NCBI GenBank assembly: GCA_028285305.1
Contig: JANQPV010000055.1
Location: forward strand, 1-64,000
Source of the DNA: Alphaproteobacteria bacterium
GTDB taxonomy: Bacteria; Pseudomonadota; Alphaproteobacteria; SMXP01
Reading direction: 5' to 3'
DNA: 64,000 nt
The notes beneath the pieces were generated by a model that saw nothing but the letters and a program-made list of their open reading frames with translations, was not told where the DNA came from and ran no database searches. Made by a program: the position numbers and the translations under genes. This document shows, piece after piece, positions 1 to 64,000 of this stretch (within the stretch, counting starts at the first letter, position 1; each line of letters starts with the position of its first letter).

Positions 1-175
1 CTGCGCCGGTAAGAACAAGAACTTTGGTTGAGTGATTCTCCGCCGAAACCAAGAACGCATCCGCAAGATCGTCTATCAATTGGCGGCTGAAGGCATTCAG
101 AGCGTCGGGACGGTTCATTTCGACAATCCGGACCCCGCCGTCATCATGGATATTCAAGGTCTCAAATGTATCCAA
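1..175 (-). CDS. Enoyl-CoA hydratase/isomerase family protein, N-terminal part
   Basis: Only the first 58 codons are in the window; the gene runs off the left edge. Translation gives the crotonase start with the signature NRPDALNAF and, at the cut, VLVLTGA, the strand leading into the oxyanion-hole loop. The start is chosen as TTG at 175 because AAGGAG lies a few bases upstream and the next in-frame ATG is already inside the conserved domain. It is last in a same-strand series with a CaiB transferase, a second hydratase and a thiolase-like protein, which suggests CoA-thioester catabolism. Substrate unknown. Confidence 0.8.
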   Translation of the reverse strand, partial: MDTFETLNIHDDGGVRIVEMNRPDALNAFSRQLIDDLADAFLVSAENHSTKVLVLTGA

Positions 176-221
176 GGTCTTCTCCTTAAGATGAGATTAT
201 TGCCCTTGCATGCCCCGCACA

Positions 222-1436
222 TCACTCTGAAATTCCGGGAGCCACTTGTTTTCCTAGGGCGCCGGCGTCGCGGAGCGCCTCGATGTCTTCGGTCGAAAAA
301 CCAAACTCCGAAAGCACCTGGTCGGTATGTTCGCCCAAATCGGGCGGAGCTGTTATTTGGTTTTGTGCGATGCCGTTGAAGCGAAGCGGACCGGTAATGG
401 CGCCGGTGACTCTCTCGTCTTCCGTAGTGAGAGGCACAACAACGTCGTTCGCGCGCAGCTGCGCGTCCTCCGTCACTTGTCTCAGGTTTTGGATCTCGCT
501 CCAAGCGATTCCGGACTGATCCAAACGAGGCGCGAGTTCGGAAAATGAAGTCGATCGGATAACCTCGGTGATCATGCTTCTGAGGAGGGCGGCGTTTTCC
601 AGCTGCTTCTCACGTGTCGCAAACCTCGCATCTTCAGCCCACTCTTGCCGGTCGATCACGTCCAGCAGTTTGGGCCATTCGCTCATCGGATTAGACATGA
701 TGAACAAGAGATGGCGCTGGTCGCACGTGGTGTAGATGGAGCCAAATGGGTTGGTCCATCCGACTTCGTTTCGCACAGCTGAAACATCATTCCCATACAG
801 TGCATTTTGAAGGGGAACGCCGTTTGCCCAGGCGCCCGTCGCAATCAGGGAGGTTGTCACCTCACACCCCACCCCCGTTTGCTCTCGTGAGTAGAGGGCG
901 GAACAGACACCGGCGAAGAGCGTCATGGCCGTCATATGATCCCCCAGTCCTATAATCGGCCATGGTGGAGCCTGATCTTTGTCGCGCAGCATGTCCAAAA
1001 TACCGGTTCGAGCGAACCAAGCGGTTGTGTCGAACGCGCGTCGGTCCGCTTCGGGCCCTTTTTCTCCGTATCCGCTGATATTCGCATAGATCAATCGCGG
1101 ATTTTCTCTCGACAGCTCCTTATACTCAAGGCCGAACTGTTTGATCTGACCCGCGCGAAAATTGAAGAGTACGACGTCGGACTGTTTGATAAGCTGGCGG
1201 AGTAGGGTGCGGCCTTCTTCTACCTTGATGTCGATGACTAGGCCGCGTTTGTTGTGGGACGTTAGGAGCCATACGGCATTGGGTTGATCCCTGGGCGTTA
1301 CATTGCGCCAAGTGTCGCCTTGGGGTGGTTCCACCTTGATGACGTCAGCTCCCCAATCGCCAAGCAACGTCGCCGCCGCCGGCGCCGCCACAAAAGACGC
1401 CACATCGAGAACCCGTATGCCATCGAATATCTTCAT
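222..1436 (-). CDS. CaiB/BaiF family CoA transferase (class III)
   Basis: This 404-residue protein should move CoA between carboxylic acids through a covalent aspartyl-CoA intermediate. It opens with the family start KIFDGIRVLDV and GADVIKVEPP, and Asp136 in RRAFDTTAW is at the expected nucleophile position. The length is typical. The frame is open further upstream, but ATG 1436 is preferred: it has GGAG at a good distance, begins exactly at the family start, and leaves only a small overlap with the preceding hydratase gene ending at 1451. It is probably co-transcribed with the hydratases on either side. The acid it activates cannot be read from sequence; carnitine-, formate- or succinate-type donors are all possible. 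Confidence 0.9.
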   Translation of the reverse strand: MKIFDGIRVLDVASFVAAPAAATLLGDWGADVIKVEPPQGDTWRNVTPRDQPNAVWLLTSHNKRGLVIDIKVEEGRTLLRQLIKQSDVVLFNFRAGQIKQFGLEYKELSRENPRLIYANISGYGEKGPEADRRAFDTTAWFARTGILDMLRDKDQAPPWPIIGLGDHMTAMTLFAGVCSALYSREQTGVGCEVTTSLIATGAWANGVPLQNALYGNDVSAVRNEVGWTNPFGSIYTTCDQRHLLFIMSNPMSEWPKLLDVIDRQEWAEDARFATREKQLENAALLRSMITEVIRSTSFSELAPRLDQSGIAWSEIQNLRQVTEDAQLRANDVVVPLTTEDERVTGAITGPLRFNGIAQNQITAPPDLGEHTDQVLSEFGFSTEDIEALRDAGALGKQVAPGISE

Positions 1437-1450
1437 AGAGAACTGCTCCG

Positions 1451-2215
1451 CTAGCGGCCTTTCCATTTTGGCGCCCGCTTCTCGATAAAAGCGCGCGGAC
1501 CTTCCTTGTAGTCCTCGGTTTCCGCATTTGCTTGGAACGCCTTGCCACTGGCGCGCCAAAGGGCCTCGTCGTCCTCAAAAAACGCTCTCACAGCAACACC
1601 GCGGCTGTGTTGAACAGCGATGGGCGCTGCCGAGACAACGCGTGCGGCGAGGTCCTCCGCGGCCTGCATGACTTGATCACGCGCAACCACTTGATTCACC
1701 ATTCCGAGTTGGTAGGCTCGTTCAGCAGGCAGAGGGTCACCGGTCATGATAACCTCGAGAGCAGGCGCCATGCCGATGGCGCGGGGGAGGCGGAACAAAC
1801 CTCCTGCTGCGGCAACGAGGGACCGCTTGACTTCCGGTAATCCGAAGCTGGTTTCATTGGAGCAGACGATCATGTCACATGAAAGTGCGATTTCCGTGCC
1901 TCCAGCCAGCGCGCTGCCTCCGATTGCAGCAATGAGCGGTTTCGTCCGCTCGCGTCTGACAAGACCGGCGAAGCCGCCGCGTTTTGTGCTGAGGTCAGCG
2001 CCCCGGCCGGCGGCGATTTCCTTGAGATCAGCGCCTGCGCAAAATACGGGGCCCTCGGCCGCCAGGATAGCAGCCCACAAATCGGCATCCGCCTCATAAT
2101 CGTCCAGGATCTGTTCCATCTGAGCGGCAACGGCGCCGTTCACCGCATTCCGGGCCTCGGGTCGGTTTAGTGTAATGATCGCCAGCCGATCCCGCTTCTC
2201 GTAGTTGATCACCAT
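1451..2215 (-). CDS. Enoyl-CoA hydratase/isomerase (crotonase family)
   Basis: A 254-residue crotonase of usual length. The oxyanion-hole segment FCAGADLKEI is present, and both glutamates needed for hydratase chemistry appear to be kept: one in GGTEIALSCD, the other in FGLPEVKR. Hydration of a trans-2-enoyl-CoA in the cytoplasm is therefore the likely reaction, although isomerase or dehalogenase activity of the superfamily cannot be excluded. It lies between the thiolase-like gene and the CaiB transferase on the same strand with short gaps, as expected for one fatty-acid or aromatic-acid degradation operon. Confidence 0.93.
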   Translation of the reverse strand: MVINYEKRDRLAIITLNRPEARNAVNGAVAAQMEQILDDYEADADLWAAILAAEGPVFCAGADLKEIAAGRGADLSTKRGGFAGLVRRERTKPLIAAIGGSALAGGTEIALSCDMIVCSNETSFGLPEVKRSLVAAAGGLFRLPRAIGMAPALEVIMTGDPLPAERAYQLGMVNQVVARDQVMQAAEDLAARVVSAAPIAVQHSRGVAVRAFFEDDEALWRASGKAFQANAETEDYKEGPRAFIEKRAPKWKGR

Positions 2216-2245
2216 GGGTTTCTCCTTTGTGCAAAGTCTGAGCAG

Positions 2246-3733
2246 TCACTCGAAGGAAAAAAAGTTACGGTTCGTGTCGCCGTCGTGTTCGACATGCCCC
2301 CGACGTCCGATCGGGTCCTCACTGAGCAATGCCGTTTCCGCTGCGTCTGGGGCCCGCATGTTGGCAATCGTCCGGACACCATCTTCTAAGTCCAGGAGCA
2401 GAATTATGTGAGTAGGCCGGCCTTCGCGGTCATATTCGATAGTGTATGTGTGTATGTGCGCCCATCCGCTTGGCGTATGGTTGATCTTGACCGATTGCTC
2501 TTCCATCTCCTCGCGATACCGTAGGATGCCTGTTGCCTCAGGCGGGATATGGTTGGCGCCCGTGAGAACCGTCGCCGAATGTTTTGTGTTCGCCATTCCG
2601 ATGCCGGTCACCAGCAATCTAGCATCACTTTGCTCACGAACCTTATCGAGTCCGGCCACAAGCGAGTGCAGCACGTAGGCATTACCCGGTCCGCCAGCGA
2701 AGGCGAGGCCGCCCGTTAAGCTGAAGGGTCTTGGATCATCGACCCCCATATGGAGTGCCTGAAGGCCCAACTGAATGGCGCTTGGAAAACAGCTATAGAG
2801 ATCCATGGCGTCCAACTGGTCTGACGAAAGGCCCGCCCGCTCCAGCACCTTGTGAATCGCCAGGTCCATGGCCGGACAGGACGCCAGGTTTGCACGCTCA
2901 ATTGGATTCCACACCTCTTCAGCGCCTGCCCCTCCTAGGACCGCTGCCGAACGCTCTGCTAAGCCGTGCTGGCCCATGAACCCTCGTGAAACAACAACGA
3001 CAGCAGCGCTCTGATCCACATCCATTATGGCGTTCATGCGCTTTGTGTACGGATAGACAATCATGCGGTTTTGCGGCGTAACCTTAGCGATGTCCTCTGC
3101 TGACGGTGCGTCCCTGAACCACGCATGGGGATTGTCCTTTGCGATCTGCGCGTTCTTCGCTAACAGATTTGAGGCAACCTGGATTTGCTCACCTTGAGAG
3201 CGGCCGTAAGCGGACCGTAGAGCATTTTCGATCAGGGGAAACAATTGGATTGGCCGAGCCAAGCCGTGAATGCGTTCCAGCTCCGAGCTAAAGGGACGCT
3301 GGCCGCGCATGGGGTCGGCGCCGTGGGTCTGGTCCGGCCAATCAAGGCTGTGATCGGTCTTTGCGGCTCGGCGCCGTGTCCGCATGGACTCGGCCCCACA
3401 GATAACCGCGCAGTCGATTTCACCAGCATCGATCTTGGTGCCAATCTTGTGCAAGAGGTCTTGAGGAGAGGTCCCGCCGGCGGGGACCCACACATGCTCT
3501 ACAGAACGATTGAGACCCAACTCTTCGGCAATGTATAGTCCGAGATCCTTGTAGGTCCATGAGAAAGGCTCAACGCAAGCGAGACCGTCAACGAGGCTGA
3601 TGTCTTTGATGCCTGCATCCGCAAGAGCTTCCCGCACCGCACGAACCATCATCATAGCAGGATGATCAACTTTGCTCGTGTCCCGGTGCGAGCGCTGCGC
3701 GCCGCCCGCAATAAAAGTCTTTACACCACTCAT
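2246..3733 (-). CDS. Thiolase-like protein (SCP-x/acetyl-CoA acetyltransferase type)
   Basis: A 495-residue thiolase-fold protein, longer than degradative thiolases (about 390) because of a C-terminal extension from roughly residue 400. Family landmarks visible by eye are YSCFPSAIQLGL and the glycine-rich LTGGLAFAGGPGNAY. At two positions where thiolases carry catalytic residues, the active-site Cys and the GHP histidine, this protein seems to have VWVPAGG and AGGPGN. Either the chemistry has changed or the protein acts as a partner subunit. It heads a series with two hydratases and a CaiB transferase. ATG 3733 is the first start in frame. Family assignment is firm; thiolase activity is doubtful. 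Confidence 0.8.
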   Translation of the reverse strand: MSGVKTFIAGGAQRSHRDTSKVDHPAMMMVRAVREALADAGIKDISLVDGLACVEPFSWTYKDLGLYIAEELGLNRSVEHVWVPAGGTSPQDLLHKIGTKIDAGEIDCAVICGAESMRTRRRAAKTDHSLDWPDQTHGADPMRGQRPFSSELERIHGLARPIQLFPLIENALRSAYGRSQGEQIQVASNLLAKNAQIAKDNPHAWFRDAPSAEDIAKVTPQNRMIVYPYTKRMNAIMDVDQSAAVVVVSRGFMGQHGLAERSAAVLGGAGAEEVWNPIERANLASCPAMDLAIHKVLERAGLSSDQLDAMDLYSCFPSAIQLGLQALHMGVDDPRPFSLTGGLAFAGGPGNAYVLHSLVAGLDKVREQSDARLLVTGIGMANTKHSATVLTGANHIPPEATGILRYREEMEEQSVKINHTPSGWAHIHTYTIEYDREGRPTHIILLLDLEDGVRTIANMRAPDAAETALLSEDPIGRRGHVEHDGDTNRNFFSFE

Positions 3734-3880
3734 TGGTGGTTCCTCGCTCTTCGTTGGGCATTAGAGGTTAAAAGATCACCATAAAGACTAAATAAATGAC
3801 GATCTGTTGGTTCGAAGGCGCGCTCAATTTCCCAGAGCGGTATAGTTGGATCGGCGCCCAATCGGACATTCCGCCCCGTT

Positions 3881-5551
3881 TCACCCCCCTCTGATGAGCC
3901 GGCCGGGCAGAGCGCCTGTATGCTCTCCGTTTTCGAAGGTGACTTGCCCGGCGCAGATCGTCGCCCGATATCCGTCGGCCCGCTGGACCAGACGCTTCCC
4001 GCCTGCCGGCAGGTCATAAATCATTTCCGGCTGATGAAGTTTGATGGCGTTATAGTCGATCAAGTTGAGGTCGGCCTTGTAGCCCGGTGCAACGACCCCG
4101 CGATCGTGGAGTCCATAAAGCGCCGCGCCGTCCTGCGTGAGTTTGTGCACCACGCCCTCCAAACTCATCAGGGGACCTCTTTTCCGGTCGCGGGTGAAGT
4201 AGGCGATCATGTAGGTCGGCACCGAGGCATCCACCAAGACCCCGCAATGGGCGCCGCCGTCCGAGAGACCGAACACGGAGACCGGGTTCTCGATGTTCTT
4301 CCGCTGCGTTTCCAAACAATAATTGTTGTACCCTCGGAAGAAAACGAGCAGTGGCCGGCCGGCCGCAAACGTGTCCATGATGACTTCAACGGGTTTCACG
4401 TTCTGTGCAGCGGCTTTGGCGGCGATCGTATCCGCTTCGCTGGGCTCATAGGTGAGATCCTCGTCCATGACGTAGATCTCTTCGTATGTGTTCATCAGGC
4501 GCACCCCATCCTTGCTCTTCGGAAGGACAGGTTCTTCGGACAGAATTTTCTGACGGAACGTGGGGTCGCGGAGAGCCTTCTGGCGGTCCGCAAGCGGAAG
4601 GTCATGGATCTCTTGGTAGCTCGGGTATTGCCGCATCGGATTGATTGTTCCATCGAGCGCCATCAAGATCGAAGCCGGCCGCGCTCCGACTTGAGGCCGT
4701 ATCGTCACGCCTTCGTCTTTGAGGCGTTCGGCCAAGCCCCAAACCTTTTCATCGCCCATAATGGTCAGCGCGGTTAAGGGTCTTCCTGTCGTCCGCGCGA
4801 TGTGCTCAATCCATTTCAACTCATCATCATTGTTAATATGATCACTGATGACTTCAATGGCGCCGTGATTGAGCCCCTTGAACGCGTCACCAATTTTGCA
4901 CATCTCTTCGGCGCTGGCGTCCGTGCCGGGCACGGTATTTCCGTGCCGATCCAAGTGACCGTAAAAGCGTGACGTGGAGAAACCGAGGGCACCCGCTTCC
5001 AAGGCTTCCCTGGTGATTTTCTGCATCGCCTCCATGTCTTCCGGCGTTGCATCGTCGTAGCATCTCTCGCCCATTACGTAATGACGGATAGCGACGTGGG
5101 GAACTTGTGCGCCCACATCGATCGCATAGGGCGTATCGATAGCATCCAAATATTCGGGGAACGTTTCCCACGTCCACGGAATACCTTCGTGCAGCGCCGT
5201 CCCCGGAATATCCTCCACGCTCTCCATCAAAGAGACGAGCTCATCCTCAGTCCCCTTTTTGACTGGGGCAAAGCCCACACCGCAATTGCCCATAACGATA
5301 GAGGTCACCCCATGCCAGCTGCTGGGGGTGACGGTCTTGTCCCAGCACACTTGGCCGTCATAGTGCGTATGGATGTCCACAAAGCCGGGTGTCAGGAGAT
5401 CGCCGTTTGCATCGATCTCCCGCTTTCCGGCGCCGCTAACCTTGTCCGAGACTTCCGCGATCTTGCCCCCCTGTACGGCCACATCGCCTGATTTTTTGGG
5501 CGCGCCCGTCCCATCAACGATGGTCGCGTTCCGGATTATCAAATCATGCAT
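3881..5551 (-). CDS. N-acyl-D-amino-acid deacylase-like amidohydrolase
   Basis: This 556-residue metal-dependent amidohydrolase resembles D-aminoacylase. After a small beta-sandwich comes GFVDIHTHYDG with His61 and His63 as metal ligands, then GNCGVGFAP with Cys90, the extra ligand typical of D-aminoacylases. LSDGGAHCG near residue 425 supplies the catalytic Asp region, and APGYKADLNLID marks the return to the sandwich. The likely reaction is hydrolysis of an N-acyl amide or lactam-like bond. It has no strong signal peptide. It lies upstream of the thiolase-like operon with a gap of about 150 bases, so co-transcription is possible but not proven. Confidence 0.88.
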   Translation of the reverse strand: MHDLIIRNATIVDGTGAPKKSGDVAVQGGKIAEVSDKVSGAGKREIDANGDLLTPGFVDIHTHYDGQVCWDKTVTPSSWHGVTSIVMGNCGVGFAPVKKGTEDELVSLMESVEDIPGTALHEGIPWTWETFPEYLDAIDTPYAIDVGAQVPHVAIRHYVMGERCYDDATPEDMEAMQKITREALEAGALGFSTSRFYGHLDRHGNTVPGTDASAEEMCKIGDAFKGLNHGAIEVISDHINNDDELKWIEHIARTTGRPLTALTIMGDEKVWGLAERLKDEGVTIRPQVGARPASILMALDGTINPMRQYPSYQEIHDLPLADRQKALRDPTFRQKILSEEPVLPKSKDGVRLMNTYEEIYVMDEDLTYEPSEADTIAAKAAAQNVKPVEVIMDTFAAGRPLLVFFRGYNNYCLETQRKNIENPVSVFGLSDGGAHCGVLVDASVPTYMIAYFTRDRKRGPLMSLEGVVHKLTQDGAALYGLHDRGVVAPGYKADLNLIDYNAIKLHQPEMIYDLPAGGKRLVQRADGYRATICAGQVTFENGEHTGALPGRLIRGG

Positions 5552-5669
5552 CGTCTCTCTCCCTTTTCTCTGGTCCGCTTATCGGATCCTCATCTCGGAA
5601 ATCTTTGGAGCCGCCCAAGTACCACGGCCTAACAACACCGGTTCAGCACAACTGTCTTAAAGAAGCCGG

Positions 5670-6815
5670 TCATCCGGAGAATATGCTCACGGCGAGAATG
5701 TAACCACAAGCCGCAAAACAACCAACAACGTACGGAAACGAACCGATCGGTGTTCCGCGTTCTGTGACGCCGTTGGCGGCGCTGCGATACTCTTTCAGGG
5801 ATGCAGCCCACAACCACGCAAAAGTCGCCAAATAAATCACCCCAAAGATGAGCGCATATGTGTCTATAAAGAATGAGCTTTCCATCGTATTCGGACTGTC
5901 GAAAGAGGCCGTCTGAAATGCGATAAAGGTCAAAACGCCAGCGCCGGCAAGGACGGCATAGTTGGAGGCCTTGATCCGTCCGATATTGGGTCCGCCCAGG
6001 CTCGCCGCGAAAGTAATAACGCCCCCAATGAATCTGGAAAGGGGGGTGGTCAAAAAACCAACGGCAAAAGTCAGCCCAATGAGCGCGAGAATATTCCAAG
6101 TGTGGCTTGGTATGCCAACTCCATTCTCGACATATTCTGCAAAGATACCGTGAGACAAGAGGTAAAAGGCAAACGGCCCGACAAAGCTGAAGCTAAACAA
6201 GGTGTAAAAGGGCACTGACCGCAGAGCGATGTTTCCTCCGGGGCTTTTTTCATAGTCCCAAAGCCACCATTTCAGTTGCGGTCCCAAATGGTCGAAGATC
6301 TGGTAAAAAATGTGATGGATGAACGCAGCGCAAATGGCTCCTTGGAGGAGACCCCAGGGCCCCTCAAAGATACCGGCTTGTTTCACCAATACATAGGCGG
6401 GAACGAGAATCGCCGGGTACAGAGCAAGGATATACAAGGGCGTACGGTTATAGAGAACGCCCGTTGAAAATTCGTTGTGAATGAAGATCACTGAATTCGG
6501 ATTTCCGCCAAACCGCTCCGGAAAATAGATGGGAACCTCTATGGCAAGAATATAAACAACTGACGCAACCCAAATGCAGAGGATGGACGGATCATTCTGT
6601 ACGGTGAGAAACTCGAGTCCGTACAAGAACGCCAATGTTGCCGCACCGATGAGAAGGAGTTCGACCACATTCATGGTCCAATCCTTCAATGCGAATGGAT
6701 TGTTCCAATAGAAGAAAGTCTGCAGCGCGTCAGGTTTCAGGCCATCCAGCTTTTCGCTGAGTTCCATGAATCTTTGACTGTGATGGACCATATGGCGACT
6801 CTCGAAATATGACAT
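5670..6815 (-). CDS. Polytopic membrane protein of unknown function
   Basis: A 381-residue inner-membrane protein with an amphipathic, His-containing N-terminus (about 55 residues) followed by eight or nine hydrophobic segments, among them VVELLLIGAATLAFLYG and ILALIGLTFAVGFL. A charged loop with HHIFYQIFDHLGPQ contains several histidines that could bind metal or a cofactor. I do not recognise the family. It is followed upstream on the same strand by a PF10118 ferritin-like protein, 66 bases away. The pair may act together with the divergent TetR regulator at 7822. No transport or enzyme signature is apparent. Confidence 0.75.
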   Translation of the reverse strand: MSYFESRHMVHHSQRFMELSEKLDGLKPDALQTFFYWNNPFALKDWTMNVVELLLIGAATLAFLYGLEFLTVQNDPSILCIWVASVVYILAIEVPIYFPERFGGNPNSVIFIHNEFSTGVLYNRTPLYILALYPAILVPAYVLVKQAGIFEGPWGLLQGAICAAFIHHIFYQIFDHLGPQLKWWLWDYEKSPGGNIALRSVPFYTLFSFSFVGPFAFYLLSHGIFAEYVENGVGIPSHTWNILALIGLTFAVGFLTTPLSRFIGGVITFAASLGGPNIGRIKASNYAVLAGAGVLTFIAFQTASFDSPNTMESSFFIDTYALIFGVIYLATFAWLWAASLKEYRSAANGVTERGTPIGSFPYVVGCFAACGYILAVSIFSG

Positions 6816-6881
6816 TCGTCACTGCGTATCCCTTATGCGCAGAACAGGATCGCTCTTTGTACCTAAGTTACCTCTTGTGAT

Positions 6882-7727
6882 TTACGCCGCATTCGCGCTC
6901 TGCTCGGTTCTTCCGTAAAATTCTCTCATATCTTCTCCGCGCTCGTAGGCGTCGAACCACGTCTCCGTCCATGCCGGCGGCGTTTCCGTAGCGGGATCAT
7001 GCCAAGGCATTTGCGATTGCAAGACGCCAAGATGCATTTGCAAGCGACGGCCGCGGGACACCCGGCGAAGCGGAATCTCTTCGTACACCTCATCAGAAAG
7101 CCGCGGTGCTTCGTGCTTAAACTCTTCCGTCAGCATATCCATGCACGCGCGAACGTGTTTTTGCATCTCGAAGAAGACGCGCATCTTGTAAAGATAGTCG
7201 CCGACAACATCGTCATAGACCAGAACAGCTGAGCTTCGGTGTTCGATCTCCTCACAGAAATGCCAAAGACAGAGCGATGACACGCGTGGATCGCCGCCAG
7301 CGAACAAGAGGTCTCTCTGCTCAATGATCGTTCCAAAAAAGGGCGAAAAAGTTCCCTCTAACGAGGCTGCGTAGGCGAGATGAAACTTGAGGTCTCGTTC
7401 GTCATAGATTTCGTCATAATAGGCGATGGTTTTGTCGAGCGCCCTTTGGAGCCCTGGATAACGTACAATTAGTGCTCCTACGTGGTGGCGATGACGAAGC
7501 GAGTGCTGCATCTCCTGCACCTTGAAAAGACGCGCCTCGTTGCGGACGCTCGCATCCTTGATGAGAGGATCCGCATCCGCCATCGCCTTGCAGAAATATC
7601 GCTCTAATCCGATTACCCAGAAAGAGATGCGATTGATAAAGAGCGAAAAGGCCGGATTGGTCGGATTCCAGAGGAAGTCCACACCTTCAAATTCAAAGGG
7701 GATCTTCCTTATCTTCAGTTCGCTCAT
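6882..7727 (-). CDS. PF10118-type predicted metal-dependent hydrolase
   Basis: This 281-residue protein belongs to the family annotated as predicted metal-dependent hydrolase (PF10118). The diagnostic diiron-like segments are there: KVQEMQHSLRHRHH and, about 100 residues later, FCEEIEHRSSAV, which together look like the paired E/ExxH ligands of a ferritin-like four-helix bundle. The biochemical activity of the family is not established; a non-haem diiron oxygenase is as plausible as a hydrolase. The gene diverges from the TetR regulator at 7822 with about 95 bases between the starts, an arrangement that usually means local regulation. Confidence 0.8.
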   Translation of the reverse strand: MSELKIRKIPFEFEGVDFLWNPTNPAFSLFINRISFWVIGLERYFCKAMADADPLIKDASVRNEARLFKVQEMQHSLRHRHHVGALIVRYPGLQRALDKTIAYYDEIYDERDLKFHLAYAASLEGTFSPFFGTIIEQRDLLFAGGDPRVSSLCLWHFCEEIEHRSSAVLVYDDVVGDYLYKMRVFFEMQKHVRACMDMLTEEFKHEAPRLSDEVYEEIPLRRVSRGRRLQMHLGVLQSQMPWHDPATETPPAWTETWFDAYERGEDMREFYGRTEQSANAA

Positions 7728-7821
7728 TTGTCTTCTCTAAGATTGTCCGTATGGTAACGAAATCAACAGACACCGAAGGCTCGGTTTGCTCTTGCAAGTA
7801 TGAGTATCTCTTCATATTATC

Positions 7822-8523
7822 ATGAACAGAGCTCACATTAAACTCGCGTTTGATCCCATGCCCGAAAAATCAAAGAAGACCGCTAAAACCAAAGGAGTTC
7901 CAACCGTTCCAACGCGTCGCAAGCCCAAACAGACAAGGTCCGTTCAGCTTGTAAGCGACATCCTAGAAGCGGCCGCTCATGTTTTTGCCGAAGAAGGATT
8001 TGATCGGGCCAGTACTAACAAGATCGCCAAGCGTGCGGGCGTCAGCGTTGGCTCCATATATCAATACTTTCCCGACAAAGAAGCTCTCATCGAAGCAATC
8101 GTGGAAAAGCGCGTGGAAATGCTAAGGGAAATGATCTTTGATCGGCTGATGTCTATGATGGATCGTCCCTACACGGAGGCATCGGAAGCCATCTTACGGA
8201 TCTACGTAGATTTCGTTTCCGCCGAACCTCATCTCATGCGGGTGTTGATCGACCGCTTGTCTCCGTTTGGAGGCTCGTCTCAGACGCTCCTCAATTCAAG
8301 GCAGACCCACGAAGCTGCCAAACTGTACTTGTTTAGGTATGCGAATGAATTGGATATTGACGACTTAGACGTCGCTGTCTTCTTGTCAACCAGTGTCGTC
8401 GCCGCCATCGGCAGCCGTATCGCGCTGGCGCCGCCCGACGGAATACCCAAAGATGTACTCATCAAACACACGATCAAGATGTTGTCGCGCTATGTCGGCG
8501 CGAAGGAAGAGCAGCTGATGTAG
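7822..8523 (+). CDS. TetR family transcriptional regulator
   Basis: A 233-residue repressor-type protein. The N-terminal TetR helix-turn-helix spans roughly residues 45-90, with ILEAAAHVFAEEGFDRAS, NKIAKRAGVSVGSIYQYF and DKEALIEAI. The rest is a ligand-binding helical domain that I cannot assign to a ligand. ATG 7822 is the first start; ATG 7858 is an equally possible shorter start, and neither has a clear ribosome site. It is divergent from the PF10118/membrane-protein pair and so probably controls that operon, perhaps also the CoA-ester genes beyond it. It is the only DNA-binding regulator in the window. Confidence 0.9.
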   Translation: MNRAHIKLAFDPMPEKSKKTAKTKGVPTVPTRRKPKQTRSVQLVSDILEAAAHVFAEEGFDRASTNKIAKRAGVSVGSIYQYFPDKEALIEAIVEKRVEMLREMIFDRLMSMMDRPYTEASEAILRIYVDFVSAEPHLMRVLIDRLSPFGGSSQTLLNSRQTHEAAKLYLFRYANELDIDDLDVAVFLSTSVVAAIGSRIALAPPDGIPKDVLIKHTIKMLSRYVGAKEEQLM

Positions 8524-8924
8524 GAAAGTTTGGCGATGGGACGTCTCTTGCACTCATAAGTGTCGCGTATGCGGACCTGTTCGGACGCTGTGAGGTCAGA
8601 AGTCCAAAGTCTCTTTTGGGCCGAGTGAGGTCCAAAGCGGCATCAGAATCAACGGCGAAGATGTGTGTGTCAAGAGAAGTTGCGATCGCCTATGTCAGCA
8701 TCTCACCAGATTCGGGACGTGCATCGGCCCGTTCAATTTCAGCATGCTTTCGCCAGTAGACGAAGTTTATTGGATACATATCAAAAGTCTACTCCCGTCA
8801 AGAATTCACAATCGTTTTGGTACGAGGGAGCGACTAACAATGCCGACTTGTAGCACTCGTCCGTTTTCACTCTTAATTCAGACGGCATCTAAATCTACGT
8901 GCAAGTCCGGTCGTTGCCAATGGG
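8524..8924. other. Intergenic stretch without recognisable gene
   Basis: About 400 bases between the convergent TetR gene and a small membrane-protein gene. Short open frames occur on the plus strand, but their translations are Cys/Arg/Ser-rich and have no ribosome sites. I see no palindromic operator, RNA gene or repeat here. Confidence 0.5.
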
Positions 8925-9320
8925 TTAAATCCACTGGCTTGAGCCAAACAAGCTCATCCAGAGCAAGTAGCCTCCCATCGCGAAAAGGAAGACTCCGGAA
9001 TATATTTGCTCTGACTTGAACCGTTGGGCCTGCCTTCGAATATGGTCTGGAAATCCAATCTTCTGGATACCCTTGATAAAAGTGGACCATCCCAGAATAG
9101 TGATCAGCACACGCCAGTCAGCTACCCAAATGTTGTGCCAGACAATTGTTGCAAGACCCAGAAAAAAGCTTGTATATCCGGTGGATATGACAAAAGATCT
9201 ATCTTCCGTCATCTCGATCGTTCGACCCAACTGACCAGTTATCAAGAATAGTGCGCCAAATACTGTGTAAAAGCCGCCCCATAGTTGGGCGAACTTGACT
9301 GACAGGTCATACGATTCCAT
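8925..9320 (-). CDS. Small four-helix membrane protein, unknown
   Basis: A 131-residue protein with about four hydrophobic segments (for example WGGFYTVFGALFLITG, GYTSFFLGLATIVWH, ITILGWSTFIKGI and IYSGVFLFAMGGYLLW), so an inner-membrane protein. ATG 9320 is chosen over an upstream TTG at 9347 because GAGGG lies at suitable spacing before it. No family is recognised. It is isolated, 260 bases from the channel gene upstream and 400 from the TetR gene. A short integral membrane protein of the DUF type is the most that can be said. Confidence 0.65.
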   Translation of the reverse strand: MESYDLSVKFAQLWGGFYTVFGALFLITGQLGRTIEMTEDRSFVISTGYTSFFLGLATIVWHNIWVADWRVLITILGWSTFIKGIQKIGFPDHIRRQAQRFKSEQIYSGVFLFAMGGYLLWMSLFGSSQWI

Positions 9321-9579
9321 TTCTAAACCCTCATGTTTCCTGGCCAACTAAATCCGTATAATGAATAAAAGTGGGCGCTGAATCGTCGGAAAGAGATCGG
9401 CAAACCTCGCTCCATGAGCGTCCTAATAGGGCCAGTCGATCTCAATCATATTCGCGCATGGATCAGTCTTGAAGATTGGTGCTGGCGTATACGCGCAATG
9501 TCGATGTTGGGCTTCTGTCGGTCACATGACGAACTCATTCAATTGCCGACCATCAAATACTGCGGAATCGACCGTATAC

Positions 9580-12500
9580 TCATCCTCCCGTCAATCGACG
9601 TTGTCGGCCGCGTTCGGTCGTATCTTGATCAGCATCAAAATCGGTGGGGGTGGCAGATCCTGGCGTCTCCATCGACGAAGAGACTTTTGACATGGAGACG
9701 TGGACATCCGTTTGAGGGAATGGAATATGAATGCCGTTGTCCCCGAGCACTTTATTTATCTGAGTATTGAGCTCATGTGTTGTCGGAAGGCGCTTCACTG
9801 GCTTCGACACAAACGAGCGGATTTCAAACAGCAACGCGCTGTCTCCATGGGCCATGAAAAACACTGTGGGTGGAGGCGTGTCGAGCACATCGGGATGGCG
9901 TGAGACAACATCCAGGATCAAGGCTCGGACGGTTTCGATATCCGATCCGTAGGCGACGCCCACCCGAAGCAAAAGCCGCGTAACGTCGTCTTCTAACGTC
10001 CAGTTGGTGACGTTCTCGGTAACGATCTTCTTGTTGGGCAGGATGACTTGTCGGTTGTCAAAGTCCGTGATCGTTGTCGATCGGATTCTGATACTTCTGA
10101 CGGTCCCACGGAGTTCGCCGATTGTGACCACATCGCCGATACGGATGGGACGCTCAAACAGAATGACGAGTCCGGAGACGAAGTTCGCGACAATTTCCTG
10201 CAGGCCGAAACCAAGGCCCACACCAAGGGCCGCGATGATCCATTGCAGCTCGGACCAGTTGGCGCCCAGAAGAGAGAAACTAACGACTATGGCCACTGCG
10301 ATCATCACGTAACGTGTAATGGAGACAACGGCGTAACGTGAACCCGGGTCCAGATCGAAGGGCTCGAATACGCCAATTTCGAGCAATCCGCCCACATTCC
10401 TTACGGCAAACACACCGATGGCCAGGAAGAATAAGGCTGTCAGCAAATCGAGCAGCGTCACCGCTTCTCGAAGCTCGGTTCCATCCGTGGTCACCATTCG
10501 TGTCCAAAGAGAAACGTCACCGGCGATGCCCAGGGCCGGTAACCAAGGATCCCAAAGAACCCAGAGCAGCAACGAAACGGTTACGACCGCCACCATTCTA
10601 AGCAAAGAGCGAACTTGTGTGCTGACGACCTCAGCATCGACGATAGCGTCGTCTGCAGCAATTCCCATCGTCTCGCCGCTCGCATCTGCCTCGGCCCGGG
10701 ATGCCCGTGCCGCTTCCATCCGAGCTCTTTTTTCCTTCGCTCTTACAAGGGCGAGTCGGCGCTCTCCCACCATGAATATGCGCGTAGCCAGCCCATAAAG
10801 CACCGACCCCCCCAGAACGAGCCCACCTGACTGAAGCACTTTGAGCTGCAATTCGGTTGCTGTGTCGAAGTAGCCGAAAAATGGCATTACACCAACTAAG
10901 AGAGGCTCCAAGACAGCGATTGGCACGAGTAGCTTGAGAAGCAACGACGTGGTCGGACCGGTTTTAAGTTCCGATACAATTCCGCCCCTGGGTCTCAGGA
11001 ATTGGAACGTGAGGGCTGAAAGGCCGATTGATCCGATCACGAACGCGGCTACGCCCACACCATATTGGATACCGGGTGGACTTGAAAAGACTGTCAGCCC
11101 AAACAGGGATATGGCTCCGGCTTGTAACCTAGTGAACCAGCGAAGGTTGGCCTGCAAACGGATGCGCGCCTTTTGCGTCCAATTGAAGTGCTTATCGAAC
11201 AGTCCATTAGGCCGGCACATTTCAAGGAAAACGAAAAGCACGAGCAGGACCGGCCCAAGAAGGATGAATGTCTCCGCCAAGCCTTGGGTAAAGTCTTGAG
11301 TTGCGGCGCCCGTATTGGAAAGAAGCCACCCCGCCATGCTGACGGCAAGCGGTAGCGGCAGCGCCAGCAAAACTGTCACACCCATGGCCGATGGCGTTGT
11401 CCAGTAACTGTCCCGGCCCACATTCCCAACTTTCTTCGCCAAGTGGTCTAGGCAATCCACGAGCCGATGCCGCAGTCCCATGAGCGCCAGTAGGACCAGA
11501 GCGAACAGGCTCGATGCCCCGGCATTCGCTATGGCTCCGGCAAACAGGGATCTGATCGCATCGGCCCATGCGGATGGTGAAAGGATCCATGCTACCCCGC
11601 GGGGAAACTGTTCGAGCCAGGACAAATTCATGCGCTCGCTTGTGCGAAGCCAAAGCAGACGGCGATCCACGAGTTTGGAGAGGTCTTCCGATTTCTGATT
11701 GAGTTCAGCAAGCGCCAATTCGTGCTCAGAAATCAACTCCGATTCCAGCCGCGCACCATCGACAAGCAATTCAAGCTGCGACCGGCGCAGATTTGACAGA
11801 CGGTTCGCTTCGCCACCAATTGGAGCGTTCACCTGCAACTCACTGACTGCCCAGTGGGCATCTTCCAACGCGCGAAGCTCCTCCAACCAAACGATCATTC
11901 GAAGCTGGATGTCACCCCTCTTGCGTTCGGTTTGAAAGAGAACGGAGTTGATCTCAGTGCGATCTGGCAATGTCGTACGAACTGTCTTCAAGAGTATCGC
12001 GGTTTCGTCCGACAGCCTGCCAGCTCTGAGAACAAGCCGAACAGTTTCAGCCGACTGATCAAGCGCGTTGGCTTCGCGTTGGGAGTCTGCAATTTGACGT
12101 TCCAACTCTGTACGCCGGAGGATGCCGTCCCTCACCTCTTCTGCGAGTCGAAGATTGCCTTCCGCAAACTCCAGCCGCGTCGGATCGATTGACCCAAGCT
12201 CAGCTAGATCGGCTTCGGCTTTGCGGATCGCCATTTCGGCGCGACCCAGTGCTGACTCGCTTAGACGACTGCGAAGCAGCTCAATAGTTTGCCCATTGCG
12301 CGCGATCTCCGACTCCAAGAGCGAGAGCCTCGCCGCCACAAGAGACTGGCGAGCCGGCAACGTTTCGAGTTCGATCTGCAGGTCGGTGACGGCCGACTGT
12401 CTTTCCATCAAGGCGGCTTGAGCAAACAGCCACCTCGCCTCTTCCAAGGCTTCGTCAGGTCTCGCTTCATTGATTTCGGCAGCATCTGAAAGCTGAGTCA

Positions 12501-13050
12501 CCTCATTGCGCGCAGCAATGACTTCATCAGCGATGACAGCTTCGCGGCCACTCAAGCCGAGACTCTGAGCACGGAGCGCTGAGAGTTGCTCAGAGAGGGA
12601 TTGGCGCTCCGCGGTCAGCACCGACAGGCCCGATTCAAGTTCAGCCACGGACGCATCATCGCCCCATCCGCCTGTTTCGGTTTCCAGCTCGGAATGCCGA
12701 GATTCGATCTCAGCCAGCAGCGAATTCAAGTTCCGCGCCGTCGCTTGAAAGTCTGCAATCTGTTCAGTACGCCGTGACCGGACCACCAAGGCATCTTTCG
12801 CCCGATTGAGAAGATCGATCGCGCTCCTTTGCGAGTCTTCGTCAATCGTGATGTCACTCACGACAGCTTCAATCATCTCCTCAATCATAGCCGGTGTGAT
12901 TGGATCAAGCGCGGTCTGTGCAAGACCGGTCGAAAACGATAAAACACCAACGAGTGCAACGAAGGTCGCCAAAACTCGGACCGAACCGACGATCCAGTGT
13001 AGCTGCTGTCCCATCATGCTTTGTCTGCTTTTTGTCGTGTGAGTCTTCAC
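9580..13050 (-). CDS. Large MscK/KefA-like mechanosensitive channel
   Basis: A 1156-residue MscS-superfamily channel. Residues 1-45 form a signal peptide (LATFVALVGVLSFSTGLA). Residues 50 to about 560 are an Ala/Glu/Leu-rich periplasmic coiled-coil region. Multiple membrane helices follow from about residue 590, and the pore/MscS domain is near residues 930-1110, with GLGFGLQEIVANFVSGL and the beta-domain segments RPIRIGDVVTIG and RSTTITDFDNRQVILPN. The family opens under membrane tension to release osmolytes during hypo-osmotic shock. The start is GTG 13050; the next in-frame ATG pair at 13017 has no ribosome site. It is transcribed alone or after the hydrolase genes upstream on the same strand. 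Confidence 0.92.
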   Translation of the reverse strand: MKTHTTKSRQSMMGQQLHWIVGSVRVLATFVALVGVLSFSTGLAQTALDPITPAMIEEMIEAVVSDITIDEDSQRSAIDLLNRAKDALVVRSRRTEQIADFQATARNLNSLLAEIESRHSELETETGGWGDDASVAELESGLSVLTAERQSLSEQLSALRAQSLGLSGREAVIADEVIAARNEVTQLSDAAEINEARPDEALEEARWLFAQAALMERQSAVTDLQIELETLPARQSLVAARLSLLESEIARNGQTIELLRSRLSESALGRAEMAIRKAEADLAELGSIDPTRLEFAEGNLRLAEEVRDGILRRTELERQIADSQREANALDQSAETVRLVLRAGRLSDETAILLKTVRTTLPDRTEINSVLFQTERKRGDIQLRMIVWLEELRALEDAHWAVSELQVNAPIGGEANRLSNLRRSQLELLVDGARLESELISEHELALAELNQKSEDLSKLVDRRLLWLRTSERMNLSWLEQFPRGVAWILSPSAWADAIRSLFAGAIANAGASSLFALVLLALMGLRHRLVDCLDHLAKKVGNVGRDSYWTTPSAMGVTVLLALPLPLAVSMAGWLLSNTGAATQDFTQGLAETFILLGPVLLVLFVFLEMCRPNGLFDKHFNWTQKARIRLQANLRWFTRLQAGAISLFGLTVFSSPPGIQYGVGVAAFVIGSIGLSALTFQFLRPRGGIVSELKTGPTTSLLLKLLVPIAVLEPLLVGVMPFFGYFDTATELQLKVLQSGGLVLGGSVLYGLATRIFMVGERRLALVRAKEKRARMEAARASRAEADASGETMGIAADDAIVDAEVVSTQVRSLLRMVAVVTVSLLLWVLWDPWLPALGIAGDVSLWTRMVTTDGTELREAVTLLDLLTALFFLAIGVFAVRNVGGLLEIGVFEPFDLDPGSRYAVVSITRYVMIAVAIVVSFSLLGANWSELQWIIAALGVGLGFGLQEIVANFVSGLVILFERPIRIGDVVTIGELRGTVRSIRIRSTTITDFDNRQVILPNKKIVTENVTNWTLEDDVTRLLLRVGVAYGSDIETVRALILDVVSRHPDVLDTPPPTVFFMAHGDSALLFEIRSFVSKPVKRLPTTHELNTQINKVLGDNGIHIPFPQTDVHVSMSKVSSSMETPGSATPTDFDADQDTTERGRQRRLTGG

Positions 13051-13128
13051 TAGAAAGCCTTCGGAATACGGATCATTTTTGATCTCGGTATCTCCGGTCT
13101 ATTGCCCATTTAAAAAGATGACGCCCGC

Positions 13129-14454
13129 TTACGTTTTAGACGCCTGCTGAAGCCCGCGCCCGAATTCGGGCAGCGCGGCATTGATGACTTTTGGCGTGAG
13201 TTCGTGCGCCGTACGGCCAAACACGTCATCAAGCCAATCAAACATGATGCGATTGGCATTTGTTCTGTTGCCAAATTGGCAATGATCGTCAGAGCCGTCC
13301 TTTTCGGCCGTAAATATGTAGATGTCCTTTCTGTCGGAAGAAACTTTGTCGAAAAACTCACGTGTTTGTTCAACCAACAGATCACCTTCGCGCTCTCCGG
13401 CGAGGGCAAGAACCGGGCACGTGATGCGATGAAGCATGTCTCTCAAGCACCACTTCTCGGGATCTTCCGCAAGCATAGCATCCAGCATCTCGCGTGCAGA
13501 ATACTTCTCTGCATGCCCGCTGTTCCACATGGCCAAATACATCATGGACTTTGCAAATGGGGATCTCCTCATCCTCAATTCCGTCAGCCATGCCCAAAAC
13601 CACAATGGAATTCTGGTCTGTTGAAGCGTCACCTTCTGGGCCGCCGTCGCATCGATCAACGGTGAGCTGGGAATAAGCGCCTTGATCCGTTTCTCGAAAA
13701 TCGCGGCTCGAGAAACGACGTATCCTCCGAAACTGTACCCGGCCAAAGCGATGCGGTCATCGACGCCGTCGAGGCGCTCTAAAAGATCAAACGCAGCCGC
13801 AAACGGTACTTCCATGTCATGGCGCTTGACGCAATCCGGATACAAATGAACCGTGCCGCGGTGCCCGGGGAATTCGAAGGTGAAGAAATTGTACCCGCGA
13901 TCGATCGCGGCCTTTGCGCTCCAATACCAAACCTCTTCTCCGCTGGAATCATTTCCGCCAACGGAGAACAGCGTTGGACGAAACTTTCCAGTATCATCCG
14001 GGGGCCAGAAATATGCTGGGAGCTTTTTGCCTTCGAAGGGCACTTCCAAAATCTGAATAGCCGGGCTAAACAGAGGACAGGCCTTATGAAAACAGTCCCG
14101 GCTCTTTTCCCACAGGGCATGAAATTTTGGGTGAGTGGGGAGAGCACCATATTCCGCAGTCCGATAGTAGTTTGACGCCCTGAGATAGGCGTCGCGGGCA
14201 CTGATCTCCCGGCCCTCTTTCAATGACTGTTCTGCATCCGCCTCCAGACGGGCTCCCAGCGTCTCCCATGCATCAATCCAAGTCTCGACGTTGCGTTCGT
14301 CGATTTTTGTGGCGGCACTGAGACAATCGCCGATGTCGGCCCCATCTGAATTGGCATATTGCAAAGTTCGCTTGAAGAGCCAATCCATCTCATGGTCTTT
14401 GAACGTACCAAGACTATTCCAGGACCGCGCGAGCCCCATTTTCCATCCGGACAT
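13129..14454 (-). CDS. Alpha/beta hydrolase (FrsA/DUF1100-like)
   Basis: This 441-residue protein has an N-terminal helical cap and a C-terminal alpha/beta-hydrolase core. The nucleophile elbow GYSFGG provides Ser, FEFPGHRGT is the oxyanion-side strand, and DDHCQ near the end holds the likely catalytic His. The layout matches large serine hydrolases of the FrsA or pseudooxynicotine-hydrolase type, which cleave esters or carbon-carbon bonds in cytoplasmic substrates. Its ATG overlaps the stop of the next gene upstream (TGATG), so the two are translationally coupled. The neighbour is a clear paralogue with the same architecture. Substrate unknown. Confidence 0.88.
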   Translation of the reverse strand: MSGWKMGLARSWNSLGTFKDHEMDWLFKRTLQYANSDGADIGDCLSAATKIDERNVETWIDAWETLGARLEADAEQSLKEGREISARDAYLRASNYYRTAEYGALPTHPKFHALWEKSRDCFHKACPLFSPAIQILEVPFEGKKLPAYFWPPDDTGKFRPTLFSVGGNDSSGEEVWYWSAKAAIDRGYNFFTFEFPGHRGTVHLYPDCVKRHDMEVPFAAAFDLLERLDGVDDRIALAGYSFGGYVVSRAAIFEKRIKALIPSSPLIDATAAQKVTLQQTRIPLWFWAWLTELRMRRSPFAKSMMYLAMWNSGHAEKYSAREMLDAMLAEDPEKWCLRDMLHRITCPVLALAGEREGDLLVEQTREFFDKVSSDRKDIYIFTAEKDGSDDHCQFGNRTNANRIMFDWLDDVFGRTAHELTPKVINAALPEFGRGLQQASKT

Positions 14455-15707
14455 CAGTTCTCTCCATGCATCGAGCCCGCCAAATGATCTTCAAACCAAT
14501 CAAAGACGATTTGCCGAGCAAGTGGAAAATTGTTCAGTTGACAGTGCGCCTCAGCGCCTTCAGCGAGTGTCGTAACTCTCTCGACCTTGGAATCGACCTG
14601 AATGCGCGCGTGGAATTCGCGAGCCTGTTTTAATCCTTCCCCTCCAAGTTCGTTTTCCCCAACCAGAGTTAAGAAGGGCACGCGGACCGCCTCCGGAGAG
14701 GTCGTGAACGTTCCCCAAACCTCGTCGAGCAGTTTCCCGACGGACTGCTTAAGGCTCGAGCGGTCATCGATTCCGTATTGCCAACACATGCGATAGGCCC
14801 ATCCGTGGGCGTTCCGATTCATCTTGTAGACGTTCCGGACGTCGGCCAATACACTTGCTGCATTCAGCATCGGCGCATTCGCGGCAATGGCTCTTGGCCT
14901 CTCGTCAAATCCGGCGAGGCGTGCAGCTTTGTATCCACCCATACTGATACCGTACACAAAGAGCTGATCGGGATGGACATCCGGACGGCTCAGAAGATAG
15001 TCGATCTGAGCCTTCAGTGCGGCGTCGCCGGGATCCGAGAGACGTAAGGATGGCCGGTCGATTCGGGTTGCTGTGTCACCAGGCATATCGACGGCAGCCA
15101 CATTGAAGCCTCGTTCCGCGCCTTCCGCGCCGCACCACCAAAGCATGTCCTCGGAAATGGACTCTGCACCATTCAGCCAAAGAACGGTAGGACGTTGTAC
15201 ATCATTTTCTTCCCCCGGACTTATGAAGTAACCAGACATGTCCTGGTCCTCGAAAGGAACGACAATCGGAACAATGTTCCTGGGGCCGTGCTCAACATAA
15301 AGCGCATAGCACTGTTTAAGAGCAGAATAGGTTTCCCGCATCGCTGAGCCTGACAGATCCGGATCTGTAGCGAGGTGAGAAGTACGATAGTACGTGTAGG
15401 CCCTCAGACTCGTCAGTGCGCCACTACGCTCATGACCAGCTGCAAGAAGATCCTCTGCTTGCTGCCGAACACGGTTTCCTTCAGTCATCCATTCGTCTGT
15501 CCAACTCTCGTTCGAGCGCTCATCAATTCGCGCTGCGACATTGTAGATCTCGCCGACAGCGGCGCCTTCATACTGAATCTGGTTTAACGGAAACCATGCG
15601 AACCAAGCATCAAGAAACGGGTGACCGAAGTAAAAACGCTGCGTAAATCCCCGCAATCGGGGCGCCATCGAAGCCAACGTTCTGAATATTCGTGAGCCGA
15701 GTTTCAT
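14454..15707 (-). CDS. Alpha/beta hydrolase, paralogue of the downstream gene
   Basis: A 417-residue alpha/beta hydrolase of the same two-part design as its neighbour: helical cap, then the core with nucleophile elbow GISMGG and likely catalytic His in EAHCQ, followed by the shared ending IVFDWFEDH. The two proteins are only moderately similar, so the duplication is old or the pair was acquired together. ATG 15707 is the first plausible start. The gene leads a two-gene unit. About 230 bases upstream lies a perfect FNR-type box at 15941, though the intervening decayed gene makes a regulatory link uncertain. Confidence 0.88.
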   Translation of the reverse strand: MKLGSRIFRTLASMAPRLRGFTQRFYFGHPFLDAWFAWFPLNQIQYEGAAVGEIYNVAARIDERSNESWTDEWMTEGNRVRQQAEDLLAAGHERSGALTSLRAYTYYRTSHLATDPDLSGSAMRETYSALKQCYALYVEHGPRNIVPIVVPFEDQDMSGYFISPGEENDVQRPTVLWLNGAESISEDMLWWCGAEGAERGFNVAAVDMPGDTATRIDRPSLRLSDPGDAALKAQIDYLLSRPDVHPDQLFVYGISMGGYKAARLAGFDERPRAIAANAPMLNAASVLADVRNVYKMNRNAHGWAYRMCWQYGIDDRSSLKQSVGKLLDEVWGTFTTSPEAVRVPFLTLVGENELGGEGLKQAREFHARIQVDSKVERVTTLAEGAEAHCQLNNFPLARQIVFDWFEDHLAGSMHGEN

Positions 15708-15940
15708 GATGACCTATGACGAAAGTACTTCTCTGGGGCTTCATTTCGTCCCCTCACGGAATTTACCATTTTGATACGCTCTGTTTCTGGGTATCTCCGG
15801 GGAACCGCGACCAGAGACATCTCTGGGCAACTGCATCTGGAAGAAATGGTATTGGATCAGCTTCCCGCACGGAACCATCAGCGCGATTGGTGCTTGGGCC
15901 GATTTTCGCTTTCACACTAACGGTGCGGAAAAACCAAGAC

Positions 15941-15954
15941 TTGATCCAGATCAA
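15941..15954. promoter_or_regulatory. FNR/FixK-type box, perfect match
   Basis: TTGATCCAGATCAA, identical to the core TTGAT-N4-ATCAA. It lies just past the remains of the flavoprotein pseudogene and 234 bases upstream of the hydrolase pair at 15707. Its target is unclear; it may be an orphan site left after gene decay. Confidence 0.55.
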
Positions 15955-16033
15955 GCGCCATTTGGATCATGGCCGCCAACGGCGTCACATGACGGTCTTC
16001 TTCGGAGATTTCGTATTTGTCCATTCCCGATCG

Positions 16034-16650
16034 CTAATACGCGTTGGCAAAATCACGAAATTGCTTGGGCGTTGTCGAAAAGAGAGGCTTTCGGAGTTCC
16101 CGCTGCAGTTCAGCGGGGATTTCACCATCGGCAACAAGGGCGGTGCCTGCCTCAGTCAGCTTCTGATAGCAGTCTTGCAGTTGGTCTTCAAACCCCGCAA
16201 TTGACAGAAGCTCAGCCTACGGACGCAGTATCTCACCCAGATATTCCATCTTCTCGGCGCGCGCGTAGTGTCTGAACGTCCGGACGAGGGAGTCATAATG
16301 TTCGAACTCGGGAAACCCGCCACCCGCGGCCAAGAAGATCTTCTTCGGACCATGCCAACTTATAGGGTGTGTCGATAGGTGGGAATAATCCGGATCTGAT
16401 TCTAACCATGGTTCTACTTTCGGCAAAGTTCGATCAATGAATGTCTTCATGAGACCAGACATGCTGAAATGTTAGAGAGGTGTGCCGAACACGACGAGAT
16501 CGGCTGCGCAAAACGTACTTTCCAAGATGCTATTCATCGCATCGTCGTGAATGCACTTACCTGGCGTTCGAAGCCAACAGGAGAAGCAACCTATGCAGGA
16601 TTTGAGATTCATCCGCCGCAGGTGGAGCACCTCAGTATCCGTACCCACCT
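16034..16650 (-). pseudogene. Flavodoxin-fold FMN/NAD(P)H oxidoreductase, decayed
   Basis: Reading one continuous minus-strand frame gives a recognisable flavoprotein of the NADPH-dependent FMN reductase/iron-sulfur flavoprotein type: SCIGCFSCWLRTPGKC, then VFGTP, then MSGLMKTFIDRTLPK, and a C-terminal stretch ending FRDFANAY. The frame is broken by in-frame stops at 16472-16474 (TAA where VFGTPL-HFSMSG expects a Tyr) and at 16217-16219 (TAG). The stop at 16034 may be a third lesion, because coding-like sequence continues in frame to about 15915. The N-terminal 40 or so residues with the FMN-phosphate loop are missing, replaced by the end of an IS110-type transposase. Three separate lesions make this a true pseudogene rather than a sequencing slip. 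Confidence 0.8.
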
Positions 16651-17107
16651 GAGAATGGCAGAACGCCACAAAGACGTTCTGGAAAAAGAAATTCAGACAC
16701 TCATCCAAAATGACACGGAGTTTAAGCGTAAGTTCGCCATTCTCACCAGCATTCCCTTTATCGGTAAGATCACGGTCACCATTCTGATTTCACAATTGAT
16801 GGGGTTGGGACAAGTGAACTGCAAGCAAATTGCAGCCTTAGCTGGAGTGGCACCCATGAGTTGGGACAGCGGAGCCAAGCATGGCAAGCGCATGATCCGT
16901 GGGGGGCGTAAATGTGTACGCAATGCGCTGCATATGTGCGCGGTCGGTACAGCCCGAAGAGCCGGGACGTTCGGGGGTTACTATCAACGCCTCATCAAAC
17001 AGGGAAAGCATCCCAAGGTCGCACTCACCGCCATCACGCGCAAACTCATCATTCTCGCCAACACTCTCATCGCAGAGGATCGATGCTGGCAACCTACGCG
17101 TCCGTAA
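16640..17107 (+). mobile_element. IS110-family transposase fragment (C-terminal domain only)
   Basis: From about 16650 the plus strand encodes the C-terminal Transposase_20 domain of an IS110-type DEDD transposase: KFAILTSIPFIGKITV, ISQLMGLG, IAALAGVAPMSWDSG, GKRMIRGGRKCVRNAL and LTAITRKLIILANTL. The N-terminal DEDD catalytic domain is absent. The open frame extends left to 16469, but those codons are antisense to the flavoprotein pseudogene and are not transposase. The element is therefore dead. Its left junction lies inside the flavoprotein gene near 16640-16660. No terminal repeats are evident, as expected for this family. The 280 bases that follow to the amidohydrolase gene contain no gene, only an FNR-type box. 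Confidence 0.82.
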
Positions 17108-17310
17108 CAGACTCAAGAACCTTGCCTTCAAGGCCATTTTTCACTTGATTAAGGACACAGATGCTTGCACGCGCTGAAAGCAGCCGTCACAAAGAACCAG
17201 GTCATCTCCATTGGAAGACAGCACGGTTCAGCCTCGTGCTTACACGGACTAAGCGTCTATGCGGTATTGATGAGAAGATGTTAGAGTGGATCTTCGCCCC
17301 TTGGTTTGCC

Positions 17311-17324
17311 TTGACGTGGATCAA
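17311..17324. promoter_or_regulatory. FNR/FixK-type box before the amidohydrolase/QEGLA/ATP-grasp operon
   Basis: TTGACGTGGATCAA, one mismatch from TTGAT-N4-ATCAA. Its centre is 68 bases before the start codon at 17386, close to the spacing seen for the HPF, BON and Hsp20 boxes. That fits a class II activator site about 41 bases upstream of transcription start. Confidence 0.65.
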
Positions 17325-17385
17325 TCGACGGAGTGGAAAAAGGAGCGAAAGTGAGGGAAAGAAATGAGTTGACGATGACATTCGA

Positions 17386-18258
17386 ATGAGCGAACCGCAC
17401 AATCAGAGCAGTGGGGCGCATCAGGTGGATGACGCACAATCCGACCGAACGCTTGAACCTGCCATCTTGTGGCATGTCCATGAGGGGGAGGGCCCGATAC
17501 TGGGCCTTGCCGTTCATGCAGGCCATGACATGCGGCCGGAGCTTATTCCCTATCTTCGCATAGATGAAGTAACGCGCATCCGGGAAGAAGATCCGTATAG
17601 CGATTACTGGACGTTGGCCTGTCCCAATAGGTTCCTTACCCGGCGTTCAAGATTCGAAGCGGATTTGAACCGAACGCTGGATCATGCAATCTGCGTCCAG
17701 CCGGAGGACTGTTGGAATCTGAATGTGTGGCATGGGACGCTTCCAAGGGAATTACGCGAACGTTCCCTGCGAGAACACCAGTTCTTTTATCGGAGCCTGC
17801 TTGCGTTCCTAAACTCGCTGGAAAGGAAGTATGGCGCCTTCGTTGTATTTGATTTTCATACTTACAACCACAGGCGCGGCGGCCCAAACTCCCTTCCCGC
17901 ACAGCCCGAAACAAATCCGGAAATCAATATTGGGACGGGATCTATGGACCGCGCACATTGGACACCCTTGATTGATCGACTTATGGGTGAACTCTCCGAG
18001 TTCGATTTCCAAGGACGAACTCTGGACGTGAGGGAGAATGTGAACTTCAGAGGTCGGCAAGTAGCGGCTTTCGTGCACGAACACTTTCCGCGCAATGGGT
18101 GTGCCCTCGCAATCGAGGTCAAAAAGTTCTTCATGGATGAATGGACTGGCGAGATCGACGCAAATGCCATCCGATCTTTGCTAGACGCCTTTCGTTCTAC
18201 AATACCGGCCGTTTTGGAAGAGCTCTCGCATCTGAAAGAAACGCATGACCCACGATGA
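17386..18258 (+). CDS. N-formylglutamate amidohydrolase family protein
   Basis: A 290-residue member of PF05013, whose founding enzyme hydrolyses N-formyl-L-glutamate in histidine degradation. Visible family features are LAVHAGHD (metal-binding His region), RFEADLNR, VFDFHTYNHRRGG (second metal/catalytic region) and IEVKKFFMDEW near the C-terminus. There are no hut genes nearby. Instead its stop overlaps the next gene, which encodes a QEGLA metallopeptidase, and an ATP-grasp ligase follows. In this three-gene context the substrate is probably an amide of a ligase product rather than formylglutamate. The start ATG 17386 has only a weak ribosome site. Confidence 0.88.
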   Translation: MSEPHNQSSGAHQVDDAQSDRTLEPAILWHVHEGEGPILGLAVHAGHDMRPELIPYLRIDEVTRIREEDPYSDYWTLACPNRFLTRRSRFEADLNRTLDHAICVQPEDCWNLNVWHGTLPRELRERSLREHQFFYRSLLAFLNSLERKYGAFVVFDFHTYNHRRGGPNSLPAQPETNPEINIGTGSMDRAHWTPLIDRLMGELSEFDFQGRTLDVRENVNFRGRQVAAFVHEHFPRNGCALAIEVKKFFMDEWTGEIDANAIRSLLDAFRSTIPAVLEELSHLKETHDPR

Positions 18259-20119
18259 CTTGCTTTTACCGTCGGTCATAGACCGGATAGAAAACAATCT
18301 CGTGGTTGATGAGCATTTTCCTGAGGGCGGACGGCTCCACATCGATCATCAACAGCCCTTCTTGTGCATCTATCGTAAGCCCCCCGCTCGTCAGGATGCA
18401 GGAACCGGGGAGCTCGTGACGGCTCAGGCGTCGTTTGTATTGTCAGCGGGGGAGTCTCCGACATACGATCCAATACGGTATATTGACCAGATTTCGGCTT
18501 CGCTCGTCAAAGCGTTTGGAGCCTTTTTGCTGTTTGAACTCTGGACGACAGAAGAGCGACAAGAACCGGCTCAGGAGTCGCGGCGCGTGCAACGGCTCTC
18601 ATTTACACTCTACGCACCGATGGATTGTGTGCCGGAGGCTACACTTGAAGCGCTCGAACGCTCGCTGTTGGAGGTAGATTGGCCGGGCGGCACACCAGAA
18701 ATAATAATTCACTACAAGGAACAAATAGCGCCCAAAGACTTGGAACCTCTTCTGACAAGCGCGACGGAGGCGGTGACCTGGTTGGGCATGGAAATTGATC
18801 CAAACTATCAAATCCCAGGGGGAGCTGACTTCTATCCGGATCTTTTGCGACGTATCCGTAGGAACATGACCAATGCGATACGAAAAATGGCCTACGAATT
18901 CGCCCACAGTCATACGAAATTCCGCCCCCGCCATTTCCACGAACTGGGTCGGCAGAACATTGAACCTATCGCCTTTGCAGTTGACCGTCGTCTGGCGGAG
19001 ATTGACGATAAGTTTGATCTCTTGCTTCATATGACGCCGGTTAATGTTGAGCAGGAGTGGATCGCGTTCCAAGAATGTGACTTCAAGAGAACACCCGAGT
19101 TTCATTATCGTCCATTAGGGATAAACCCAGTAGAGCTTAAAAAAGTACTCTTCAGTATACCCTATGAACTCGTCGAAGACCCCGCCATGCACCAATTGTT
19201 TGCCGACAAGCGGGATGAGATCGACAAGCAGCTCACACTCATGTTGGCCCGTGGTAACAAACCGACGTTTTACGATAGCTTGAGTTTGTATGGTGCGCCC
19301 AGAGAAGACCTCTTGGCGCAAGCAAAGGAACTGGCCCAACGCACCAAAGAGTCAGATCCGAGTGTTCTTGAGGGCCGTTCCATTGGCGCAGACGAGCTTG
19401 CATCGCTCGCTGGACGAGAACTGGGTCACTATCGCAAGAGACTTCCGGACATGCCGTCTACGGTCGAAGTGCGGGACGATGTGACCGGTCTAATAGTTGT
19501 CGACGGCAACTTGCTCATCGGTCGATCCGTTGCCGTTGACCAAGCCCGCAGTGAAGCAGCAGTACAACATGAGGTAGGAACGCACATTCTCACGTTTCTA
19601 AACGGTCTGCAGCAACCGTTCCAACTGCTCCATTCGGGGTCGGCTGGGTATGAGGATCTTCAGGAGGGGCTCGCCGTTTTTGCCGAGTTCATGGTCGGCG
19701 GGCTGACGGCTGGCCGCATCCACCAATTGGCGTGCCGAGTAATCGCGATCGATTGCGCGCGCCGGGGAGCCGACTTTATAGAGACGTTTGACGAATTGCG
19801 GGGAACGTACAACCTGGCGGATCGCACGGCTTTCATAATGACAATGCGCTTGTTCCGAGGGGGTGGCTTTGCAAAGGATGTTGTTTATCTGCGCGGTTTC
19901 ATAGAATTGCTGGATCGAATCCGGGATGGCTTGAATATTCAATCTTTGTATCTCGGCAAAATCGGATGGAAGGACTTGCCGCTGATTGAGGAATTGAATT
20001 GGAGGAACATTACGCGTTCGCCCGCACTCTGGCCGCGGTTTCTACAAACCGACGCCGCCCGCCGTCGGCTAAATCAAATAAGGACGGGGAACGGTATTGA
20101 CCAACTAATCGAAGGGTGA
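18245..20119 (+). CDS. QEGLA-motif metallopeptidase-like protein (DUF1704/MATCAP fold)
   Basis: This 624-residue protein carries the DUF1704 (PF08014) signature, often labelled flavohemoglobin-expression-modulating QEGLA protein. The zinc site is intact: His442-Glu443 and His447 in HEVGTH (an HExxxH motif), with Glu474 in QEGLAVFAE as the likely third ligand. Eukaryotic members (MATCAP) are tubulin detyrosinases, so a carboxypeptidase role removing a C-terminal residue is reasonable; the bacterial substrate is unknown. The N-terminal 200 residues are less conserved to my eye. It overlaps the upstream gene by 14 bases and its stop overlaps the ATP-grasp start (TGATG), indicating tight coupling. 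Cytoplasmic; no signal peptide. Confidence 0.88.
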   Translation: MTHDDLLLPSVIDRIENNLVVDEHFPEGGRLHIDHQQPFLCIYRKPPARQDAGTGELVTAQASFVLSAGESPTYDPIRYIDQISASLVKAFGAFLLFELWTTEERQEPAQESRRVQRLSFTLYAPMDCVPEATLEALERSLLEVDWPGGTPEIIIHYKEQIAPKDLEPLLTSATEAVTWLGMEIDPNYQIPGGADFYPDLLRRIRRNMTNAIRKMAYEFAHSHTKFRPRHFHELGRQNIEPIAFAVDRRLAEIDDKFDLLLHMTPVNVEQEWIAFQECDFKRTPEFHYRPLGINPVELKKVLFSIPYELVEDPAMHQLFADKRDEIDKQLTLMLARGNKPTFYDSLSLYGAPREDLLAQAKELAQRTKESDPSVLEGRSIGADELASLAGRELGHYRKRLPDMPSTVEVRDDVTGLIVVDGNLLIGRSVAVDQARSEAAVQHEVGTHILTFLNGLQQPFQLLHSGSAGYEDLQEGLAVFAEFMVGGLTAGRIHQLACRVIAIDCARRGADFIETFDELRGTYNLADRTAFIMTMRLFRGGGFAKDVVYLRGFIELLDRIRDGLNIQSLYLGKIGWKDLPLIEELNWRNITRSPALWPRFLQTDAARRRLNQIRTGNGIDQLIEG

Positions 20120-21171
20120 TGATCGTGAAAATTGGGTTCGTCGTAAACGAAGTAAGCAGCGAACTGGCTGCATATACCACAACCCATCTGGCTCTCGCAG
20201 CACTCAAACGTGGGCACGACGTTTGCTACATCGAGATCGAAGACTTCAGCTACGGAACAGATCAGAAAGTCCACGCACTTGCGCGTGAGGTCAACTTGCA
20301 GAAGAACGAGTCGGACCGCGAACTCCTCCTTACACTGCAATCTCACGATCTGCATGAGGAACGAATTTGTGTCGATGATCTTGACATCTTGTTCCTGCGC
20401 AATGACCCGGCCCGAGACTTTGTTACAAGGCCATGGGCGCGGCTGGCCGGGATCAATTTCGGTCGTCTCGCATCGAGAAGAGGCGTGATTGTGTTGAATG
20501 ACCCCGACGGTCTCAATCATGCGATCAATAAAATTTATACGGAGTACTTGCCAAACAGCGTTACGCCATTGTCCATCATCACAAGGGATCGGAGCGAAAT
20601 CAAAGCCTTTGTTAAGGAACAAAACGGGCCCTGCATCCTCAAACCACTGATCGGTTCAGGGGGGCACAATGTCTTTCTGTTAAAGCCCGACGAGGCTCTC
20701 AACGTCAATCAAATGATCGATTCTGTTTTGACGGATGGATATGCGATTACACAAGAATATCTGCCCGCTGCCGATAAGGGGGATCTTCGCGTATTCATTC
20801 TGAACGGCGACATTCTCCATGTCGACGACAAACCCGCGATCATCAATCGCCGAAGGCCGCAGGATGACGTACGCGCCAATCTAACCGTGGGGGGCACTGC
20901 TCATCGCAGTGATCTGTCGGACAGCATTCAGACGGTCGTGGACGAGATTAGGCCCTTTATCTTGGAAGACGGTTTGTTCTTCGTAGGTGCTGATATCATT
21001 GGCGATAGGCTGATTGAGCTGAACGTCTTCAGTCCCGGAGGTCTTGTAGGCGCGAGCCGTCTCTGGGACGTGGATTTTCACAGCGAAGTCGTGGCCGCGC
21101 TGGAGCGGAAAGTGGCTCTTAAAAGCAAGTCGCCTCTTTCCAATCGGGAACTGGCAGCACTGGACGGCTAG
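20119..21171 (+). CDS. ATP-grasp ligase (glutathione synthase/RimK-like)
   Basis: A 350-residue ATP-grasp enzyme resembling glutathione synthetase and RimK. After an N-terminal pre-ATP-grasp domain (VKIGFVVNEVS), it shows FVKEQNGPCILKPLIGSGGHNVF (ATP-binding Lys and glycine loop), ITQEYLPAADKGDLRVFIL, and the magnesium-binding end GADIIGDRLIELNVFSPGG. The fold forms amide bonds from a carboxylate and an amine through an acyl-phosphate. No gamma-glutamylcysteine synthetase is adjacent, so ordinary glutathione synthesis is not implied. ATG 20119 overlaps the upstream stop. It pairs a ligase with a likely peptidase (upstream) and an amidase: a possible add-and-remove cycle. Confidence 0.88.
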   Translation: MIVKIGFVVNEVSSELAAYTTTHLALAALKRGHDVCYIEIEDFSYGTDQKVHALAREVNLQKNESDRELLLTLQSHDLHEERICVDDLDILFLRNDPARDFVTRPWARLAGINFGRLASRRGVIVLNDPDGLNHAINKIYTEYLPNSVTPLSIITRDRSEIKAFVKEQNGPCILKPLIGSGGHNVFLLKPDEALNVNQMIDSVLTDGYAITQEYLPAADKGDLRVFILNGDILHVDDKPAIINRRRPQDDVRANLTVGGTAHRSDLSDSIQTVVDEIRPFILEDGLFFVGADIIGDRLIELNVFSPGGLVGASRLWDVDFHSEVVAALERKVALKSKSPLSNRELAALDG

Positions 21172-21212
21172 TTGGCACTGATTACTGATCAAATGACGAA
21201 TTAGTGTCACGG

Positions 21213-22385
21213 TTACGAGGCATCCGACAGAGCTTTGCCCCCTTGAGTCATAATCGCGCCCATGCCGATCAGATAGGCCAAAAACCAAAGTCCGCCTCCG
21301 ACAAACGGAATGAAGCCGGCCAAAAGGAAGACGACGACGGCGATAAGTGACCAACCCAGCCTTGCCAGAGGACCCGGGGCGTGTTTATTTTTTGTGAGCA
21401 AGTTCCGTCCCCCCATCCCCAAAGAATAGACAACCGCCGCAAGAGCAATGGGGATTGAGGCCACATAGATAGCGCCGATCATCAGAGCCAAAGGGATTCC
21501 CAATATAGTGGCAAACAGTAGGCCGATCACGGCTGGCGCGGCAACGACGATCAGTACACCGATCCCAAGTGTCGTGAAGGGCTTTTCGTGGATCATCATA
21601 CGGGCGTTGTTCATCAGTCCGGGCAGCGCCAGCGCAACAACGATAACCAAAATCGTGACACCGATAACAAACGCAATGGCAAAGGCGGCGGCAGCTGCGA
21701 CGGCTCTGACGCCCCAACGCTCCGCATAGGCTTCGCCCGGTTCTAATTCGATAATCTCACCTTCGATGATGGCGCCGGGTTCGACAGTAAGCGTTTGGGT
21801 CCGATGTCGCAGATCACCTGAGATAACCGTTTTTGGTCCAAGAATAGCCGTTTCCGCGACAAGCTGAGCGTCGCCGCCGACCGTTCCGTTGACGGATAGG
21901 CGATTGGCTGTCGCTCGCAATTCGCCGCCCACGTTCGAATCCAAAACCAACGACCCCGCGGCAAGAACAGCCGATCCGGCGACAGACAGGCCGGATTGAA
22001 CATTCACGTCTCCTCCGACGAGTAAGAGATCGTCGGTGATGTAGCCACTGATGAGCATCAAATCGCCACCAGCTGCGAAAAGGTCATGGAACTCAGAGTT
22101 TGTGACCACCACGTCCCCGCCGGTGACAAACATCGCATCTGCGACGGCGCCGTCTAAGATAACATCGCCGCCGATCGCAAATATGTCGTCCGTCGAGGTT
22201 GCGGTTACACTCAGATCGCCAGCGGCAAAAAAGGCCAAGTCCGTCAGCTCGCCGCTGGCCTTATGCTCGTCCGCCGACTCCGTTCGCACTTGAGCAAGTA
22301 AGCTGACGGTTGCGAAATAAATGATGGCAGTGACCAGAACCAATGAGAGCAGCCGGTTCAAACGATGCCAGTTTATGGAAGTCAC
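21213..22385 (-). CDS. Membrane protein with bactofilin-like beta-helix domain
   Basis: This 390-residue protein begins with a membrane/signal segment (LSLVLVTAIIYFATVSLLA) followed by about 190 residues of repeating short strands such as FAIGGDVILDG, FVTGGDVVVTN, LLVGGDVNVQSG and NVGGELRAT: a right-handed beta-helix of the polymer-forming (bactofilin-like) type. The second half has about four to five membrane helices. GTG 22385 is chosen because AAGGAG precedes it at eight bases; the frame is open further to 22427. A cell-envelope scaffold role is the best inference. It follows the DUF2267 gene on the same strand and probably shares its promoter. Confidence 0.8.
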   Translation of the reverse strand: MTSINWHRLNRLLSLVLVTAIIYFATVSLLAQVRTESADEHKASGELTDLAFFAAGDLSVTATSTDDIFAIGGDVILDGAVADAMFVTGGDVVVTNSEFHDLFAAGGDLMLISGYITDDLLLVGGDVNVQSGLSVAGSAVLAAGSLVLDSNVGGELRATANRLSVNGTVGGDAQLVAETAILGPKTVISGDLRHRTQTLTVEPGAIIEGEIIELEPGEAYAERWGVRAVAAAAAFAIAFVIGVTILVIVVALALPGLMNNARMMIHEKPFTTLGIGVLIVVAAPAVIGLLFATILGIPLALMIGAIYVASIPIALAAVVYSLGMGGRNLLTKNKHAPGPLARLGWSLIAVVVFLLAGFIPFVGGGLWFLAYLIGMGAIMTQGGKALSDAS

Positions 22386-22519
22386 ACGCGTTTCTCCTTC
22401 GAACAGGTCCTGATTGCGGGATCTCAAAGTGGGGCGATGAAAGTCTCAAGGAAGTCGTTCAAGGTCTCAACTCACGTGAACCGCCGCAAAGTCCGTAAGC
22501 GGCAAACGAGAGCCCGTCC

Positions 22520-22951
22520 TCAATCTGGCCAGAGGCTTCTGATCTTTGGAGGCAAACAACTTTTCACATTATCGACTTCGCCTGCGGAAAGCTTTTCGTT
22601 CAACAAACCGAAAACCGCACCGACGATTTCTTTCGGATCGCGCTGCTCGCTCATGCGTTGAAAGGCTTTGGCCACATGGTCTGCGAAATCTTCCGCGGTC
22701 TTATCATCGCTGGGATTAGTGCTAGGCCGCCAGCCTTCAAAGTAGAACCCGCGGACCAGCATAGGGAGCTGGGCGGACAAGGCTACGGCAGTATTGACTG
22801 GCAATCGGTCACGGAGCGCATGAAGTGTCTCTCGCAGCGCTCTGTATGCATCTTCGCGATTCTCGTAGTGCAGCCGTTCCATTAGGTCTTTGAGCCAGAC
22901 ATTCGTTGTGTGCACCGTATCGTCAAATACTGTTAGTCCTAATGCGCTCAT
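22520..22951 (-). CDS. DUF2267 family protein
   Basis: A 143-residue helical protein matching DUF2267: the pattern ALRETLHALRDRLPVNTAVALSAQLPMLVRGFYFEGW, followed by a second helical module ending in the C-terminal third, is the hallmark of this family. Function is unknown; family members often sit near stress proteins, CBS proteins and BON proteins, as here. ATG 22951 has a GGAGG-like sequence just upstream. A perfect FNR-type box lies about 230 bases upstream at 23174, in an otherwise empty 400-base gap. Confidence 0.88.
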   Translation of the reverse strand: MSALGLTVFDDTVHTTNVWLKDLMERLHYENREDAYRALRETLHALRDRLPVNTAVALSAQLPMLVRGFYFEGWRPSTNPSDDKTAEDFADHVAKAFQRMSEQRDPKEIVGAVFGLLNEKLSAGEVDNVKSCLPPKIRSLWPD

Positions 22952-23173
22952 CGTTTCCTCCTATTGCTTGGCAATCCGATGTTTAGTTGGATATAGAGTC
23001 CGTAAGCGAATGACCTTTTTTTCTTTTGAACGCCGCAACCAGCCACGTTCCATCCCCAGCTCTCTGGGAATGTGTTTAGTGCTGAACAACACGCACGCCT
23101 TTGAGTCACTGCGTCATGTGTTTAGTTTCGCTTGGTATGATGCCAACTCTAAAGGCAGGCCCGGAACTTACAA

Positions 23174-23187
23174 TTGATGCGAATCAA
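23174..23187. promoter_or_regulatory. FNR/FixK-type box, perfect match, in a 400-base gap
   Basis: TTGATGCGAATCAA, exact core. It is in the 403-base space between the DUF2267 start (22951) and the end of the HPF gene (23355), which holds no other recognisable feature. It probably serves the minus-strand DUF2267/bactofilin-like unit, which would then have a leader of about 180-200 bases. Confidence 0.6.
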
Positions 23188-23354
23188 ATGTATCAGCGTT
23201 CTAGAAGCGCTCGAAATCGAACTTGTCGAACGGGTTTCCAATCGAGCGCTGCCTTTCTTTCGATCGGTCACGAAACGGTAGCATCCGAAACAGATGTCGA
23301 GACGCGACTTTCCGCCCAACCCGATAATAAATCTCAGATTTCAAAATCTCGAGA

Positions 23355-23906
23355 TCAATGTGTCGGCCGTACCATGCTTGCCTGGGGACCTTCGTCCCCG
23401 TCGGATTCAGAATACGTCACCGGATCACCTATACGGAGCTTGTCGAAGCCATCGTTCAGTACACTGTTCCGATGAAAATAAATCTCCCTGCCATCATGTG
23501 ACCGCAGAAATCCGTAGTTCTTCTCGGCGAGCAAGGTTTCAACGATCCCCGTCGCTGGTTCAGCGTGGCGTTTTACGTCACCTCTGATCTTACGCGCCTG
23601 ATCCTGAAGTTGGCGCCGGGCCGCTGCAAAAGCGTCTCGGATGGCGACGTATGTGTCTTCGTGAGCGTGATCCTTTGCCGGATTCCGATTGGCCAAGACT
23701 TCTCTTCCGTCCGGCAAGACGAGGTGCACATTTACGGCGTAGAGATCTCCATGGTGGTGTCTCTTTTGAGGTTTGCTCACCACCACACGGCATGATGTGA
23801 TGTGGCCGAAAAACTTTTCGAGCTTGTCAATCTCCTTTTCGACTCTCGCGCGAATGGCATCGGATGGTCCCATCCCGTGAAATGCTATGTGCGGTTCTAC
23901 TTGCAT
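23355..23906 (-). CDS. Ribosome hibernation factor (HPF/RaiA) fused to a cold-shock domain
   Basis: A 183-residue two-domain protein. Residues 1 to about 105 are an HPF/RaiA domain (IRARVEKEIDKLEKFF, CRVVVSKPQKRHHHGDLY, VNVHLVLPDGREV), which binds the 30S decoding region and silences ribosomes. Residues about 113-180 form a cold-shock/S1-like fold with RNP1-like KNYGFLRS and RNP2-like IYFHRNSV. The usual long-HPF dimerisation domain is absent, replaced by the cold-shock domain, which should bind single-stranded RNA. A perfect FNR-type box lies 72 bases upstream of the ATG, so expression is probably induced when oxygen falls. Confidence 0.92.
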   Translation of the reverse strand: MQVEPHIAFHGMGPSDAIRARVEKEIDKLEKFFGHITSCRVVVSKPQKRHHHGDLYAVNVHLVLPDGREVLANRNPAKDHAHEDTYVAIRDAFAAARRQLQDQARKIRGDVKRHAEPATGIVETLLAEKNYGFLRSHDGREIYFHRNSVLNDGFDKLRIGDPVTYSESDGDEGPQASMVRPTH

Positions 23907-23971
23907 CGTTATCAGGTTGTCCGTTTGAGCTTCAAAAACACGAATGATCCGATTTTTTTGCGTTGTTCTGT

Positions 23972-23985
23972 TTGATAGGGATCAA
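23972..23985. promoter_or_regulatory. FNR/FixK-type box, perfect match, upstream of HPF
   Basis: TTGATAGGGATCAA. The centre is 72 bases upstream of the HPF start at 23906, consistent with a site near -41.5 and a short leader. A second box for the divergent BON gene lies 106 bases away. Confidence 0.72.
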
Positions 23986-24090
23986 TCCGCAGCTGCTCCT
24001 TAAGAGCCCAAAAGGGACAGCAGAACGGCCGGCGATCAATTTTGCCTCCGTGCCTGGAACGCCAGTATGATCTACGAATCCGCGCGCATC

Positions 24091-24104
24091 TTGATTTGTG
24101 TCAA
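24091..24104. promoter_or_regulatory. FNR/FixK-type box upstream of the BON gene
   Basis: TTGATTTGTGTCAA, one mismatch from the core. The centre is about 70 bases before the BON start at 24168. No second box is found in the 117 bases between BON and the hydrogenase genes, so this site may also drive the hydrogenase operon by read-through. Confidence 0.65.
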
Positions 24105-24167
24105 GGATCGCCAATCCGCTATCTGAATAAGAAAATACTAAGTGGAACTAGAAGAGAGAAAAAGGTC

Positions 24168-24824
24168 ATGCGTACAGATCACGAGATCAAGGATGATATA
24201 CTCGAAGAGCTGGACTGGGACCCACAGATAAAATCTTCAGACATTGGAGTCACGGTCAGGGAAGGCGTTGTCAGACTGTACGGGTCAGTTCAATCGTATA
24301 CAGAGCGTGTGGCGGCTGATAAAGCAGCCAGACAAGTAAAGGGTGTCCGGGCGATTACAGACGAAATTGCCGTCAAGCATGAGTTAGAACCAACTGTTAC
24401 AGACACAGACATTGCGGCCCGCATAGCGACGCTGTGGGAGTGGAATCAAGTTTTGAAAGACTTTGAGATTACGGCAGATGTGCACGAAGGGCATGTGACA
24501 CTCTTCGGCGAAGTGCTCTGGAACTATCAAAGAGAAACCGCCTACGACCAGGTTGTTGGGATCGAAGGCGTCACAGGAGTGAACAATCAGATTCGCATCA
24601 AACCCCACGCGTCTGCGACCAATGTGAAAAGGAAAATCACAGCAGCCCTTCATCGAAGCGCGAATTTGGAAGCTTCCCGGATCAATATTGAAGTCGAAGG
24701 GGGGAAAGTAACACTCAAAGGCGACGTCAACGCACTATACGAACGGGATCTTATCGAGAAGGCCGCGTGGACGGCTCCTGGAGTAACCGAAGTGCATGAC
24801 GAGATTCATATCTCGGCGAAATGA
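24168..24824 (+). CDS. Protein with three BON domains
   Basis: A 218-residue protein made of three consecutive BON modules (about residues 5-70, 78-145 and 150-217), each with the pattern VxVxxGxVxLxGxV and a closing GV..V...I: VREGVVRLYGSV, VHEGHVTLFGEV and VEGGKVTLKGDV. BON domains bind phospholipid or act as periplasmic/osmotic stress modules, but no signal peptide is visible, so this one is probably cytoplasmic or peripheral. ATG 24168 is preferred over the longer frame because an AGAGAGAAAAAGG purine tract precedes it and the domain begins at once. It is preceded by an FNR-type box and followed by the hydrogenase genes. Confidence 0.88.
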   Translation: MRTDHEIKDDILEELDWDPQIKSSDIGVTVREGVVRLYGSVQSYTERVAADKAARQVKGVRAITDEIAVKHELEPTVTDTDIAARIATLWEWNQVLKDFEITADVHEGHVTLFGEVLWNYQRETAYDQVVGIEGVTGVNNQIRIKPHASATNVKRKITAALHRSANLEASRINIEVEGGKVTLKGDVNALYERDLIEKAAWTAPGVTEVHDEIHISAK

Positions 24825-24941
24825 CCTAAACGCGGATTTCGAAATAAGCTGACTGGAAGGGCTCGAAACGACACCCCATTAGATTCGACGAGCACACACT
24901 TTGGTATCTGAGCGAACGAAGAGTTTATCAATTGGAGTGGG

Positions 24942-26078
24942 ATGAGCGGAAACCGGCAGATTGGTGAACAATATCGGCTCATGAAGCGTTCAGGACTTGA
25001 TGACCTGATAAAGGTCTTGCGCGTGCTTGATTATAGAGTAATCGGTCCGACTGAAAGCAACGGCGTGATCGAATTTGCCGAATTAGGCGACGCGAGCGAA
25101 CTTCCTTGGGGGCTGCGAGACGAGCAGAAGCCCGGTTCCTACTCAGTGTCAAAAGGCGGTGACCGCGCATTCGAATTTTCAAATGGACCTACCTCGCTGA
25201 AGCGATACTTTCACCCTACTGAACGTCACCTGTGGACGGTGGACGCGAGCGGCGGCCAACTGCAGTTTGAAGAAGCGCGGGTTCAAGTTCCAAAGTATGC
25301 GTTCTTGGGAATACGGCCGTGTGATCTTGCCTCTTTGGACATCTTAGATCAGGTATTCTTGAACGGCGTAGAGACCAATCGATACTATGAGTCGTGCCGG
25401 CAAAACTCTCTGTACGTTGCCGTAAACTGTTCGTCAGCAGGCGATCTGTGTTTCTGTGCGTCCATGGAAACTGGTCCGACCGCTCGCTCAGGTTTCGATA
25501 TTTCACTGACTGAGCTTAGATCAAGCGACGCCTATCGCGTTCTGATAGAGATAGAGACCGACCGTGGGCGGAGTATCGTAAATCAAATTGATACATCCGA
25601 GGCGCATGAAAATGATCTATCGCTCGCACGAGAACAGTCGGACGGGGTCGCCCGGTCGATGGGCCGCACCCTTCATACCTGGGGCCTTCGCGAGCGACTT
25701 CAGGAAAACGCAGACGACCCCGCATGGGCTGATGTAGCAGAGCGATGCTTGACGTGCGGCAACTGCACCATGGTCTGCCCGACCTGCTTTTGCACGACTG
25801 TAGAAGATAGAGCGAGTTCGCACGACCAAAAGTATGAACGGTGGAACACATGGGACAGTTGCTTCAGTCTTGATTTCACCTTCGTTTCGGGAGGCGCGCT
25901 GCGCCAATCTTCCAAGTCAAGATATCGGCAATGGTTAACTCACAAGCTCAGCACCTGGGTCGATCAGTTTGGCGTATCGGGATGCGTGGGGTGTGGACGC
26001 TGTATCGCTTGGTGTCCCGTAGGAATTGACATAACAGAGGAAGCGGCCCGGATCGGTGAGCCGCAGGCACGCGCATGA
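24942..26078 (+). CDS. hydB: Hydrogenase iron-sulfur subunit beta (HydB-like)
   Basis: A 378-residue electron-transfer subunit of the sulfhydrogenase beta/anaerobic sulfite reductase A type. The N-terminal part has [17 protein letters not shown] and [11 protein letters not shown]; the C-terminal part has two 4Fe-4S motifs, Cys269/272/275/279 and Cys348/351/354/358, each ending in CP. In group 3b [NiFe]-hydrogenases this subunit connects the FAD/NAD(P) subunit with the hydrogenase module in the cytoplasm. The start has TTGGAG upstream. It is the first of eleven genes with stop-start overlaps or tiny gaps, ending with hypE. Confidence 0.88.
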
Positions 26079-26542
26079 GGACTCTCACGGACTTAATCGT
26101 TGAACAAGGGCTTCTGAAAGAACTTGATCCGTCAAAGATAGAGACAATTTCCGGATGCGGAAAAAATGCTGTCTTTGAAGCCGGCGCGTATATCCAGAAG
26201 GAGGGCGATCCGGCGGATCACTTCTATCTTGTGCGTGCAGGAAAGGCGTCCTTAGAGACATTTATTCCCGGTCGAGGCAATGTCATCTTCAAAACACTGT
26301 CCGAGGGCGACCTTGTGGGTGTATCATGGCTGGTCCCACCGTACCGGTCTAGTTTTGACGCGCGGGCGCTTGAGGAGTGCCGCGCGATCGAGTTTGATGC
26401 AAACTGCTTGCGGCAGCATTGCGAGGCAGACCACGACCTGGGGTATGCGCTCTTAATGAAATTTGTACCCGTCATTTTGGATCGAATGAGGTCGGCCAGA
26501 CTGCAGATTCTTGACGTTTACGGACCCGATGGGGACGGATGA
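26075..26542 (+). CDS. Stand-alone cyclic-nucleotide-binding domain protein
   Basis: A 155-residue protein consisting of one CRP-type cNMP-binding domain: [29 protein letters not shown], then [37 protein letters not shown]. The phosphate-binding cassette keeps the Arg ([11 protein letters not shown]), although the usual Glu/Gly pattern before it is altered. There is no helix-turn-helix after the domain, so it is not a transcription factor. It starts on the stop of hydB (ATGA) and its own stop overlaps hydG. Its place between two electron-transfer subunits suggests a regulatory or structural subunit of the hydrogenase. Ligand uncertain. Confidence 0.85.
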
Positions 26543-27378
26543 TGAAAGACGACCGCGGCTTAATTTCCGCCATGGTACCGGCCGCGGCGCGAGTCCTTCG
26601 CCGACAAGTCGAGTACGATGAGGTGGTCACTTTAGAAGTAGAACGACCTGCTACGTTGACAAAAGAGTTTCTGCCTGGACAGTTTAACATGCTCTACGTT
26701 TTTGGCGTGGGCGAAATAGCGGTAAGCCACAGCGGCCATCCGTTCCATCAAGATCGTATTGTCCATACGATACGGGCGGTGGGTAAGGTGTCTCGAGCGC
26801 TGATCCTACTAAAACCAGGCGACTGGCTTGGAATTAGGGGGCCGTACGGAACACCTTGGCCTATCGATCATGCAAAGGGACAAAATCTGATCGTTGTCGC
26901 GGGCGGGCTCGGTCTCGCGCCATTGCGTCCGGTACTGTATGAGGTTTCGTCAGCCAAAGATGCTTATCGCTCTATGCGGTTGATTTATGGAACACGCGAT
27001 CCGTCGTCCATTTTGTACCAAAGCCAATTTGAGGGTGGACCTTGGGCAGAGTTTGGCCAAGTAACCGTCGACAGCGCGAACCTAGACTGGCAAGGAAACG
27101 TCGGAGTAGTAACCGACCTGATCAGTGCCGATACGCTCGACACAGAAAACGCGGTTGCTCTCATTTGTGGTCCCGAAGTGATGATGCGGTTCTCTGCTAA
27201 CGCACTCATAGATTTGGGCATGCGCGAAGATCGCATATACGTGTCTTTGGAGAGAAACATGAAATGTGCGGTTAAACAGTGCGGCAGGTGTCAATTCGGG
27301 CCATATTTTGTGTGCCGGGACGGACCTGTGGCGTCCTTTGGACAAGTGGACAAACTGCTCAAAATTGCGGAGCTCTAG
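26539..27378 (+). CDS. hydG: Hydrogenase FAD/NAD(P)-binding subunit gamma (HydG-like)
   Basis: A 279-residue diaphorase of the ferredoxin-NADP reductase fold. It has the FAD-binding barrel ([13 protein letters not shown], then a divergent RxYS-like region), the NAD(P) domain with [15 protein letters not shown] and LICGPEVMM, and a C-terminal [2Fe-2S] motif C-x4-C-x2-C-x7-C in [17 protein letters not shown]. It would exchange electrons between NAD(P)H and the hydrogenase. The start overlaps the stop of the cNMP gene. Length and motif order match group 3b gamma subunits. NADP is the usual partner of the group, but cofactor choice cannot be read from the sequence. Confidence 0.9.
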
Positions 27379-27386
27379 TCGGCGCG

Positions 27387-28166
27387 ATGGTCATGCCAAA
27401 AAAAATCGCAGTCTGGAAATTTGCGTCCTGTGATGGATGCCAACTGACTTTGATCGATTGCCTAGAAGAATTGATGGCTCTTGGGGATCGAATCCAAATT
27501 GCCGAGTTTCGGGAAGTGAGTCGTGCGAGCGTGGAAGGTCCCTTTGATCTATCGATCGTTGAAGGGTCAGTATCGGTCCCGGAGGATGTCCACCGTATAC
27601 GACGCGTGAGGGAGAACTCACAATACCTTCTTACGATCGGCGCATGCGCGACTTCGGGAGGCATCCAGGCTCTGAGGAACATTCAAGCAGCCGATGAATT
27701 TGTTTCGGCGGTTTATGCGCATCCAGATTATATCGACACGCTCGCAACTTCAGATCCAATCGCTAGCCACGTCGCTGTCGATTTTGAACTCAGAGGCTGT
27801 CCCATCAACCGCTCTCAATTGCTCGAGGTGATAAACGCCTATCTGTTTGACCGAAAGCCCCAGATTGCGACCTATAGTGTATGCATGGAGTGCAAGCGAC
27901 GCGGGACACCCTGCATTATGGTGTCGCGGCAGACCCCGTGTTTGGGCCCGGTTACGCAGGCAGGCTGCGGCGCCATCTGTCCCGCCTATGGCCGTGGATG
28001 TTATGGGTGTTTTGGGCCGATGGAAACGCCAAACATGCAAGCTCTGACCGCCCAGTTGGCCAGTCTCGGCGAAACCGAAGAGCAGATACGGCGTTCCCTT
28101 CGAACGTTTAACACAAACGCGCCCCCTTTTCATGAGGCAGCAGAATATGTCGACACGGACGATTAA
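27387..28166 (+). CDS. hydD: [NiFe]-hydrogenase small subunit (HydD-like)
   Basis: A 259-residue iron-sulfur subunit without Tat signal, so cytoplasmic. Cys15 and Cys18 in SCDGC begin the proximal cluster set, joined by GACATSGG and the cysteine-rich end with [24 protein letters not shown] and GCYGCFGP, enough for the three 4Fe-4S clusters of group 3 small subunits. An open frame extends upstream into hydG, but ATG 27387 (or 27393) starts the conserved domain. The gene overlaps the large-subunit gene by 20 bases, as is common for obligate partners. Confidence 0.93.
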
Positions 28167-29436
28167 AGTAGACTATCTGGCCAGAGTGGAGGGTGAAGGG
28201 TCTTTGTTGGTCGAAGTCAACAACAACAGAGTCGAAGATGTCCGTCTGAGCATTTTTGAACCTCCGCGCTATTTCGAGGCTCTGCTGAGGGGGCGCCACT
28301 TTTCCGAGGCGCCAGATATTACGGCAAGAATCTGCGGCATTTGTCCGGTTGCATACCAAATGAGCGCTGTCCATGCGATGGAACGCGCTGCCGAGGTTGA
28401 GGTTCCTAAGCCCGTCCGCGATCTGCGCCGGCTTCTCTATTGTGGGGAGTGGATCGCAAGCCATGCGCTTCATGTGTTCATGCTCCACGCGCCCGACTTT
28501 CTCGGGTACGATGATGCGGTCTCCATGGCGCGTGACCATTCGGACTTAGTGAGGAATGGATTGCGGCTAAAGAAGATTGGCAATCAGATTATGTCGGTTG
28601 TGGGGGGGCGTGACATTCATCCGATCAACGTCCGTGTGGGCGGCTTTTACGCAATGCCGGCTCTCAACGAATTGGAAGAGCTCACGGAAGAGTTGAAGTG
28701 GGCCTGCGATTGGGCTCATGAGTCAGTCCGTTGGGCAGCATCACTGACTTTTCCTGCTTTGGAAGTCCCATATACATTTGTGAGTTTAAGACACGATACG
28801 GAATATCCCATGAATTTCGGGCGTATTGCGTCCAATACGGGGCTTGATATTTCGGTCGATGCTTATGAAGCAGACTTTCGCGAGATGCACAAAGAGCATT
28901 CCACCGCATTGTATTCCGTTCTCAAAGACGCTGATCCTTATCTCACTGGGCCACTGGCACGCTTCAATTTGAATAGGGATTTACTCACGCCACGGGCCGC
29001 AGAAGCGGCGAAAGAAGTGGGATTGGGGGATCGGTGCTTAAATCCTTTCAAGAGCATCATCCTCCGGTGTTTAGAGATGCTGCTTGCCTGCGAAGAGGCC
29101 CTGCGATTGATCAAGGACTACACACCTGCCGAGCCGGCGTGGGTGGACGTTGATCCCAAAGACAGCGTCGCGATGGCCGCGACCGAAGCGCCCAGAGGGC
29201 TTCTTTACCATCGATACAATATCGACAAAGAGGGCTTAATTTCGGAGGCAAAAATCGTTCCGCCAACGTCTCAAAATCAAACAATCATGGAAGATGATCT
29301 CAGGCGGGTTGCGGAGAAGACACTGCATCTGACCGAAGACGAAATGCAGTGGCGTTGTGAACAGGCTATTCGCAACTACGATCCCTGCATCTCATGTGCA
29401 GCTCATTTCCTTGATTTGAAGGTGAGCAGAACATGA
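28147..29436 (+). CDS. hydA: [NiFe]-hydrogenase large subunit, group 3b type (HydA-like)
   Basis: This 429-residue catalytic subunit has both nickel-binding motifs: RICGICP with Cys63 and Cys66, and DPCISC with Cys414 and Cys417 followed by AAH. The nine residues after His420 are the C-terminal tail that the endopeptidase encoded next should remove after metal insertion. The N-terminal [16 protein letters not shown] is typical. ATG 28147 is preferred over 28132 because GAGG lies before it. With HydB, HydG and HydD it forms a cytoplasmic bidirectional NAD(P)-linked hydrogenase; group 3b enzymes can evolve or consume H2 and often serve redox balancing under oxygen limitation. Confidence 0.94.
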
Positions 29437-29921
29437 ACAGACCTGACGTCTTGGTGATTGGTTTGGGAAACCCCTCGCGTGGCGACGACGGCGTAGGAAG
29501 AAAGGCGGCGCTCGAACTAAGAAGGACCCTGAACTCTGGTACGACCGTGCTGGATATGTTGGGCGAGGCGAGTGAATTGATTGACGCATGGAAGAATGCC
29601 GGGAAAGTCGTTCTGATCGACGCGTGCCAGGGATTGGGGAAACCGGGAGACGTCAGGCGGGTTGATTTGTTGTCTGAAGACATCAATGGGAATGGTCGTG
29701 AGATCTCGAGCCATGGCCTTGGCCTTCAAGAGGCAGTCAACATGGCTTTGGCACTTGGTGATGTTCCGCGGGAGCTGATCTTGGTTGGTATCGAAGCAGC
29801 CACGTTCGAACATGGAGATGGACTGTCAAACAAAGTGAAATCGGCGCTCCCCAAGGTCTTTGAGATGGTCGCGAAAGAGCTAGCGGAGTCAAAGAGCGTT
29901 CGGGAGTCCGAAAGTGCATGA
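29433..29921 (+). CDS. Hydrogenase maturation endopeptidase (HyaD/HycI family)
   Basis: A 162-residue nickel-dependent protease that clips the C-terminal tail of the large subunit once nickel is in place. The start shows the family signature [17 protein letters not shown] with the metal-binding Asp; a second acidic ligand is in VVLIDACQG, and a conserved His follows in [11 protein letters not shown]. The gene overlaps hydA by four bases (ATGA) and hypA by eight, so the protease is made together with its substrate. The C-terminal 25 residues are low complexity ([10 protein letters not shown]). Confidence 0.92.
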
Positions 29922-30177
29922 AGCTGGTTTGATGAGGGACTTGATGGGCCAGGTATTGGACTTGGCTCGAAAGGAGAATGCCAAGAGCGTCGCGTCGGTA
30001 AGTCTGTGGCTTGGTGCACTAAGTCATATGTCCACAGATCACTTCCAAGATCACTATGCAGAAGTCTCGGCGGGAACATTAGCAGAAGGAGCAAAACTGA
30101 ATATCGAAGTGTCTAGTGATGTATCAGACCCAAACGCACAATCGATAATCTTGCGTTCCATCGAAGTGAGCGATTAA
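29914..30177 (+). CDS. hypA: HypA-like nickel metallochaperone lacking its zinc finger
   Basis: Only 87 residues, against about 113-118 for HypA. The N-terminus keeps the nickel-binding Met-His-Glu (MHEAGLM) and the domain through GTLAEGAKLNIEV. The CxxC...CxxC zinc module that should follow is cleanly missing: about eight residues lead straight to the normal HypA ending LRSIEV. There are no cysteines at all in the protein. The start is GTG 29914, which overlaps the protease gene and places His at position 2. Nickel delivery may still work, but zinc-dependent partner recognition cannot. No hypB is in the cluster. Confidence 0.85.
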   Translation: MHEAGLMRDLMGQVLDLARKENAKSVASVSLWLGALSHMSTDHFQDHYAEVSAGTLAEGAKLNIEVSSDVSDPNAQSIILRSIEVSD

Positions 30178-30180
30178 ACG

Positions 30181-32526
30181 ATGACACTTTCTACGCCTGG
30201 ATACCAAACGTGTGACCAACCAGGTGCGGATCGCGAAGAACGTTGGCTGATCCGTGTGGCAGGGATTGTCCAGGGTGTTGGGTTCAGGCCATTTGTCTAC
30301 AGATTGGCCCGACAACTCGATCTGACAGGATACGTTTGCAATACGGGAGGTGGCGTTGAGATCGATGTTGACGGGCCGCAGTCCAGACTTTTCGAGTTCA
30401 AGAATCGTCTCGGAGATGAGGCGCCGCCTCTTGCTGCGATACGGTCAATGGAAGCCCAACGGCTACCAGAACAGAAACGAAAAACGTTTGTTGTCGAACA
30501 CAGTGATGCGGGAAACGACGCCGGGGTCGAAGTTCCATCTGACATTGCAACGTGTCCAGCGTGCTTAGAGGACATTTGGGACCCCAACAACCGAAGATAC
30601 CTTTATCCGTTTACAAACTGCACGAATTGTGGACCGAGATACACCATCGTGCGAGATGTCCCTTACGATCGCCATAACACCACGATGGCGGATTTTCCTA
30701 TGTGTTCCGGATGCCAGCAGGAATATGAGGATCCACTCAACCGACGTTTTCACGCGGAACCGATCGCATGTCCGACTTGCGGTCCAACGGTCACCCTATG
30801 CGACCCTGCAGGCCGCGAGCTGGGATCTGAATTCGTCGCCTTGAGCATTGCGGCTCAGAAGATCACGGCGGGAAAGATCATCGCAGTGAAGGGTTTAGGC
30901 GGCTTTCATATTGTCTGCGATGCGCGGAGCAACGAAGCCGTAGCAGAACTGCGCCGACGAAAGTCTCGTCCACAGAAACCGTTCGCGGTCATGTTCCCAT
31001 CGCTTGCTGACGTGCAGCGCCACTGTGTCGTGTCAGCCTACGAGACGGCGCTGTTACAATCCAAAGAAGCGCCCATCGTTCTGGTTCGGAAATGTGATAC
31101 GATAGCAGATGACCACGAGCTAGCCGCAGCGATTGGTCCGGACAATGCGAATAATGGAGCATTCCTTCCTTATACCCCACTTCATCACATTTTGCTTCGT
31201 TTGGTCGGGCGCCCCGTTGTAGCAACCAGCGCGAACGTTGCCGACGAACCAATTGTTACGAAGAACGACGAGGCGCTTCAAAAGCTGGGGCACATCGCCG
31301 ACTTCTTTCTTTTCCACAATCGCCAGATTGAACATCCGCTGGAAGACACAGTCATTCGTTTGATCGCGGGCCAGCCGACCGTTTTGAGACTTGGGCGCGG
31401 CTATGCACCAACCGTTTTGCCCAAAGACTCCGGAGGCCCAGCAGTCCTCGCCGTGGGCGGGCATCTTAAGAACACGATCGCCGCCTCTGCGAACGGGAAA
31501 ATCAGGGTAGGGGCCCATCAAGGCGATCTCAGCACCGTGGCGGCTAGACGCGCCTATGACCGATCGGTCGAAGACATGGTGCAGCGGGCACGGACCAATT
31601 TTCAGGTGGTAGTGAGAGATACGCATCCGGATTATTACTCTTCCCTGAAAGCGGATCAGCTCGGATGTGACGTCATCCAAGCCCCTCATCACCTCGCACA
31701 TGTGCTTTCTTGCATGACCGAGAATGAGACGCCGATGCCAGCGATCGGCGTTGCCTGGGATGGCGGCGGTTACGGTCTCGATGGGACGGTTTGGGGTGGA
31801 GAGTTCTTTGAGATCTGCTCTGATGGCTGGAAACGTGTTGGAAGGCTAAGATCTTTTTGCTTGCCCGGCGGCGAAACGTCTGTTCGAGAGCCGAGACGGA
31901 GCGCTCTCGGGTTGTTGCACGAACTAGACATGACCGATCGAGAGTGCTTGAGTTTTCTAAGGCCGTCGGGTTTGCAAGTCAAAGAGATCCGACTCCTCCG
32001 TCAGATGATACGTCAGCAGATCAACAGTCCGCAAACCTCAAGCGCCGGGCGTATGTTCGACGCCGTGGCGTGTCTCCTGAACCTTTGCCATGTCTCTACG
32101 TTCGAGGGCGAGGCGGCAACACGATTGGAGACCAGTGCCGAAAAAGCAGACAGCGGAGAGCGATACGAATTCGTCTGGCGTTTCGAAGAAGATCTTAGCG
32201 AACTTGATTGGGCAGACCCTGTGATGGCGCTTCTGGCCGATCTCACGCGCGATCTGTCACCGGGCATCATTGCACGGAAGTTCCACAACGGGCTCGCGAT
32301 GGCGATCACGGAACTGGCGAAACATCGCAGCGAACGCAGAGTTGTTTTATCAGGCGGGTGCTTTCAAAATAGCGTACTGACACAAACGACAGTGGATCTG
32401 TTACGTCGGGCAGGGCACCAGCCGATATGGCATCATTTGGTCCCACCCAACGATGGGGGGCTGGCTCTAGGGCAAATTGCATACGCCCTTCTGTCCAAGC
32501 GGGGCTGGTGCCAAAAGGAGGTCTAA
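30181..32526 (+). CDS. hypF: Carbamoyltransferase HypF
   Basis: A 781-residue multidomain protein that makes the thiocarbamate precursor of the cyanide ligands of the [NiFe] site. In order: an acylphosphatase domain (GIVQGVGFRPFVYRLA), two zinc fingers (CPACLEDIW...NCTNCGPRY and CSGCQQEYE...CPTCGP), a YrdC-like carbamoyl-AMP domain (KGLGGFHIVCDA, RRRKSRPQKPFAVMF) and a Kae1-like transferase domain (HHLAHVLSC, VLSGGCFQNSVL). All parts are complete and the length is standard. It starts three bases after hypA and is followed at once by hypC. Confidence 0.96.
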   Translation: MTLSTPGYQTCDQPGADREERWLIRVAGIVQGVGFRPFVYRLARQLDLTGYVCNTGGGVEIDVDGPQSRLFEFKNRLGDEAPPLAAIRSMEAQRLPEQKRKTFVVEHSDAGNDAGVEVPSDIATCPACLEDIWDPNNRRYLYPFTNCTNCGPRYTIVRDVPYDRHNTTMADFPMCSGCQQEYEDPLNRRFHAEPIACPTCGPTVTLCDPAGRELGSEFVALSIAAQKITAGKIIAVKGLGGFHIVCDARSNEAVAELRRRKSRPQKPFAVMFPSLADVQRHCVVSAYETALLQSKEAPIVLVRKCDTIADDHELAAAIGPDNANNGAFLPYTPLHHILLRLVGRPVVATSANVADEPIVTKNDEALQKLGHIADFFLFHNRQIEHPLEDTVIRLIAGQPTVLRLGRGYAPTVLPKDSGGPAVLAVGGHLKNTIAASANGKIRVGAHQGDLSTVAARRAYDRSVEDMVQRARTNFQVVVRDTHPDYYSSLKADQLGCDVIQAPHHLAHVLSCMTENETPMPAIGVAWDGGGYGLDGTVWGGEFFEICSDGWKRVGRLRSFCLPGGETSVREPRRSALGLLHELDMTDRECLSFLRPSGLQVKEIRLLRQMIRQQINSPQTSSAGRMFDAVACLLNLCHVSTFEGEAATRLETSAEKADSGERYEFVWRFEEDLSELDWADPVMALLADLTRDLSPGIIARKFHNGLAMAITELAKHRSERRVVLSGGCFQNSVLTQTTVDLLRRAGHQPIWHHLVPPNDGGLALGQIAYALLSKRGWCQKEV

Positions 32527-32775
32527 ATGTGTCTTGCCTTTCCGGGTGAAGTAGTTGCTAAGGCTGAACCTGTAGATGGACTTCCTATGGGTATTGTGGC
32601 GTTTGGGGGTGTGCGGAAGGAAGTATGTCTAGCCTGCACGCCCGATGCGAATATTGGTGACTACGTACTTGTGCACGCAGGGTTCGCGATTTCCACAATT
32701 TGTCCCCTAGAGGCACTTCGCTGCTTGGAGACGCTCTCCGAATTGGAAATCCAAAGTGAGAGTGGCGCACAATGA
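32527..32775 (+). CDS. hypC: Hydrogenase assembly chaperone HypC
   Basis: An 82-residue HypC/HupF with the essential N-terminal Cys2 in MCLAFPGEV. With HypD it carries the Fe(CN)2CO unit and delivers it to the large subunit. Start and stop fit exactly between hypF (no gap) and hypD (four-base overlap), with AGGAGGT immediately upstream inside hypF. Confidence 0.94.
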
Positions 32776-33860
32776 AGTATGTCGACGAATTCAGAACGCC
32801 TGAGACTGTCCAGCTGCTTGCACAGAAAATAAAGACGGCCGCAACTCGGGAGTGGTCGATTATGGAGGTATGTGGCGGTCAAACACATACGATCATGAAG
32901 TACGGCTTGGGCCAGCTCTTGCCCCCGTCGATCACCTTGCTGCATGGGCCCGGCTGCCCCGTTTGCGTGACGGATGAGCAAAGGATCGATAAGGCGATCG
33001 CGCTCGCCGCCCAGCCCGGCGTAATACTCTGCACGTTCGGCGATATGATCCGCGTGCCGGGTTCGCAATCCAGTTTGATGGAGGCCAAGGCAAGAGGCGG
33101 GGATGTCCGTATTGTCTACTCACCGCTCGATGCGCTGGCGTTAGCGGAACGGGAGCCCGGCCGGGAGATCGTTTTCTTTGCGGTGGGCTTTGAGACCACG
33201 GCGCCGACCACGGCGGCGGCGGCCCGTGAGGCAAAGCGCCGAGGCATTTGCAATTTCTCTCTCTTAGTTTCTCACGTGTTGGTCCCGCCGGCGCTTGAAG
33301 CGATTCTGATGTCGTCGGACAATCAAGTGGATGGTTTTCTAGCGGCGGGGCACGTTTGTACTGTCATGGGGCTAACGGCGTATGAGCCCATTTCGGCCAA
33401 ATATGAAGTGCCGATTATTGCGACGGGGTTTGAGCCCGTAGACATATTGCAGGGCATCTTGATGTGCATTCAACAGCTCGAACAAGGGCTGGCAAAAGTT
33501 GAAAATCAGTATACGCGGGCGGTGACCGCGCACGGCAACACAGCGGCTCAGCGTCTTGTCTCGGAGGTTTTCCAGGCTGATGACCAAAGATGGCGCGGCC
33601 TAGGATGCCTACCGCAAAGCGGACTGCGCTTGAAGGACAAGTATAGAGAACATGACGCGGACGCTCGTTTTGATCAATCGGCGGGGTCGGCAGGTCATTC
33701 CATTTCGCCTCACAAATGCCTGGCGGGCGACGTATTGAGAGGGGCGATCCGGCCTTCGGACTGCCCTTACTTCAAAGGTGAGTGCACGCCCGACCACCCG
33801 TTGGGTGCACCCATGGTGTCCTCAGAAGGTGCGTGTGCAGCCTATTACAGCTATCAATAG
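32772..33860 (+). CDS. hypD: Hydrogenase maturation scaffold HypD
   Basis: A 362-residue iron-sulfur scaffold on which cyanide and CO are attached to iron. Conserved segments are [45 protein letters not shown] and GHVCTVMG; the C-terminal 4Fe-4S cysteines are in [22 protein letters not shown] and EGACAAYY. It works with HypC and HypE in the cytoplasm. It overlaps hypC by four bases; hypE begins 11 bases after its stop. Confidence 0.95.
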
Positions 33861-33871
33861 GGAAGTGCCAA

Positions 33872-34921
33872 GTGTCGGATACACCTAGTTTTACGCCTTC
33901 CTGCCCGATACCAAATTCCAGAAATGAACTGATCACGCTCGCGCACGGAGGCGGAGGCTCCAAAACACAGTCTCTCTTAGACAACGTATTCCGTCCGCTA
34001 TTCAGCAACGATTATCTGAATCAGAGCCATGACGGCGCGGTTGTTCCAACACGGAACCAAAGCGCCTTTACAACAGACAGCTATGTCGTCGAACCCCTGT
34101 TCTTTCCTGGCGGCGATATAGGATCATTATCCGTCAACGGAACGGTAAACGACTTGGCAATGTGCGGGGCACAACCTCTCTATCTGAGCGCTTCGTTTAT
34201 CATCCAGGAAGGACTTCCCCTAAACGACCTTATCCGTATTGCGCAGTCCATGGCTAATGCAGCGGCGGCGGCTCGGGTCAAGATCGTCACCGGCGATACC
34301 AAGGTCATTGAACAACATGGCGGGGCAGGACTAATGATCAATACAGCTGGGGTTGGGTCTGTGGAGGTCGAAACGGAGCTGACTCCTCGATCTGTTGAAG
34401 CCGGTGACGTTATACTCCTGAGCGGAGACGTCGGGCGCCACGGAATTGCGGTTATGGCAAAACGCGAAGGGCTCGATTTCCAAACCGATCTGGAAAGTGA
34501 TTGCGCGGGTGTCGCGAAAGAAACGCTTGAATTGATCAGGAACGGCATCGATCTCCATTGTCTGAGAGATCCGACCCGGGGCGGATTGGCATCGATATTG
34601 GTCGAGATCGCCCGAGATGGAGGCTTTGACATCCAAATGGATGAAATGTCCGTTCCCGTTCATGATGCCGTGCGAGGCGCGGCGGAGATACTTGGGCTAG
34701 ATCCCCTGTACATTCCGTGCGAGGGGCGCTTTGTTGCGTTCTTGCCTGAAGCACAAGCAAGCCGCGCGGTTCGCCTTCTGAATGCGATCTATGGCTCTCC
34801 CCGGGCGAAGATCATCGGAAGCGTGAAAGAGGGAACGGGAATTGTGAGCCTTCAAACTCAGATAGGCAGCGTGCGTGCGCTCGACCTTTTGAGCGGGGAA
34901 CAATTGCCCCGGATTTGCTAG
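33872..34921 (+). CDS. hypE: Carbamoyl dehydratase HypE
   Basis: A 349-residue PurM-like ATPase that converts the carbamoyl group on its own C-terminal cysteine into thiocyanate. The protein starts its domain with ITLAHGGGGSKTQ, has VVPTRNQSAFTTDSYVV and DPTRGGLAS, and ends in the diagnostic PRIC with the acceptor Cys as last residue. The frame is open back to 33782 inside hypD, but GTG 33872 with AGGGAAG before it fits the family N-terminus. It is the last hyp gene; hypB is not found in the window. Confidence 0.94.
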   Translation: MSDTPSFTPSCPIPNSRNELITLAHGGGGSKTQSLLDNVFRPLFSNDYLNQSHDGAVVPTRNQSAFTTDSYVVEPLFFPGGDIGSLSVNGTVNDLAMCGAQPLYLSASFIIQEGLPLNDLIRIAQSMANAAAAARVKIVTGDTKVIEQHGGAGLMINTAGVGSVEVETELTPRSVEAGDVILLSGDVGRHGIAVMAKREGLDFQTDLESDCAGVAKETLELIRNGIDLHCLRDPTRGGLASILVEIARDGGFDIQMDEMSVPVHDAVRGAAEILGLDPLYIPCEGRFVAFLPEAQASRAVRLLNAIYGSPRAKIIGSVKEGTGIVSLQTQIGSVRALDLLSGEQLPRIC

Positions 34922-34937
34922 CCCGCTTCGGTCTCAG

Positions 34938-34951
34938 TTGAGATGGATCAA
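34938..34951. promoter_or_regulatory. FNR/FixK-type box before the 2-oxoacid dehydrogenase operon
   Basis: TTGAGATGGATCAA, one mismatch from the core. It lies 16 bases after the hypE stop and about 77 bases (centre) before the E1 alpha start at 35022. This indicates a new promoter here rather than continuation of the hydrogenase operon. The same variant TTGAG-ATRG-ATCAA recurs at 58115. Confidence 0.6.
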
Positions 34952-35021
34952 GGTCCATCCGAGCGACATCCTGAAGATCTGATGTGAGCGCGGTTCGCTC
35001 CATTTGGAAGAGGTAGCATCA

Positions 35022-36095
35022 ATGGTGACCGTCCAAGACATTCCGTTTGTGCAATTTCTTGATAGGACCGGATCACCTGTTGGCAGCTTACCCTCGTTCG
35101 CGAAGGATTCGAGGAACCTGATCCCGTTCTACAAAGCTATGGTCCGTACGCGGGTGTTCGATGAAAAAGTCGTGGCTCTCCAACGCACGGGCCGGATGGG
35201 TACGTATGCCTCTTCGCTGGGACAAGAAGCCGTATCGATTGGAATTGCGAGCGCCATGGCGGAAGAGGACGTCTTTCTTCCTTCGTTCCGCGAACAAGGC
35301 GGACAATTGTGGCGCGGCGTATCCATGGTGGAGATTCTCCAATTCTGGGGAGGCGATGAACGCGGCAGTGACTTCAAAGGTCCCGCCAAAGACTTTCCCG
35401 TCTGTATACCGGTCGCAAGTCAATTTCCGCATGCGGCAGGTGTGGGACTGGCCATGAGACTGCGAAGTGAACACAGAGTCGCCGTTGTGGTTGGCGGGGA
35501 CGGTTCGACGTCCAAGGGTGATTTCTACGAGGCGCTGAACGTCTCTGCTCTATGGTCCTTGCCCGTCGTTTTTGTCGTTACAAACAACCAATGGGCCATC
35601 TCGGTTCCCCGCAACGAGCAAACGGCGGCGGATACCCTGGCGCACAAAGCTATTTCTGCGGGTATGCCGGGCGAACAGGTAGACGGCAATGACGTGATCG
35701 CCGTACACGAATGTGTTGGGCGTGCGCGTAAGCGGGCTTTGGGCGGTGAAGGTCCAACCTTGATCGAGGCCGTTACCTACCGGCTCAGTGATCATACCAC
35801 AGCAGACGATGCAAGCCGGTACCGCGAAGATACCGAGGTCACAGAGAATTGGAAGCATGAGCCAAATGAGCGCCTGCGGACATACTTGGCAGCAACTGGC
35901 GTCTGGACGAAAGAAGATGAAGAACAGTTGTTAAAAGACTGCCGGACCGCTGTGGACGATGCGGCGCAAACCTATCTTGCTCTGGAACCAGAATTGCCCC
36001 GGGCCATGTTCGATTATCTGTTTGAGCGGAGACCGGCCGAATTAGATGAACAGTATACGAATATAGTGAGTGCAAGGAGCGCGGAACATGCCTGA
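35022..36095 (+). CDS. 2-oxoacid dehydrogenase E1 component, alpha subunit (PDH/BCKDH type)
   Basis: This 357-residue thiamine-diphosphate enzyme subunit decarboxylates a 2-oxoacid. The TPP motif begins GGDGSTSKGDFYEA and ends VTNNQWAIS, and the substrate-channel region GTYASSLGQEA is typical. ATG 35022, preceded by GGAAGAGG, is preferred to an upstream TTG. The E1 beta and E2 genes overlap downstream, and a Leu/Val-type dehydrogenase closes the operon, which favours branched-chain 2-oxoacids over pyruvate, although E1 proteins of the two types are hard to tell apart by eye. A second, different E1-E2 set is at 48967. Confidence 0.9.
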   Translation: MVTVQDIPFVQFLDRTGSPVGSLPSFAKDSRNLIPFYKAMVRTRVFDEKVVALQRTGRMGTYASSLGQEAVSIGIASAMAEEDVFLPSFREQGGQLWRGVSMVEILQFWGGDERGSDFKGPAKDFPVCIPVASQFPHAAGVGLAMRLRSEHRVAVVVGGDGSTSKGDFYEALNVSALWSLPVVFVVTNNQWAISVPRNEQTAADTLAHKAISAGMPGEQVDGNDVIAVHECVGRARKRALGGEGPTLIEAVTYRLSDHTTADDASRYREDTEVTENWKHEPNERLRTYLAATGVWTKEDEEQLLKDCRTAVDDAAQTYLALEPELPRAMFDYLFERRPAELDEQYTNIVSARSAEHA

Positions 36096-37068
36096 GCTCA
36101 CTTTGGTGGAAGCCGTTCGTCAAGCCCTTGAATACGCGATGTTGGAAGATGATAACGTCATCGTCTTCGGCGAAGACGTCGGGATTAACGGCGGAGTCTT
36201 TCGCGCGACAGACGGACTTGTACAACGTTTCGGTTCTTCGCGCGTTCGCGATACGCCGTTGTCCGAAACACTGATAGCGGGAATGGCTGTTGGTGCGGCC
36301 GTAGAAGGGATGCGGCCGGTGGCGGAGATCCAATTTATGGGATTCCTATACCCGGCGATCGACCAATTGGTAAACCATGCTTCCCGGATGCGCACGCGGA
36401 CACGAGGGAGGCTAACGTGTCCGATGGTGCTTAGAGTGCCGTTTGGCGGGGGCATCCATGCACCGGAACATCACTCCGAAAGTGCCGAAGCGATGCTTAC
36501 GCACATTCCCGGACTTCGAGTGGTCATCCCGTCGTCACCCGCCCGCGCTTATGGTTTGCTGTTGGCCGCGATCAGGAGCCCGGATCCGGTGGTGTTTTTG
36601 GAGCCGAAGCGCCTCTACCGGATAGAGCGCGAACCCGTTGACAGTGGAGGAGAAGCGCTCCCCCTGGACACAGCTTTCCGGTTGAACGAGGGCGATCATG
36701 TGTCGATCATATCTTGGGGCGCGATGATCCACGAATGTAGTCAAGCGGTGAGTCTATTATCTGAGCAAGGAGTATCTGTTGATCTGATTGACCTCGCGAC
36801 TCTTAGCCCGTTGGATGAAGAAACCGTGCTAGAATCCGTTCGCAAGACGGGGAGGTGCCTGATCGTTCATGAGGCTGCGCGCACGGCTGGATTCGGCGCG
36901 GAGATTGCGGCCCGGGTGGCAGAGAAGGAGCTTCTGAGCCTGCTTGCGCCCATTCGCCGTGTGACCGGGTACGACACGGTCATGCCGCTACCGAAGCTTG
37001 AACACCAATTCATGCCGACGACGGAGAAAATCGTCCAGGCGGCTCTTGAAAGTATGGAGTATGCATGA
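36088..37068 (+). CDS. 2-oxoacid dehydrogenase E1 component, beta subunit
   Basis: A 326-residue transketolase-like beta subunit. Family segments: NVIVFGEDVGINGGVFRAT, RVRDTPLSETLIAGMAVG, RPVAEIQFMGFLYPA and, in the C-terminal domain, VDLIDLATLSPLDEETV. It pairs with the alpha subunit just upstream, with which it overlaps by eight bases; ATG 36088 has AAGGAG upstream. Complete, of normal length. Together with the alpha subunit it forms the alpha2beta2 decarboxylase of the complex. Confidence 0.92.
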   Translation: MPELTLVEAVRQALEYAMLEDDNVIVFGEDVGINGGVFRATDGLVQRFGSSRVRDTPLSETLIAGMAVGAAVEGMRPVAEIQFMGFLYPAIDQLVNHASRMRTRTRGRLTCPMVLRVPFGGGIHAPEHHSESAEAMLTHIPGLRVVIPSSPARAYGLLLAAIRSPDPVVFLEPKRLYRIEREPVDSGGEALPLDTAFRLNEGDHVSIISWGAMIHECSQAVSLLSEQGVSVDLIDLATLSPLDEETVLESVRKTGRCLIVHEAARTAGFGAEIAARVAEKELLSLLAPIRRVTGYDTVMPLPKLEHQFMPTTEKIVQAALESMEYA

Positions 37069-38192
37069 GCACCTTCAGCTTGCCAGATTTGGGCGAGGGC
37101 CTCATTGAAGCGGAAATCGTTGCATGGCACGTCTCGGTGGGGGACCGAGTGGTTGCGGATCAGCCATTAGTTTCCGTGGAAACCGACAAAGCCGTCGTTG
37201 AGATTCCGGCGCCGCATTCGGGTGTTGTGGTAGCGACCCACGGGAATCCCGGCGACATCGTTCATGTGGGGGAGCCTTTGGCAGAAATACAGCCACGCGG
37301 CGCGAAACATGAGTATGCGGATACCGGTGCCGTAGTTGGGCGACTTGAGACAAGCCACGAGAAAACCGCCAAGACAAAGTCAGAACCTCCTATAGCGCAG
37401 CCCATGCGAAAAGCGTCCCGAGTACTGGCTGTTCCTGCTGCCCGGGCTTTGGCAGGGAAGCTTGCCGTTGATCTGACCAAAGTTGAGGGCTCCGGACCCA
37501 AAGGCTCGATCACCGTTGAGGATATTCGGCGCACGCACGAATCTCAACTGCCCGAGGGATTTGAGAGAATGCATGGTGCCCGCCGAGCGATGGCACAGCG
37601 AATGGCGGATGCCGGCCGTCAAGTTGTGCCGGCAACCGTAACGCTCGAGTCTGACGTCACGCACTGGTGGACGCCCGACGCTGACGTTCTGGTCCGCCTC
37701 CTGCGTGCTCTCGGTTCCGCATGCAAGAGCGAACCCTCCCTAAATGCATCATTTGACGGCGGACGGTTAGCTCGGCGTTTGAACGAACATGTCGATGTCG
37801 GCGTGGCGGTTGATCTTCCCGACGCATTGTTGGTCCCAGTCATTCGCGGCGTCGAAATGAAATCGGAGCAGGCTCTGCACGCGGAACTGAATGAGCTTGT
37901 CCAGCGGGCGCGCTTGCGCTCGCTTCGGAAGGACGAAATGTCGGGAGCGACCATCACTTTGTCGAATTTCGGCGCCATCGGAGGAATATTCGCTTCATTG
38001 GTCGTGACCCCTCCCCAAGTTGCGATCGTCGGAGTGGGACGGGTCCAAGAAAGGGCTAAGTGTCAAGATGGCGGCTATCAAACCCGCAGGGTATTACCCC
38101 TGTCATTGAGTTTCGATCACCGCGCGGTGACGGGAGGCGAGGCGGCGCGTTTTCTATCAACCGTCGCCCAAGACCTGAGTTTGGCGGATTAG
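37065..38192 (+). CDS. Dihydrolipoyl acyltransferase E2 with one lipoyl domain
   Basis: A 375-residue E2 core protein. Residues 1-80 are a single lipoyl domain with the lipoylated Lys in ETDKAVVEI; residues about 125-160 are an E1/E3-binding domain (VPAARALAGKLAVDL, EGSGPKGSITVEDI); the rest is the trimeric catalytic domain. The active-site motif reads DHRAVTGG: the catalytic His is kept but Thr occupies the place of Asp in the HxxxDG pattern. Four-base overlap with E1 beta. No E3 (lipoamide dehydrogenase) gene is in the window, so the complex must borrow one. Confidence 0.92.
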   Translation: MSTFSLPDLGEGLIEAEIVAWHVSVGDRVVADQPLVSVETDKAVVEIPAPHSGVVVATHGNPGDIVHVGEPLAEIQPRGAKHEYADTGAVVGRLETSHEKTAKTKSEPPIAQPMRKASRVLAVPAARALAGKLAVDLTKVEGSGPKGSITVEDIRRTHESQLPEGFERMHGARRAMAQRMADAGRQVVPATVTLESDVTHWWTPDADVLVRLLRALGSACKSEPSLNASFDGGRLARRLNEHVDVGVAVDLPDALLVPVIRGVEMKSEQALHAELNELVQRARLRSLRKDEMSGATITLSNFGAIGGIFASLVVTPPQVAIVGVGRVQERAKCQDGGYQTRRVLPLSLSFDHRAVTGGEAARFLSTVAQDLSLAD

Positions 38193-38219
38193 TGGATGAT
38201 TTCCTTGAGGGAGAAGAGG

Positions 38220-39326
38220 ATGGATAGTTTTCAGTTCTGTGATGATCTCGGTCCGGAGAAAATCGTCACCTTATATGATCCGGCGACCAATATGCGTGCG
38301 ATTGTTGTCGTTGACAACGTGGCCTGCGGGCCCTCAATTGGAGGTACACGAATGGCTCCTGACGTCGGTGTGGAGGAGTGTTTCCGCTTGGCGCGCGCAA
38401 TGACGCTGAAGAATGCAGCAGCTGGTCTCCCTCACGGTGGTGGAAAGTCGGTGATCTTCGCGGATCCCGCCATGCCTCTGCCCGAGAAAGAAAAAATCGT
38501 CCGATCGTTTGCTCGCGCCGTCGAGCAAATCACTGACTACATCGTTGGGCCCGACATGGGCACGAATGAATTGGCGATGGCCTGGGTGCAAGACGAAATC
38601 GGACGAGCCGTCGGCCTGCCGCCGGAAATTGGCGGCATTCCGCTTGACGAAATCGGTGCGACAGGGTGGGGTGTCGCCGCGGCGGCCCGTGTTGCTAAGG
38701 ACTTTTGCGATCTAGAACTAACGGGCGCTCGCGTTGCCGTTCAGGGATATGGCGCTGTAGGAAGGCATGCCGCCCGTTTTCTCGCGAACGAAGGGGCCAT
38801 ACTTGTCGCTGCTTCAGACTCAAAAGGCACCGTCATCGACTCCGACGGGTTGAACATAGACGCTCTGGAAGCTGCAAAATCTTCAGGCGGCTCCGTGTTA
38901 GACGCGGAAGTCGGCGAGAAACGCGAACAAGACGCCATAATCAGTGTTCCATGCGACATTTGGATTCCGGCTGCGCGCCCCGACGTCATTACCATGGACA
39001 ATGTTGACGAACTCAAGACAAGGCTCATATTACAAGGTGCGAACATCCCTATCACTCTCGATGCGGAGAAGTACTTGCACGAAAAGAGTGTCGTGTCGGT
39101 GCCGGATTTTATCGCCAATGCGGGAGGTGTGATTTGCGCTGCTGTGGAATATGCGGGCGGCAGTCAAACACAAGCCCTAGATCTCATCGAAGAGAAAGTT
39201 TCAACAAACACGAAAGCAGTCTTGCGCTCGTCCCAAACCACAGGGAGTTTACCGCGTGAAGCTGCAAATCAGATCGCGCTCGAACGGGTCCACAAGGCGA
39301 TGTCTTATCGTTGGTCGTTCCATTGA
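38220..39326 (+). CDS. Leu/Val/Phe-type amino-acid dehydrogenase (Glu/Leu dehydrogenase family)
   Basis: A 368-residue NAD-dependent dehydrogenase that would oxidatively deaminate a branched-chain or aromatic amino acid. Key features: GLPHGGGKSVI with the substrate-binding Lys, GPDMGTNELAM with the catalytic Asp region, and a Rossmann domain starting VAVQGYGAVGRHAA. The length matches leucine dehydrogenase rather than the longer glutamate dehydrogenases. ATG 38220 follows GGGAGAAGAGG; an in-frame ATG 24 bases earlier is possible. Its product, a branched 2-oxoacid, would be the substrate of the E1-E2 complex encoded upstream. Confidence 0.88.
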   Translation: MDSFQFCDDLGPEKIVTLYDPATNMRAIVVVDNVACGPSIGGTRMAPDVGVEECFRLARAMTLKNAAAGLPHGGGKSVIFADPAMPLPEKEKIVRSFARAVEQITDYIVGPDMGTNELAMAWVQDEIGRAVGLPPEIGGIPLDEIGATGWGVAAAARVAKDFCDLELTGARVAVQGYGAVGRHAARFLANEGAILVAASDSKGTVIDSDGLNIDALEAAKSSGGSVLDAEVGEKREQDAIISVPCDIWIPAARPDVITMDNVDELKTRLILQGANIPITLDAEKYLHEKSVVSVPDFIANAGGVICAAVEYAGGSQTQALDLIEEKVSTNTKAVLRSSQTTGSLPREAANQIALERVHKAMSYRWSFH

Positions 39327-39344
39327 CCGGGCCGTCATGCGCAA

Positions 39345-40700
39345 TCAATCACGAATCTGAAGTCGGCGAAGAATATAAAAGTTGTCTTCAATCGCTTGGC
39401 GCTGTGCCTTATAGACTGAAACACTATCGTGTTCACCCTCATACATACGGACAAAGTGACGGCACCGCTCATCTGCGGATACGCCATAAATCGGTGCGAC
39501 ATTGCTTCGGAACTCATCAACGGAAAGTGCCTTGTTTAGCGTCACACCATCCGTTGGCAAATTATCGTAATCAAGATTCGAATGGTCTAGAAATCCCTTT
39601 TCGAGAAAAATCCCATCGCGTGAAATCATTGCGTTGAAGAGATAATCCGGTTGATCTGTTTCGGTCCGATACCAGCAAGGAGGATCATCAAGGCCCGCCC
39701 TTGTGTACTCTTGCCGAGCAGCGTCGATCGCGTCCTCCATTGTTTTGTTCTGAGCACGCAAATCGGAGTTTTCAGTGGCGAGTGACGCAGTCTTTTCGTT
39801 CAGCCGTTCAATCTCACCTGCCTGTTCACGCGCAAGGTCCTCGAATTTGGCGAGTGCGTCTTCCAGTTCGTTTGTCCGGTCCGCTGCCACCGGTTCGGAG
39901 TCCTCCGCATCCGGAGCCACCGCCGTCGACTGATAGCCGTAGTAAGACGCGATTGCAAAGAGCGCCAAAGCGGCTAAACCAGTCGTTATATCGTTCAACA
40001 GGCCGCTAGATTTGTGCCTCGCGGAGTGCCGTTCGTTTGCCGAAAAGCGCATGTGTGGCGTTATCTTCTGAGCTTGCCGTTCGCCGATTATACGGTTCCG
40101 GTGGTCCAACCAATACAAGTGGACCGCCGTGGGTTGGCCAGGTTTTTCAGGATTGTAGGCAAAGTCGACAATATGGGGGTGAAGCCTCGAATGTGCATTG
40201 AGGCGCTTTCCGTGTGGATCTTGATACGAATTCTGGATGACAAGCCGGCGATCCAAGGCCGACGGTAAGCGATGATGGTGCGGTCTAGGGGCCAACGCGT
40301 GAGCGAGCAGCCATCGCGCGCGCTTCATTTCGGAGACATCAATTTCTGTCTCTTGTTCTGTTGACGGTCCGCCCACCCACAATTGGAGATCCCGATTGGA
40401 AAGGTCTCGGAAGGAACGGTTTGAATCTACTAAGCAGCTGTGCAAATTCTCGGTCACACCAAACATTCGGCGCACACGCCCTCCAAACCACGGGGGACGG
40501 CCGATCGCGTCAAAGAAGCCACGGTCTATACCCAATTCGCGTACAGCGTGGCGGGCCGAATGCAAGGACTCAAACGGCCCGAGCCAGTTGATCTGTAACT
40601 CGCTGAAACTCTTTTGAGTCCCGGCGCCGCCGGCCACCGGGAATCGTTCCCCGACGCGATACCGGAGCTTACGATTCTTAGATGGTGTTGAATGTAACAC
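39345..40700 (-). CDS. Unknown protein: soluble N-domain, membrane helix, coiled coil, C-domain
   Basis: A 451-residue protein I cannot assign. The first 230 residues are basic and His/Trp-rich (for example QINWLGPFESLHSARHAV, RPHHHRLPSALDRR). A single membrane helix (TGLAALALFAIASYYGY) follows near residue 245, then an acidic linker, a coiled coil at about 280-330 (LEDALAKFEDLAREQAGEIERL...) and a Cys/Trp-containing C-terminal domain. That order suggests a membrane-anchored scaffold with a periplasmic coiled coil. The start is GTG 40700, with GGAATAGGA upstream. It converges with the Leu dehydrogenase gene and diverges from the ACP-ligase gene, with one FNR-type box in the shared upstream region. 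Confidence 0.72.
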   Translation of the reverse strand: MLHSTPSKNRKLRYRVGERFPVAGGAGTQKSFSELQINWLGPFESLHSARHAVRELGIDRGFFDAIGRPPWFGGRVRRMFGVTENLHSCLVDSNRSFRDLSNRDLQLWVGGPSTEQETEIDVSEMKRARWLLAHALAPRPHHHRLPSALDRRLVIQNSYQDPHGKRLNAHSRLHPHIVDFAYNPEKPGQPTAVHLYWLDHRNRIIGERQAQKITPHMRFSANERHSARHKSSGLLNDITTGLAALALFAIASYYGYQSTAVAPDAEDSEPVAADRTNELEDALAKFEDLAREQAGEIERLNEKTASLATENSDLRAQNKTMEDAIDAARQEYTRAGLDDPPCWYRTETDQPDYLFNAMISRDGIFLEKGFLDHSNLDYDNLPTDGVTLNKALSVDEFRSNVAPIYGVSADERCRHFVRMYEGEHDSVSVYKAQRQAIEDNFYILRRLQIRD

Positions 40701-40868
40701 TTCCTATTCCTTCGGCCTGCAGATGTTGGTGTTCGACGCGAAAATGGCTGAGCGAAGGTGCAGTTTGGGCGAAGCCAATTCAAAATATCGCGGGTACGCT
40801 CAAAACGCGCCTTGATGGGAATCAAGTCTCGCCGTGGAAAGGCGATCCATTCGCACAAGGTGCGCCAT

Positions 40869-40882
40869 TTGATCTTCATCAA
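40869..40882. promoter_or_regulatory. FNR/FixK-type box, perfect match, upstream of the ACP-ligase-acyltransferase
   Basis: TTGATCTTCATCAA, exact core, in a 271-base divergent intergenic region. Centre 96 bases before the ATG at 40972 and 175 before the GTG of the minus-strand unknown gene, so either or both could be controlled. Confidence 0.65.
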
Positions 40883-40971
40883 CGCGGGCCGTGCCGTGGC
40901 ATCTATCATCCTTCGAGACGCAGGGGCAATCCACGAGGAAAGGATCGTGAGAGCGAAACTTTTGAGCCCAT

Positions 40972-43869
40972 ATGCCAAAAAACTCACTTGCTCTTGACCC
41001 AGACCATGATGGTCGCGTCCGCGCGGAAAGTGAAGTCGCCAACCCTGAGAGTGTCTTGGCGGAAGATCAAATTGCCCAAGAAGTTCTTGACTTGGTTACG
41101 GAATTGAGTTTGGAGCTGCATCCGCATCGGTTGGGACGCTTTCAGCCGTCTCTGATCCAAGACTTGGACGAAGATCTTGGACTAGATAGTCTTGGAAGGG
41201 CGGAATTGATGGTTCGCCTGGAAACAGCATTCAATGTTGATCTGCCTGATGAGCTTCTCACGCAGGCACGCACGCCCGAAGACCTTATCGAAAACATCGT
41301 CCGAGCCAAACCTCGGCAACGACAAGACCTGAGGACGGAAAAGATCCGTCCCCTGTCCGATGAAATAGAGGCAACGCCCGCGCAGATTTCGGATTTAGTC
41401 AGCTTGCTGGAGTGGCACGCGGAGCGTCACGGAGATCGTGAACATATTCTCTTGTCTGACGGGGAAGCCGATGGCCCCTCCATCACCTATGGTGAACTCC
41501 GAAACCGTTCTAGAAAGATGGCCCACGTTCTGCGCGAGAAGGGATTGCAGCCTGGCGACAACATCGCTCTCATGCTTCCCACCTGCGCAGAGTTCTTTCC
41601 TGTCTTCATGGGAATAGTCTATGCCGGCGGAACTCCGGTGCCGATATATCCGCCACATCGCGCCTCTCTCCTGGAAGAGCATATCAGGCGCCAATCAAGG
41701 GTCTTATCAAATGCAGAGGCGGTCATGCTCGTTACCTCGGATGAGGTGAGCGGCCCCGCCCAAGTGCTCAAGTCAATGGTGCCCACCATCAAAGTGGTTT
41801 ACTCAGCCCAAGAATTGGTGGCCGAAGAGCATGCAAACGAGTGGCCTTTGCCGCCCGCAATGCCGGGAGATATGGCGCTATTACAATACACGTCCGGAAG
41901 CACCGGAGATCCCAAAGGTGTTATACTAACGCATACGAACATATTGGCCAATATCCGCGCTATGGGCGAAGCAATGCGGGCAAGTCCGCAAGACCGGCTC
42001 GTCACTTGGCTACCGCTTTACCATGATATGGGCTTGATTGGCACGTGGCTGACATGCCTGTACTTTGCGGCGCCGGTTGTCATTATGAGTCCCCTGAATT
42101 TCTTGGCACGGCCGGAACGCTGGCTTTGGACTATTCACCGCACCAGTGCCACGATTTCCGTCGGCCCCAACTTCGCCTTCGAACAGTGTCTCGCGAAAAT
42201 CCCCGACGAACGACTCCAAGGACTGGACCTCACTTCATTGAGAGTCTTGGTCGATGGATCAGAGCCGGTACCGGCCCGAACGATTAGAGAGTTCAACAAG
42301 AAATTTGCACCCTATGGTCTAAGGGAAGAAGCGATTCACCCCGGCTACGGTTTGGCGGAATGCGCGGTCGGTCTAACACTGCCGCCCCCCGACCGCCCTG
42401 CAAGAATTGACCGGGTGAAGAAATCGCACTTTTCCTCCACCGGCTATGCAGCGGCTGCGACAGATCAGAACAAAGACGTAATAGAGTTGGTCTCCTGCGG
42501 GGTGCCGTTGATTGGGCACGAGGTCCGCGTCCTCGACGCGTCAGGACATGAAGCCGGTGAACGACAAGAAGGTCGTCTGCAGTTCCGGGGACCCTCTGCA
42601 ACGCCGGGTTACTTTCGAGACGATGAAAAGACGCGCGCCTTGTTCGACGGGGACTGGCTTGAAACCGGCGATCTAGCCTACATCTCCGAGGGCGACGTGT
42701 TCATCACGGGGCGGACGAAAGACATCATTTTCCGAGCCGGCCGAAACATACATCCGGCCGAGGTGGAAAGCGCGGTTGCGGCCTTAGGAGAAGTGGGACC
42801 CGCTGGAGCCGTCTTATTTGGTGTAGGCGACGAGTCAAAAGGAACCGAACGATTAGTCCTTTTGATTGAGACCTTGGTCTCGGATGAGGAGGCCAAGAAT
42901 TCTCTCATCGCTAGTGCGGACCAACTCACAGATGACTTACTCGGTCTGCCCCCCGATGAAATCGTTCTGGTTCCGCCACACACCATTCCCCGCACGTCGA
43001 GTGGAAAGATCCGTCGCTTAGCGTTGGCTCAACAATATGAACGCGGCGGTCTGGGCCGCAAAAGGCGTACTGTGCGCTGGCAGGTCGCCAGTTTGACTCT
43101 ATCATCCTTGCTTGCGAACGTACGTGGGCAAGTCCAAGCATTCACCGAAAGAGCGTATGCTGTCTATTGGTGGACGGCGATGTTTGCGCTGATACTTCTC
43201 TGTGCGCCCATCGCGATGGCATTGCCAAAATCAAGTTGGAGATGGGCATTTCTTCAGCGTACTGCCCGGTTGGGCTTAGGCGTACTTGGCCATTCGTTGA
43301 CAACACAGATCGAGCATCAACCACCGCGACGCGACGTCGTATTTGTTGCCAATCACGCGAGCTATCTCGATCACGTGGCGTTGGCGGCAATCCTTCGGGG
43401 GAAGCTATCATTTGCAGCGCATAAAGAGCTCGAGTCGCGGCCACTTCAGTTCGCCTTATTAAAGCGGCTCGATACCTTGTTTGTCGCACGATTTGAGGCT
43501 GCGGCTGGAGTTGAAGATACCAAGAGGGCACTTGGCCTAAGCAACGCGGGACACGCTCTGGTCTTTTATCCGGAAGCCACGGCAACGCGCATGCCGGGAC
43601 TATTAGACTTCCGAATGGGCGCCTTCATGGTGGCGGCGAAGGCGGGAATTCCGATCGTTCCAATAGCTATTCAGGGAACCCGGTCCATCTTGAGGCACGA
43701 TTATAAGTGGTTCCCAAAAAAGGGTGCAATCACTGTACGCGTTGGATCGTCCATCCATCCTGAGGGAAATGACTTCCAAGCCGCGCTCAAACTAAAACAA
43801 TCCGCGCGTGAATTCATTTTGGAGCATTGCGGGGAGCCGGATCTAGCCGCTGAAAAGCCGCGATATTGA
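40972..43869 (+). CDS. Fusion of acyl carrier protein, fatty acyl-AMP ligase and PlsC acyltransferase
   Basis: A 965-residue three-module protein. Residues about 35-112 are an acyl carrier domain with the phosphopantetheine Ser73 in LGLDSLGRAEL. Residues about 125-715 are an acyl-AMP ligase of the FAAL type (YTSGSTGDPKGV near 305, LPLYHDMGLIGTWL, HPGYGLAECAVGL, ETGDLAYISEGDVFITGR, PRTSSGKIRR). After a membrane segment (WTAMFALILLCAPIAMAL) comes an acyltransferase with His795 and Asp800 in NHASYLD and YPEATATR. The protein could activate a free fatty acid, load it on its own ACP and esterify a lipid acceptor at the membrane. Acceptor unknown. A transporter gene follows two bases later. Confidence 0.9.
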   Translation: MPKNSLALDPDHDGRVRAESEVANPESVLAEDQIAQEVLDLVTELSLELHPHRLGRFQPSLIQDLDEDLGLDSLGRAELMVRLETAFNVDLPDELLTQARTPEDLIENIVRAKPRQRQDLRTEKIRPLSDEIEATPAQISDLVSLLEWHAERHGDREHILLSDGEADGPSITYGELRNRSRKMAHVLREKGLQPGDNIALMLPTCAEFFPVFMGIVYAGGTPVPIYPPHRASLLEEHIRRQSRVLSNAEAVMLVTSDEVSGPAQVLKSMVPTIKVVYSAQELVAEEHANEWPLPPAMPGDMALLQYTSGSTGDPKGVILTHTNILANIRAMGEAMRASPQDRLVTWLPLYHDMGLIGTWLTCLYFAAPVVIMSPLNFLARPERWLWTIHRTSATISVGPNFAFEQCLAKIPDERLQGLDLTSLRVLVDGSEPVPARTIREFNKKFAPYGLREEAIHPGYGLAECAVGLTLPPPDRPARIDRVKKSHFSSTGYAAAATDQNKDVIELVSCGVPLIGHEVRVLDASGHEAGERQEGRLQFRGPSATPGYFRDDEKTRALFDGDWLETGDLAYISEGDVFITGRTKDIIFRAGRNIHPAEVESAVAALGEVGPAGAVLFGVGDESKGTERLVLLIETLVSDEEAKNSLIASADQLTDDLLGLPPDEIVLVPPHTIPRTSSGKIRRLALAQQYERGGLGRKRRTVRWQVASLTLSSLLANVRGQVQAFTERAYAVYWWTAMFALILLCAPIAMALPKSSWRWAFLQRTARLGLGVLGHSLTTQIEHQPPRRDVVFVANHASYLDHVALAAILRGKLSFAAHKELESRPLQFALLKRLDTLFVARFEAAAGVEDTKRALGLSNAGHALVFYPEATATRMPGLLDFRMGAFMVAAKAGIPIVPIAIQGTRSILRHDYKWFPKKGAITVRVGSSIHPEGNDFQAALKLKQSAREFILEHCGEPDLAAEKPRY

Positions 43870-43870
43870 G

Positions 43871-45244
43871 ATGTCGAAACCGAAAGCGGTAGTTCCGACC
43901 CGAGGCGAAGAACCCGAATTTGAGGACGCAGACTCTGTTTTGGTTCCGCCCGACATTGCCCGTTGGAACACGTCCCACAAAACAAGCGTTGGGTCTTGGT
44001 GTTTGTACGATTGGGCCAACACCTCTTTCGGCACACTGATTACGACGTTCATATTTGCCCCCTATTTTGTGACGCAAGTGGCTGAAAGCCGAACCGAAGG
44101 GACCGTTGTATGGGGTCATACCGCAAGTGTAGTTGCGCTCACGGTCGCGTTGACGAGCCCGGTGCTGGGCGCCGTCGCTGACAAGATCGGTCATCGAAAA
44201 CGATGGCTGATGGCTTTCACAGCTCTGTGCGCTCTATTTGCGTGCGCGCTTTACCTGGTGCAGCCCGATTCCAGTTTCTTGTACTATGCGCTCTTTATGT
44301 TTGCCTGCGGTGCAATCGCTTCGGATCTTTCGCTTGTGTTCTACAATTCGATGCTACCCGATTTGGTGCCCCACCAAATACTCGGTCGCGTCTCCGGCTG
44401 GGGATGGAGTTTGGGGTATTTCGGCGGTATCTTTTGTCTCTTGCTGGCATTTGCACTGTTCGCAGATGAAAACGCGCCATTGCAGGTCCTGGACACAGGA
44501 GAATTTGAACCCATTCGTGCAACGACCATCCTCGCGGCAGCCTGGTATGTTGCATTTGCTCTCCCTTTGTTTTTCTTCACTCCCGAAAAGAAAACTGCCC
44601 CAGTGGCCGTGGGACAGGCTGTCATTGCGGGATTGAAAACGCTCGGAGATACATTTCGGCGATTTCGGGACTACGCACAGATTGTCCGGTTTTTGCTCGC
44701 GTTTTTGTTCTATTCGAACGGCTTTGCGACGTTGTACGCGTTTGGGGGTATTTATGCGGCCGGCACATTCGAGATGGATGCAGATGAATTAATACTGTTT
44801 GGTGTGCTACTCAACATCGCCGCGGGTCTGGGAGCGTTCGGTTTCGGCTGGATCGACGATCGTATAGGCTCTAAGAGAACAATCCTCATGGCCTTGTCCG
44901 GTCTTATCATCTTCGGATTAGTTTTGGTGCTGATTGAATCACAAGCGGCGCTTTGGTTCCTGGGGTTTGCCGTTGGTTTCTTTCTTGGTCCCGCTCAAGC
45001 AGCGAGCCGGACTTTTATGGCGCGATTGGCGCCGCCCGACATGAGAACTGAAATGTTTGGTCTCTTTGCAATGTCCGGCAAAGCGACGGCGTTTCTTGGG
45101 CCTCTGGTGCTCGCATCCGTGACCCAAGCGCTGGACAGCCAGCGGGCCGGAATGGCGACGATCATCGTCTTCTTTGCTTTGGGGGCGTTCTTCTTACTGC
45201 CTATTCAGGAACTTAGCGATGCGCCAGATGATCTGCATCAATGA
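43871..45244 (+). CDS. MFS transporter, UMF1 (Atg22-like) family
   Basis: A 457-residue, twelve-helix major-facilitator protein. The family start WCLYDWANTSFGTLITTFIF is unmistakable for the UMF1/Atg22-like group, along with the loop DKIGHRKRWL and, in the second half, GWIDDRIGSKR. Related eukaryotic proteins export amino acids from vacuoles; bacterial substrates are not known. The first 30 residues are a charged cytoplasmic tail. It begins one base after the stop of the ACP-ligase-acyltransferase gene and is certainly co-transcribed, so it may move a lipid precursor or a product of the same pathway. Confidence 0.9.
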   Translation: MSKPKAVVPTRGEEPEFEDADSVLVPPDIARWNTSHKTSVGSWCLYDWANTSFGTLITTFIFAPYFVTQVAESRTEGTVVWGHTASVVALTVALTSPVLGAVADKIGHRKRWLMAFTALCALFACALYLVQPDSSFLYYALFMFACGAIASDLSLVFYNSMLPDLVPHQILGRVSGWGWSLGYFGGIFCLLLAFALFADENAPLQVLDTGEFEPIRATTILAAAWYVAFALPLFFFTPEKKTAPVAVGQAVIAGLKTLGDTFRRFRDYAQIVRFLLAFLFYSNGFATLYAFGGIYAAGTFEMDADELILFGVLLNIAAGLGAFGFGWIDDRIGSKRTILMALSGLIIFGLVLVLIESQAALWFLGFAVGFFLGPAQAASRTFMARLAPPDMRTEMFGLFAMSGKATAFLGPLVLASVTQALDSQRAGMATIIVFFALGAFFLLPIQELSDAPDDLHQ

Positions 45245-45350
45245 CGTTTGATCTGCCCGTTTGCCACTTCTTGAATAATGACTAACCCAGTTGGGAGAGC
45301 TTTTTCGATGGCTGGATGACAATAATAATCGGCATATGGAGGAAATGAAC

Positions 45351-45644
45351 ATGGTAAAGCGAGCTGTCGGAAGAGCTGCCCGCCGTCTAAAGGGTGATCA
45401 CCCGCGCCGCGAGTCAAATCCGGCGCGGTTCGGGGTTTACGTATTTTGCGATACGCTATTGATCGCCGCGGTTCTTGCCCTATTGGCTGGTCTGGTGATG
45501 TCGATCATGGCGCTTCTACAAATCCTGGGTTGGAGTTACCTCGGCATTGGTGTTGGGTTGGCGATCTTATCCGCGGTCTTTCTCCTCATATGGGAAAGGG
45601 TGTTTTGGGAACCGTTTGCCCATAATCTTTCAGATCTAACCTGA
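45351..45644 (+). CDS. Small two-helix membrane protein
   Basis: A 97-residue protein: a basic N-terminal tail (VGRAARRLKGDHPRRES) and two hydrophobic helices (LLIAAVLALLAGLVMSIMALL and YLGIGVGLAILSAVFLLIW). ATG 45351 is chosen because GGAGG lies eight bases upstream; the frame is open 60 bases further. No family recognised. It follows the UMF1 transporter by about 100 bases and converges with the malic enzyme gene. Confidence 0.65.
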   Translation: MVKRAVGRAARRLKGDHPRRESNPARFGVYVFCDTLLIAAVLALLAGLVMSIMALLQILGWSYLGIGVGLAILSAVFLLIWERVFWEPFAHNLSDLT

Positions 45645-45648
45645 TCAC

Positions 45649-47013
45649 TCAGTCTGCAGCGTGGTCGGCCTCGCTACAATTGGGATCAAGGGAATCATAG
45701 TCGATACCGGACGCTAGGTGCTGAGCAGCGCTTATTCTTTGTACGGCGCCTTCGTATATATTCAGGTTAACGGAAGTCAGCCTTGCTAGGCCCAGAAGTT
45801 GTGCTTTTGCGGCGGTTGCCTCGGCAATTTTTGGAGCAACGCGCCATTCCGAGAGCGGAGGGAGAAGACTATCTGGGCGAATCGAACCAAAGGCCCCAGT
45901 GCAGTCGGCCAGCGCAGTAGCCGCTGCGATCGCGATATCATCTGTAATTGTGCTTGCTCGTACATCAAGCACGCCCCGAAAGACACCTGGAAACGCCAGC
46001 GCGTTGTTGACCTGGTTGGGAAGATCGCCTCGCCCCGTGGCGGCAATGTAGGCGCCGGCATCCAACGCGGCTTGCGGCCAGATCTCCGGGACGGGATTGG
46101 CGCAGGCGAAGACGATGGCTTTGGCATTCATGTGCGACACCCATTCTGGTTTGATGGTCTTCGGATTCGGCGCCGAAAATGCAATGCAGACATCGGCCCC
46201 TTCAAGGGCCGCGTCTATGCCACCCATCAACCTTTCCGCATTCGTCTCTTTGCAGATCAGCCATTTATCGCGAAACTCGTTCGAGCGTTCCTCGATATCT
46301 CTGCGGTGGCGCCCGAGAACGCCCCCGGTATCGCAAGCCACAACGCACGCTGGTTTGATACCTGACGCTTTCAAGAGGCGGTACGTCGCGACGTTTGCTG
46401 CGCCCATGCCGATCATCGCGATTCTAATTTCGCTGATCTTCTTGCCAACGAGTTTCAGTGCATTTATCAAAGCTGCAAGAACGACGACGGCCGTGCCTTG
46501 TTGGTCGTCGTGCCAAACCGGAACTGTCAGCTCTTCGCGAAGTCGGTCGAGAACGTCAAAACATTTGGGCTGGGCGATATCTTCCAGATTTATGCCGCCG
46601 AAGCTGGGCTCGAGGGCTTTTACCGTACTGACGATCTCATCTACCGTTTGGGCACGGATACATATCGGAATGGCATCGACGCCGCCTAGATGCTTGAATA
46701 GCAGCGCTTTTCCTTCCATAACAGGCAGAGCAGCTTCGGGTCCGATATCTCCCAAGCCCAGCACCCGCGAACCGTCGGAAACAATGGCGACGCTGTTACT
46801 CTTATTTGTGTACCGATAAACTTGATCGCGATCAGAGGCAATTGAGCGGCTAGGCTCTGCCACGCCGGGAGTGTACCAGATCGACAAATCCTCTTGTCTC
46901 GTGATCGGACACTTGGGCATCATCTGGACTTTCCCGCGATACCGCGCATGCTGGGCGAGCGCGTGTTCTCTCATCTCGCTGTCCCGCCCGTCTTTGACTG
47001 GCGTTGTTGTCAT
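45649..47013 (-). CDS. Malic enzyme (short form, no phosphotransacetylase domain)
   Basis: A 454-residue malic enzyme: decarboxylating oxidation of malate to pyruvate with NAD or NADP. Signatures: SIWYTPGVAEPSR, the catalytic region VSDGSRVLGLGDIGPEAALPVMEGK, the metal-binding stretch GGINLEDIAQPKCF and the dinucleotide fold IAMIGMGAANVATYRLLK. Proteobacterial MaeB proteins carry an extra 300-residue C-terminal domain that is missing here. ATG 47013 with AAGGA upstream is chosen inside a slightly longer frame. It is divergent from acs-PDH with an FNR-type box between the two, so pyruvate supply and acetyl-CoA formation may be co-regulated. Confidence 0.93.
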   Translation of the reverse strand: MTTTPVKDGRDSEMREHALAQHARYRGKVQMMPKCPITRQEDLSIWYTPGVAEPSRSIASDRDQVYRYTNKSNSVAIVSDGSRVLGLGDIGPEAALPVMEGKALLFKHLGGVDAIPICIRAQTVDEIVSTVKALEPSFGGINLEDIAQPKCFDVLDRLREELTVPVWHDDQQGTAVVVLAALINALKLVGKKISEIRIAMIGMGAANVATYRLLKASGIKPACVVACDTGGVLGRHRRDIEERSNEFRDKWLICKETNAERLMGGIDAALEGADVCIAFSAPNPKTIKPEWVSHMNAKAIVFACANPVPEIWPQAALDAGAYIAATGRGDLPNQVNNALAFPGVFRGVLDVRASTITDDIAIAAATALADCTGAFGSIRPDSLLPPLSEWRVAPKIAEATAAKAQLLGLARLTSVNLNIYEGAVQRISAAQHLASGIDYDSLDPNCSEADHAAD

Positions 47014-47087
47014 CCTTGCGTCCTTTCGGGTTCGAAGGGGAAAATTCGCGTCCTTTCTCATTAGTGACGATTAAGTCGTTGGGAACG

Positions 47088-47101
47088 TTGACGTCGATCA
47101 A
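47088..47101. promoter_or_regulatory. FNR/FixK-type box between malic enzyme and acs
   Basis: TTGACGTCGATCAA, one mismatch from the core, in the divergent region. Centre about 82 bases before the malic enzyme start and 92 before the acs start. The same TTGAC-N4-ATCAA variant is at 17311. Confidence 0.6.
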
Positions 47102-47185
47102 TGTCTCATGGGCCAGATTCTTCAAGATCGACCCAAATTGCGTAGGGGTCCTCATCCCGCTGGCAGATGGAGTTAGATACCAAAG

Positions 47186-48970
47186 ATGAATGCCCAAGAG
47201 GGAGCGGTCGGCGCTATGGAGAGAATTGCTAAGAAGATCGCCCCGCACAGCCTGTCACCGAACTTGAAAGACTACGATAAGGAATCCCGGGCCTTTTCGT
47301 GGGAAGGCGCCCGCGGTCAGTTAGACGGGTTGCCTGATGGGTCTTTGAACATCGCCTATGAAGCAGTCGACCGGCATTTGCTGAAGGGACGCGCAGACAA
47401 AGTTGCCATTCGTTGGCTCTCCAAGTCTGGTAGTCGGAAGGATATTACGTATGGTCAGCTCGCAGAAGACACGGATCGATTTGCCCGCCTGCTGACCAAT
47501 CTGGGCTTGAATCCCGGCGACCGGGTTTTTTCCATGTTGGGGCGCGTGCCTGAGTTGTACATCGCGGCACTTGGGACGCTAAAAGCAGGAATGGTGTTCT
47601 CTCCGCTCTTTTCCGCGTTTGGGCCGGAACCTGTCAAGACGCGTCTGATCATTGGCGAAGCGGCATGTCTGATCACGAGCGCGCCCCTTTACCGGCGAAA
47701 GATAGCAAGCATAAGGAATGAGCTACCGAAACTAGAGCACGTATTGATTATTGATCCAGGGGAAGATGAATTGCCTGAAGGCTTACACGGCTTGCCCGCT
47801 CTTCTTAGTCAGACCGAAGCTGACTTCCAGACAGTTGCGACCGACCCAGAAGACATGGCTTTGTTGCATTTCACGAGCGGCACAACAGGGACGCCAAAAG
47901 GAGCTGTGCATGTTCACGCGGCCGTCATCGCGCACCATGTGACCGGTCAATACGCCTTAGATCTCCATGAAGATGATATCTATTGGTGCACGGCTGACCC
48001 GGGATGGGTGACAGGCATGTCCTATGGCATCATCGCGCCGTTGACCAACGCTACGACGATGATCGTGAATGAGGCCGAATTCGACGTTGACCAATGGTAC
48101 GATGTCTTGGAGAAGGAACGAGTTTCCGTGTGGTACACGGCGCCTACGGCCATTCGCATGCTCATGAAAGCAGGCAAAGAAAGGCTAGAAGGCCGCGATC
48201 TCTCCCACCTTCGCTTTATGTCGAGCGTCGGCGAACCTCTAAATCCGGAAGCCGTGGTCTGGAGCGATGAGGCGTTTGGCATGCCATTTCACGATAATTG
48301 GTGGCAGACGGAAACCGGCGGCATCATGATCGCAAACTATGCGTCCATGGATGTCAAACCTGGATCCATGGGCAAGCCGCTTCCGGGAATAGAGGCGGCC
48401 ATTGTCGATAATCGAAACGGGAACGTAACCGTCCTCGAGGAGCCAAACGAGATTGGTGAGCTGGCGCTGCGGACCGGGTGGCCGTCGATCATGCGGGCGT
48501 ATCTCAACAATCCGGAAAAGTTTGAGAAGTGCTTTGTGGGCGAATGGTATTTGACGGGAGACCTCGCGGTCCAAGACGAAGATGGCTATTTTTGGTTCGT
48601 TGGCCGCGCAGATGATGTCATCAAATCGGCGGGCCATTTGATCGGGCCGTTCGAAGTTGAGAGTTCGCTCATAGAGCATCCCGGCGTGGCCGAGGCCGGC
48701 GTTATCGGAATTCCGGATGAACGGATGGGCGAAGTCGTAAAAGCGTACGTAACACTTAATTCTGGGTTTCAGTGGTCAGAGGAGTTGCGCAAAGAGCTCA
48801 TCGGGTTCGCGCGCAAAAGGCTCGGTCCGGCTGTGGCACCGCGGGAGATTGAAGTTCGCAATACACTGCCCAAAACGCGGAGCGGTAAGATCATGCGCCG
48901 TCTCCTGAAAGCGCGCGAATTGGGTTTGCCTGAGGGGGACATCTCGACATTGGAAAGTGACGAATCGTGA
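47186..48970 (+). CDS. acs: Acetyl-CoA synthetase-type acyl-CoA ligase
   Basis: A 594-residue AMP-forming ligase of the acetate/propionate-CoA ligase group, about 50 residues shorter than classical Acs. Visible: the P-loop [12 protein letters not shown] near residue 230, the acetyl-CoA synthetase-specific [30 protein letters not shown] and the catalytic/acetylatable Lys in [12 protein letters not shown] near residue 566. Acetate, propionate or a similar short acid is the likely substrate. ATG 47186 is the first start; ATG 47216 is also possible. It leads an operon with overlapping genes for a PDH-like complex and a free ACP. Confidence 0.9.
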
Positions 48971-49962
48971 CGGAAGCGCAATCTAACGGAAAGCTGGTAC
49001 TCTCGCGCGAGCACGTACTAAACCTATTGCGTGAAATGATCCGTATCAGACGTTTCGAGGAAAAGTGCGCCGAACTCTACACGTTGGAAAAGATAAGAGG
49101 TTTTCTCCACCTTTACATAGGAGAAGAGGCAATCGCGGTCGGCGTCATGGAAGCGCTGTCCCCTGAGGATGCTGTTGTAGCAACATATCGCGAACATGGC
49201 CATGCGCTGGCACGCGGCATTTCGATGGCCGCCGTGATGGCGGAAATGTATGGCAAACAAGAAGGCTGCAGCCGGGGGCGCGGGGGCTCAATGCACATAT
49301 TCGATGCGGCCACGCGCTTCTACGGCGGCAACGCGATCGTTGGCGGTGGTCTTCCCCTTGCGGTCGGGCTTGGGCTTGCCGACAAGATGCAGGGCCACAG
49401 CCGGGTGACGACTTGCTTCTTTGGGGAAGGGGCCGTGGCGGAAGGCGAATTTCACGAGAGCATGAATCTGGCGGCGCTTTGGAATTTGCCGGTCCTATTT
49501 GCCTGTGAGAACAACTATTACGCCATGGGGACAGCTCTTCAGTACTCGGAGTCCGAAACGGATCTCAAACGAAAGGCCGAAGCCTATGGCATGACAGCTC
49601 ACTCCGTCGACGGCATGAATGTAGTGGACGTGGAGCGAGCCGCGCGAGAGGCTATGGCGCACATTCGTGCAGGCAACGGTCCCGTCTTCATCGAATTTAG
49701 AACCTATCGCTTTCGCGCTCACTCGATGTTTGACGCTCAGCTCTACCGGGAAAAATCCGAGGTCGAAGAACACAAGGCCCACGGACCGATCAAAGAATTT
49801 CGCAGTTGGGCATTGGAAACAGGATTTGTTCACCAAGCAGACATTGAAGAGATCGAAAACGAAGTGGCGGCGGAAGTTGACGCTGCGGTTGCGTTCGCCG
49901 AAGCAGGGACGTGGGAGCCGCTGAGCGATTTGACCCGCGGCGTCGGAGCCGAAGCCACATGA
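48967..49962 (+). CDS. pdhA: Pyruvate dehydrogenase E1 component, alpha subunit (second set)
   Basis: A 331-residue E1 alpha of the pyruvate/acetoin dehydrogenase type, shorter than the first set's alpha subunit. Substrate/TPP features: [36 protein letters not shown] (typical for pyruvate-type E1), and the TPP motif [13 protein letters not shown]...ENNYYAMG. The GTG start overlaps the acs stop. PDH and acetoin dehydrogenase cannot be separated with certainty, but no acetoin genes are near, and malic enzyme and acs argue for pyruvate. Confidence 0.92.
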
Positions 49963-50945
49963 CCAACGAGATGACCTACCGCGAAGCCGTAAGAGCCGCC
50001 ATAGCCGAAGCGATGACCAAAGATGATCGTGTTTTTTTGATGGGTGAAGATGTCGGTCGTTACGGGGGATGCTATGCCGTCAGCAAGGGGCTACTCGAGC
50101 AATTTGGGCCGGAACGGATCATAGACACGCCCCTCTCCGAGTCCGGATTTACCGGCGCGGGTATTGGGGCGGCGCTTGGCGGAATGCGTCCGATTGTTGA
50201 GCTCATGACGGTGAATTTCAGTCTCCTCGCTCTAGATCAGATCCTCAACGGGGCTGCGACGTTGCGGCATATGTCGGGAGAGCAATTCAACGTGCCGCTT
50301 GTAATCCGCATGGCGACGGGCGCCGGCCGTCAGTTGGCGGCGCAGCATTCGCACAGTCTAGAAGGTTGGTATGCTCACATTCCAGGTATCCGCGTGCTGG
50401 CGCCGGCGACATTGGAAGATGCCCGCGGTATGCTTTGGACGGCGCTCCAGGATCCTGATCCGGTTCTGATTTTCGAGAACGTGATGCTTTATAATCGTGC
50501 GGGCAAAATAGCGGAGGACGCAGGGGCGGTCGATATCACCAGGGCCGCGATCCGCCGCGAGGGTAGTCATCTCAGTCTCATCACCTATGGCGGTTCGTTG
50601 TGGAAGACGTTGGGCGCGGCCGATGAACTGAGCCGAGAAGGGGTTGAAGCCGAAGTCATTGATTTGCGGAGCCTTCGCCCTTTGGATGAAGAGACGTTTT
50701 TGGCTTCTGTACGCAAGACGCGGCGCGCGGTCATCGTTGATGAAGGCTGGAAGTCAGTGAGTTTGGCTGCGGAAATCAGCTCACGTATCATGGAAAATGC
50801 ATTCTGGGACTTGGATGCGCCTGTGGAGCGCGTTTGTAGCGCCGAAGTGCCTATTCCTTACCCGAAGCATCTGGAAGACGCAGCTATTCCTCAAGTGCCG
50901 GCTATTGTTGCAGCAGCGCGCGCAACTTTGGGAGCGGCCCCATGA
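49959..50945 (+). CDS. pdhB: Pyruvate dehydrogenase E1 component, beta subunit (second set)
   Basis: A 328-residue E1 beta with [46 protein letters not shown] and the closing [17 protein letters not shown] typical of PdhB. ATG 49959 overlaps the stop of the alpha gene by four bases, so the longer open frame upstream is ignored. Partner of the alpha subunit in the pyruvate decarboxylase of the complex. Confidence 0.93.
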
Positions 50946-52108
50946 CGATCTTCACCATGCCCTCTCTGGGGTCCGATATGGAGGAGGGGACTTTGGTGGA
51001 GTGGCTGGTCGCGAAGGGAGACCGGGTCTCGCGAGGCGACATCGTGGCCGTTGTCGAAACGGAAAAAGGCGCGATCGAAATTGAGATCTTCGATGAGGGT
51101 GAGATCAAAGAGTTCTTGATCTCGCCAGGCGTAACCGTCCCGGTCGGAGCGCCAATGGCCGAGATCCTGAGGTCCGGGGACGAAGAGTCGGCTGTTTCTG
51201 ACGCGTCGACAAAGGAATTGCCTTCACGCACTGAGCCGACTGCGCCAGCGTCGCAGACAACGGCTTGGACACCGCCGGCCGCATCAAGCACGCGTCCGCG
51301 CATTTCCCCTGCCGCTCGCCGGCTGGCTTCGCAGCGCGGTATTGATATCGCAACGCTCAAAGGGTCCGGTCCACAGGCCACTATTGTGGCGGACGACATT
51401 CCCGTCACAAGTGTGGGACCCGAGACCAAAAGGGGCGGCCTCGACCTTGGCGACATGCGCAAAGCGATTGCGGCGGCGATGGCGCGATCAAAACGCGAAA
51501 TCCCCCATTACTACCTTCAGCATACGATTGATGTGACTGAAGCCAACGTTTGGCTTGAAGAGACAAATACCGGGAGAAGTCCAAGCGCACGATTGTTGGC
51601 CGCGGTCCTCTACATCAAGGCTGTATCGAACGCGCTATCCAAGTACACCGAATTCAATGGTCACTATGTACGGGATGAGTTTGAAGCGAGCCAGGGCATT
51701 CATATTGGTTTTGCCGTATCCCTGCGCGGAGGCGGCTTGGTGGCGCCGGGCATCCATGATACGCCCAACCTAACGGTCGACGAGCTCATGGAGAAACTGA
51801 AAGACATGGTTGCGCGGGCGCGCCGCGGGCGGCTGCGCAGCTCAGAGTTTTCCGATCCTACCATAACGGTATCAAGCTTAGGCGAGCGCGGCGTGGAAAG
51901 TCTGTTCGGAGTGATCTACCCACCACAAGTCGCTTTGGTCGGGTTTGGGAAAGTTTTGGAGCGTCCCGCTGTTATCGAGGGTGAGATCCTCATCCGCTCT
52001 GAACTGACGATCACCTTATCGGCGGACCACCGCGTCAGCGATGGCCATCGAGGAGCCCTTTTTCTCACGGAGATCGAAAAACAGCTCCAACAACCAAGCC
52101 AACTGTAG
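50942..52108 (+). CDS. pdhC: Dihydrolipoyl acetyltransferase E2 (second set)
   Basis: A 388-residue E2. Residues 1-78 are a lipoyl domain with the lipoylated Lys in [11 protein letters not shown]; a Pro/Ala/Thr-rich linker follows, then an E1/E3-binding domain ([31 protein letters not shown]) and the acyltransferase core with the complete active-site motif DHRVSDG. ATGA overlap with pdhB. E3 is again missing from the operon. The gene is followed 13 bases later by an acyl carrier protein gene. Confidence 0.93.
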
Positions 52109-52121
52109 AGTGAAAAAAGCC

Positions 52122-52367
52122 ATGGACGCAGACGACTTGAGAATAATCGTATGTGAGGAGATCCTGAATATCGCACCGGAAGCTGAGCTGGATGGCCTCG
52201 ATCCACAAGAAGATCTGCGGGATGCCTTAGATCTGGATTCAATGGATATGCTGAATATTATTACCGCTTTACACGAACGGTTGGGGGTCGATATCCCCGA
52301 AGCGAACGCGGGCGAGTTTGTGACATTGCGGGGCGCGGTAGAGTTCTTGAAATCAGAACTGGCATAA
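52122..52367 (+). CDS. Acyl carrier protein
   Basis: An 81-residue ACP. The phosphopantetheine attachment Ser is in LDLDSMDMLNI, and the flanking helices (EEILNIAPEAEL, LHERLGVDIPEA, LRGAVEFLKSEL) are of normal size. ATG 52122 is inside a longer frame overlapping pdhC and is chosen because the ACP fold starts there. No fatty-acid synthesis genes are adjacent. Its position at the end of a PDH operon suggests a special acyl-transfer role, perhaps with E2 or with the ACP-ligase fusion 8 kb away. Confidence 0.88.
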   Translation: MDADDLRIIVCEEILNIAPEAELDGLDPQEDLRDALDLDSMDMLNIITALHERLGVDIPEANAGEFVTLRGAVEFLKSELA

Positions 52368-52373
52368 ATTCAA

Positions 52374-53504
52374 TCACGACCGCCCCAAAACCATCTTTAG
52401 ACCAATATAGCGAAGAATCTCCCGCCCGGACAGCATGCCGACAAATGTGTCGCCTTCTGCTACTATCAACCAATTCGAGTGAGTTTCGTTAAAGCGGCGC
52501 AGCACATCGAAAACAGCGTCGCCTGGGGCCACCAATTTATTTGTATCGCAAGGTTTCATGACCTCGCCCACTGTCGCTTCGGTCCATCGCTGCCGCGGTA
52601 TGGACTTGATCTCTTCGATACTGATGCACCCCACCAGGCGATCGTTCTCGACAACGGCAAAGAGATCTTGGTAAAATTCGTATACTTTTCTTTCGACAAG
52701 CGCATCAATAGACAGATGGGGAGAGACCGCTGAAGCCTGCCCCGTTAAGAAGTCACGCACCGTTTCGCCGGTCAGGGCTTGGCGCATTTCAAGCTGGTTG
52801 TATGAACCCTGTGCGGCGCCGCGCAAGAAAACACCGATAAGGAACCACCACACGCCGGTAATGAATTGTCCCTCCAGCAACCAAACAAATCCAAACGCCA
52901 TAAGAATGAGCCCAAACAAGGAGCCGACCCGCGAGGCCATTTTTGTCGCGCGCATCATGTCGCCGGTGAGCCACCACATCGTAGCTCTCAGCACCCGTCC
53001 GCCGTCCAATGGAAATGCGGGCAACAGGTTGAATACGGCCAATATGAGATTCAAGACTGAAAGATATTCGGCAAGCGCCTGAGCTTGCTCAGGCCAATTT
53101 AGAGCGATGGACAGGGGCACAACAAGGAAGAATATCCCCGCAAGGACTAAACTCGAAATGGGTCCCGCGATGGCCATCACGAACTCTACTTTGGGGGACG
53201 GCGGTTCCTGTTCCATATGGGCCATTCCACCGAACAGGAATAACGTAATCCCGCCCATGGGTAGCCCATAAGTCCGTGCAACGAGCGAATGGCTGAGTTC
53301 ATGGACAATGATGGAGAAGAAGAGACCGATCACTCCAAGAATGGCCGTCCACCAGTAGGTCTGGCGCGGCCATCCTTCGTGCAATTCCGGAAAGACGCCT
53401 TCCGCCAACGACCAAGCGATAAGCAAAGCCAGAAAGAACCACGTTAGATTGAGTCTAACGTCGAATCCGAAGAGTCTGAAGAGTGTGAGTGACTTCCCAA
53501 ACAT
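52374..53504 (-). CDS. Site-2 protease family membrane metalloprotease with C-terminal CBS pair
   Basis: A 376-residue intramembrane zinc protease (M50B). His68-Glu69 and His72 form HExxH in VHELSHSLVART; the third ligand Asp is in LLPAFPLDGGRVLRA. About six membrane helices are followed by two CBS domains (from about residue 245, for example FAVVENDRLVGCISIEEI and LIVAEGDTFVGMLSGREIL) that probably sense adenine nucleotides and gate the protease. It is the last gene of a minus-strand unit beginning with a free CBS protein at 57816. Mycobacterial dormancy regulons contain a protease of this build beside a CBS protein. Confidence 0.92.
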   Translation of the reverse strand: MFGKSLTLFRLFGFDVRLNLTWFFLALLIAWSLAEGVFPELHEGWPRQTYWWTAILGVIGLFFSIIVHELSHSLVARTYGLPMGGITLFLFGGMAHMEQEPPSPKVEFVMAIAGPISSLVLAGIFFLVVPLSIALNWPEQAQALAEYLSVLNLILAVFNLLPAFPLDGGRVLRATMWWLTGDMMRATKMASRVGSLFGLILMAFGFVWLLEGQFITGVWWFLIGVFLRGAAQGSYNQLEMRQALTGETVRDFLTGQASAVSPHLSIDALVERKVYEFYQDLFAVVENDRLVGCISIEEIKSIPRQRWTEATVGEVMKPCDTNKLVAPGDAVFDVLRRFNETHSNWLIVAEGDTFVGMLSGREILRYIGLKMVLGRS

Positions 53505-53530
53505 TGTCAGTATACCGTGTTGTGCTAGTT

Positions 53531-55552
53531 CTAGACGCCGAAGGGGTACGTATCCGGCAAACCTTCCAGCGTCTGGACGGAAAATGGCTCAACCGCATTT
53601 GTCTCATCGAACCAGATGTATTCATCGAATTGCCGAATAAGATCCGCTTCAAAGTAGTGATTGAAGCGTTCAGTCTCCGGCCGATAAATGACGCCGATCG
53701 CGCGTTCCAGGAGCGGTCTCGCCAGCTCCTGCACAGCTGCCCGGTTTTCATTGTCCCGGAGCGGCAGGAAAAAGCGTGGCTTGTTGGTTAAATGAAAAAG
53801 GCGCTCATAACTTTGGGTTAAAGAAGGCCGGACTTCCTTGACCTCCATTGGTCCGTCCCACTGCGATGCGGCAGCGACCGTACCGTGATCCGTTCCAAAT
53901 CCGATCAAATAGCCATCGTCTCCATAGAAGTCACGGACGAGCTTGCCGAGATTAAATTCTCCTCGTGCGGACATCTCTGTTGCGTCAGCATTCCCAACAT
54001 GTGAATTGTGCGCCCACACAATTCCCTTGGTCTTTTCTCCATAATGGTCGAACAGGGCTTGAAGCGTATCGAACATATGCTGATCGCGCAGGTTCCAAGA
54101 CTGACGTGAACCGTAATACATGAAGCGGTAGTATTTTTCAGCACTCGCGACCAAGTTCGCATTCCTCACCGCGTCGAAATAGGCTTCTGCCGACTCAAAT
54201 TGGCCGCGCTGGCGCGCATGCAAGAGGTCGATCAAGACGTTCAAAACATCGCTTTCACACTTACGATAGGTTCCTGCGATAGCGGCGTGACCGTATGCCG
54301 AGGGGTTCGTCTCCCAGGGCGTGAGACAGGCATAACGGGCGCGCGCCAGGGCCGCCGTCTCTGTATCCACCTCATTAAGGTGGTTCAACACCGCACGAAT
54401 AGAGGTATAAAGACTATAGACATCGAGACCGTGGAAGCCGACGCGTGACCCCAAAGGCAAGGGGGCGTTGTGCTCGCGTAGCCAATGGACAAAGTCGCGG
54501 ACATCCTCGTTGCGCCACATCCAAGTTGGAAATCGGGCAAAGGCCGTCCACTCTGAGGGCGGAGTATCTTTCTGGCGGGTATAGTGGTCGATCCTAGCTG
54601 CATCCGGCCAGTCCGCTTCTGCGGCAACAAAACGAAATCCCTTTTTCTCGATCAATTCTTGTGTGATCTTCTGGCGCATTCGGTAGAACTCTGACGTGCC
54701 GTGGGACGCCTCTCCAATCAGGACAACCCGCGCGTCACCGATCCGCTCCAGCATACCGCTTAAGTCCGCATCCTCAATCGATGAAAAGTCCTCCGTACAT
54801 TGAGAGATAAGTCCTGGGGCCGTCGCACTCGTGCGCGGCATTCTCTGGAAGACACGAGGCTTTCCAGCGAGACGGTCGGTCTCGAACTCCGGTTCTTCTT
54901 GCTCCCAGCCTTCTTTGCCGACCAAGGGTACAAAGCGCACATCTGCAATTTCTTCGCGGTCAAAGTCACTGTCGCTGACGCGGGTAATCCGCACAAGTTC
55001 TTGGGCGCGAACATCATCCCCAACGGGGATAACCATCCGCCCCCCCACTTTCAATTGCCTTTGCAGAGCGTCGGGAATGTGGGGCGCCCCAGCTGAGACA
55101 AGGATGACATCGAACGGTGCTTCTTCCGCCCAATCTTCCATGCTTTCCCCATGGCGGACGTGAATGTTGCCGACACCGATTTGAGCCAGTGTCTCTGCGC
55201 CTTGGACTGCCAGTTGTCCAATGCGCTCTAAGGCAAAGACTTCGCTGCATATCTCGCCCAAGACCGCGGAGGCATAGCCCGAACCGAAACCGATTTCTAA
55301 GGCTTTTTCGCCGCCGCGCAGATTGAGGGCCTCGATCATAAAGCCGACAATGTAAGGTTGGGAAATCGTTTGCGCCTCGCCAATCGGAAGGGGACGATCG
55401 TGATAGGCTTGATCGCGATGGTCCAGCGGCACGAATGCCTCACGCGGTACCCGCCCCATGGCCTCGAGGACCAGGGCGTCACGTACACCGCGTCCACGGA
55501 TTTGTTCCTCGACCATAAGCGTTCTTTGTTGAGAGAATGTGTTTTCCGACAT
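53531..55552 (-). CDS. Isoaspartyl O-methyltransferase fused to erythromycin-esterase-like domain
   Basis: A 673-residue two-enzyme protein. Residues 1 to about 210 are a protein-L-isoaspartate methyltransferase (LMVEEQIRGRGV, AMGRVPREAFVP, SAM motif LEIGFGSGYASAVL, ILVSAGAPHIPDAL), which starts repair of damaged aspartyl residues. After a linker, residues about 255-665 are an erythromycin-esterase-like hydrolase with Glu281 and His284 in GEASHGTSEF, the second acidic site in AAEADWPDA, and HNSHVGNAD. ATG 55552 starts the methyltransferase domain; the longer open frame adds unrelated sequence. An actual role in macrolide resistance is unlikely. It lies between groEL and the M50 protease. Confidence 0.9.
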   Translation of the reverse strand: MSENTFSQQRTLMVEEQIRGRGVRDALVLEAMGRVPREAFVPLDHRDQAYHDRPLPIGEAQTISQPYIVGFMIEALNLRGGEKALEIGFGSGYASAVLGEICSEVFALERIGQLAVQGAETLAQIGVGNIHVRHGESMEDWAEEAPFDVILVSAGAPHIPDALQRQLKVGGRMVIPVGDDVRAQELVRITRVSDSDFDREEIADVRFVPLVGKEGWEQEEPEFETDRLAGKPRVFQRMPRTSATAPGLISQCTEDFSSIEDADLSGMLERIGDARVVLIGEASHGTSEFYRMRQKITQELIEKKGFRFVAAEADWPDAARIDHYTRQKDTPPSEWTAFARFPTWMWRNEDVRDFVHWLREHNAPLPLGSRVGFHGLDVYSLYTSIRAVLNHLNEVDTETAALARARYACLTPWETNPSAYGHAAIAGTYRKCESDVLNVLIDLLHARQRGQFESAEAYFDAVRNANLVASAEKYYRFMYYGSRQSWNLRDQHMFDTLQALFDHYGEKTKGIVWAHNSHVGNADATEMSARGEFNLGKLVRDFYGDDGYLIGFGTDHGTVAAASQWDGPMEVKEVRPSLTQSYERLFHLTNKPRFFLPLRDNENRAAVQELARPLLERAIGVIYRPETERFNHYFEADLIRQFDEYIWFDETNAVEPFSVQTLEGLPDTYPFGV

Positions 55553-55682
55553 CTCTAGTCTGCCACTCTTCCTAAACCTTGCGCTTGGAATGCCAATCCT
55601 GAGCGATGCATGCGCGATTGAAGCGCCAGACGAGCCGCGCCAGAAACCAGACCAAGCACGCAGCCCGCACTCCAAGCTTCGA

Positions 55683-57308
55683 TTACATCGCGTACTGAGG
55701 CTCCGGCGCCGCGACCGCTTTGGGTTCTTCTGGGACTTCAGTAATCGTTGCTTCCGTTAGCAACAAAACGCTTGCGACAGAAACCGCGTTCTCAAGAGCC
55801 AAACGGACGACTTTGGTTGGGTCTATAATTCCAGACTCGATCAAATCCACATATTCGCCGATCGCAGCATCAAATCCGACCGTATCGTCTTTCTCCAGCA
55901 TCCGGGCAACGACCACGCCCGGGTCAACGTTCGAGTTCTCCGCAATTTGCCGTGCCGGTGTACTGAGCGCTTTCTTCAATATTTCGATGCCCGTGTGCTC
56001 ATCACCTGTGGTATTGGCCGCAGCAGCTTCAAGCGCCTTGGTGCATCTGAGCAACGCGAGGCCGCCACCCGGGACAATGCCTTCTTCAACCGCTGCTTTG
56101 GTCGCATTAATTGCGTCGTCCAGCGCTTCCTTTTTGCTCTTCATTTCCGACTCGGTCGGCGCTCCAACCCGGATAACAGCGACACCGCCGGAAAGCTTGG
56201 CCAACCGCTCTTCGAGTTTCTCACGATCATAGTCACTTGTCGTTTCGGTAATCTGTGCTCTGATTTGGCTTATCCGGCCATCGATTTCCGCACTGTCCCC
56301 GCCGCCGCCAACGATTGTGGTCGAATCCTTAGCAGAAACAACGCGCGCCGCGCGTCCCAATTGCTCCATTGTGACGTTCTCAAGCTTTATGCCCAGTTGC
56401 TCTGAGATCAATTGGGCGCCCGTCAATATGGCAATGTCTTCCAACATCGCGCGCCGCCGGTCGCCAAATCCAGGGGCTTTGACCGCCATGCACTTAAACA
56501 TTCCCCTTATGTGGTTGAGTATCAAAGTTGCCAGCGCTTCGCCTTCTATGTCTTCGGCGATCATCACGATGGGTTTGCCGCTCTTTGCCACCTGTTCCAA
56601 TAAAGGGATAAGATCCGCCATATTCGTCAGCTTCCGGTCACAGACGAAGACATAGGGCTCTTCTAAGACGGCTTCCATCTTCTCCGCATCCGTCACAAAA
56701 TAGGGAGAGATAAACCCCCGGTCGAACTGCATTCCTTCGACGACTTCCAACTGTGTTTCCGTCGTTTTGGATTCTTCAAGAGAGATGACGCCTTCGTCGC
56801 CGACCTGCTCCATCGCATCAGCAACGAGCTCGCCAATCGCCGGATCATTGTGCGCCGATATGGTTGCGACCTGCGCCTTTTCTTTTCGCTCTTTTACAGG
56901 ACGAGACATGGCTTGCAATGCGTCGACAGCTACGCTCAGTCCGTGGTCGAGGCCGCGCTTAATGTCTATAGCGCTCGCCCCGGCAACCACATTTCGCACG
57001 CCGTCGGCAAGTATCGCGTATGCCAATATGGTGGACGTGCTGGTACCGTCTCCAACAGCTTCGCCCGTCTTCTCTGCTGCTTGTCGGAGCATGCGGGCGC
57101 CCAGATTTTCTTGTGGGTCTTCCAGATCAACTTCCTTGGCGATCGTAACGCCGTCATTGCAGACAATCGGCGCTCCCCACTTTTTTTCTATAAGAACGGA
57201 CTTTGACTTCGGGCCCAACGTCACGCGAATAGCGTCCGCCAAAGCAGCTGCCCCGCGCATAACTTTCTCGCGAGCTTCAGAGCGGTAGTGTATCTGCTTA
57301 TGCGGCAT
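55683..57308 (-). CDS. groEL: Chaperonin GroEL, accessory copy without groES
   Basis: A 541-residue 60-kDa chaperonin. The ATP site is intact ([32 protein letters not shown] with the catalytic Asp, GGGLALLRC). Unusual points: no groES adjacent, and the C-terminus ends PEPQYAM in place of the flexible GGM repeats that line the cavity floor. Residues such as [19 protein letters not shown] differ from housekeeping GroEL. It is most likely a stress-specific paralogue; the main groESL operon should be elsewhere in the genome. It lies between a CBS protein gene (86 bases upstream) and the methyltransferase/esterase gene. Confidence 0.93.
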
Positions 57309-57393
57309 GATTTATGGCGTTCGTGGAAGTGGATCGTTTCGTGTTTCGAGATTTGCTTGGTCAAGTTTGCAGCCCGTCGGACCGCATTTCTCT

Positions 57394-57816
57394 TCAAGCG
57401 TGATGCGCCGAAACCGATCGCAGCAACTCACCGGCGGCGTTCTGACTTGTCGCCTGGGAAATATCGCCTAAACTCAGCATGCCGACGAGACGTTTTTCTC
57501 TGTTGACGACGGGAAGGCGTCGAATTTGTTTCTCTTCCATGAGTTCAATGGCCTCGTCGATCTCTTCATCTTCCATGCAATAGTGGACTTCTCTCGACAT
57601 AACGTCCCTTGCGATCGCGGTGCCGAGATCAATTTCGTTGGCAACTGCTCTTAAGGCGATATCGCGGTCCGTCACGATGCCCACCAGTCGGTCATCTTCG
57701 CCGATCGGAACCGCTCCGATGTCCTTTGCCTTCATGAGCTGAGCGATTTCGGTAAGAGAGGCGCCCGGATCGCGCCACTCCGCAGAGACATGCATCGCGT
57801 CTTTTACTTTTTTCAT
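57394..57816 (-). CDS. Stand-alone CBS-domain pair protein
   Basis: A 140-residue protein consisting of two CBS domains (ASLTEIAQLMKAKDIGAVPIG / DRLVGIVTDRDIALRAV and EDEEIDEAIELMEEKQIRRLPVV / KRLVGMLSLGDIS), a Bateman module that usually binds AMP/ATP-type ligands. It resembles hypoxic response protein 1 of mycobacteria in size and build. ATG 57816 has AGGGAGA just upstream. It heads the minus-strand unit CBS - groEL - methyltransferase/esterase - M50 protease. Confidence 0.9.
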   Translation of the reverse strand: MKKVKDAMHVSAEWRDPGASLTEIAQLMKAKDIGAVPIGEDDRLVGIVTDRDIALRAVANEIDLGTAIARDVMSREVHYCMEDEEIDEAIELMEEKQIRRLPVVNREKRLVGMLSLGDISQATSQNAAGELLRSVSAHHA

Positions 57817-57947
57817 GTTAGTTCTCCCTAGACTAACCAGTGGACCGGAAGACGACCTATAGAGTCGGTTTATCGATAACGATATGAACACAGCCCAGTT
57901 GATGGGATCAGACGTTTCAGTTTGCTCAGATCTATGACGAATGAGCT

Positions 57948-57961
57948 TTGATCTCCGTCAA
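57948..57961. promoter_or_regulatory. FNR/FixK-type box upstream of the CBS-groEL unit
   Basis: TTGATCTCCGTCAA, one mismatch from the core, centre 138 bases before the CBS start. It sits in a 500-base divergent gap that holds this box and the one at 58115 but no convincing gene; a minus-strand frame at 57982-58224 has no coding character. Confidence 0.55.
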
Positions 57962-58114
57962 ATCCACGCCTGGCGCGGAATTCAGGAACAACGTATTCGC
58001 TGAAGTGGCGAGGCATCTAGAGAATAAGGCGGCTTGATATCCACCGACAGGGACGAATTCGATCTTTGCCCCACATACCAAACAATAACATGGGCGGGTG
58101 CATGGATGTAAAGC

Positions 58115-58128
58115 TTGAGATAGATCAA
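58115..58128. promoter_or_regulatory. FNR/FixK-type box upstream of the P-type ATPase
   Basis: TTGAGATAGATCAA, one mismatch from the core and nearly identical to the site at 34938. Its centre is about 197 bases before the ATPase start, further than usual; it could also act from a distance on the divergent CBS unit. Confidence 0.5.
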
Positions 58129-58318
58129 GTCCGTCGATGGAATTCTGCGTCTTGTTGAATGTTGCCTGCTGACGAGCAAAGGAGCTCGACGAATGAATAA
58201 TGTACCCGCGAATTTTACGAACATTCTGCAGTCCGTAAACGTTTCAACACGCGATCGTTTGTGCGCTCAATGGACAGAACGATGTCGGGGGCTCAGAGCA
58301 AAGTCGTGGAGAAACTAA

Positions 58319-61027
58319 ATGGATGGGAGGAGACTTCAGCAGGGTACAAATGAGTTCGAGCGTATTCCCTTTCACGCAACGGATCTGCCGGAAGTCTTAA
58401 GCGAATTTCGAGTCCAACCTTCATCTGGCCTCTCAGAAGCCGAAGCGGAACAGCGCCTCAGGGCATTCGGCCCTAACGTGCTGGAGGCACAGCGGCGGCG
58501 CCCGGATTGGGCGATATTTCTCGGCCAGTTCAGAAATACGTTAACGCTGCTTTTGGTGGCCGCCACCGCTCTATCATATGGTCTGGGTGACATTGCGGAA
58601 GGAACCGCCATACTTGCCGTTATTCTGGTCAATGCCACCATCGGTTTTGTCGCGGAACGCAAGGCCATCGATTCGATTGAAGCGCTCAGGCGGTTAGGCG
58701 CGGTGACGGCGAGAGTTCGAAGGGGCGGTGCGACACGGCTGCTCCCCGCCGAACAGCTGGTGCCGGGCGATCTCGTCATGCTTGAAGCGGGTGACGTCGT
58801 CAGCGCAGATCTGCGCCTCGTGACCACATCGGGTCTTGAATGTGATGAATCCCTGCTGACGGGAGAGTCCGTTCCCGTGACGAAGTCGATTGAAGCGACT
58901 AGTCCAGATGCTCAGATCTCTGACCGGTCTTGCCTTGCGTTTAAGGGAACTTCGGTAACCGGAGGCGTTGCTGAGGCGATTGTCGTTGCCACGGGGACAG
59001 AGACGGAACTCGGGTCGATTGCGGAACTGGTGGAGCGTGCAGACGCAGAGCGTACGCCGCTTGAGCAGCGTCTTTCCCAAATGTCTGGACAGCTGCTTTG
59101 GGTTGCCCTGGTGATTATGCCAGTGATTTTCGGTATCGGTGTTTTTGGGGGCAAAGATGTTTTCTTGATGTTGAAAACCGGAATAGCCCTCGCCATTGCT
59201 GCAATTCCGGAAGGCCTGCCAATCGTCGCCACGCTGGCGCTGGCCCAGGGGATGTGGCGACTGGCGCGCCGCCATGCGCTTGTCCGCCGACTTTCCGCCG
59301 TAGAAACGCTTGGCTCAGTCACGGTCATTTTTGCGGACAAGACAGGCACGTTAACTGAGAATCGCATGACGGTTACGGATCTGGTCCTGCCGTCTATCCA
59401 ATTGGAGCCTGGAGAAAAGAAGGAGACCGTTCAATATTCCGAAGCGGCTGAACTCGATAGCGCTGCGCGAATTCTCAATCTATGCACCAATGCCGAACTA
59501 ACGGATCAAGAGACGGGCGCTGGTATCGGTGACCCGATGGAAGTGGCTCTTCTGCATGCAGCCAGGCGGTTGCATATGGAAGCGCCGCAATCCGCTCGTA
59601 TCCGGGAAGAGGCATTTGATCCCCGCACACGGATGATGGCGACATTCCATCAACACAAAGATCAAATGCAAGTAAGCGTCAAGGGTGCGCCGGAAGCTGT
59701 ACTGCTCAAGGCTGAAAAAATACGCATCGGAAACGAAGAAAAACCATTCACGAAGGAAGTGAGACAGAGTTGGGAAGCAAGAGTGCATTCTCTTGCGTCC
59801 ACGGGTAAGCGGATTATCGCGCTCGCCGAGAGGCGGGCTTCTTCCGCAGACGAACAGCCCTATCAAGGTCTCGTTTTTATCGGACTCGTTGCGCTCTGGG
59901 ATCCTCCACGGGATGATGCAAGACCGGTGATGGAGCTTGCCCGGCACGCAGGCATCAAAGTCATAATGGCAACAGGGGATAACGCTGATACCGCTGCGAG
60001 CATTGCGCAATCAGTCGGATTGGCAAATGCTGCCGACATCCAAGTTTTGGAGGGAAAGGAATTCTCCATCGAGGAGATCAACTCTGATCTCGAAAAAAAG
60101 CGAATTCTCGATGCAAACGTATTTGCCCGAGTGGATCCGAAACAGAAGCTTGATCTTATCGCTTTGTACCAACAAGCAGGCGAAATCGTTGCGATGACAG
60201 GAGACGGGGTGAATGATGCTCCTGCTTTGAAGAAAGCGGACATTGGCGTGGCGATGGGCCTGCGCGGGACGGAAGTTGCGAGAGAGGCGGCAGACGTGGT
60301 GCTGAAAGACGATGCTTTCGGCTCGATCATAGCTGCAATTCGGCAAGGCCGCGTCATTTTCTCGAATATTCGCAAGTTTATTGTCTACCTCATGTCATGC
60401 AACGTCGCCGAGGTTTGCGTTGTGGCAATCGGAACGGCGAGCGGGCTGCCTCTTCCGCTGATGCCGCTACAAATCCTTTTCTTAAATCTCGTCACTGATG
60501 TTTTTCCAGCCCTCGCCTTGGGCTTGTGTGAGGGAGAAGCCAATGTCCTCGATCGTCCGCCCAGGGACCCCGCAGAACCTCTCATGGGGCAGCAGCAATG
60601 GACAGCGGTTGGACTCTATGGAGCGCTCATTTCATTCTCGGTGCTCGGTGTCTTCTATTGGGCTGTCCTTCAAACCGACATGCCGCCTGAGTTTGCCGTC
60701 ACTGTTGCGTTTCTAACCCTAGCGTTCGCTCAATTGTGGCACGTCTTCAATATGCGCGCCAAAAGATCGACGCTTCTCACCAATCAAGTGACCCTAAATC
60801 CTTACGTCTGGGGTGCACTTGTTCTTTGTACGATTTTAATTATAGGTGCTGTGTATACTCCACCGGTTGCCGCCGTGCTGAACCTCACGTCTCCGAGCGT
60901 CGACACGTGGGTGCTCATCATCGGCGTGAGCTTTACTCCGTTGCTTATAGGCCAAATCTACAAGCTGCTTTCTGCCTTGAGGGTGTCTAGAGATTATGAG
61001 TCGATTATCCACAATGCTTCGAGATAG
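58319..61027 (+). CDS. Cation-transporting P-type ATPase (P2A, Ca2+-ATPase/CtpF-like)
   Basis: A 902-residue P-type ATPase. N-terminal cation-ATPase domain (GLSEAEAEQRLRAFGPN), membrane helices in pairs, actuator motif LTGES, the ion-site helix with PEGLP in AIAAIPEGLPIVATLALAQG, the phosphorylated Asp340 in DKTGTLTENRMT, a nucleotide-binding KGAPE and the hinge TGDGVNDAPALKKADIGVAMG, then six C-terminal helices. The pattern fits the SERCA/PMR1/CtpF group moving Ca2+, Mn2+ or possibly Na+/H+. No heavy-metal domains are present. ATG 58319 has GGAG upstream. A CtpF-type pump belongs to the mycobacterial hypoxia regulon, as other neighbours do. Confidence 0.93.
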   Translation: MDGRRLQQGTNEFERIPFHATDLPEVLSEFRVQPSSGLSEAEAEQRLRAFGPNVLEAQRRRPDWAIFLGQFRNTLTLLLVAATALSYGLGDIAEGTAILAVILVNATIGFVAERKAIDSIEALRRLGAVTARVRRGGATRLLPAEQLVPGDLVMLEAGDVVSADLRLVTTSGLECDESLLTGESVPVTKSIEATSPDAQISDRSCLAFKGTSVTGGVAEAIVVATGTETELGSIAELVERADAERTPLEQRLSQMSGQLLWVALVIMPVIFGIGVFGGKDVFLMLKTGIALAIAAIPEGLPIVATLALAQGMWRLARRHALVRRLSAVETLGSVTVIFADKTGTLTENRMTVTDLVLPSIQLEPGEKKETVQYSEAAELDSAARILNLCTNAELTDQETGAGIGDPMEVALLHAARRLHMEAPQSARIREEAFDPRTRMMATFHQHKDQMQVSVKGAPEAVLLKAEKIRIGNEEKPFTKEVRQSWEARVHSLASTGKRIIALAERRASSADEQPYQGLVFIGLVALWDPPRDDARPVMELARHAGIKVIMATGDNADTAASIAQSVGLANAADIQVLEGKEFSIEEINSDLEKKRILDANVFARVDPKQKLDLIALYQQAGEIVAMTGDGVNDAPALKKADIGVAMGLRGTEVAREAADVVLKDDAFGSIIAAIRQGRVIFSNIRKFIVYLMSCNVAEVCVVAIGTASGLPLPLMPLQILFLNLVTDVFPALALGLCEGEANVLDRPPRDPAEPLMGQQQWTAVGLYGALISFSVLGVFYWAVLQTDMPPEFAVTVAFLTLAFAQLWHVFNMRAKRSTLLTNQVTLNPYVWGALVLCTILIIGAVYTPPVAAVLNLTSPSVDTWVLIIGVSFTPLLIGQIYKLLSALRVSRDYESIIHNASR

Positions 61028-61037
61028 CCGGATAAAG

Positions 61038-61322
61038 TCAGTCACCAGAGCGGAAATAGCAACGTTTCTCTCTACGACGGGGCTGTAACCAAAATCTATC
61101 ACGACAGCCCAATCGCTTCGTTATGCCATATCTAGAGAAGTTGGTTCTCTCGCCTTGTACTGCTTTGGCTTTGGCGCAATGACGGAAAGAAGTTTCCGAA
61201 AAGAGGTGGACGCGGACCACATCAGGTTCCGATCCGCGTCCCAGTTCCTCATCTGCGACTCCGCCATAGGGAAGCAAGACAAATAGCGCAGTTAGCAAAA
61301 GATGGGAGAGTCGAATGGACAT
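61038..61322 (-). CDS. Possible small exported protein
   Basis: A 94-residue frame beginning 13 bases after the hsp20 stop with GGGAG close upstream. The first 23 residues are a convincing signal peptide (MSIRLSHLLLTALFVLLPYG, then GVA before DEE). The rest is basic with no recognisable domain and could be chance sequence; the predicted mature chain would be about 70 residues. The 308-base space between the ATPase and Hsp20 genes contains nothing else. Weak call. Confidence 0.33.
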   Translation of the reverse strand: MSIRLSHLLLTALFVLLPYGGVADEELGRGSEPDVVRVHLFSETSFRHCAKAKAVQGERTNFSRYGITKRLGCRDRFWLQPRRREKRCYFRSGD

Positions 61323-61335
61323 CGTCTCCCATTAC

Positions 61336-61827
61336 TCAGTGGGCGGTAATTTCGACCTTGAGCTCACTTTCTTTCGATTGGGCCGATTTTGGAAGCGTGA
61401 TGGTCAACACGCCATTGTGAAGGTCCGCCTTCACGTCTTGGGCTTCCACTTCGCAAGGAAGAGGAACGCGCCGCTCGAATGCACCATATCTTCGTTCTGC
61501 GCGGTAGTAGTTGTCTCGTTTTTCTTCGTCTTGTTCTTCCCGTTCACCCTTGATCAACAAGGCGTTGTCAGAGAGCGAAACATCAATGTCCTTTTGATCC
61601 ATGCCCGGCACGTCAACGGTGACGGTAATATCGTCTTTGGTTTCACCAACGTCCAATTCTGCTCTAAACTGATTATCAGAGTCATCGGAGAACCACAGTG
61701 GACCGAAATCTTCAAGGCGATCTGCGAATACGTCCCGCATGTTCCTTCTCATGAATTCAAGAGGATCTCTCGCGCGGCGCCGCAATCTTTGTCTCCGGGA
61801 TTTCGTGACGGCTGTTTCTTCAGTCAT
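61336..61827 (-). CDS. Hsp20/alpha-crystallin small heat-shock protein
   Basis: A 163-residue small heat-shock chaperone that holds unfolding proteins in large oligomers. The N-terminal 50 residues are Arg-rich and variable; the alpha-crystallin domain runs from about 55 to 150 (ELDVGETKDDITVTVDVPGM, GEREEQDEEKRDNYYRAER, FERRVPLPCEV, LHNGVLTITLPK), followed by a short tail. ATG 61827 is selected over 61839 because GGAG lies six bases upstream of it. A perfect FNR-type box centred 68 bases upstream suggests induction at low oxygen rather than by heat alone. Confidence 0.93.
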   Translation of the reverse strand: MTEETAVTKSRRQRLRRRARDPLEFMRRNMRDVFADRLEDFGPLWFSDDSDNQFRAELDVGETKDDITVTVDVPGMDQKDIDVSLSDNALLIKGEREEQDEEKRDNYYRAERRYGAFERRVPLPCEVEAQDVKADLHNGVLTITLPKSAQSKESELKVEITAH

Positions 61828-61888
61828 GAGTAACTCCATTTCTAAATTGCACCAATTCTAATCATGGATCTGAGGACCCCCACTCTCA

Positions 61889-61902
61889 TTGATCCCAATC
61901 AA
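61889..61902. promoter_or_regulatory. FNR/FixK-type box, perfect match, upstream of hsp20
   Basis: TTGATCCCAATCAA, exact core. Centre 68 bases before the hsp20 start, the same spacing as for HPF, BON and the amidohydrolase operon. It also lies 85-98 bases upstream of the frameshifted plus-strand gene at 61987. Confidence 0.72.
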
Positions 61903-61986
61903 ATAGTGTTGCCGGATAAGTTTCCGGTCTGCCGGAATGTAGACAGCAGCACCGGCTCTCAGCCGATCTGACAGGAGGCTCGAGAG

Positions 61987-62408
61987 ATGCCTTCTGGAAT
62001 TGGACTCGCGATTGTTCCGGTTCTGATTGGCAGAGTGAGCGCATTTGGCATCCTGCTCAAGCGCGTCAGCGAATTCATGCGCCCACCAATTCTGATTGGT
62101 TGGTCGCTACGGGATTTGCCTACGCACTGCTTGGCAAAACGCTCATGCCTCTGAGCGATGAGGTGAAGCAGAGAATGGGCATGACGGCCGAGGAGGGCTT
62201 TTTCGCCTTGCTTTTCCGCCTTGGCTTGGAGAGCAATGCTCACTCGCCGAATGAACAGTTTCCAGCGGCCTGGATATTGTCGGCGACAAGTATGGTCTTA
62301 TCGTTTGCCCTGGGAGCGGCCGAAGCTTTGTGGCTCCCAGACTCTGGACTTGTGCCGGCGATTGTCGTTAGGCCGCGCGTTGCGCGCTATATGAATGCTG
62401 CCCGGTAA
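61987..62408 (+). pseudogene. Small membrane-type protein gene with a frameshift
   Basis: ATG 61987 follows a perfect AGGAGG at eight bases. The frame begins with protein-like hydrophobic sequence (MPSGIGLAIVPVLIG, ILLKRVSEFMRPPILIG) but ends at a stop at 62152. From about 62095 a second plus-strand frame takes over with equally protein-like sequence (GFAYALLGKTLMPLSDEVK, GFFALLFRLGLES, AAWILSATSMVLSFALGAAE) to 62408. Joining the two by one reading-frame step near 62090-62105 gives a product of about 140 residues. Either the gene has recently decayed, or the base sequence has an error, or frameshifting occurs. Family not recognised. Confidence 0.45.
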
Positions 62409-62638
62409 GACCATCTTATCAGGCCCATATTTGGTGGCGAATGCGCCCTCAAGTTGTCGCCCAAACCGGATTGCGCTAGGATCTGCTGGAAATCTCAGAA
62501 ACGGCGAACATTCGTTGCGTTAGGTCAAGCGCACCGACCCGCAAGACTATTAGGATTTGGTCAATGCGAGCCGCAACAAAGGGATGAACACTTCCCGTCT
62601 TGTCCCTCGGCGTTGCCGTTTCGCCAACGGAGATTGCA

Positions 62639-64000
62639 GTGAGCGAGAAAGAAGAGAAACCAAAACCAGACATAGGATATCGTTGGGTTGCTTCCGTTAT
62701 AGCTACCATGGCGGGGATATGGTTTCTGTCATTGTTACTCTATTCGCCGCAGCCGTCAGTAGAGGAAATAGCTTACAGCGAATTCAAAGACTACTTGGCC
62801 GCAGGCCAAATCGCGGAAGTCGCCCTGAAAGGATCGCGCATTGACGCTGTTCCAGTGGACAGTCACAAGCAGTCCGAGGACGAAGACGTAAAGCAAGCAA
62901 CAAGACTGCGCACCTACGTGCCGGCCTTTGGTGATCCTACATTGCTTCCGCAACTCGAAGAGAGAAGCATACTGATCAAAATAGCGCCACCGGACGATGA
63001 TGCGGATTCAAGCTGGCTCTGGGCGTTCTTGCCGATTTTGTTGATCGTCATGCTCTATGTCTGGATCTTTAGCCGTCTCAGTCAGGCAAGTTCCGGCCCC
63101 TTTGCCGGCGGAGTAGATGAATTTCTGAGTGGCTCCTCCCAAAAGACCGAAGCCGAAAGACCCAAGATCTCATTTGATGACGTCGCTGGCCAAGACAATG
63201 CAAAGCGAGAGATCGCTGAAGTGGTTCAGTTTCTACAGCAACCTGAGCGTTTCAAGCGGCTTGGGGCGGAGGCGCCACGCGGCGTTCTGCTCATGGGCCC
63301 GCCCGGCACCGGCAAGACACTGTTGGCGCGCGCGCTGGCGGGGGAAGCTGGCGTTCCGTTTTTCAATATATCCGGTTCTGAGTTTGTAGAGGTCTTCGTC
63401 GGTGTCGGTGCATCCCGAGTACGCCGAATGTTCGAAGAGGCGAAAAAACGGGCCCCCTGCATTATTTTCATTGATGAGCTTGACAGTATTGGACGCGTGC
63501 GGGGATCTGGACTTGGTGGTGGAAATGACGAACGGGAACAAACACTCAATCAGATCCTATCGGAAATGGATGGATTCTCCGGACACGAAGCGGTTGTGGT
63601 CCTTGCCGCGACCAATCGCCCCGACGTTCTCGATCCCGCTCTATTGCGGCCCGGCCGCTTCGACCGGCATGTCACGCTCGAACTTCCCGACAAAGAAGCC
63701 CGCGTCGCGATTCTCGAAGTGCACACCAGGAAGGTACCGCTCGCCAAGGACGTTGACTTAAACGCTGTCGCTTCCGGGACGCCGGGTTTTTCCGGAGCGG
63801 ATCTGAAGAACTTGGTCAACGAGTCTGCGATCGCGGCAGTTCAAGACGGATGTTCGAAAATCAGCATGGCTCATATGGATGCCATGCGGGACAAGATCAT
63901 GATGGGGACGGTTCGCACTCTGGCAATTCAGCCCGAAGAAAGGCACAGACTGGCGGTACATGAAGCCGGGCACACCGCTGTTGGCTACTATTTGCCGAAC
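62639..64000 (+). CDS. ftsH: FtsH-type ATP-dependent membrane zinc protease, C-terminus cut by window edge
   Basis: The first 454 residues of an FtsH AAA protease. Membrane helix 1 is [20 protein letters not shown], a periplasmic domain of about 80 residues follows, helix 2 is [19 protein letters not shown]. The AAA domain has Walker A GPPGTGKT at 220-227, Walker [12 protein letters not shown], and the second region of homology [19 protein letters not shown]. The zinc motif HEAGH starts at residue 441, just before the sequence ends. GTG 62639 with GGAG seven bases upstream is the start. The periplasmic segment is unusual in its acidic, Lys-rich loop ([10 protein letters not shown]). Given the surrounding stress genes this may be a second, specialised FtsH. 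Confidence 0.93.

Follow-up and report, generated by a model that had tools for sequence, protein, structure and literature searches.

ATP-grasp ligases can be encoded together with peptidases in bacteria. One example is the NAGGN osmolyte pathway, in which genes for an ATP-grasp peptide ligase and a peptidase go together and the osmolyte is a glutamine dipeptide. Its genes, of the asparagine-synthetase-like and M42 peptidase types, are absent from the operon described here. The RimK-RimB pair (an S6 poly-glutamate ligase and a retropepsin) and RloABC of Pseudomonas resemble this operon in that a ligase of the GshB/RimK superfamily is encoded with a peptidase. They differ in that their peptidase is a retropepsin, whereas ours is a zincin of the MATCAP family, and in that an amidohydrolase is absent; our ligase is also closer to GshB than to RimK. 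The peptidase shares its family and catalytic motifs with the tubulin tyrosination cycle (TTL and MATCAP/TMCP), but there is no tubulin target here, and our peptidase carries an additional domain, a degenerate amidohydrolase. The short QEGLA or 'flavohemoglobin expression-modulating' proteins (TIGR02421) have the same zincin domain, but at about 440-450 amino acids they lack this extra domain. Our peptidase stays under the cut-off of that model (295 bits against 339), and none of the other operon genes lies beside short QEGLA genes in the roughly 1 kb flanks of loci L002 and L005-L010.

The human MATCAP-family peptidases were characterised as late as 2022-23, and a literature search found no published work on the role of their bacterial relatives. 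The open literature mentioning DUF1704, QEGLA or COG3930 contained nothing about the three genes together, although the gene neighbourhood may have been mentioned earlier, for instance in the 2009 amidoligase survey by Iyer and colleagues.

A conserved three-gene operon

In the window (the whole 64-kb stretch of DNA that was analysed), three overlapping forward-strand reading frames at positions 17386-21171 encode an N-formylglutamate amidohydrolase-family protein (FG), a long MATCAP protein (MAT) and an ATP-grasp ligase (GS) (Table 1). FG and MAT overlap by 14 nt and MAT and GS by 4 nt, with GTG as the start codon of GS. The reading frame coordinates and Pfam matches confirm the three families named in a first-pass annotation, and its remark that no glutathione or histidine-degradation genes are nearby holds among the annotated neighbouring genes. 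Rfam gave no matches within the window. No conserved small ORF that could encode a peptide precursor was found within 1.2 kb of the three genes, so a RiPP-like precursor was rejected; the small-ORF clusters that do occur near them resemble antisense frames of the three enzymes or lineage-specific DNA.

Table 1. Positions in the window of the three genes and of the features discussed in the text
Feature	Position	Strand	Remarks
FG, N-formylglutamate amidohydrolase-family protein, 290 aa	17386..18258	+	Pfam PF05013, E 4e-14
MAT, long MATCAP/DUF1704 protein, 624 aa	18245..20119	+	Pfam PF08014, E 6e-78
GS, GshB/RimK-type ATP-grasp ligase, 351 aa	20116..21171	+	Pfam GSH-S_ATP PF02955, E 9e-41, plus GSH-S_N and RimK
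N-terminal domain of MAT, residues 1 to about 245	18245..18979	+	Degenerate amidohydrolase-like, homologous to adjoining FG, without FG metal-site segments
HEVGTH, HExxxH zincin motif, residues 442-447 of MAT	19568..19585	+	H442, E443, H447 invariant in 78 homologues; T446 in 75/78
QEGLA motif, residues 473-477 of MAT, presumed third ligand E474	19661..19675	+	Q473, E474 invariant in 78 homologues
FNR/FixK-type dyad TTGACgtggATCAA	17311..17324		61 nt before first (FG) start codon

Finding the three genes mostly apart in other genomes would have counted against the first-pass idea, but this check came out in its favour. They form a conserved unit: of the 85 loci that have the long form of MATCAP, 69 keep the order and orientation FG-MAT-GS, and five more are truncated by contig ends. 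The loci come from about 14 phyla, and across them the genes overlap by a few bases, as is typical of coupled translation. Pairwise identities of the three proteins also correlate (0.67-0.80, 53 loci). A verrucomicrobial locus (L040) reads FG-MAT-GS-MAT-GS-MAT-GS, with the peptidase-ligase pair three times behind one amidase, and Phycisphaerae have three tandem ligases; such repetition fits stepwise additions. Within its own class the operon is patchy, with any MATCAP family member in only 2 of 60 relatives. Sinorhizobium meliloti carries it on pSymB. Carriage by phages was rejected, as the search gave a single weak partial match.

The three enzymes

FG scores 53.6 bits against PF05013 (cut-off 28.9). 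Its candidate active-site set of H, E, D and R residues is conserved, with H44, H47, E67-E68-D69-P70, D156, H158, R216-E217-N218 and E244 invariant in 32 homologues; the metal ligands would lie among them. No NCBIfam model matched FG, so it is not HutG as curated, and a sequence search found no solved structural relative.

MAT reaches 262.7 bits against PF08014, where the cut-off is 27. The intact HExxxH motif and additional glutamate reported in the first-pass annotation are indeed present. MAT may act as a carboxypeptidase; in human MATCAP, two glutamates (E281 and E316) are required for activity (PMC10499314). Among solved structures the peptidase has only remote relatives, such as human KIAA0895L/MATCAP (7z5g, E 1.3e-11). 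The AlphaFold model of MAT has a pLDDT of 91. The N-terminal domain aligns with FG over residues 29-213 (hhalign 90%, E 1.6e-6) and with the N-formylglutamate amidohydrolase 2q7s in structure (Foldseek probability 1.00, TM 0.44 by target length).

GS has the fold, the two domains and the ATP/Mg residues of prokaryotic GshB (K138, K175, D222, R224, D292, E300 and N302). Twelve of 13 checked positions are invariant in 86 homologues, the exception being S305, which is T in 10. Since the catalytic residues are invariant, both opposing enzymes, ligase and peptidase, appear to have been kept active. The GS model superimposes on GshB (1gsa) with TM 0.81/0.90 and on RimK with TM 0.67/0.79. However, GS falls below all curated GshB cut-offs (173.5 bits against 299 for TIGR01380, 195.9 against 272 for PRK05246, and 377.7 against 408 for the subfamily PRK12458), and it scores only 21.2 against the cut-off of 331 for the S6 ligase equivalog PRK10446. 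The acceptor-side motif SPT of E. coli GshB is SPG in GS, and that Gly and the following one are invariant. Public records name GS glutathione synthase or synthetase.

Regulation and genomic neighbours

The FNR-type box before the operon is real in the sense that it is above chance. Perfect dyads number 70 in this genome, whereas the reversed pattern, used as a control, occurs 6 times. The window makes up 1.2% of the genome but holds 11 of these dyads, so that the box lies in a box-rich island. An FNR/FixK regulator probably also controls the operon in this genome. The proposal of the first-pass annotation that the operon is used at low oxygen does not extend further: such a box is absent upstream of the amidohydrolase gene at all 71 other trio loci, so low-oxygen control appears to be local, and conserved FNR control was rejected. 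A general-stress EcfG promoter in rhizobia was likewise dropped: S. meliloti has a single site, 340 bp upstream, and the other two have none, a weak result at a background of 0.019 per 400 bp.

The genes that recur near the operon suggest osmotic and ion homeostasis rather than low oxygen. MscS genes lie within 12 kb of the operon in 13 of 30 genomes, against 0.68 expected; the genomes were not sampled at random, and some of the loci with MscS belong to related lineages. In this window, an MscS-type gene is found 4.3 kb away, in a separate transcription unit. Genes for MgtE, CorA, CNNM, SLC12-like proteins and diadenylate cyclase recur as well, as do sigma-54 regulators. Two published cases touch on osmotic conditions. 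A QEGLA gene of Photobacterium is up 27.5-fold at 1% compared with 3% NaCl (PMC10308900); it is reported by name only and is probably the short form, not a member of the trio. The other case is Rlo, a different ATP-grasp/peptidase operon, whose secreted peptidases the cells require to survive hypoosmotic conditions (PMC12239564).

A possible glutamyl-compound cycle

The reading that we favour, tentatively and at somewhat less than even confidence, is that the three enzymes build and break down a small glutamyl-type compound in a cycle that most carriers use in osmotic or ionic adaptation. Among characterised enzymes, GshB acts on gamma-Glu-Cys and FGase on N-formyl-Glu. RimK adds Glu (PMC12239564), and TMCP/MATCAP act on Glu-rich tails, including by deglutamylation (PMC10499314). 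In the proposed cycle, the GshB-like ligase would spend ATP on extending a glutamyl acceptor other than gamma-Glu-Cys, at one of its carboxylates, by an amino acid or an amine, giving a short peptide or amide. The MATCAP-type zincin, as a carboxypeptidase, would remove the C-terminal residue again, while the amidohydrolase would cleave an amide bond, either N-acyl or terminal, perhaps when docked on the dead FGase-like domain fused to the peptidase. Most carriers would probably use the product to adjust when osmolarity or ion content changes. The substrate class, reaction directions, osmotic role, docking and regulation are all inferred.

The tubulin-like reading proposed in the first-pass annotation is partly supported. 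Opposition between a ligase and a peptidase is plausible, as in its reversible C-terminal or peptide-amide modification, but there is no sign of a C-terminal tyrosine or of a protein target. The enzyme pair is not that of the tubulin cycle: TTL belongs to a different ATP-grasp family, Pfam finds no TTL domain in the three proteins, and GS matches only GSH-S_ATP, RimK and GSH-S_N. A TTL-type cycle was therefore rejected, and the analogy is loose because the ligase is GshB-like. In a broader form, with a protein C-terminus that the ligase lengthens and the peptidase trims back, as in tubulin or RimK/RimB, the idea is unlikely. MATCAP relatives do remove C-terminal residues of tubulin (PMC10499314), RimK/RimB is a known ligase/peptidase pair (PMC12239564), and the GS model resembles RimK. 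A protein target keeps some probability because the characterised substrates of MATCAP are proteins. Against this, GS is nearer to the small-molecule enzyme GshB over its whole length and has the GSH-S N-domain, the operon has no conserved protein partner or small ORF, and the amidase would have no obvious role. A small-compound cycle is likelier than a tubulin-style one, since the gene order is kept in about 14 phyla and the operon often has pressure-sensing channels and ion transporters nearby.

An accessory or replacement pathway for glutathione or another gamma-glutamyl thiol, with the ligase making it and the two hydrolases degrading it, is improbable. The GshB fold, the retained ATP/Mg residues and the names in public records agree with it; the scores below the GshB cut-offs and the altered SPT motif do not. 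Moreover, this genome has a canonical gshB elsewhere (G000:C18:27310), as well as GCS2, while a GshB over the curated cut-off is missing in 26 of 30 trio genomes and any GshA-type match in 18-20 of 30. That GS is an ordinary glutathione synthetase, which would have counted against the first-pass idea, was rejected on these grounds. Least probable is a scavenging operon, in which amidase and peptidase would break down external N-acyl or amide-linked glutamyl compounds and the ligase would store or export the product. Two of the three enzymes are hydrolases and the operon is patchy in its class, as such a role might have it, but an ATP-using ligase is an odd catabolic partner, and neither a peptide uptake system nor an amino-acid catabolic gene recurs beside the operon, where channels, Mg/cation transporters and sigma-54 regulators do.

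Taken at its widest, the glutamyl-compound cycle, run by the ligase, the live amidohydrolase and the MATCAP-type carboxypeptidase with its dead amidohydrolase domain, would help bacteria of about 14 phyla to cope with osmotic or ionic change. The tubulin detyrosinase of eukaryotes and a bacterial peptidase of osmotic adaptation would then have a common origin; this we regard as doubtful. The fixed operon partners nevertheless give a strong handle on the function of bacterial MATCAP proteins, in tractable carriers such as S. meliloti. The label 'glutathione synthase' on GS, in genomes seemingly without glutathione synthesis, can lead metabolic reconstructions astray. Should the osmotic link be true, bacterial osmo-adaptation would gain a new class of compound or modification.

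A conserved unit of three genes

The first-pass annotation had described three overlapping genes here, for an FGase-family amidohydrolase (FG), a long MATCAP/DUF1704 peptidase (MAT) and a GshB/RimK-type ATP-grasp ligase (GS), and this layout is borne out, with overlaps of 14 nt (FG/MAT) and 4 nt (MAT/GS).

The three genes and other features of the window
Feature	Position	Strand	Remark
Mechanosensitive channel	9580-13050		very long (1156 aa)
IS110-family transposase, truncated	16469-17107		212 aa, C-terminal part only
FNR-type dyad	17311-17324		61 nt before FG start codon
FG	17386-18258	+
MAT	18245-20119	+	624 aa; HExxxH and QEGLA motifs intact
GS	20116-21171	+
Ribosome hibernation factor (S30AE) fused to cold-shock domain	23355-23906		FNR-type dyad upstream
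Sulfhydrogenase-like beta and gamma subunits, cyclic-nucleotide-binding-like protein between; NiFe hydrogenase large subunit, HypF	24942-32526

A scan of genome contigs found long-form MAT in 80 loci from about 14 phyla (Pseudomonadota, Planctomycetota, Poribacteria, Calditrichota, Chloroflexota, Bacteroidota, Ignavibacteriota, Gemmatimonadota, Acidobacteriota, Verrucomicrobiota, Campylobacterota, Myxococcota, Actinomycetota and Sumerlaeota), although these were taken from the titles of records that are mostly metagenome bins, so that individual assignments may be wrong. Three plasmids of rhizobia (S. meliloti pSymB among them), one further genome and the window bring the total to 85 long-form loci, and the trio is conserved as a unit, with FG-MAT-GS order and strand kept, in 69 of them. 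Contig ends truncate 5 of the remaining 16; 6 have no adjacent FG, and 5 are arranged otherwise, some with all three genes nearby. The most frequent gene spacing is the 4-nt overlap. Since the scan picked long-form proteins, the result ties the trio to the long form and makes no statement about MATCAP relatives in general. Pairwise identities of the three proteins correlate (0.67-0.80), as expected for one unit, and common descent alone would also be sufficient.

Origin and regulation at the window locus

Any MATCAP-family gene is found in only 2 of 60 relatives, and within the class 8 of 385 genomes have a match to the window MAT protein, mostly of the short form that lacks the N-terminal domain. 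In the ligase tree, GS is a long branch within a Pseudomonadota group of mostly gammaproteobacterial records; its sister is identical in L004:3357-4400 (genome G119, of the window's class) and L020:5022-6065 (from a bin that carries the title Alphaproteobacteria); the two are probably one organism. The transposase remnant is the trio's immediate upstream neighbour and separates it from two FrsA-like hydrolases. Patchy distribution, tree position and remnant together make horizontal acquisition likely.

Perfect FNR-type dyads number 70 in the genome against 6 for the reversed control, and 11 of them, including the one preceding FG, fall in the window, between 9625 and 61902; this island runs on to about 75 kb of the contig (C4). 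With its hydrogenase-type genes, HypF, the hibernation factor fusion and BON/DUF2267 proteins, the window resembles an island or regulon cluster for low oxygen or dormancy. In 71 other trio loci, no FNR-type box lies upstream.

Ligase and peptidase

The predicted GS structure (pLDDT 93) superposes better on E. coli GshB (1gsa, TM 0.81/0.90) than on RimK. Among 86 homologues, 12 of the 13 ATP/Mg and substrate-side positions checked are invariant, S305 being T in 10; the SPT motif of E. coli GshB is SPG in GS, followed by a second invariant Gly. As the first-pass annotation expected, this is no ordinary glutathione synthetase: GS scores under every curated cut-off, the window genome has its canonical gshB, and a gshA of GCS2 type, at other sites, and of 30 trio genomes 26 lack a GshB over cut-off and 18-20 a GshA-type match (the range reflects two very weak GCS2 matches that may or may not be counted). 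The name "glutathione synthase" in public records is therefore not supported.

Pfam has no family for the N-terminal region of MAT, but it is homologous to FG (hhalign 90%, E 1.6e-6, residues 29-213) and matches 2q7s (Foldseek probability 1.00). The domain is degenerate: the homologous stretch starts after the H44-H47 and REEDP segments of FG, and H158 is lost, so it should be catalytically dead. It may dock with the live FG. In the verrucomicrobial locus L040 (1821-13076) the order is FG-MAT-GS-MAT-GS-MAT-GS; with this pair present three times behind one amidohydrolase, peptidase and ligase travel as a pair. Tandem ligases, three of three subtypes, are found in Phycisphaerae (L018, L033 and L084), where they follow the peptidase at about 11880-15130. 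A second ligase subtype (support 100/100) turns up repeatedly in Planctomycetota, Verrucomicrobiota and Gemmatimonadota; the loci sampled here have it only where there is more than one ligase. Both observations suggest successive additions.

A possible glutamyl cycle

Known members of all three enzyme families act on glutamyl substrates. Because of this, and because GS is built like a small-molecule enzyme, we tentatively favour a cycle in which the ligase would build a glutamyl-type compound that would then be taken apart from both ends. The trio's conservation, the intact catalytic residues, the degenerate domain of MAT and the separateness from glutathione synthesis are direct results; the substrate, the reaction directions and the role are inferred. 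The main rival is a cycle at protein C-termini, of the tyrosination-like kind first proposed; the nearest solved relative of MAT by sequence is human KIAA0895L/MATCAP, and with a ligase of small-molecule build we consider this rival rather unlikely.

Genes recurring near the trio include those for MscS channels, SLC12-like permeases, CorA, MgtE, CNNM, diadenylate cyclase and sigma-54 regulators. An MscS gene is found at most 12 kb from the ligase in 13 of 30 genomes, where 0.68 would be expected, and at most 5 kb away in 6, where 0.28 would be. This excess is seen across several phyla, but the formal P value makes the case look stronger than it is: the genomes were chosen with the gene maps already known, mainly for long contigs and phylum spread, and they include relatives of one another. 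Four genomes from two lineages have MgtE within 5 kb, and the Phycisphaerae tandem-ligase loci have diadenylate cyclase, MgtE, CorA or MscS downstream. In the 30 genomes searched, no MscS beta-domain scores higher than that of the channel in the window. Independently of these neighbourhoods, in Photobacterium damselae a QEGLA gene is up 27.5-fold in 1% versus 3% NaCl (PMC10308900), and in Rlo, another ATP-grasp/peptidase system, the peptidases are required for hypoosmotic survival (PMC12239564). Building a glutamyl-type compound and taking it apart again would, if this tentative reading is right, serve osmotic or ionic adjustment.
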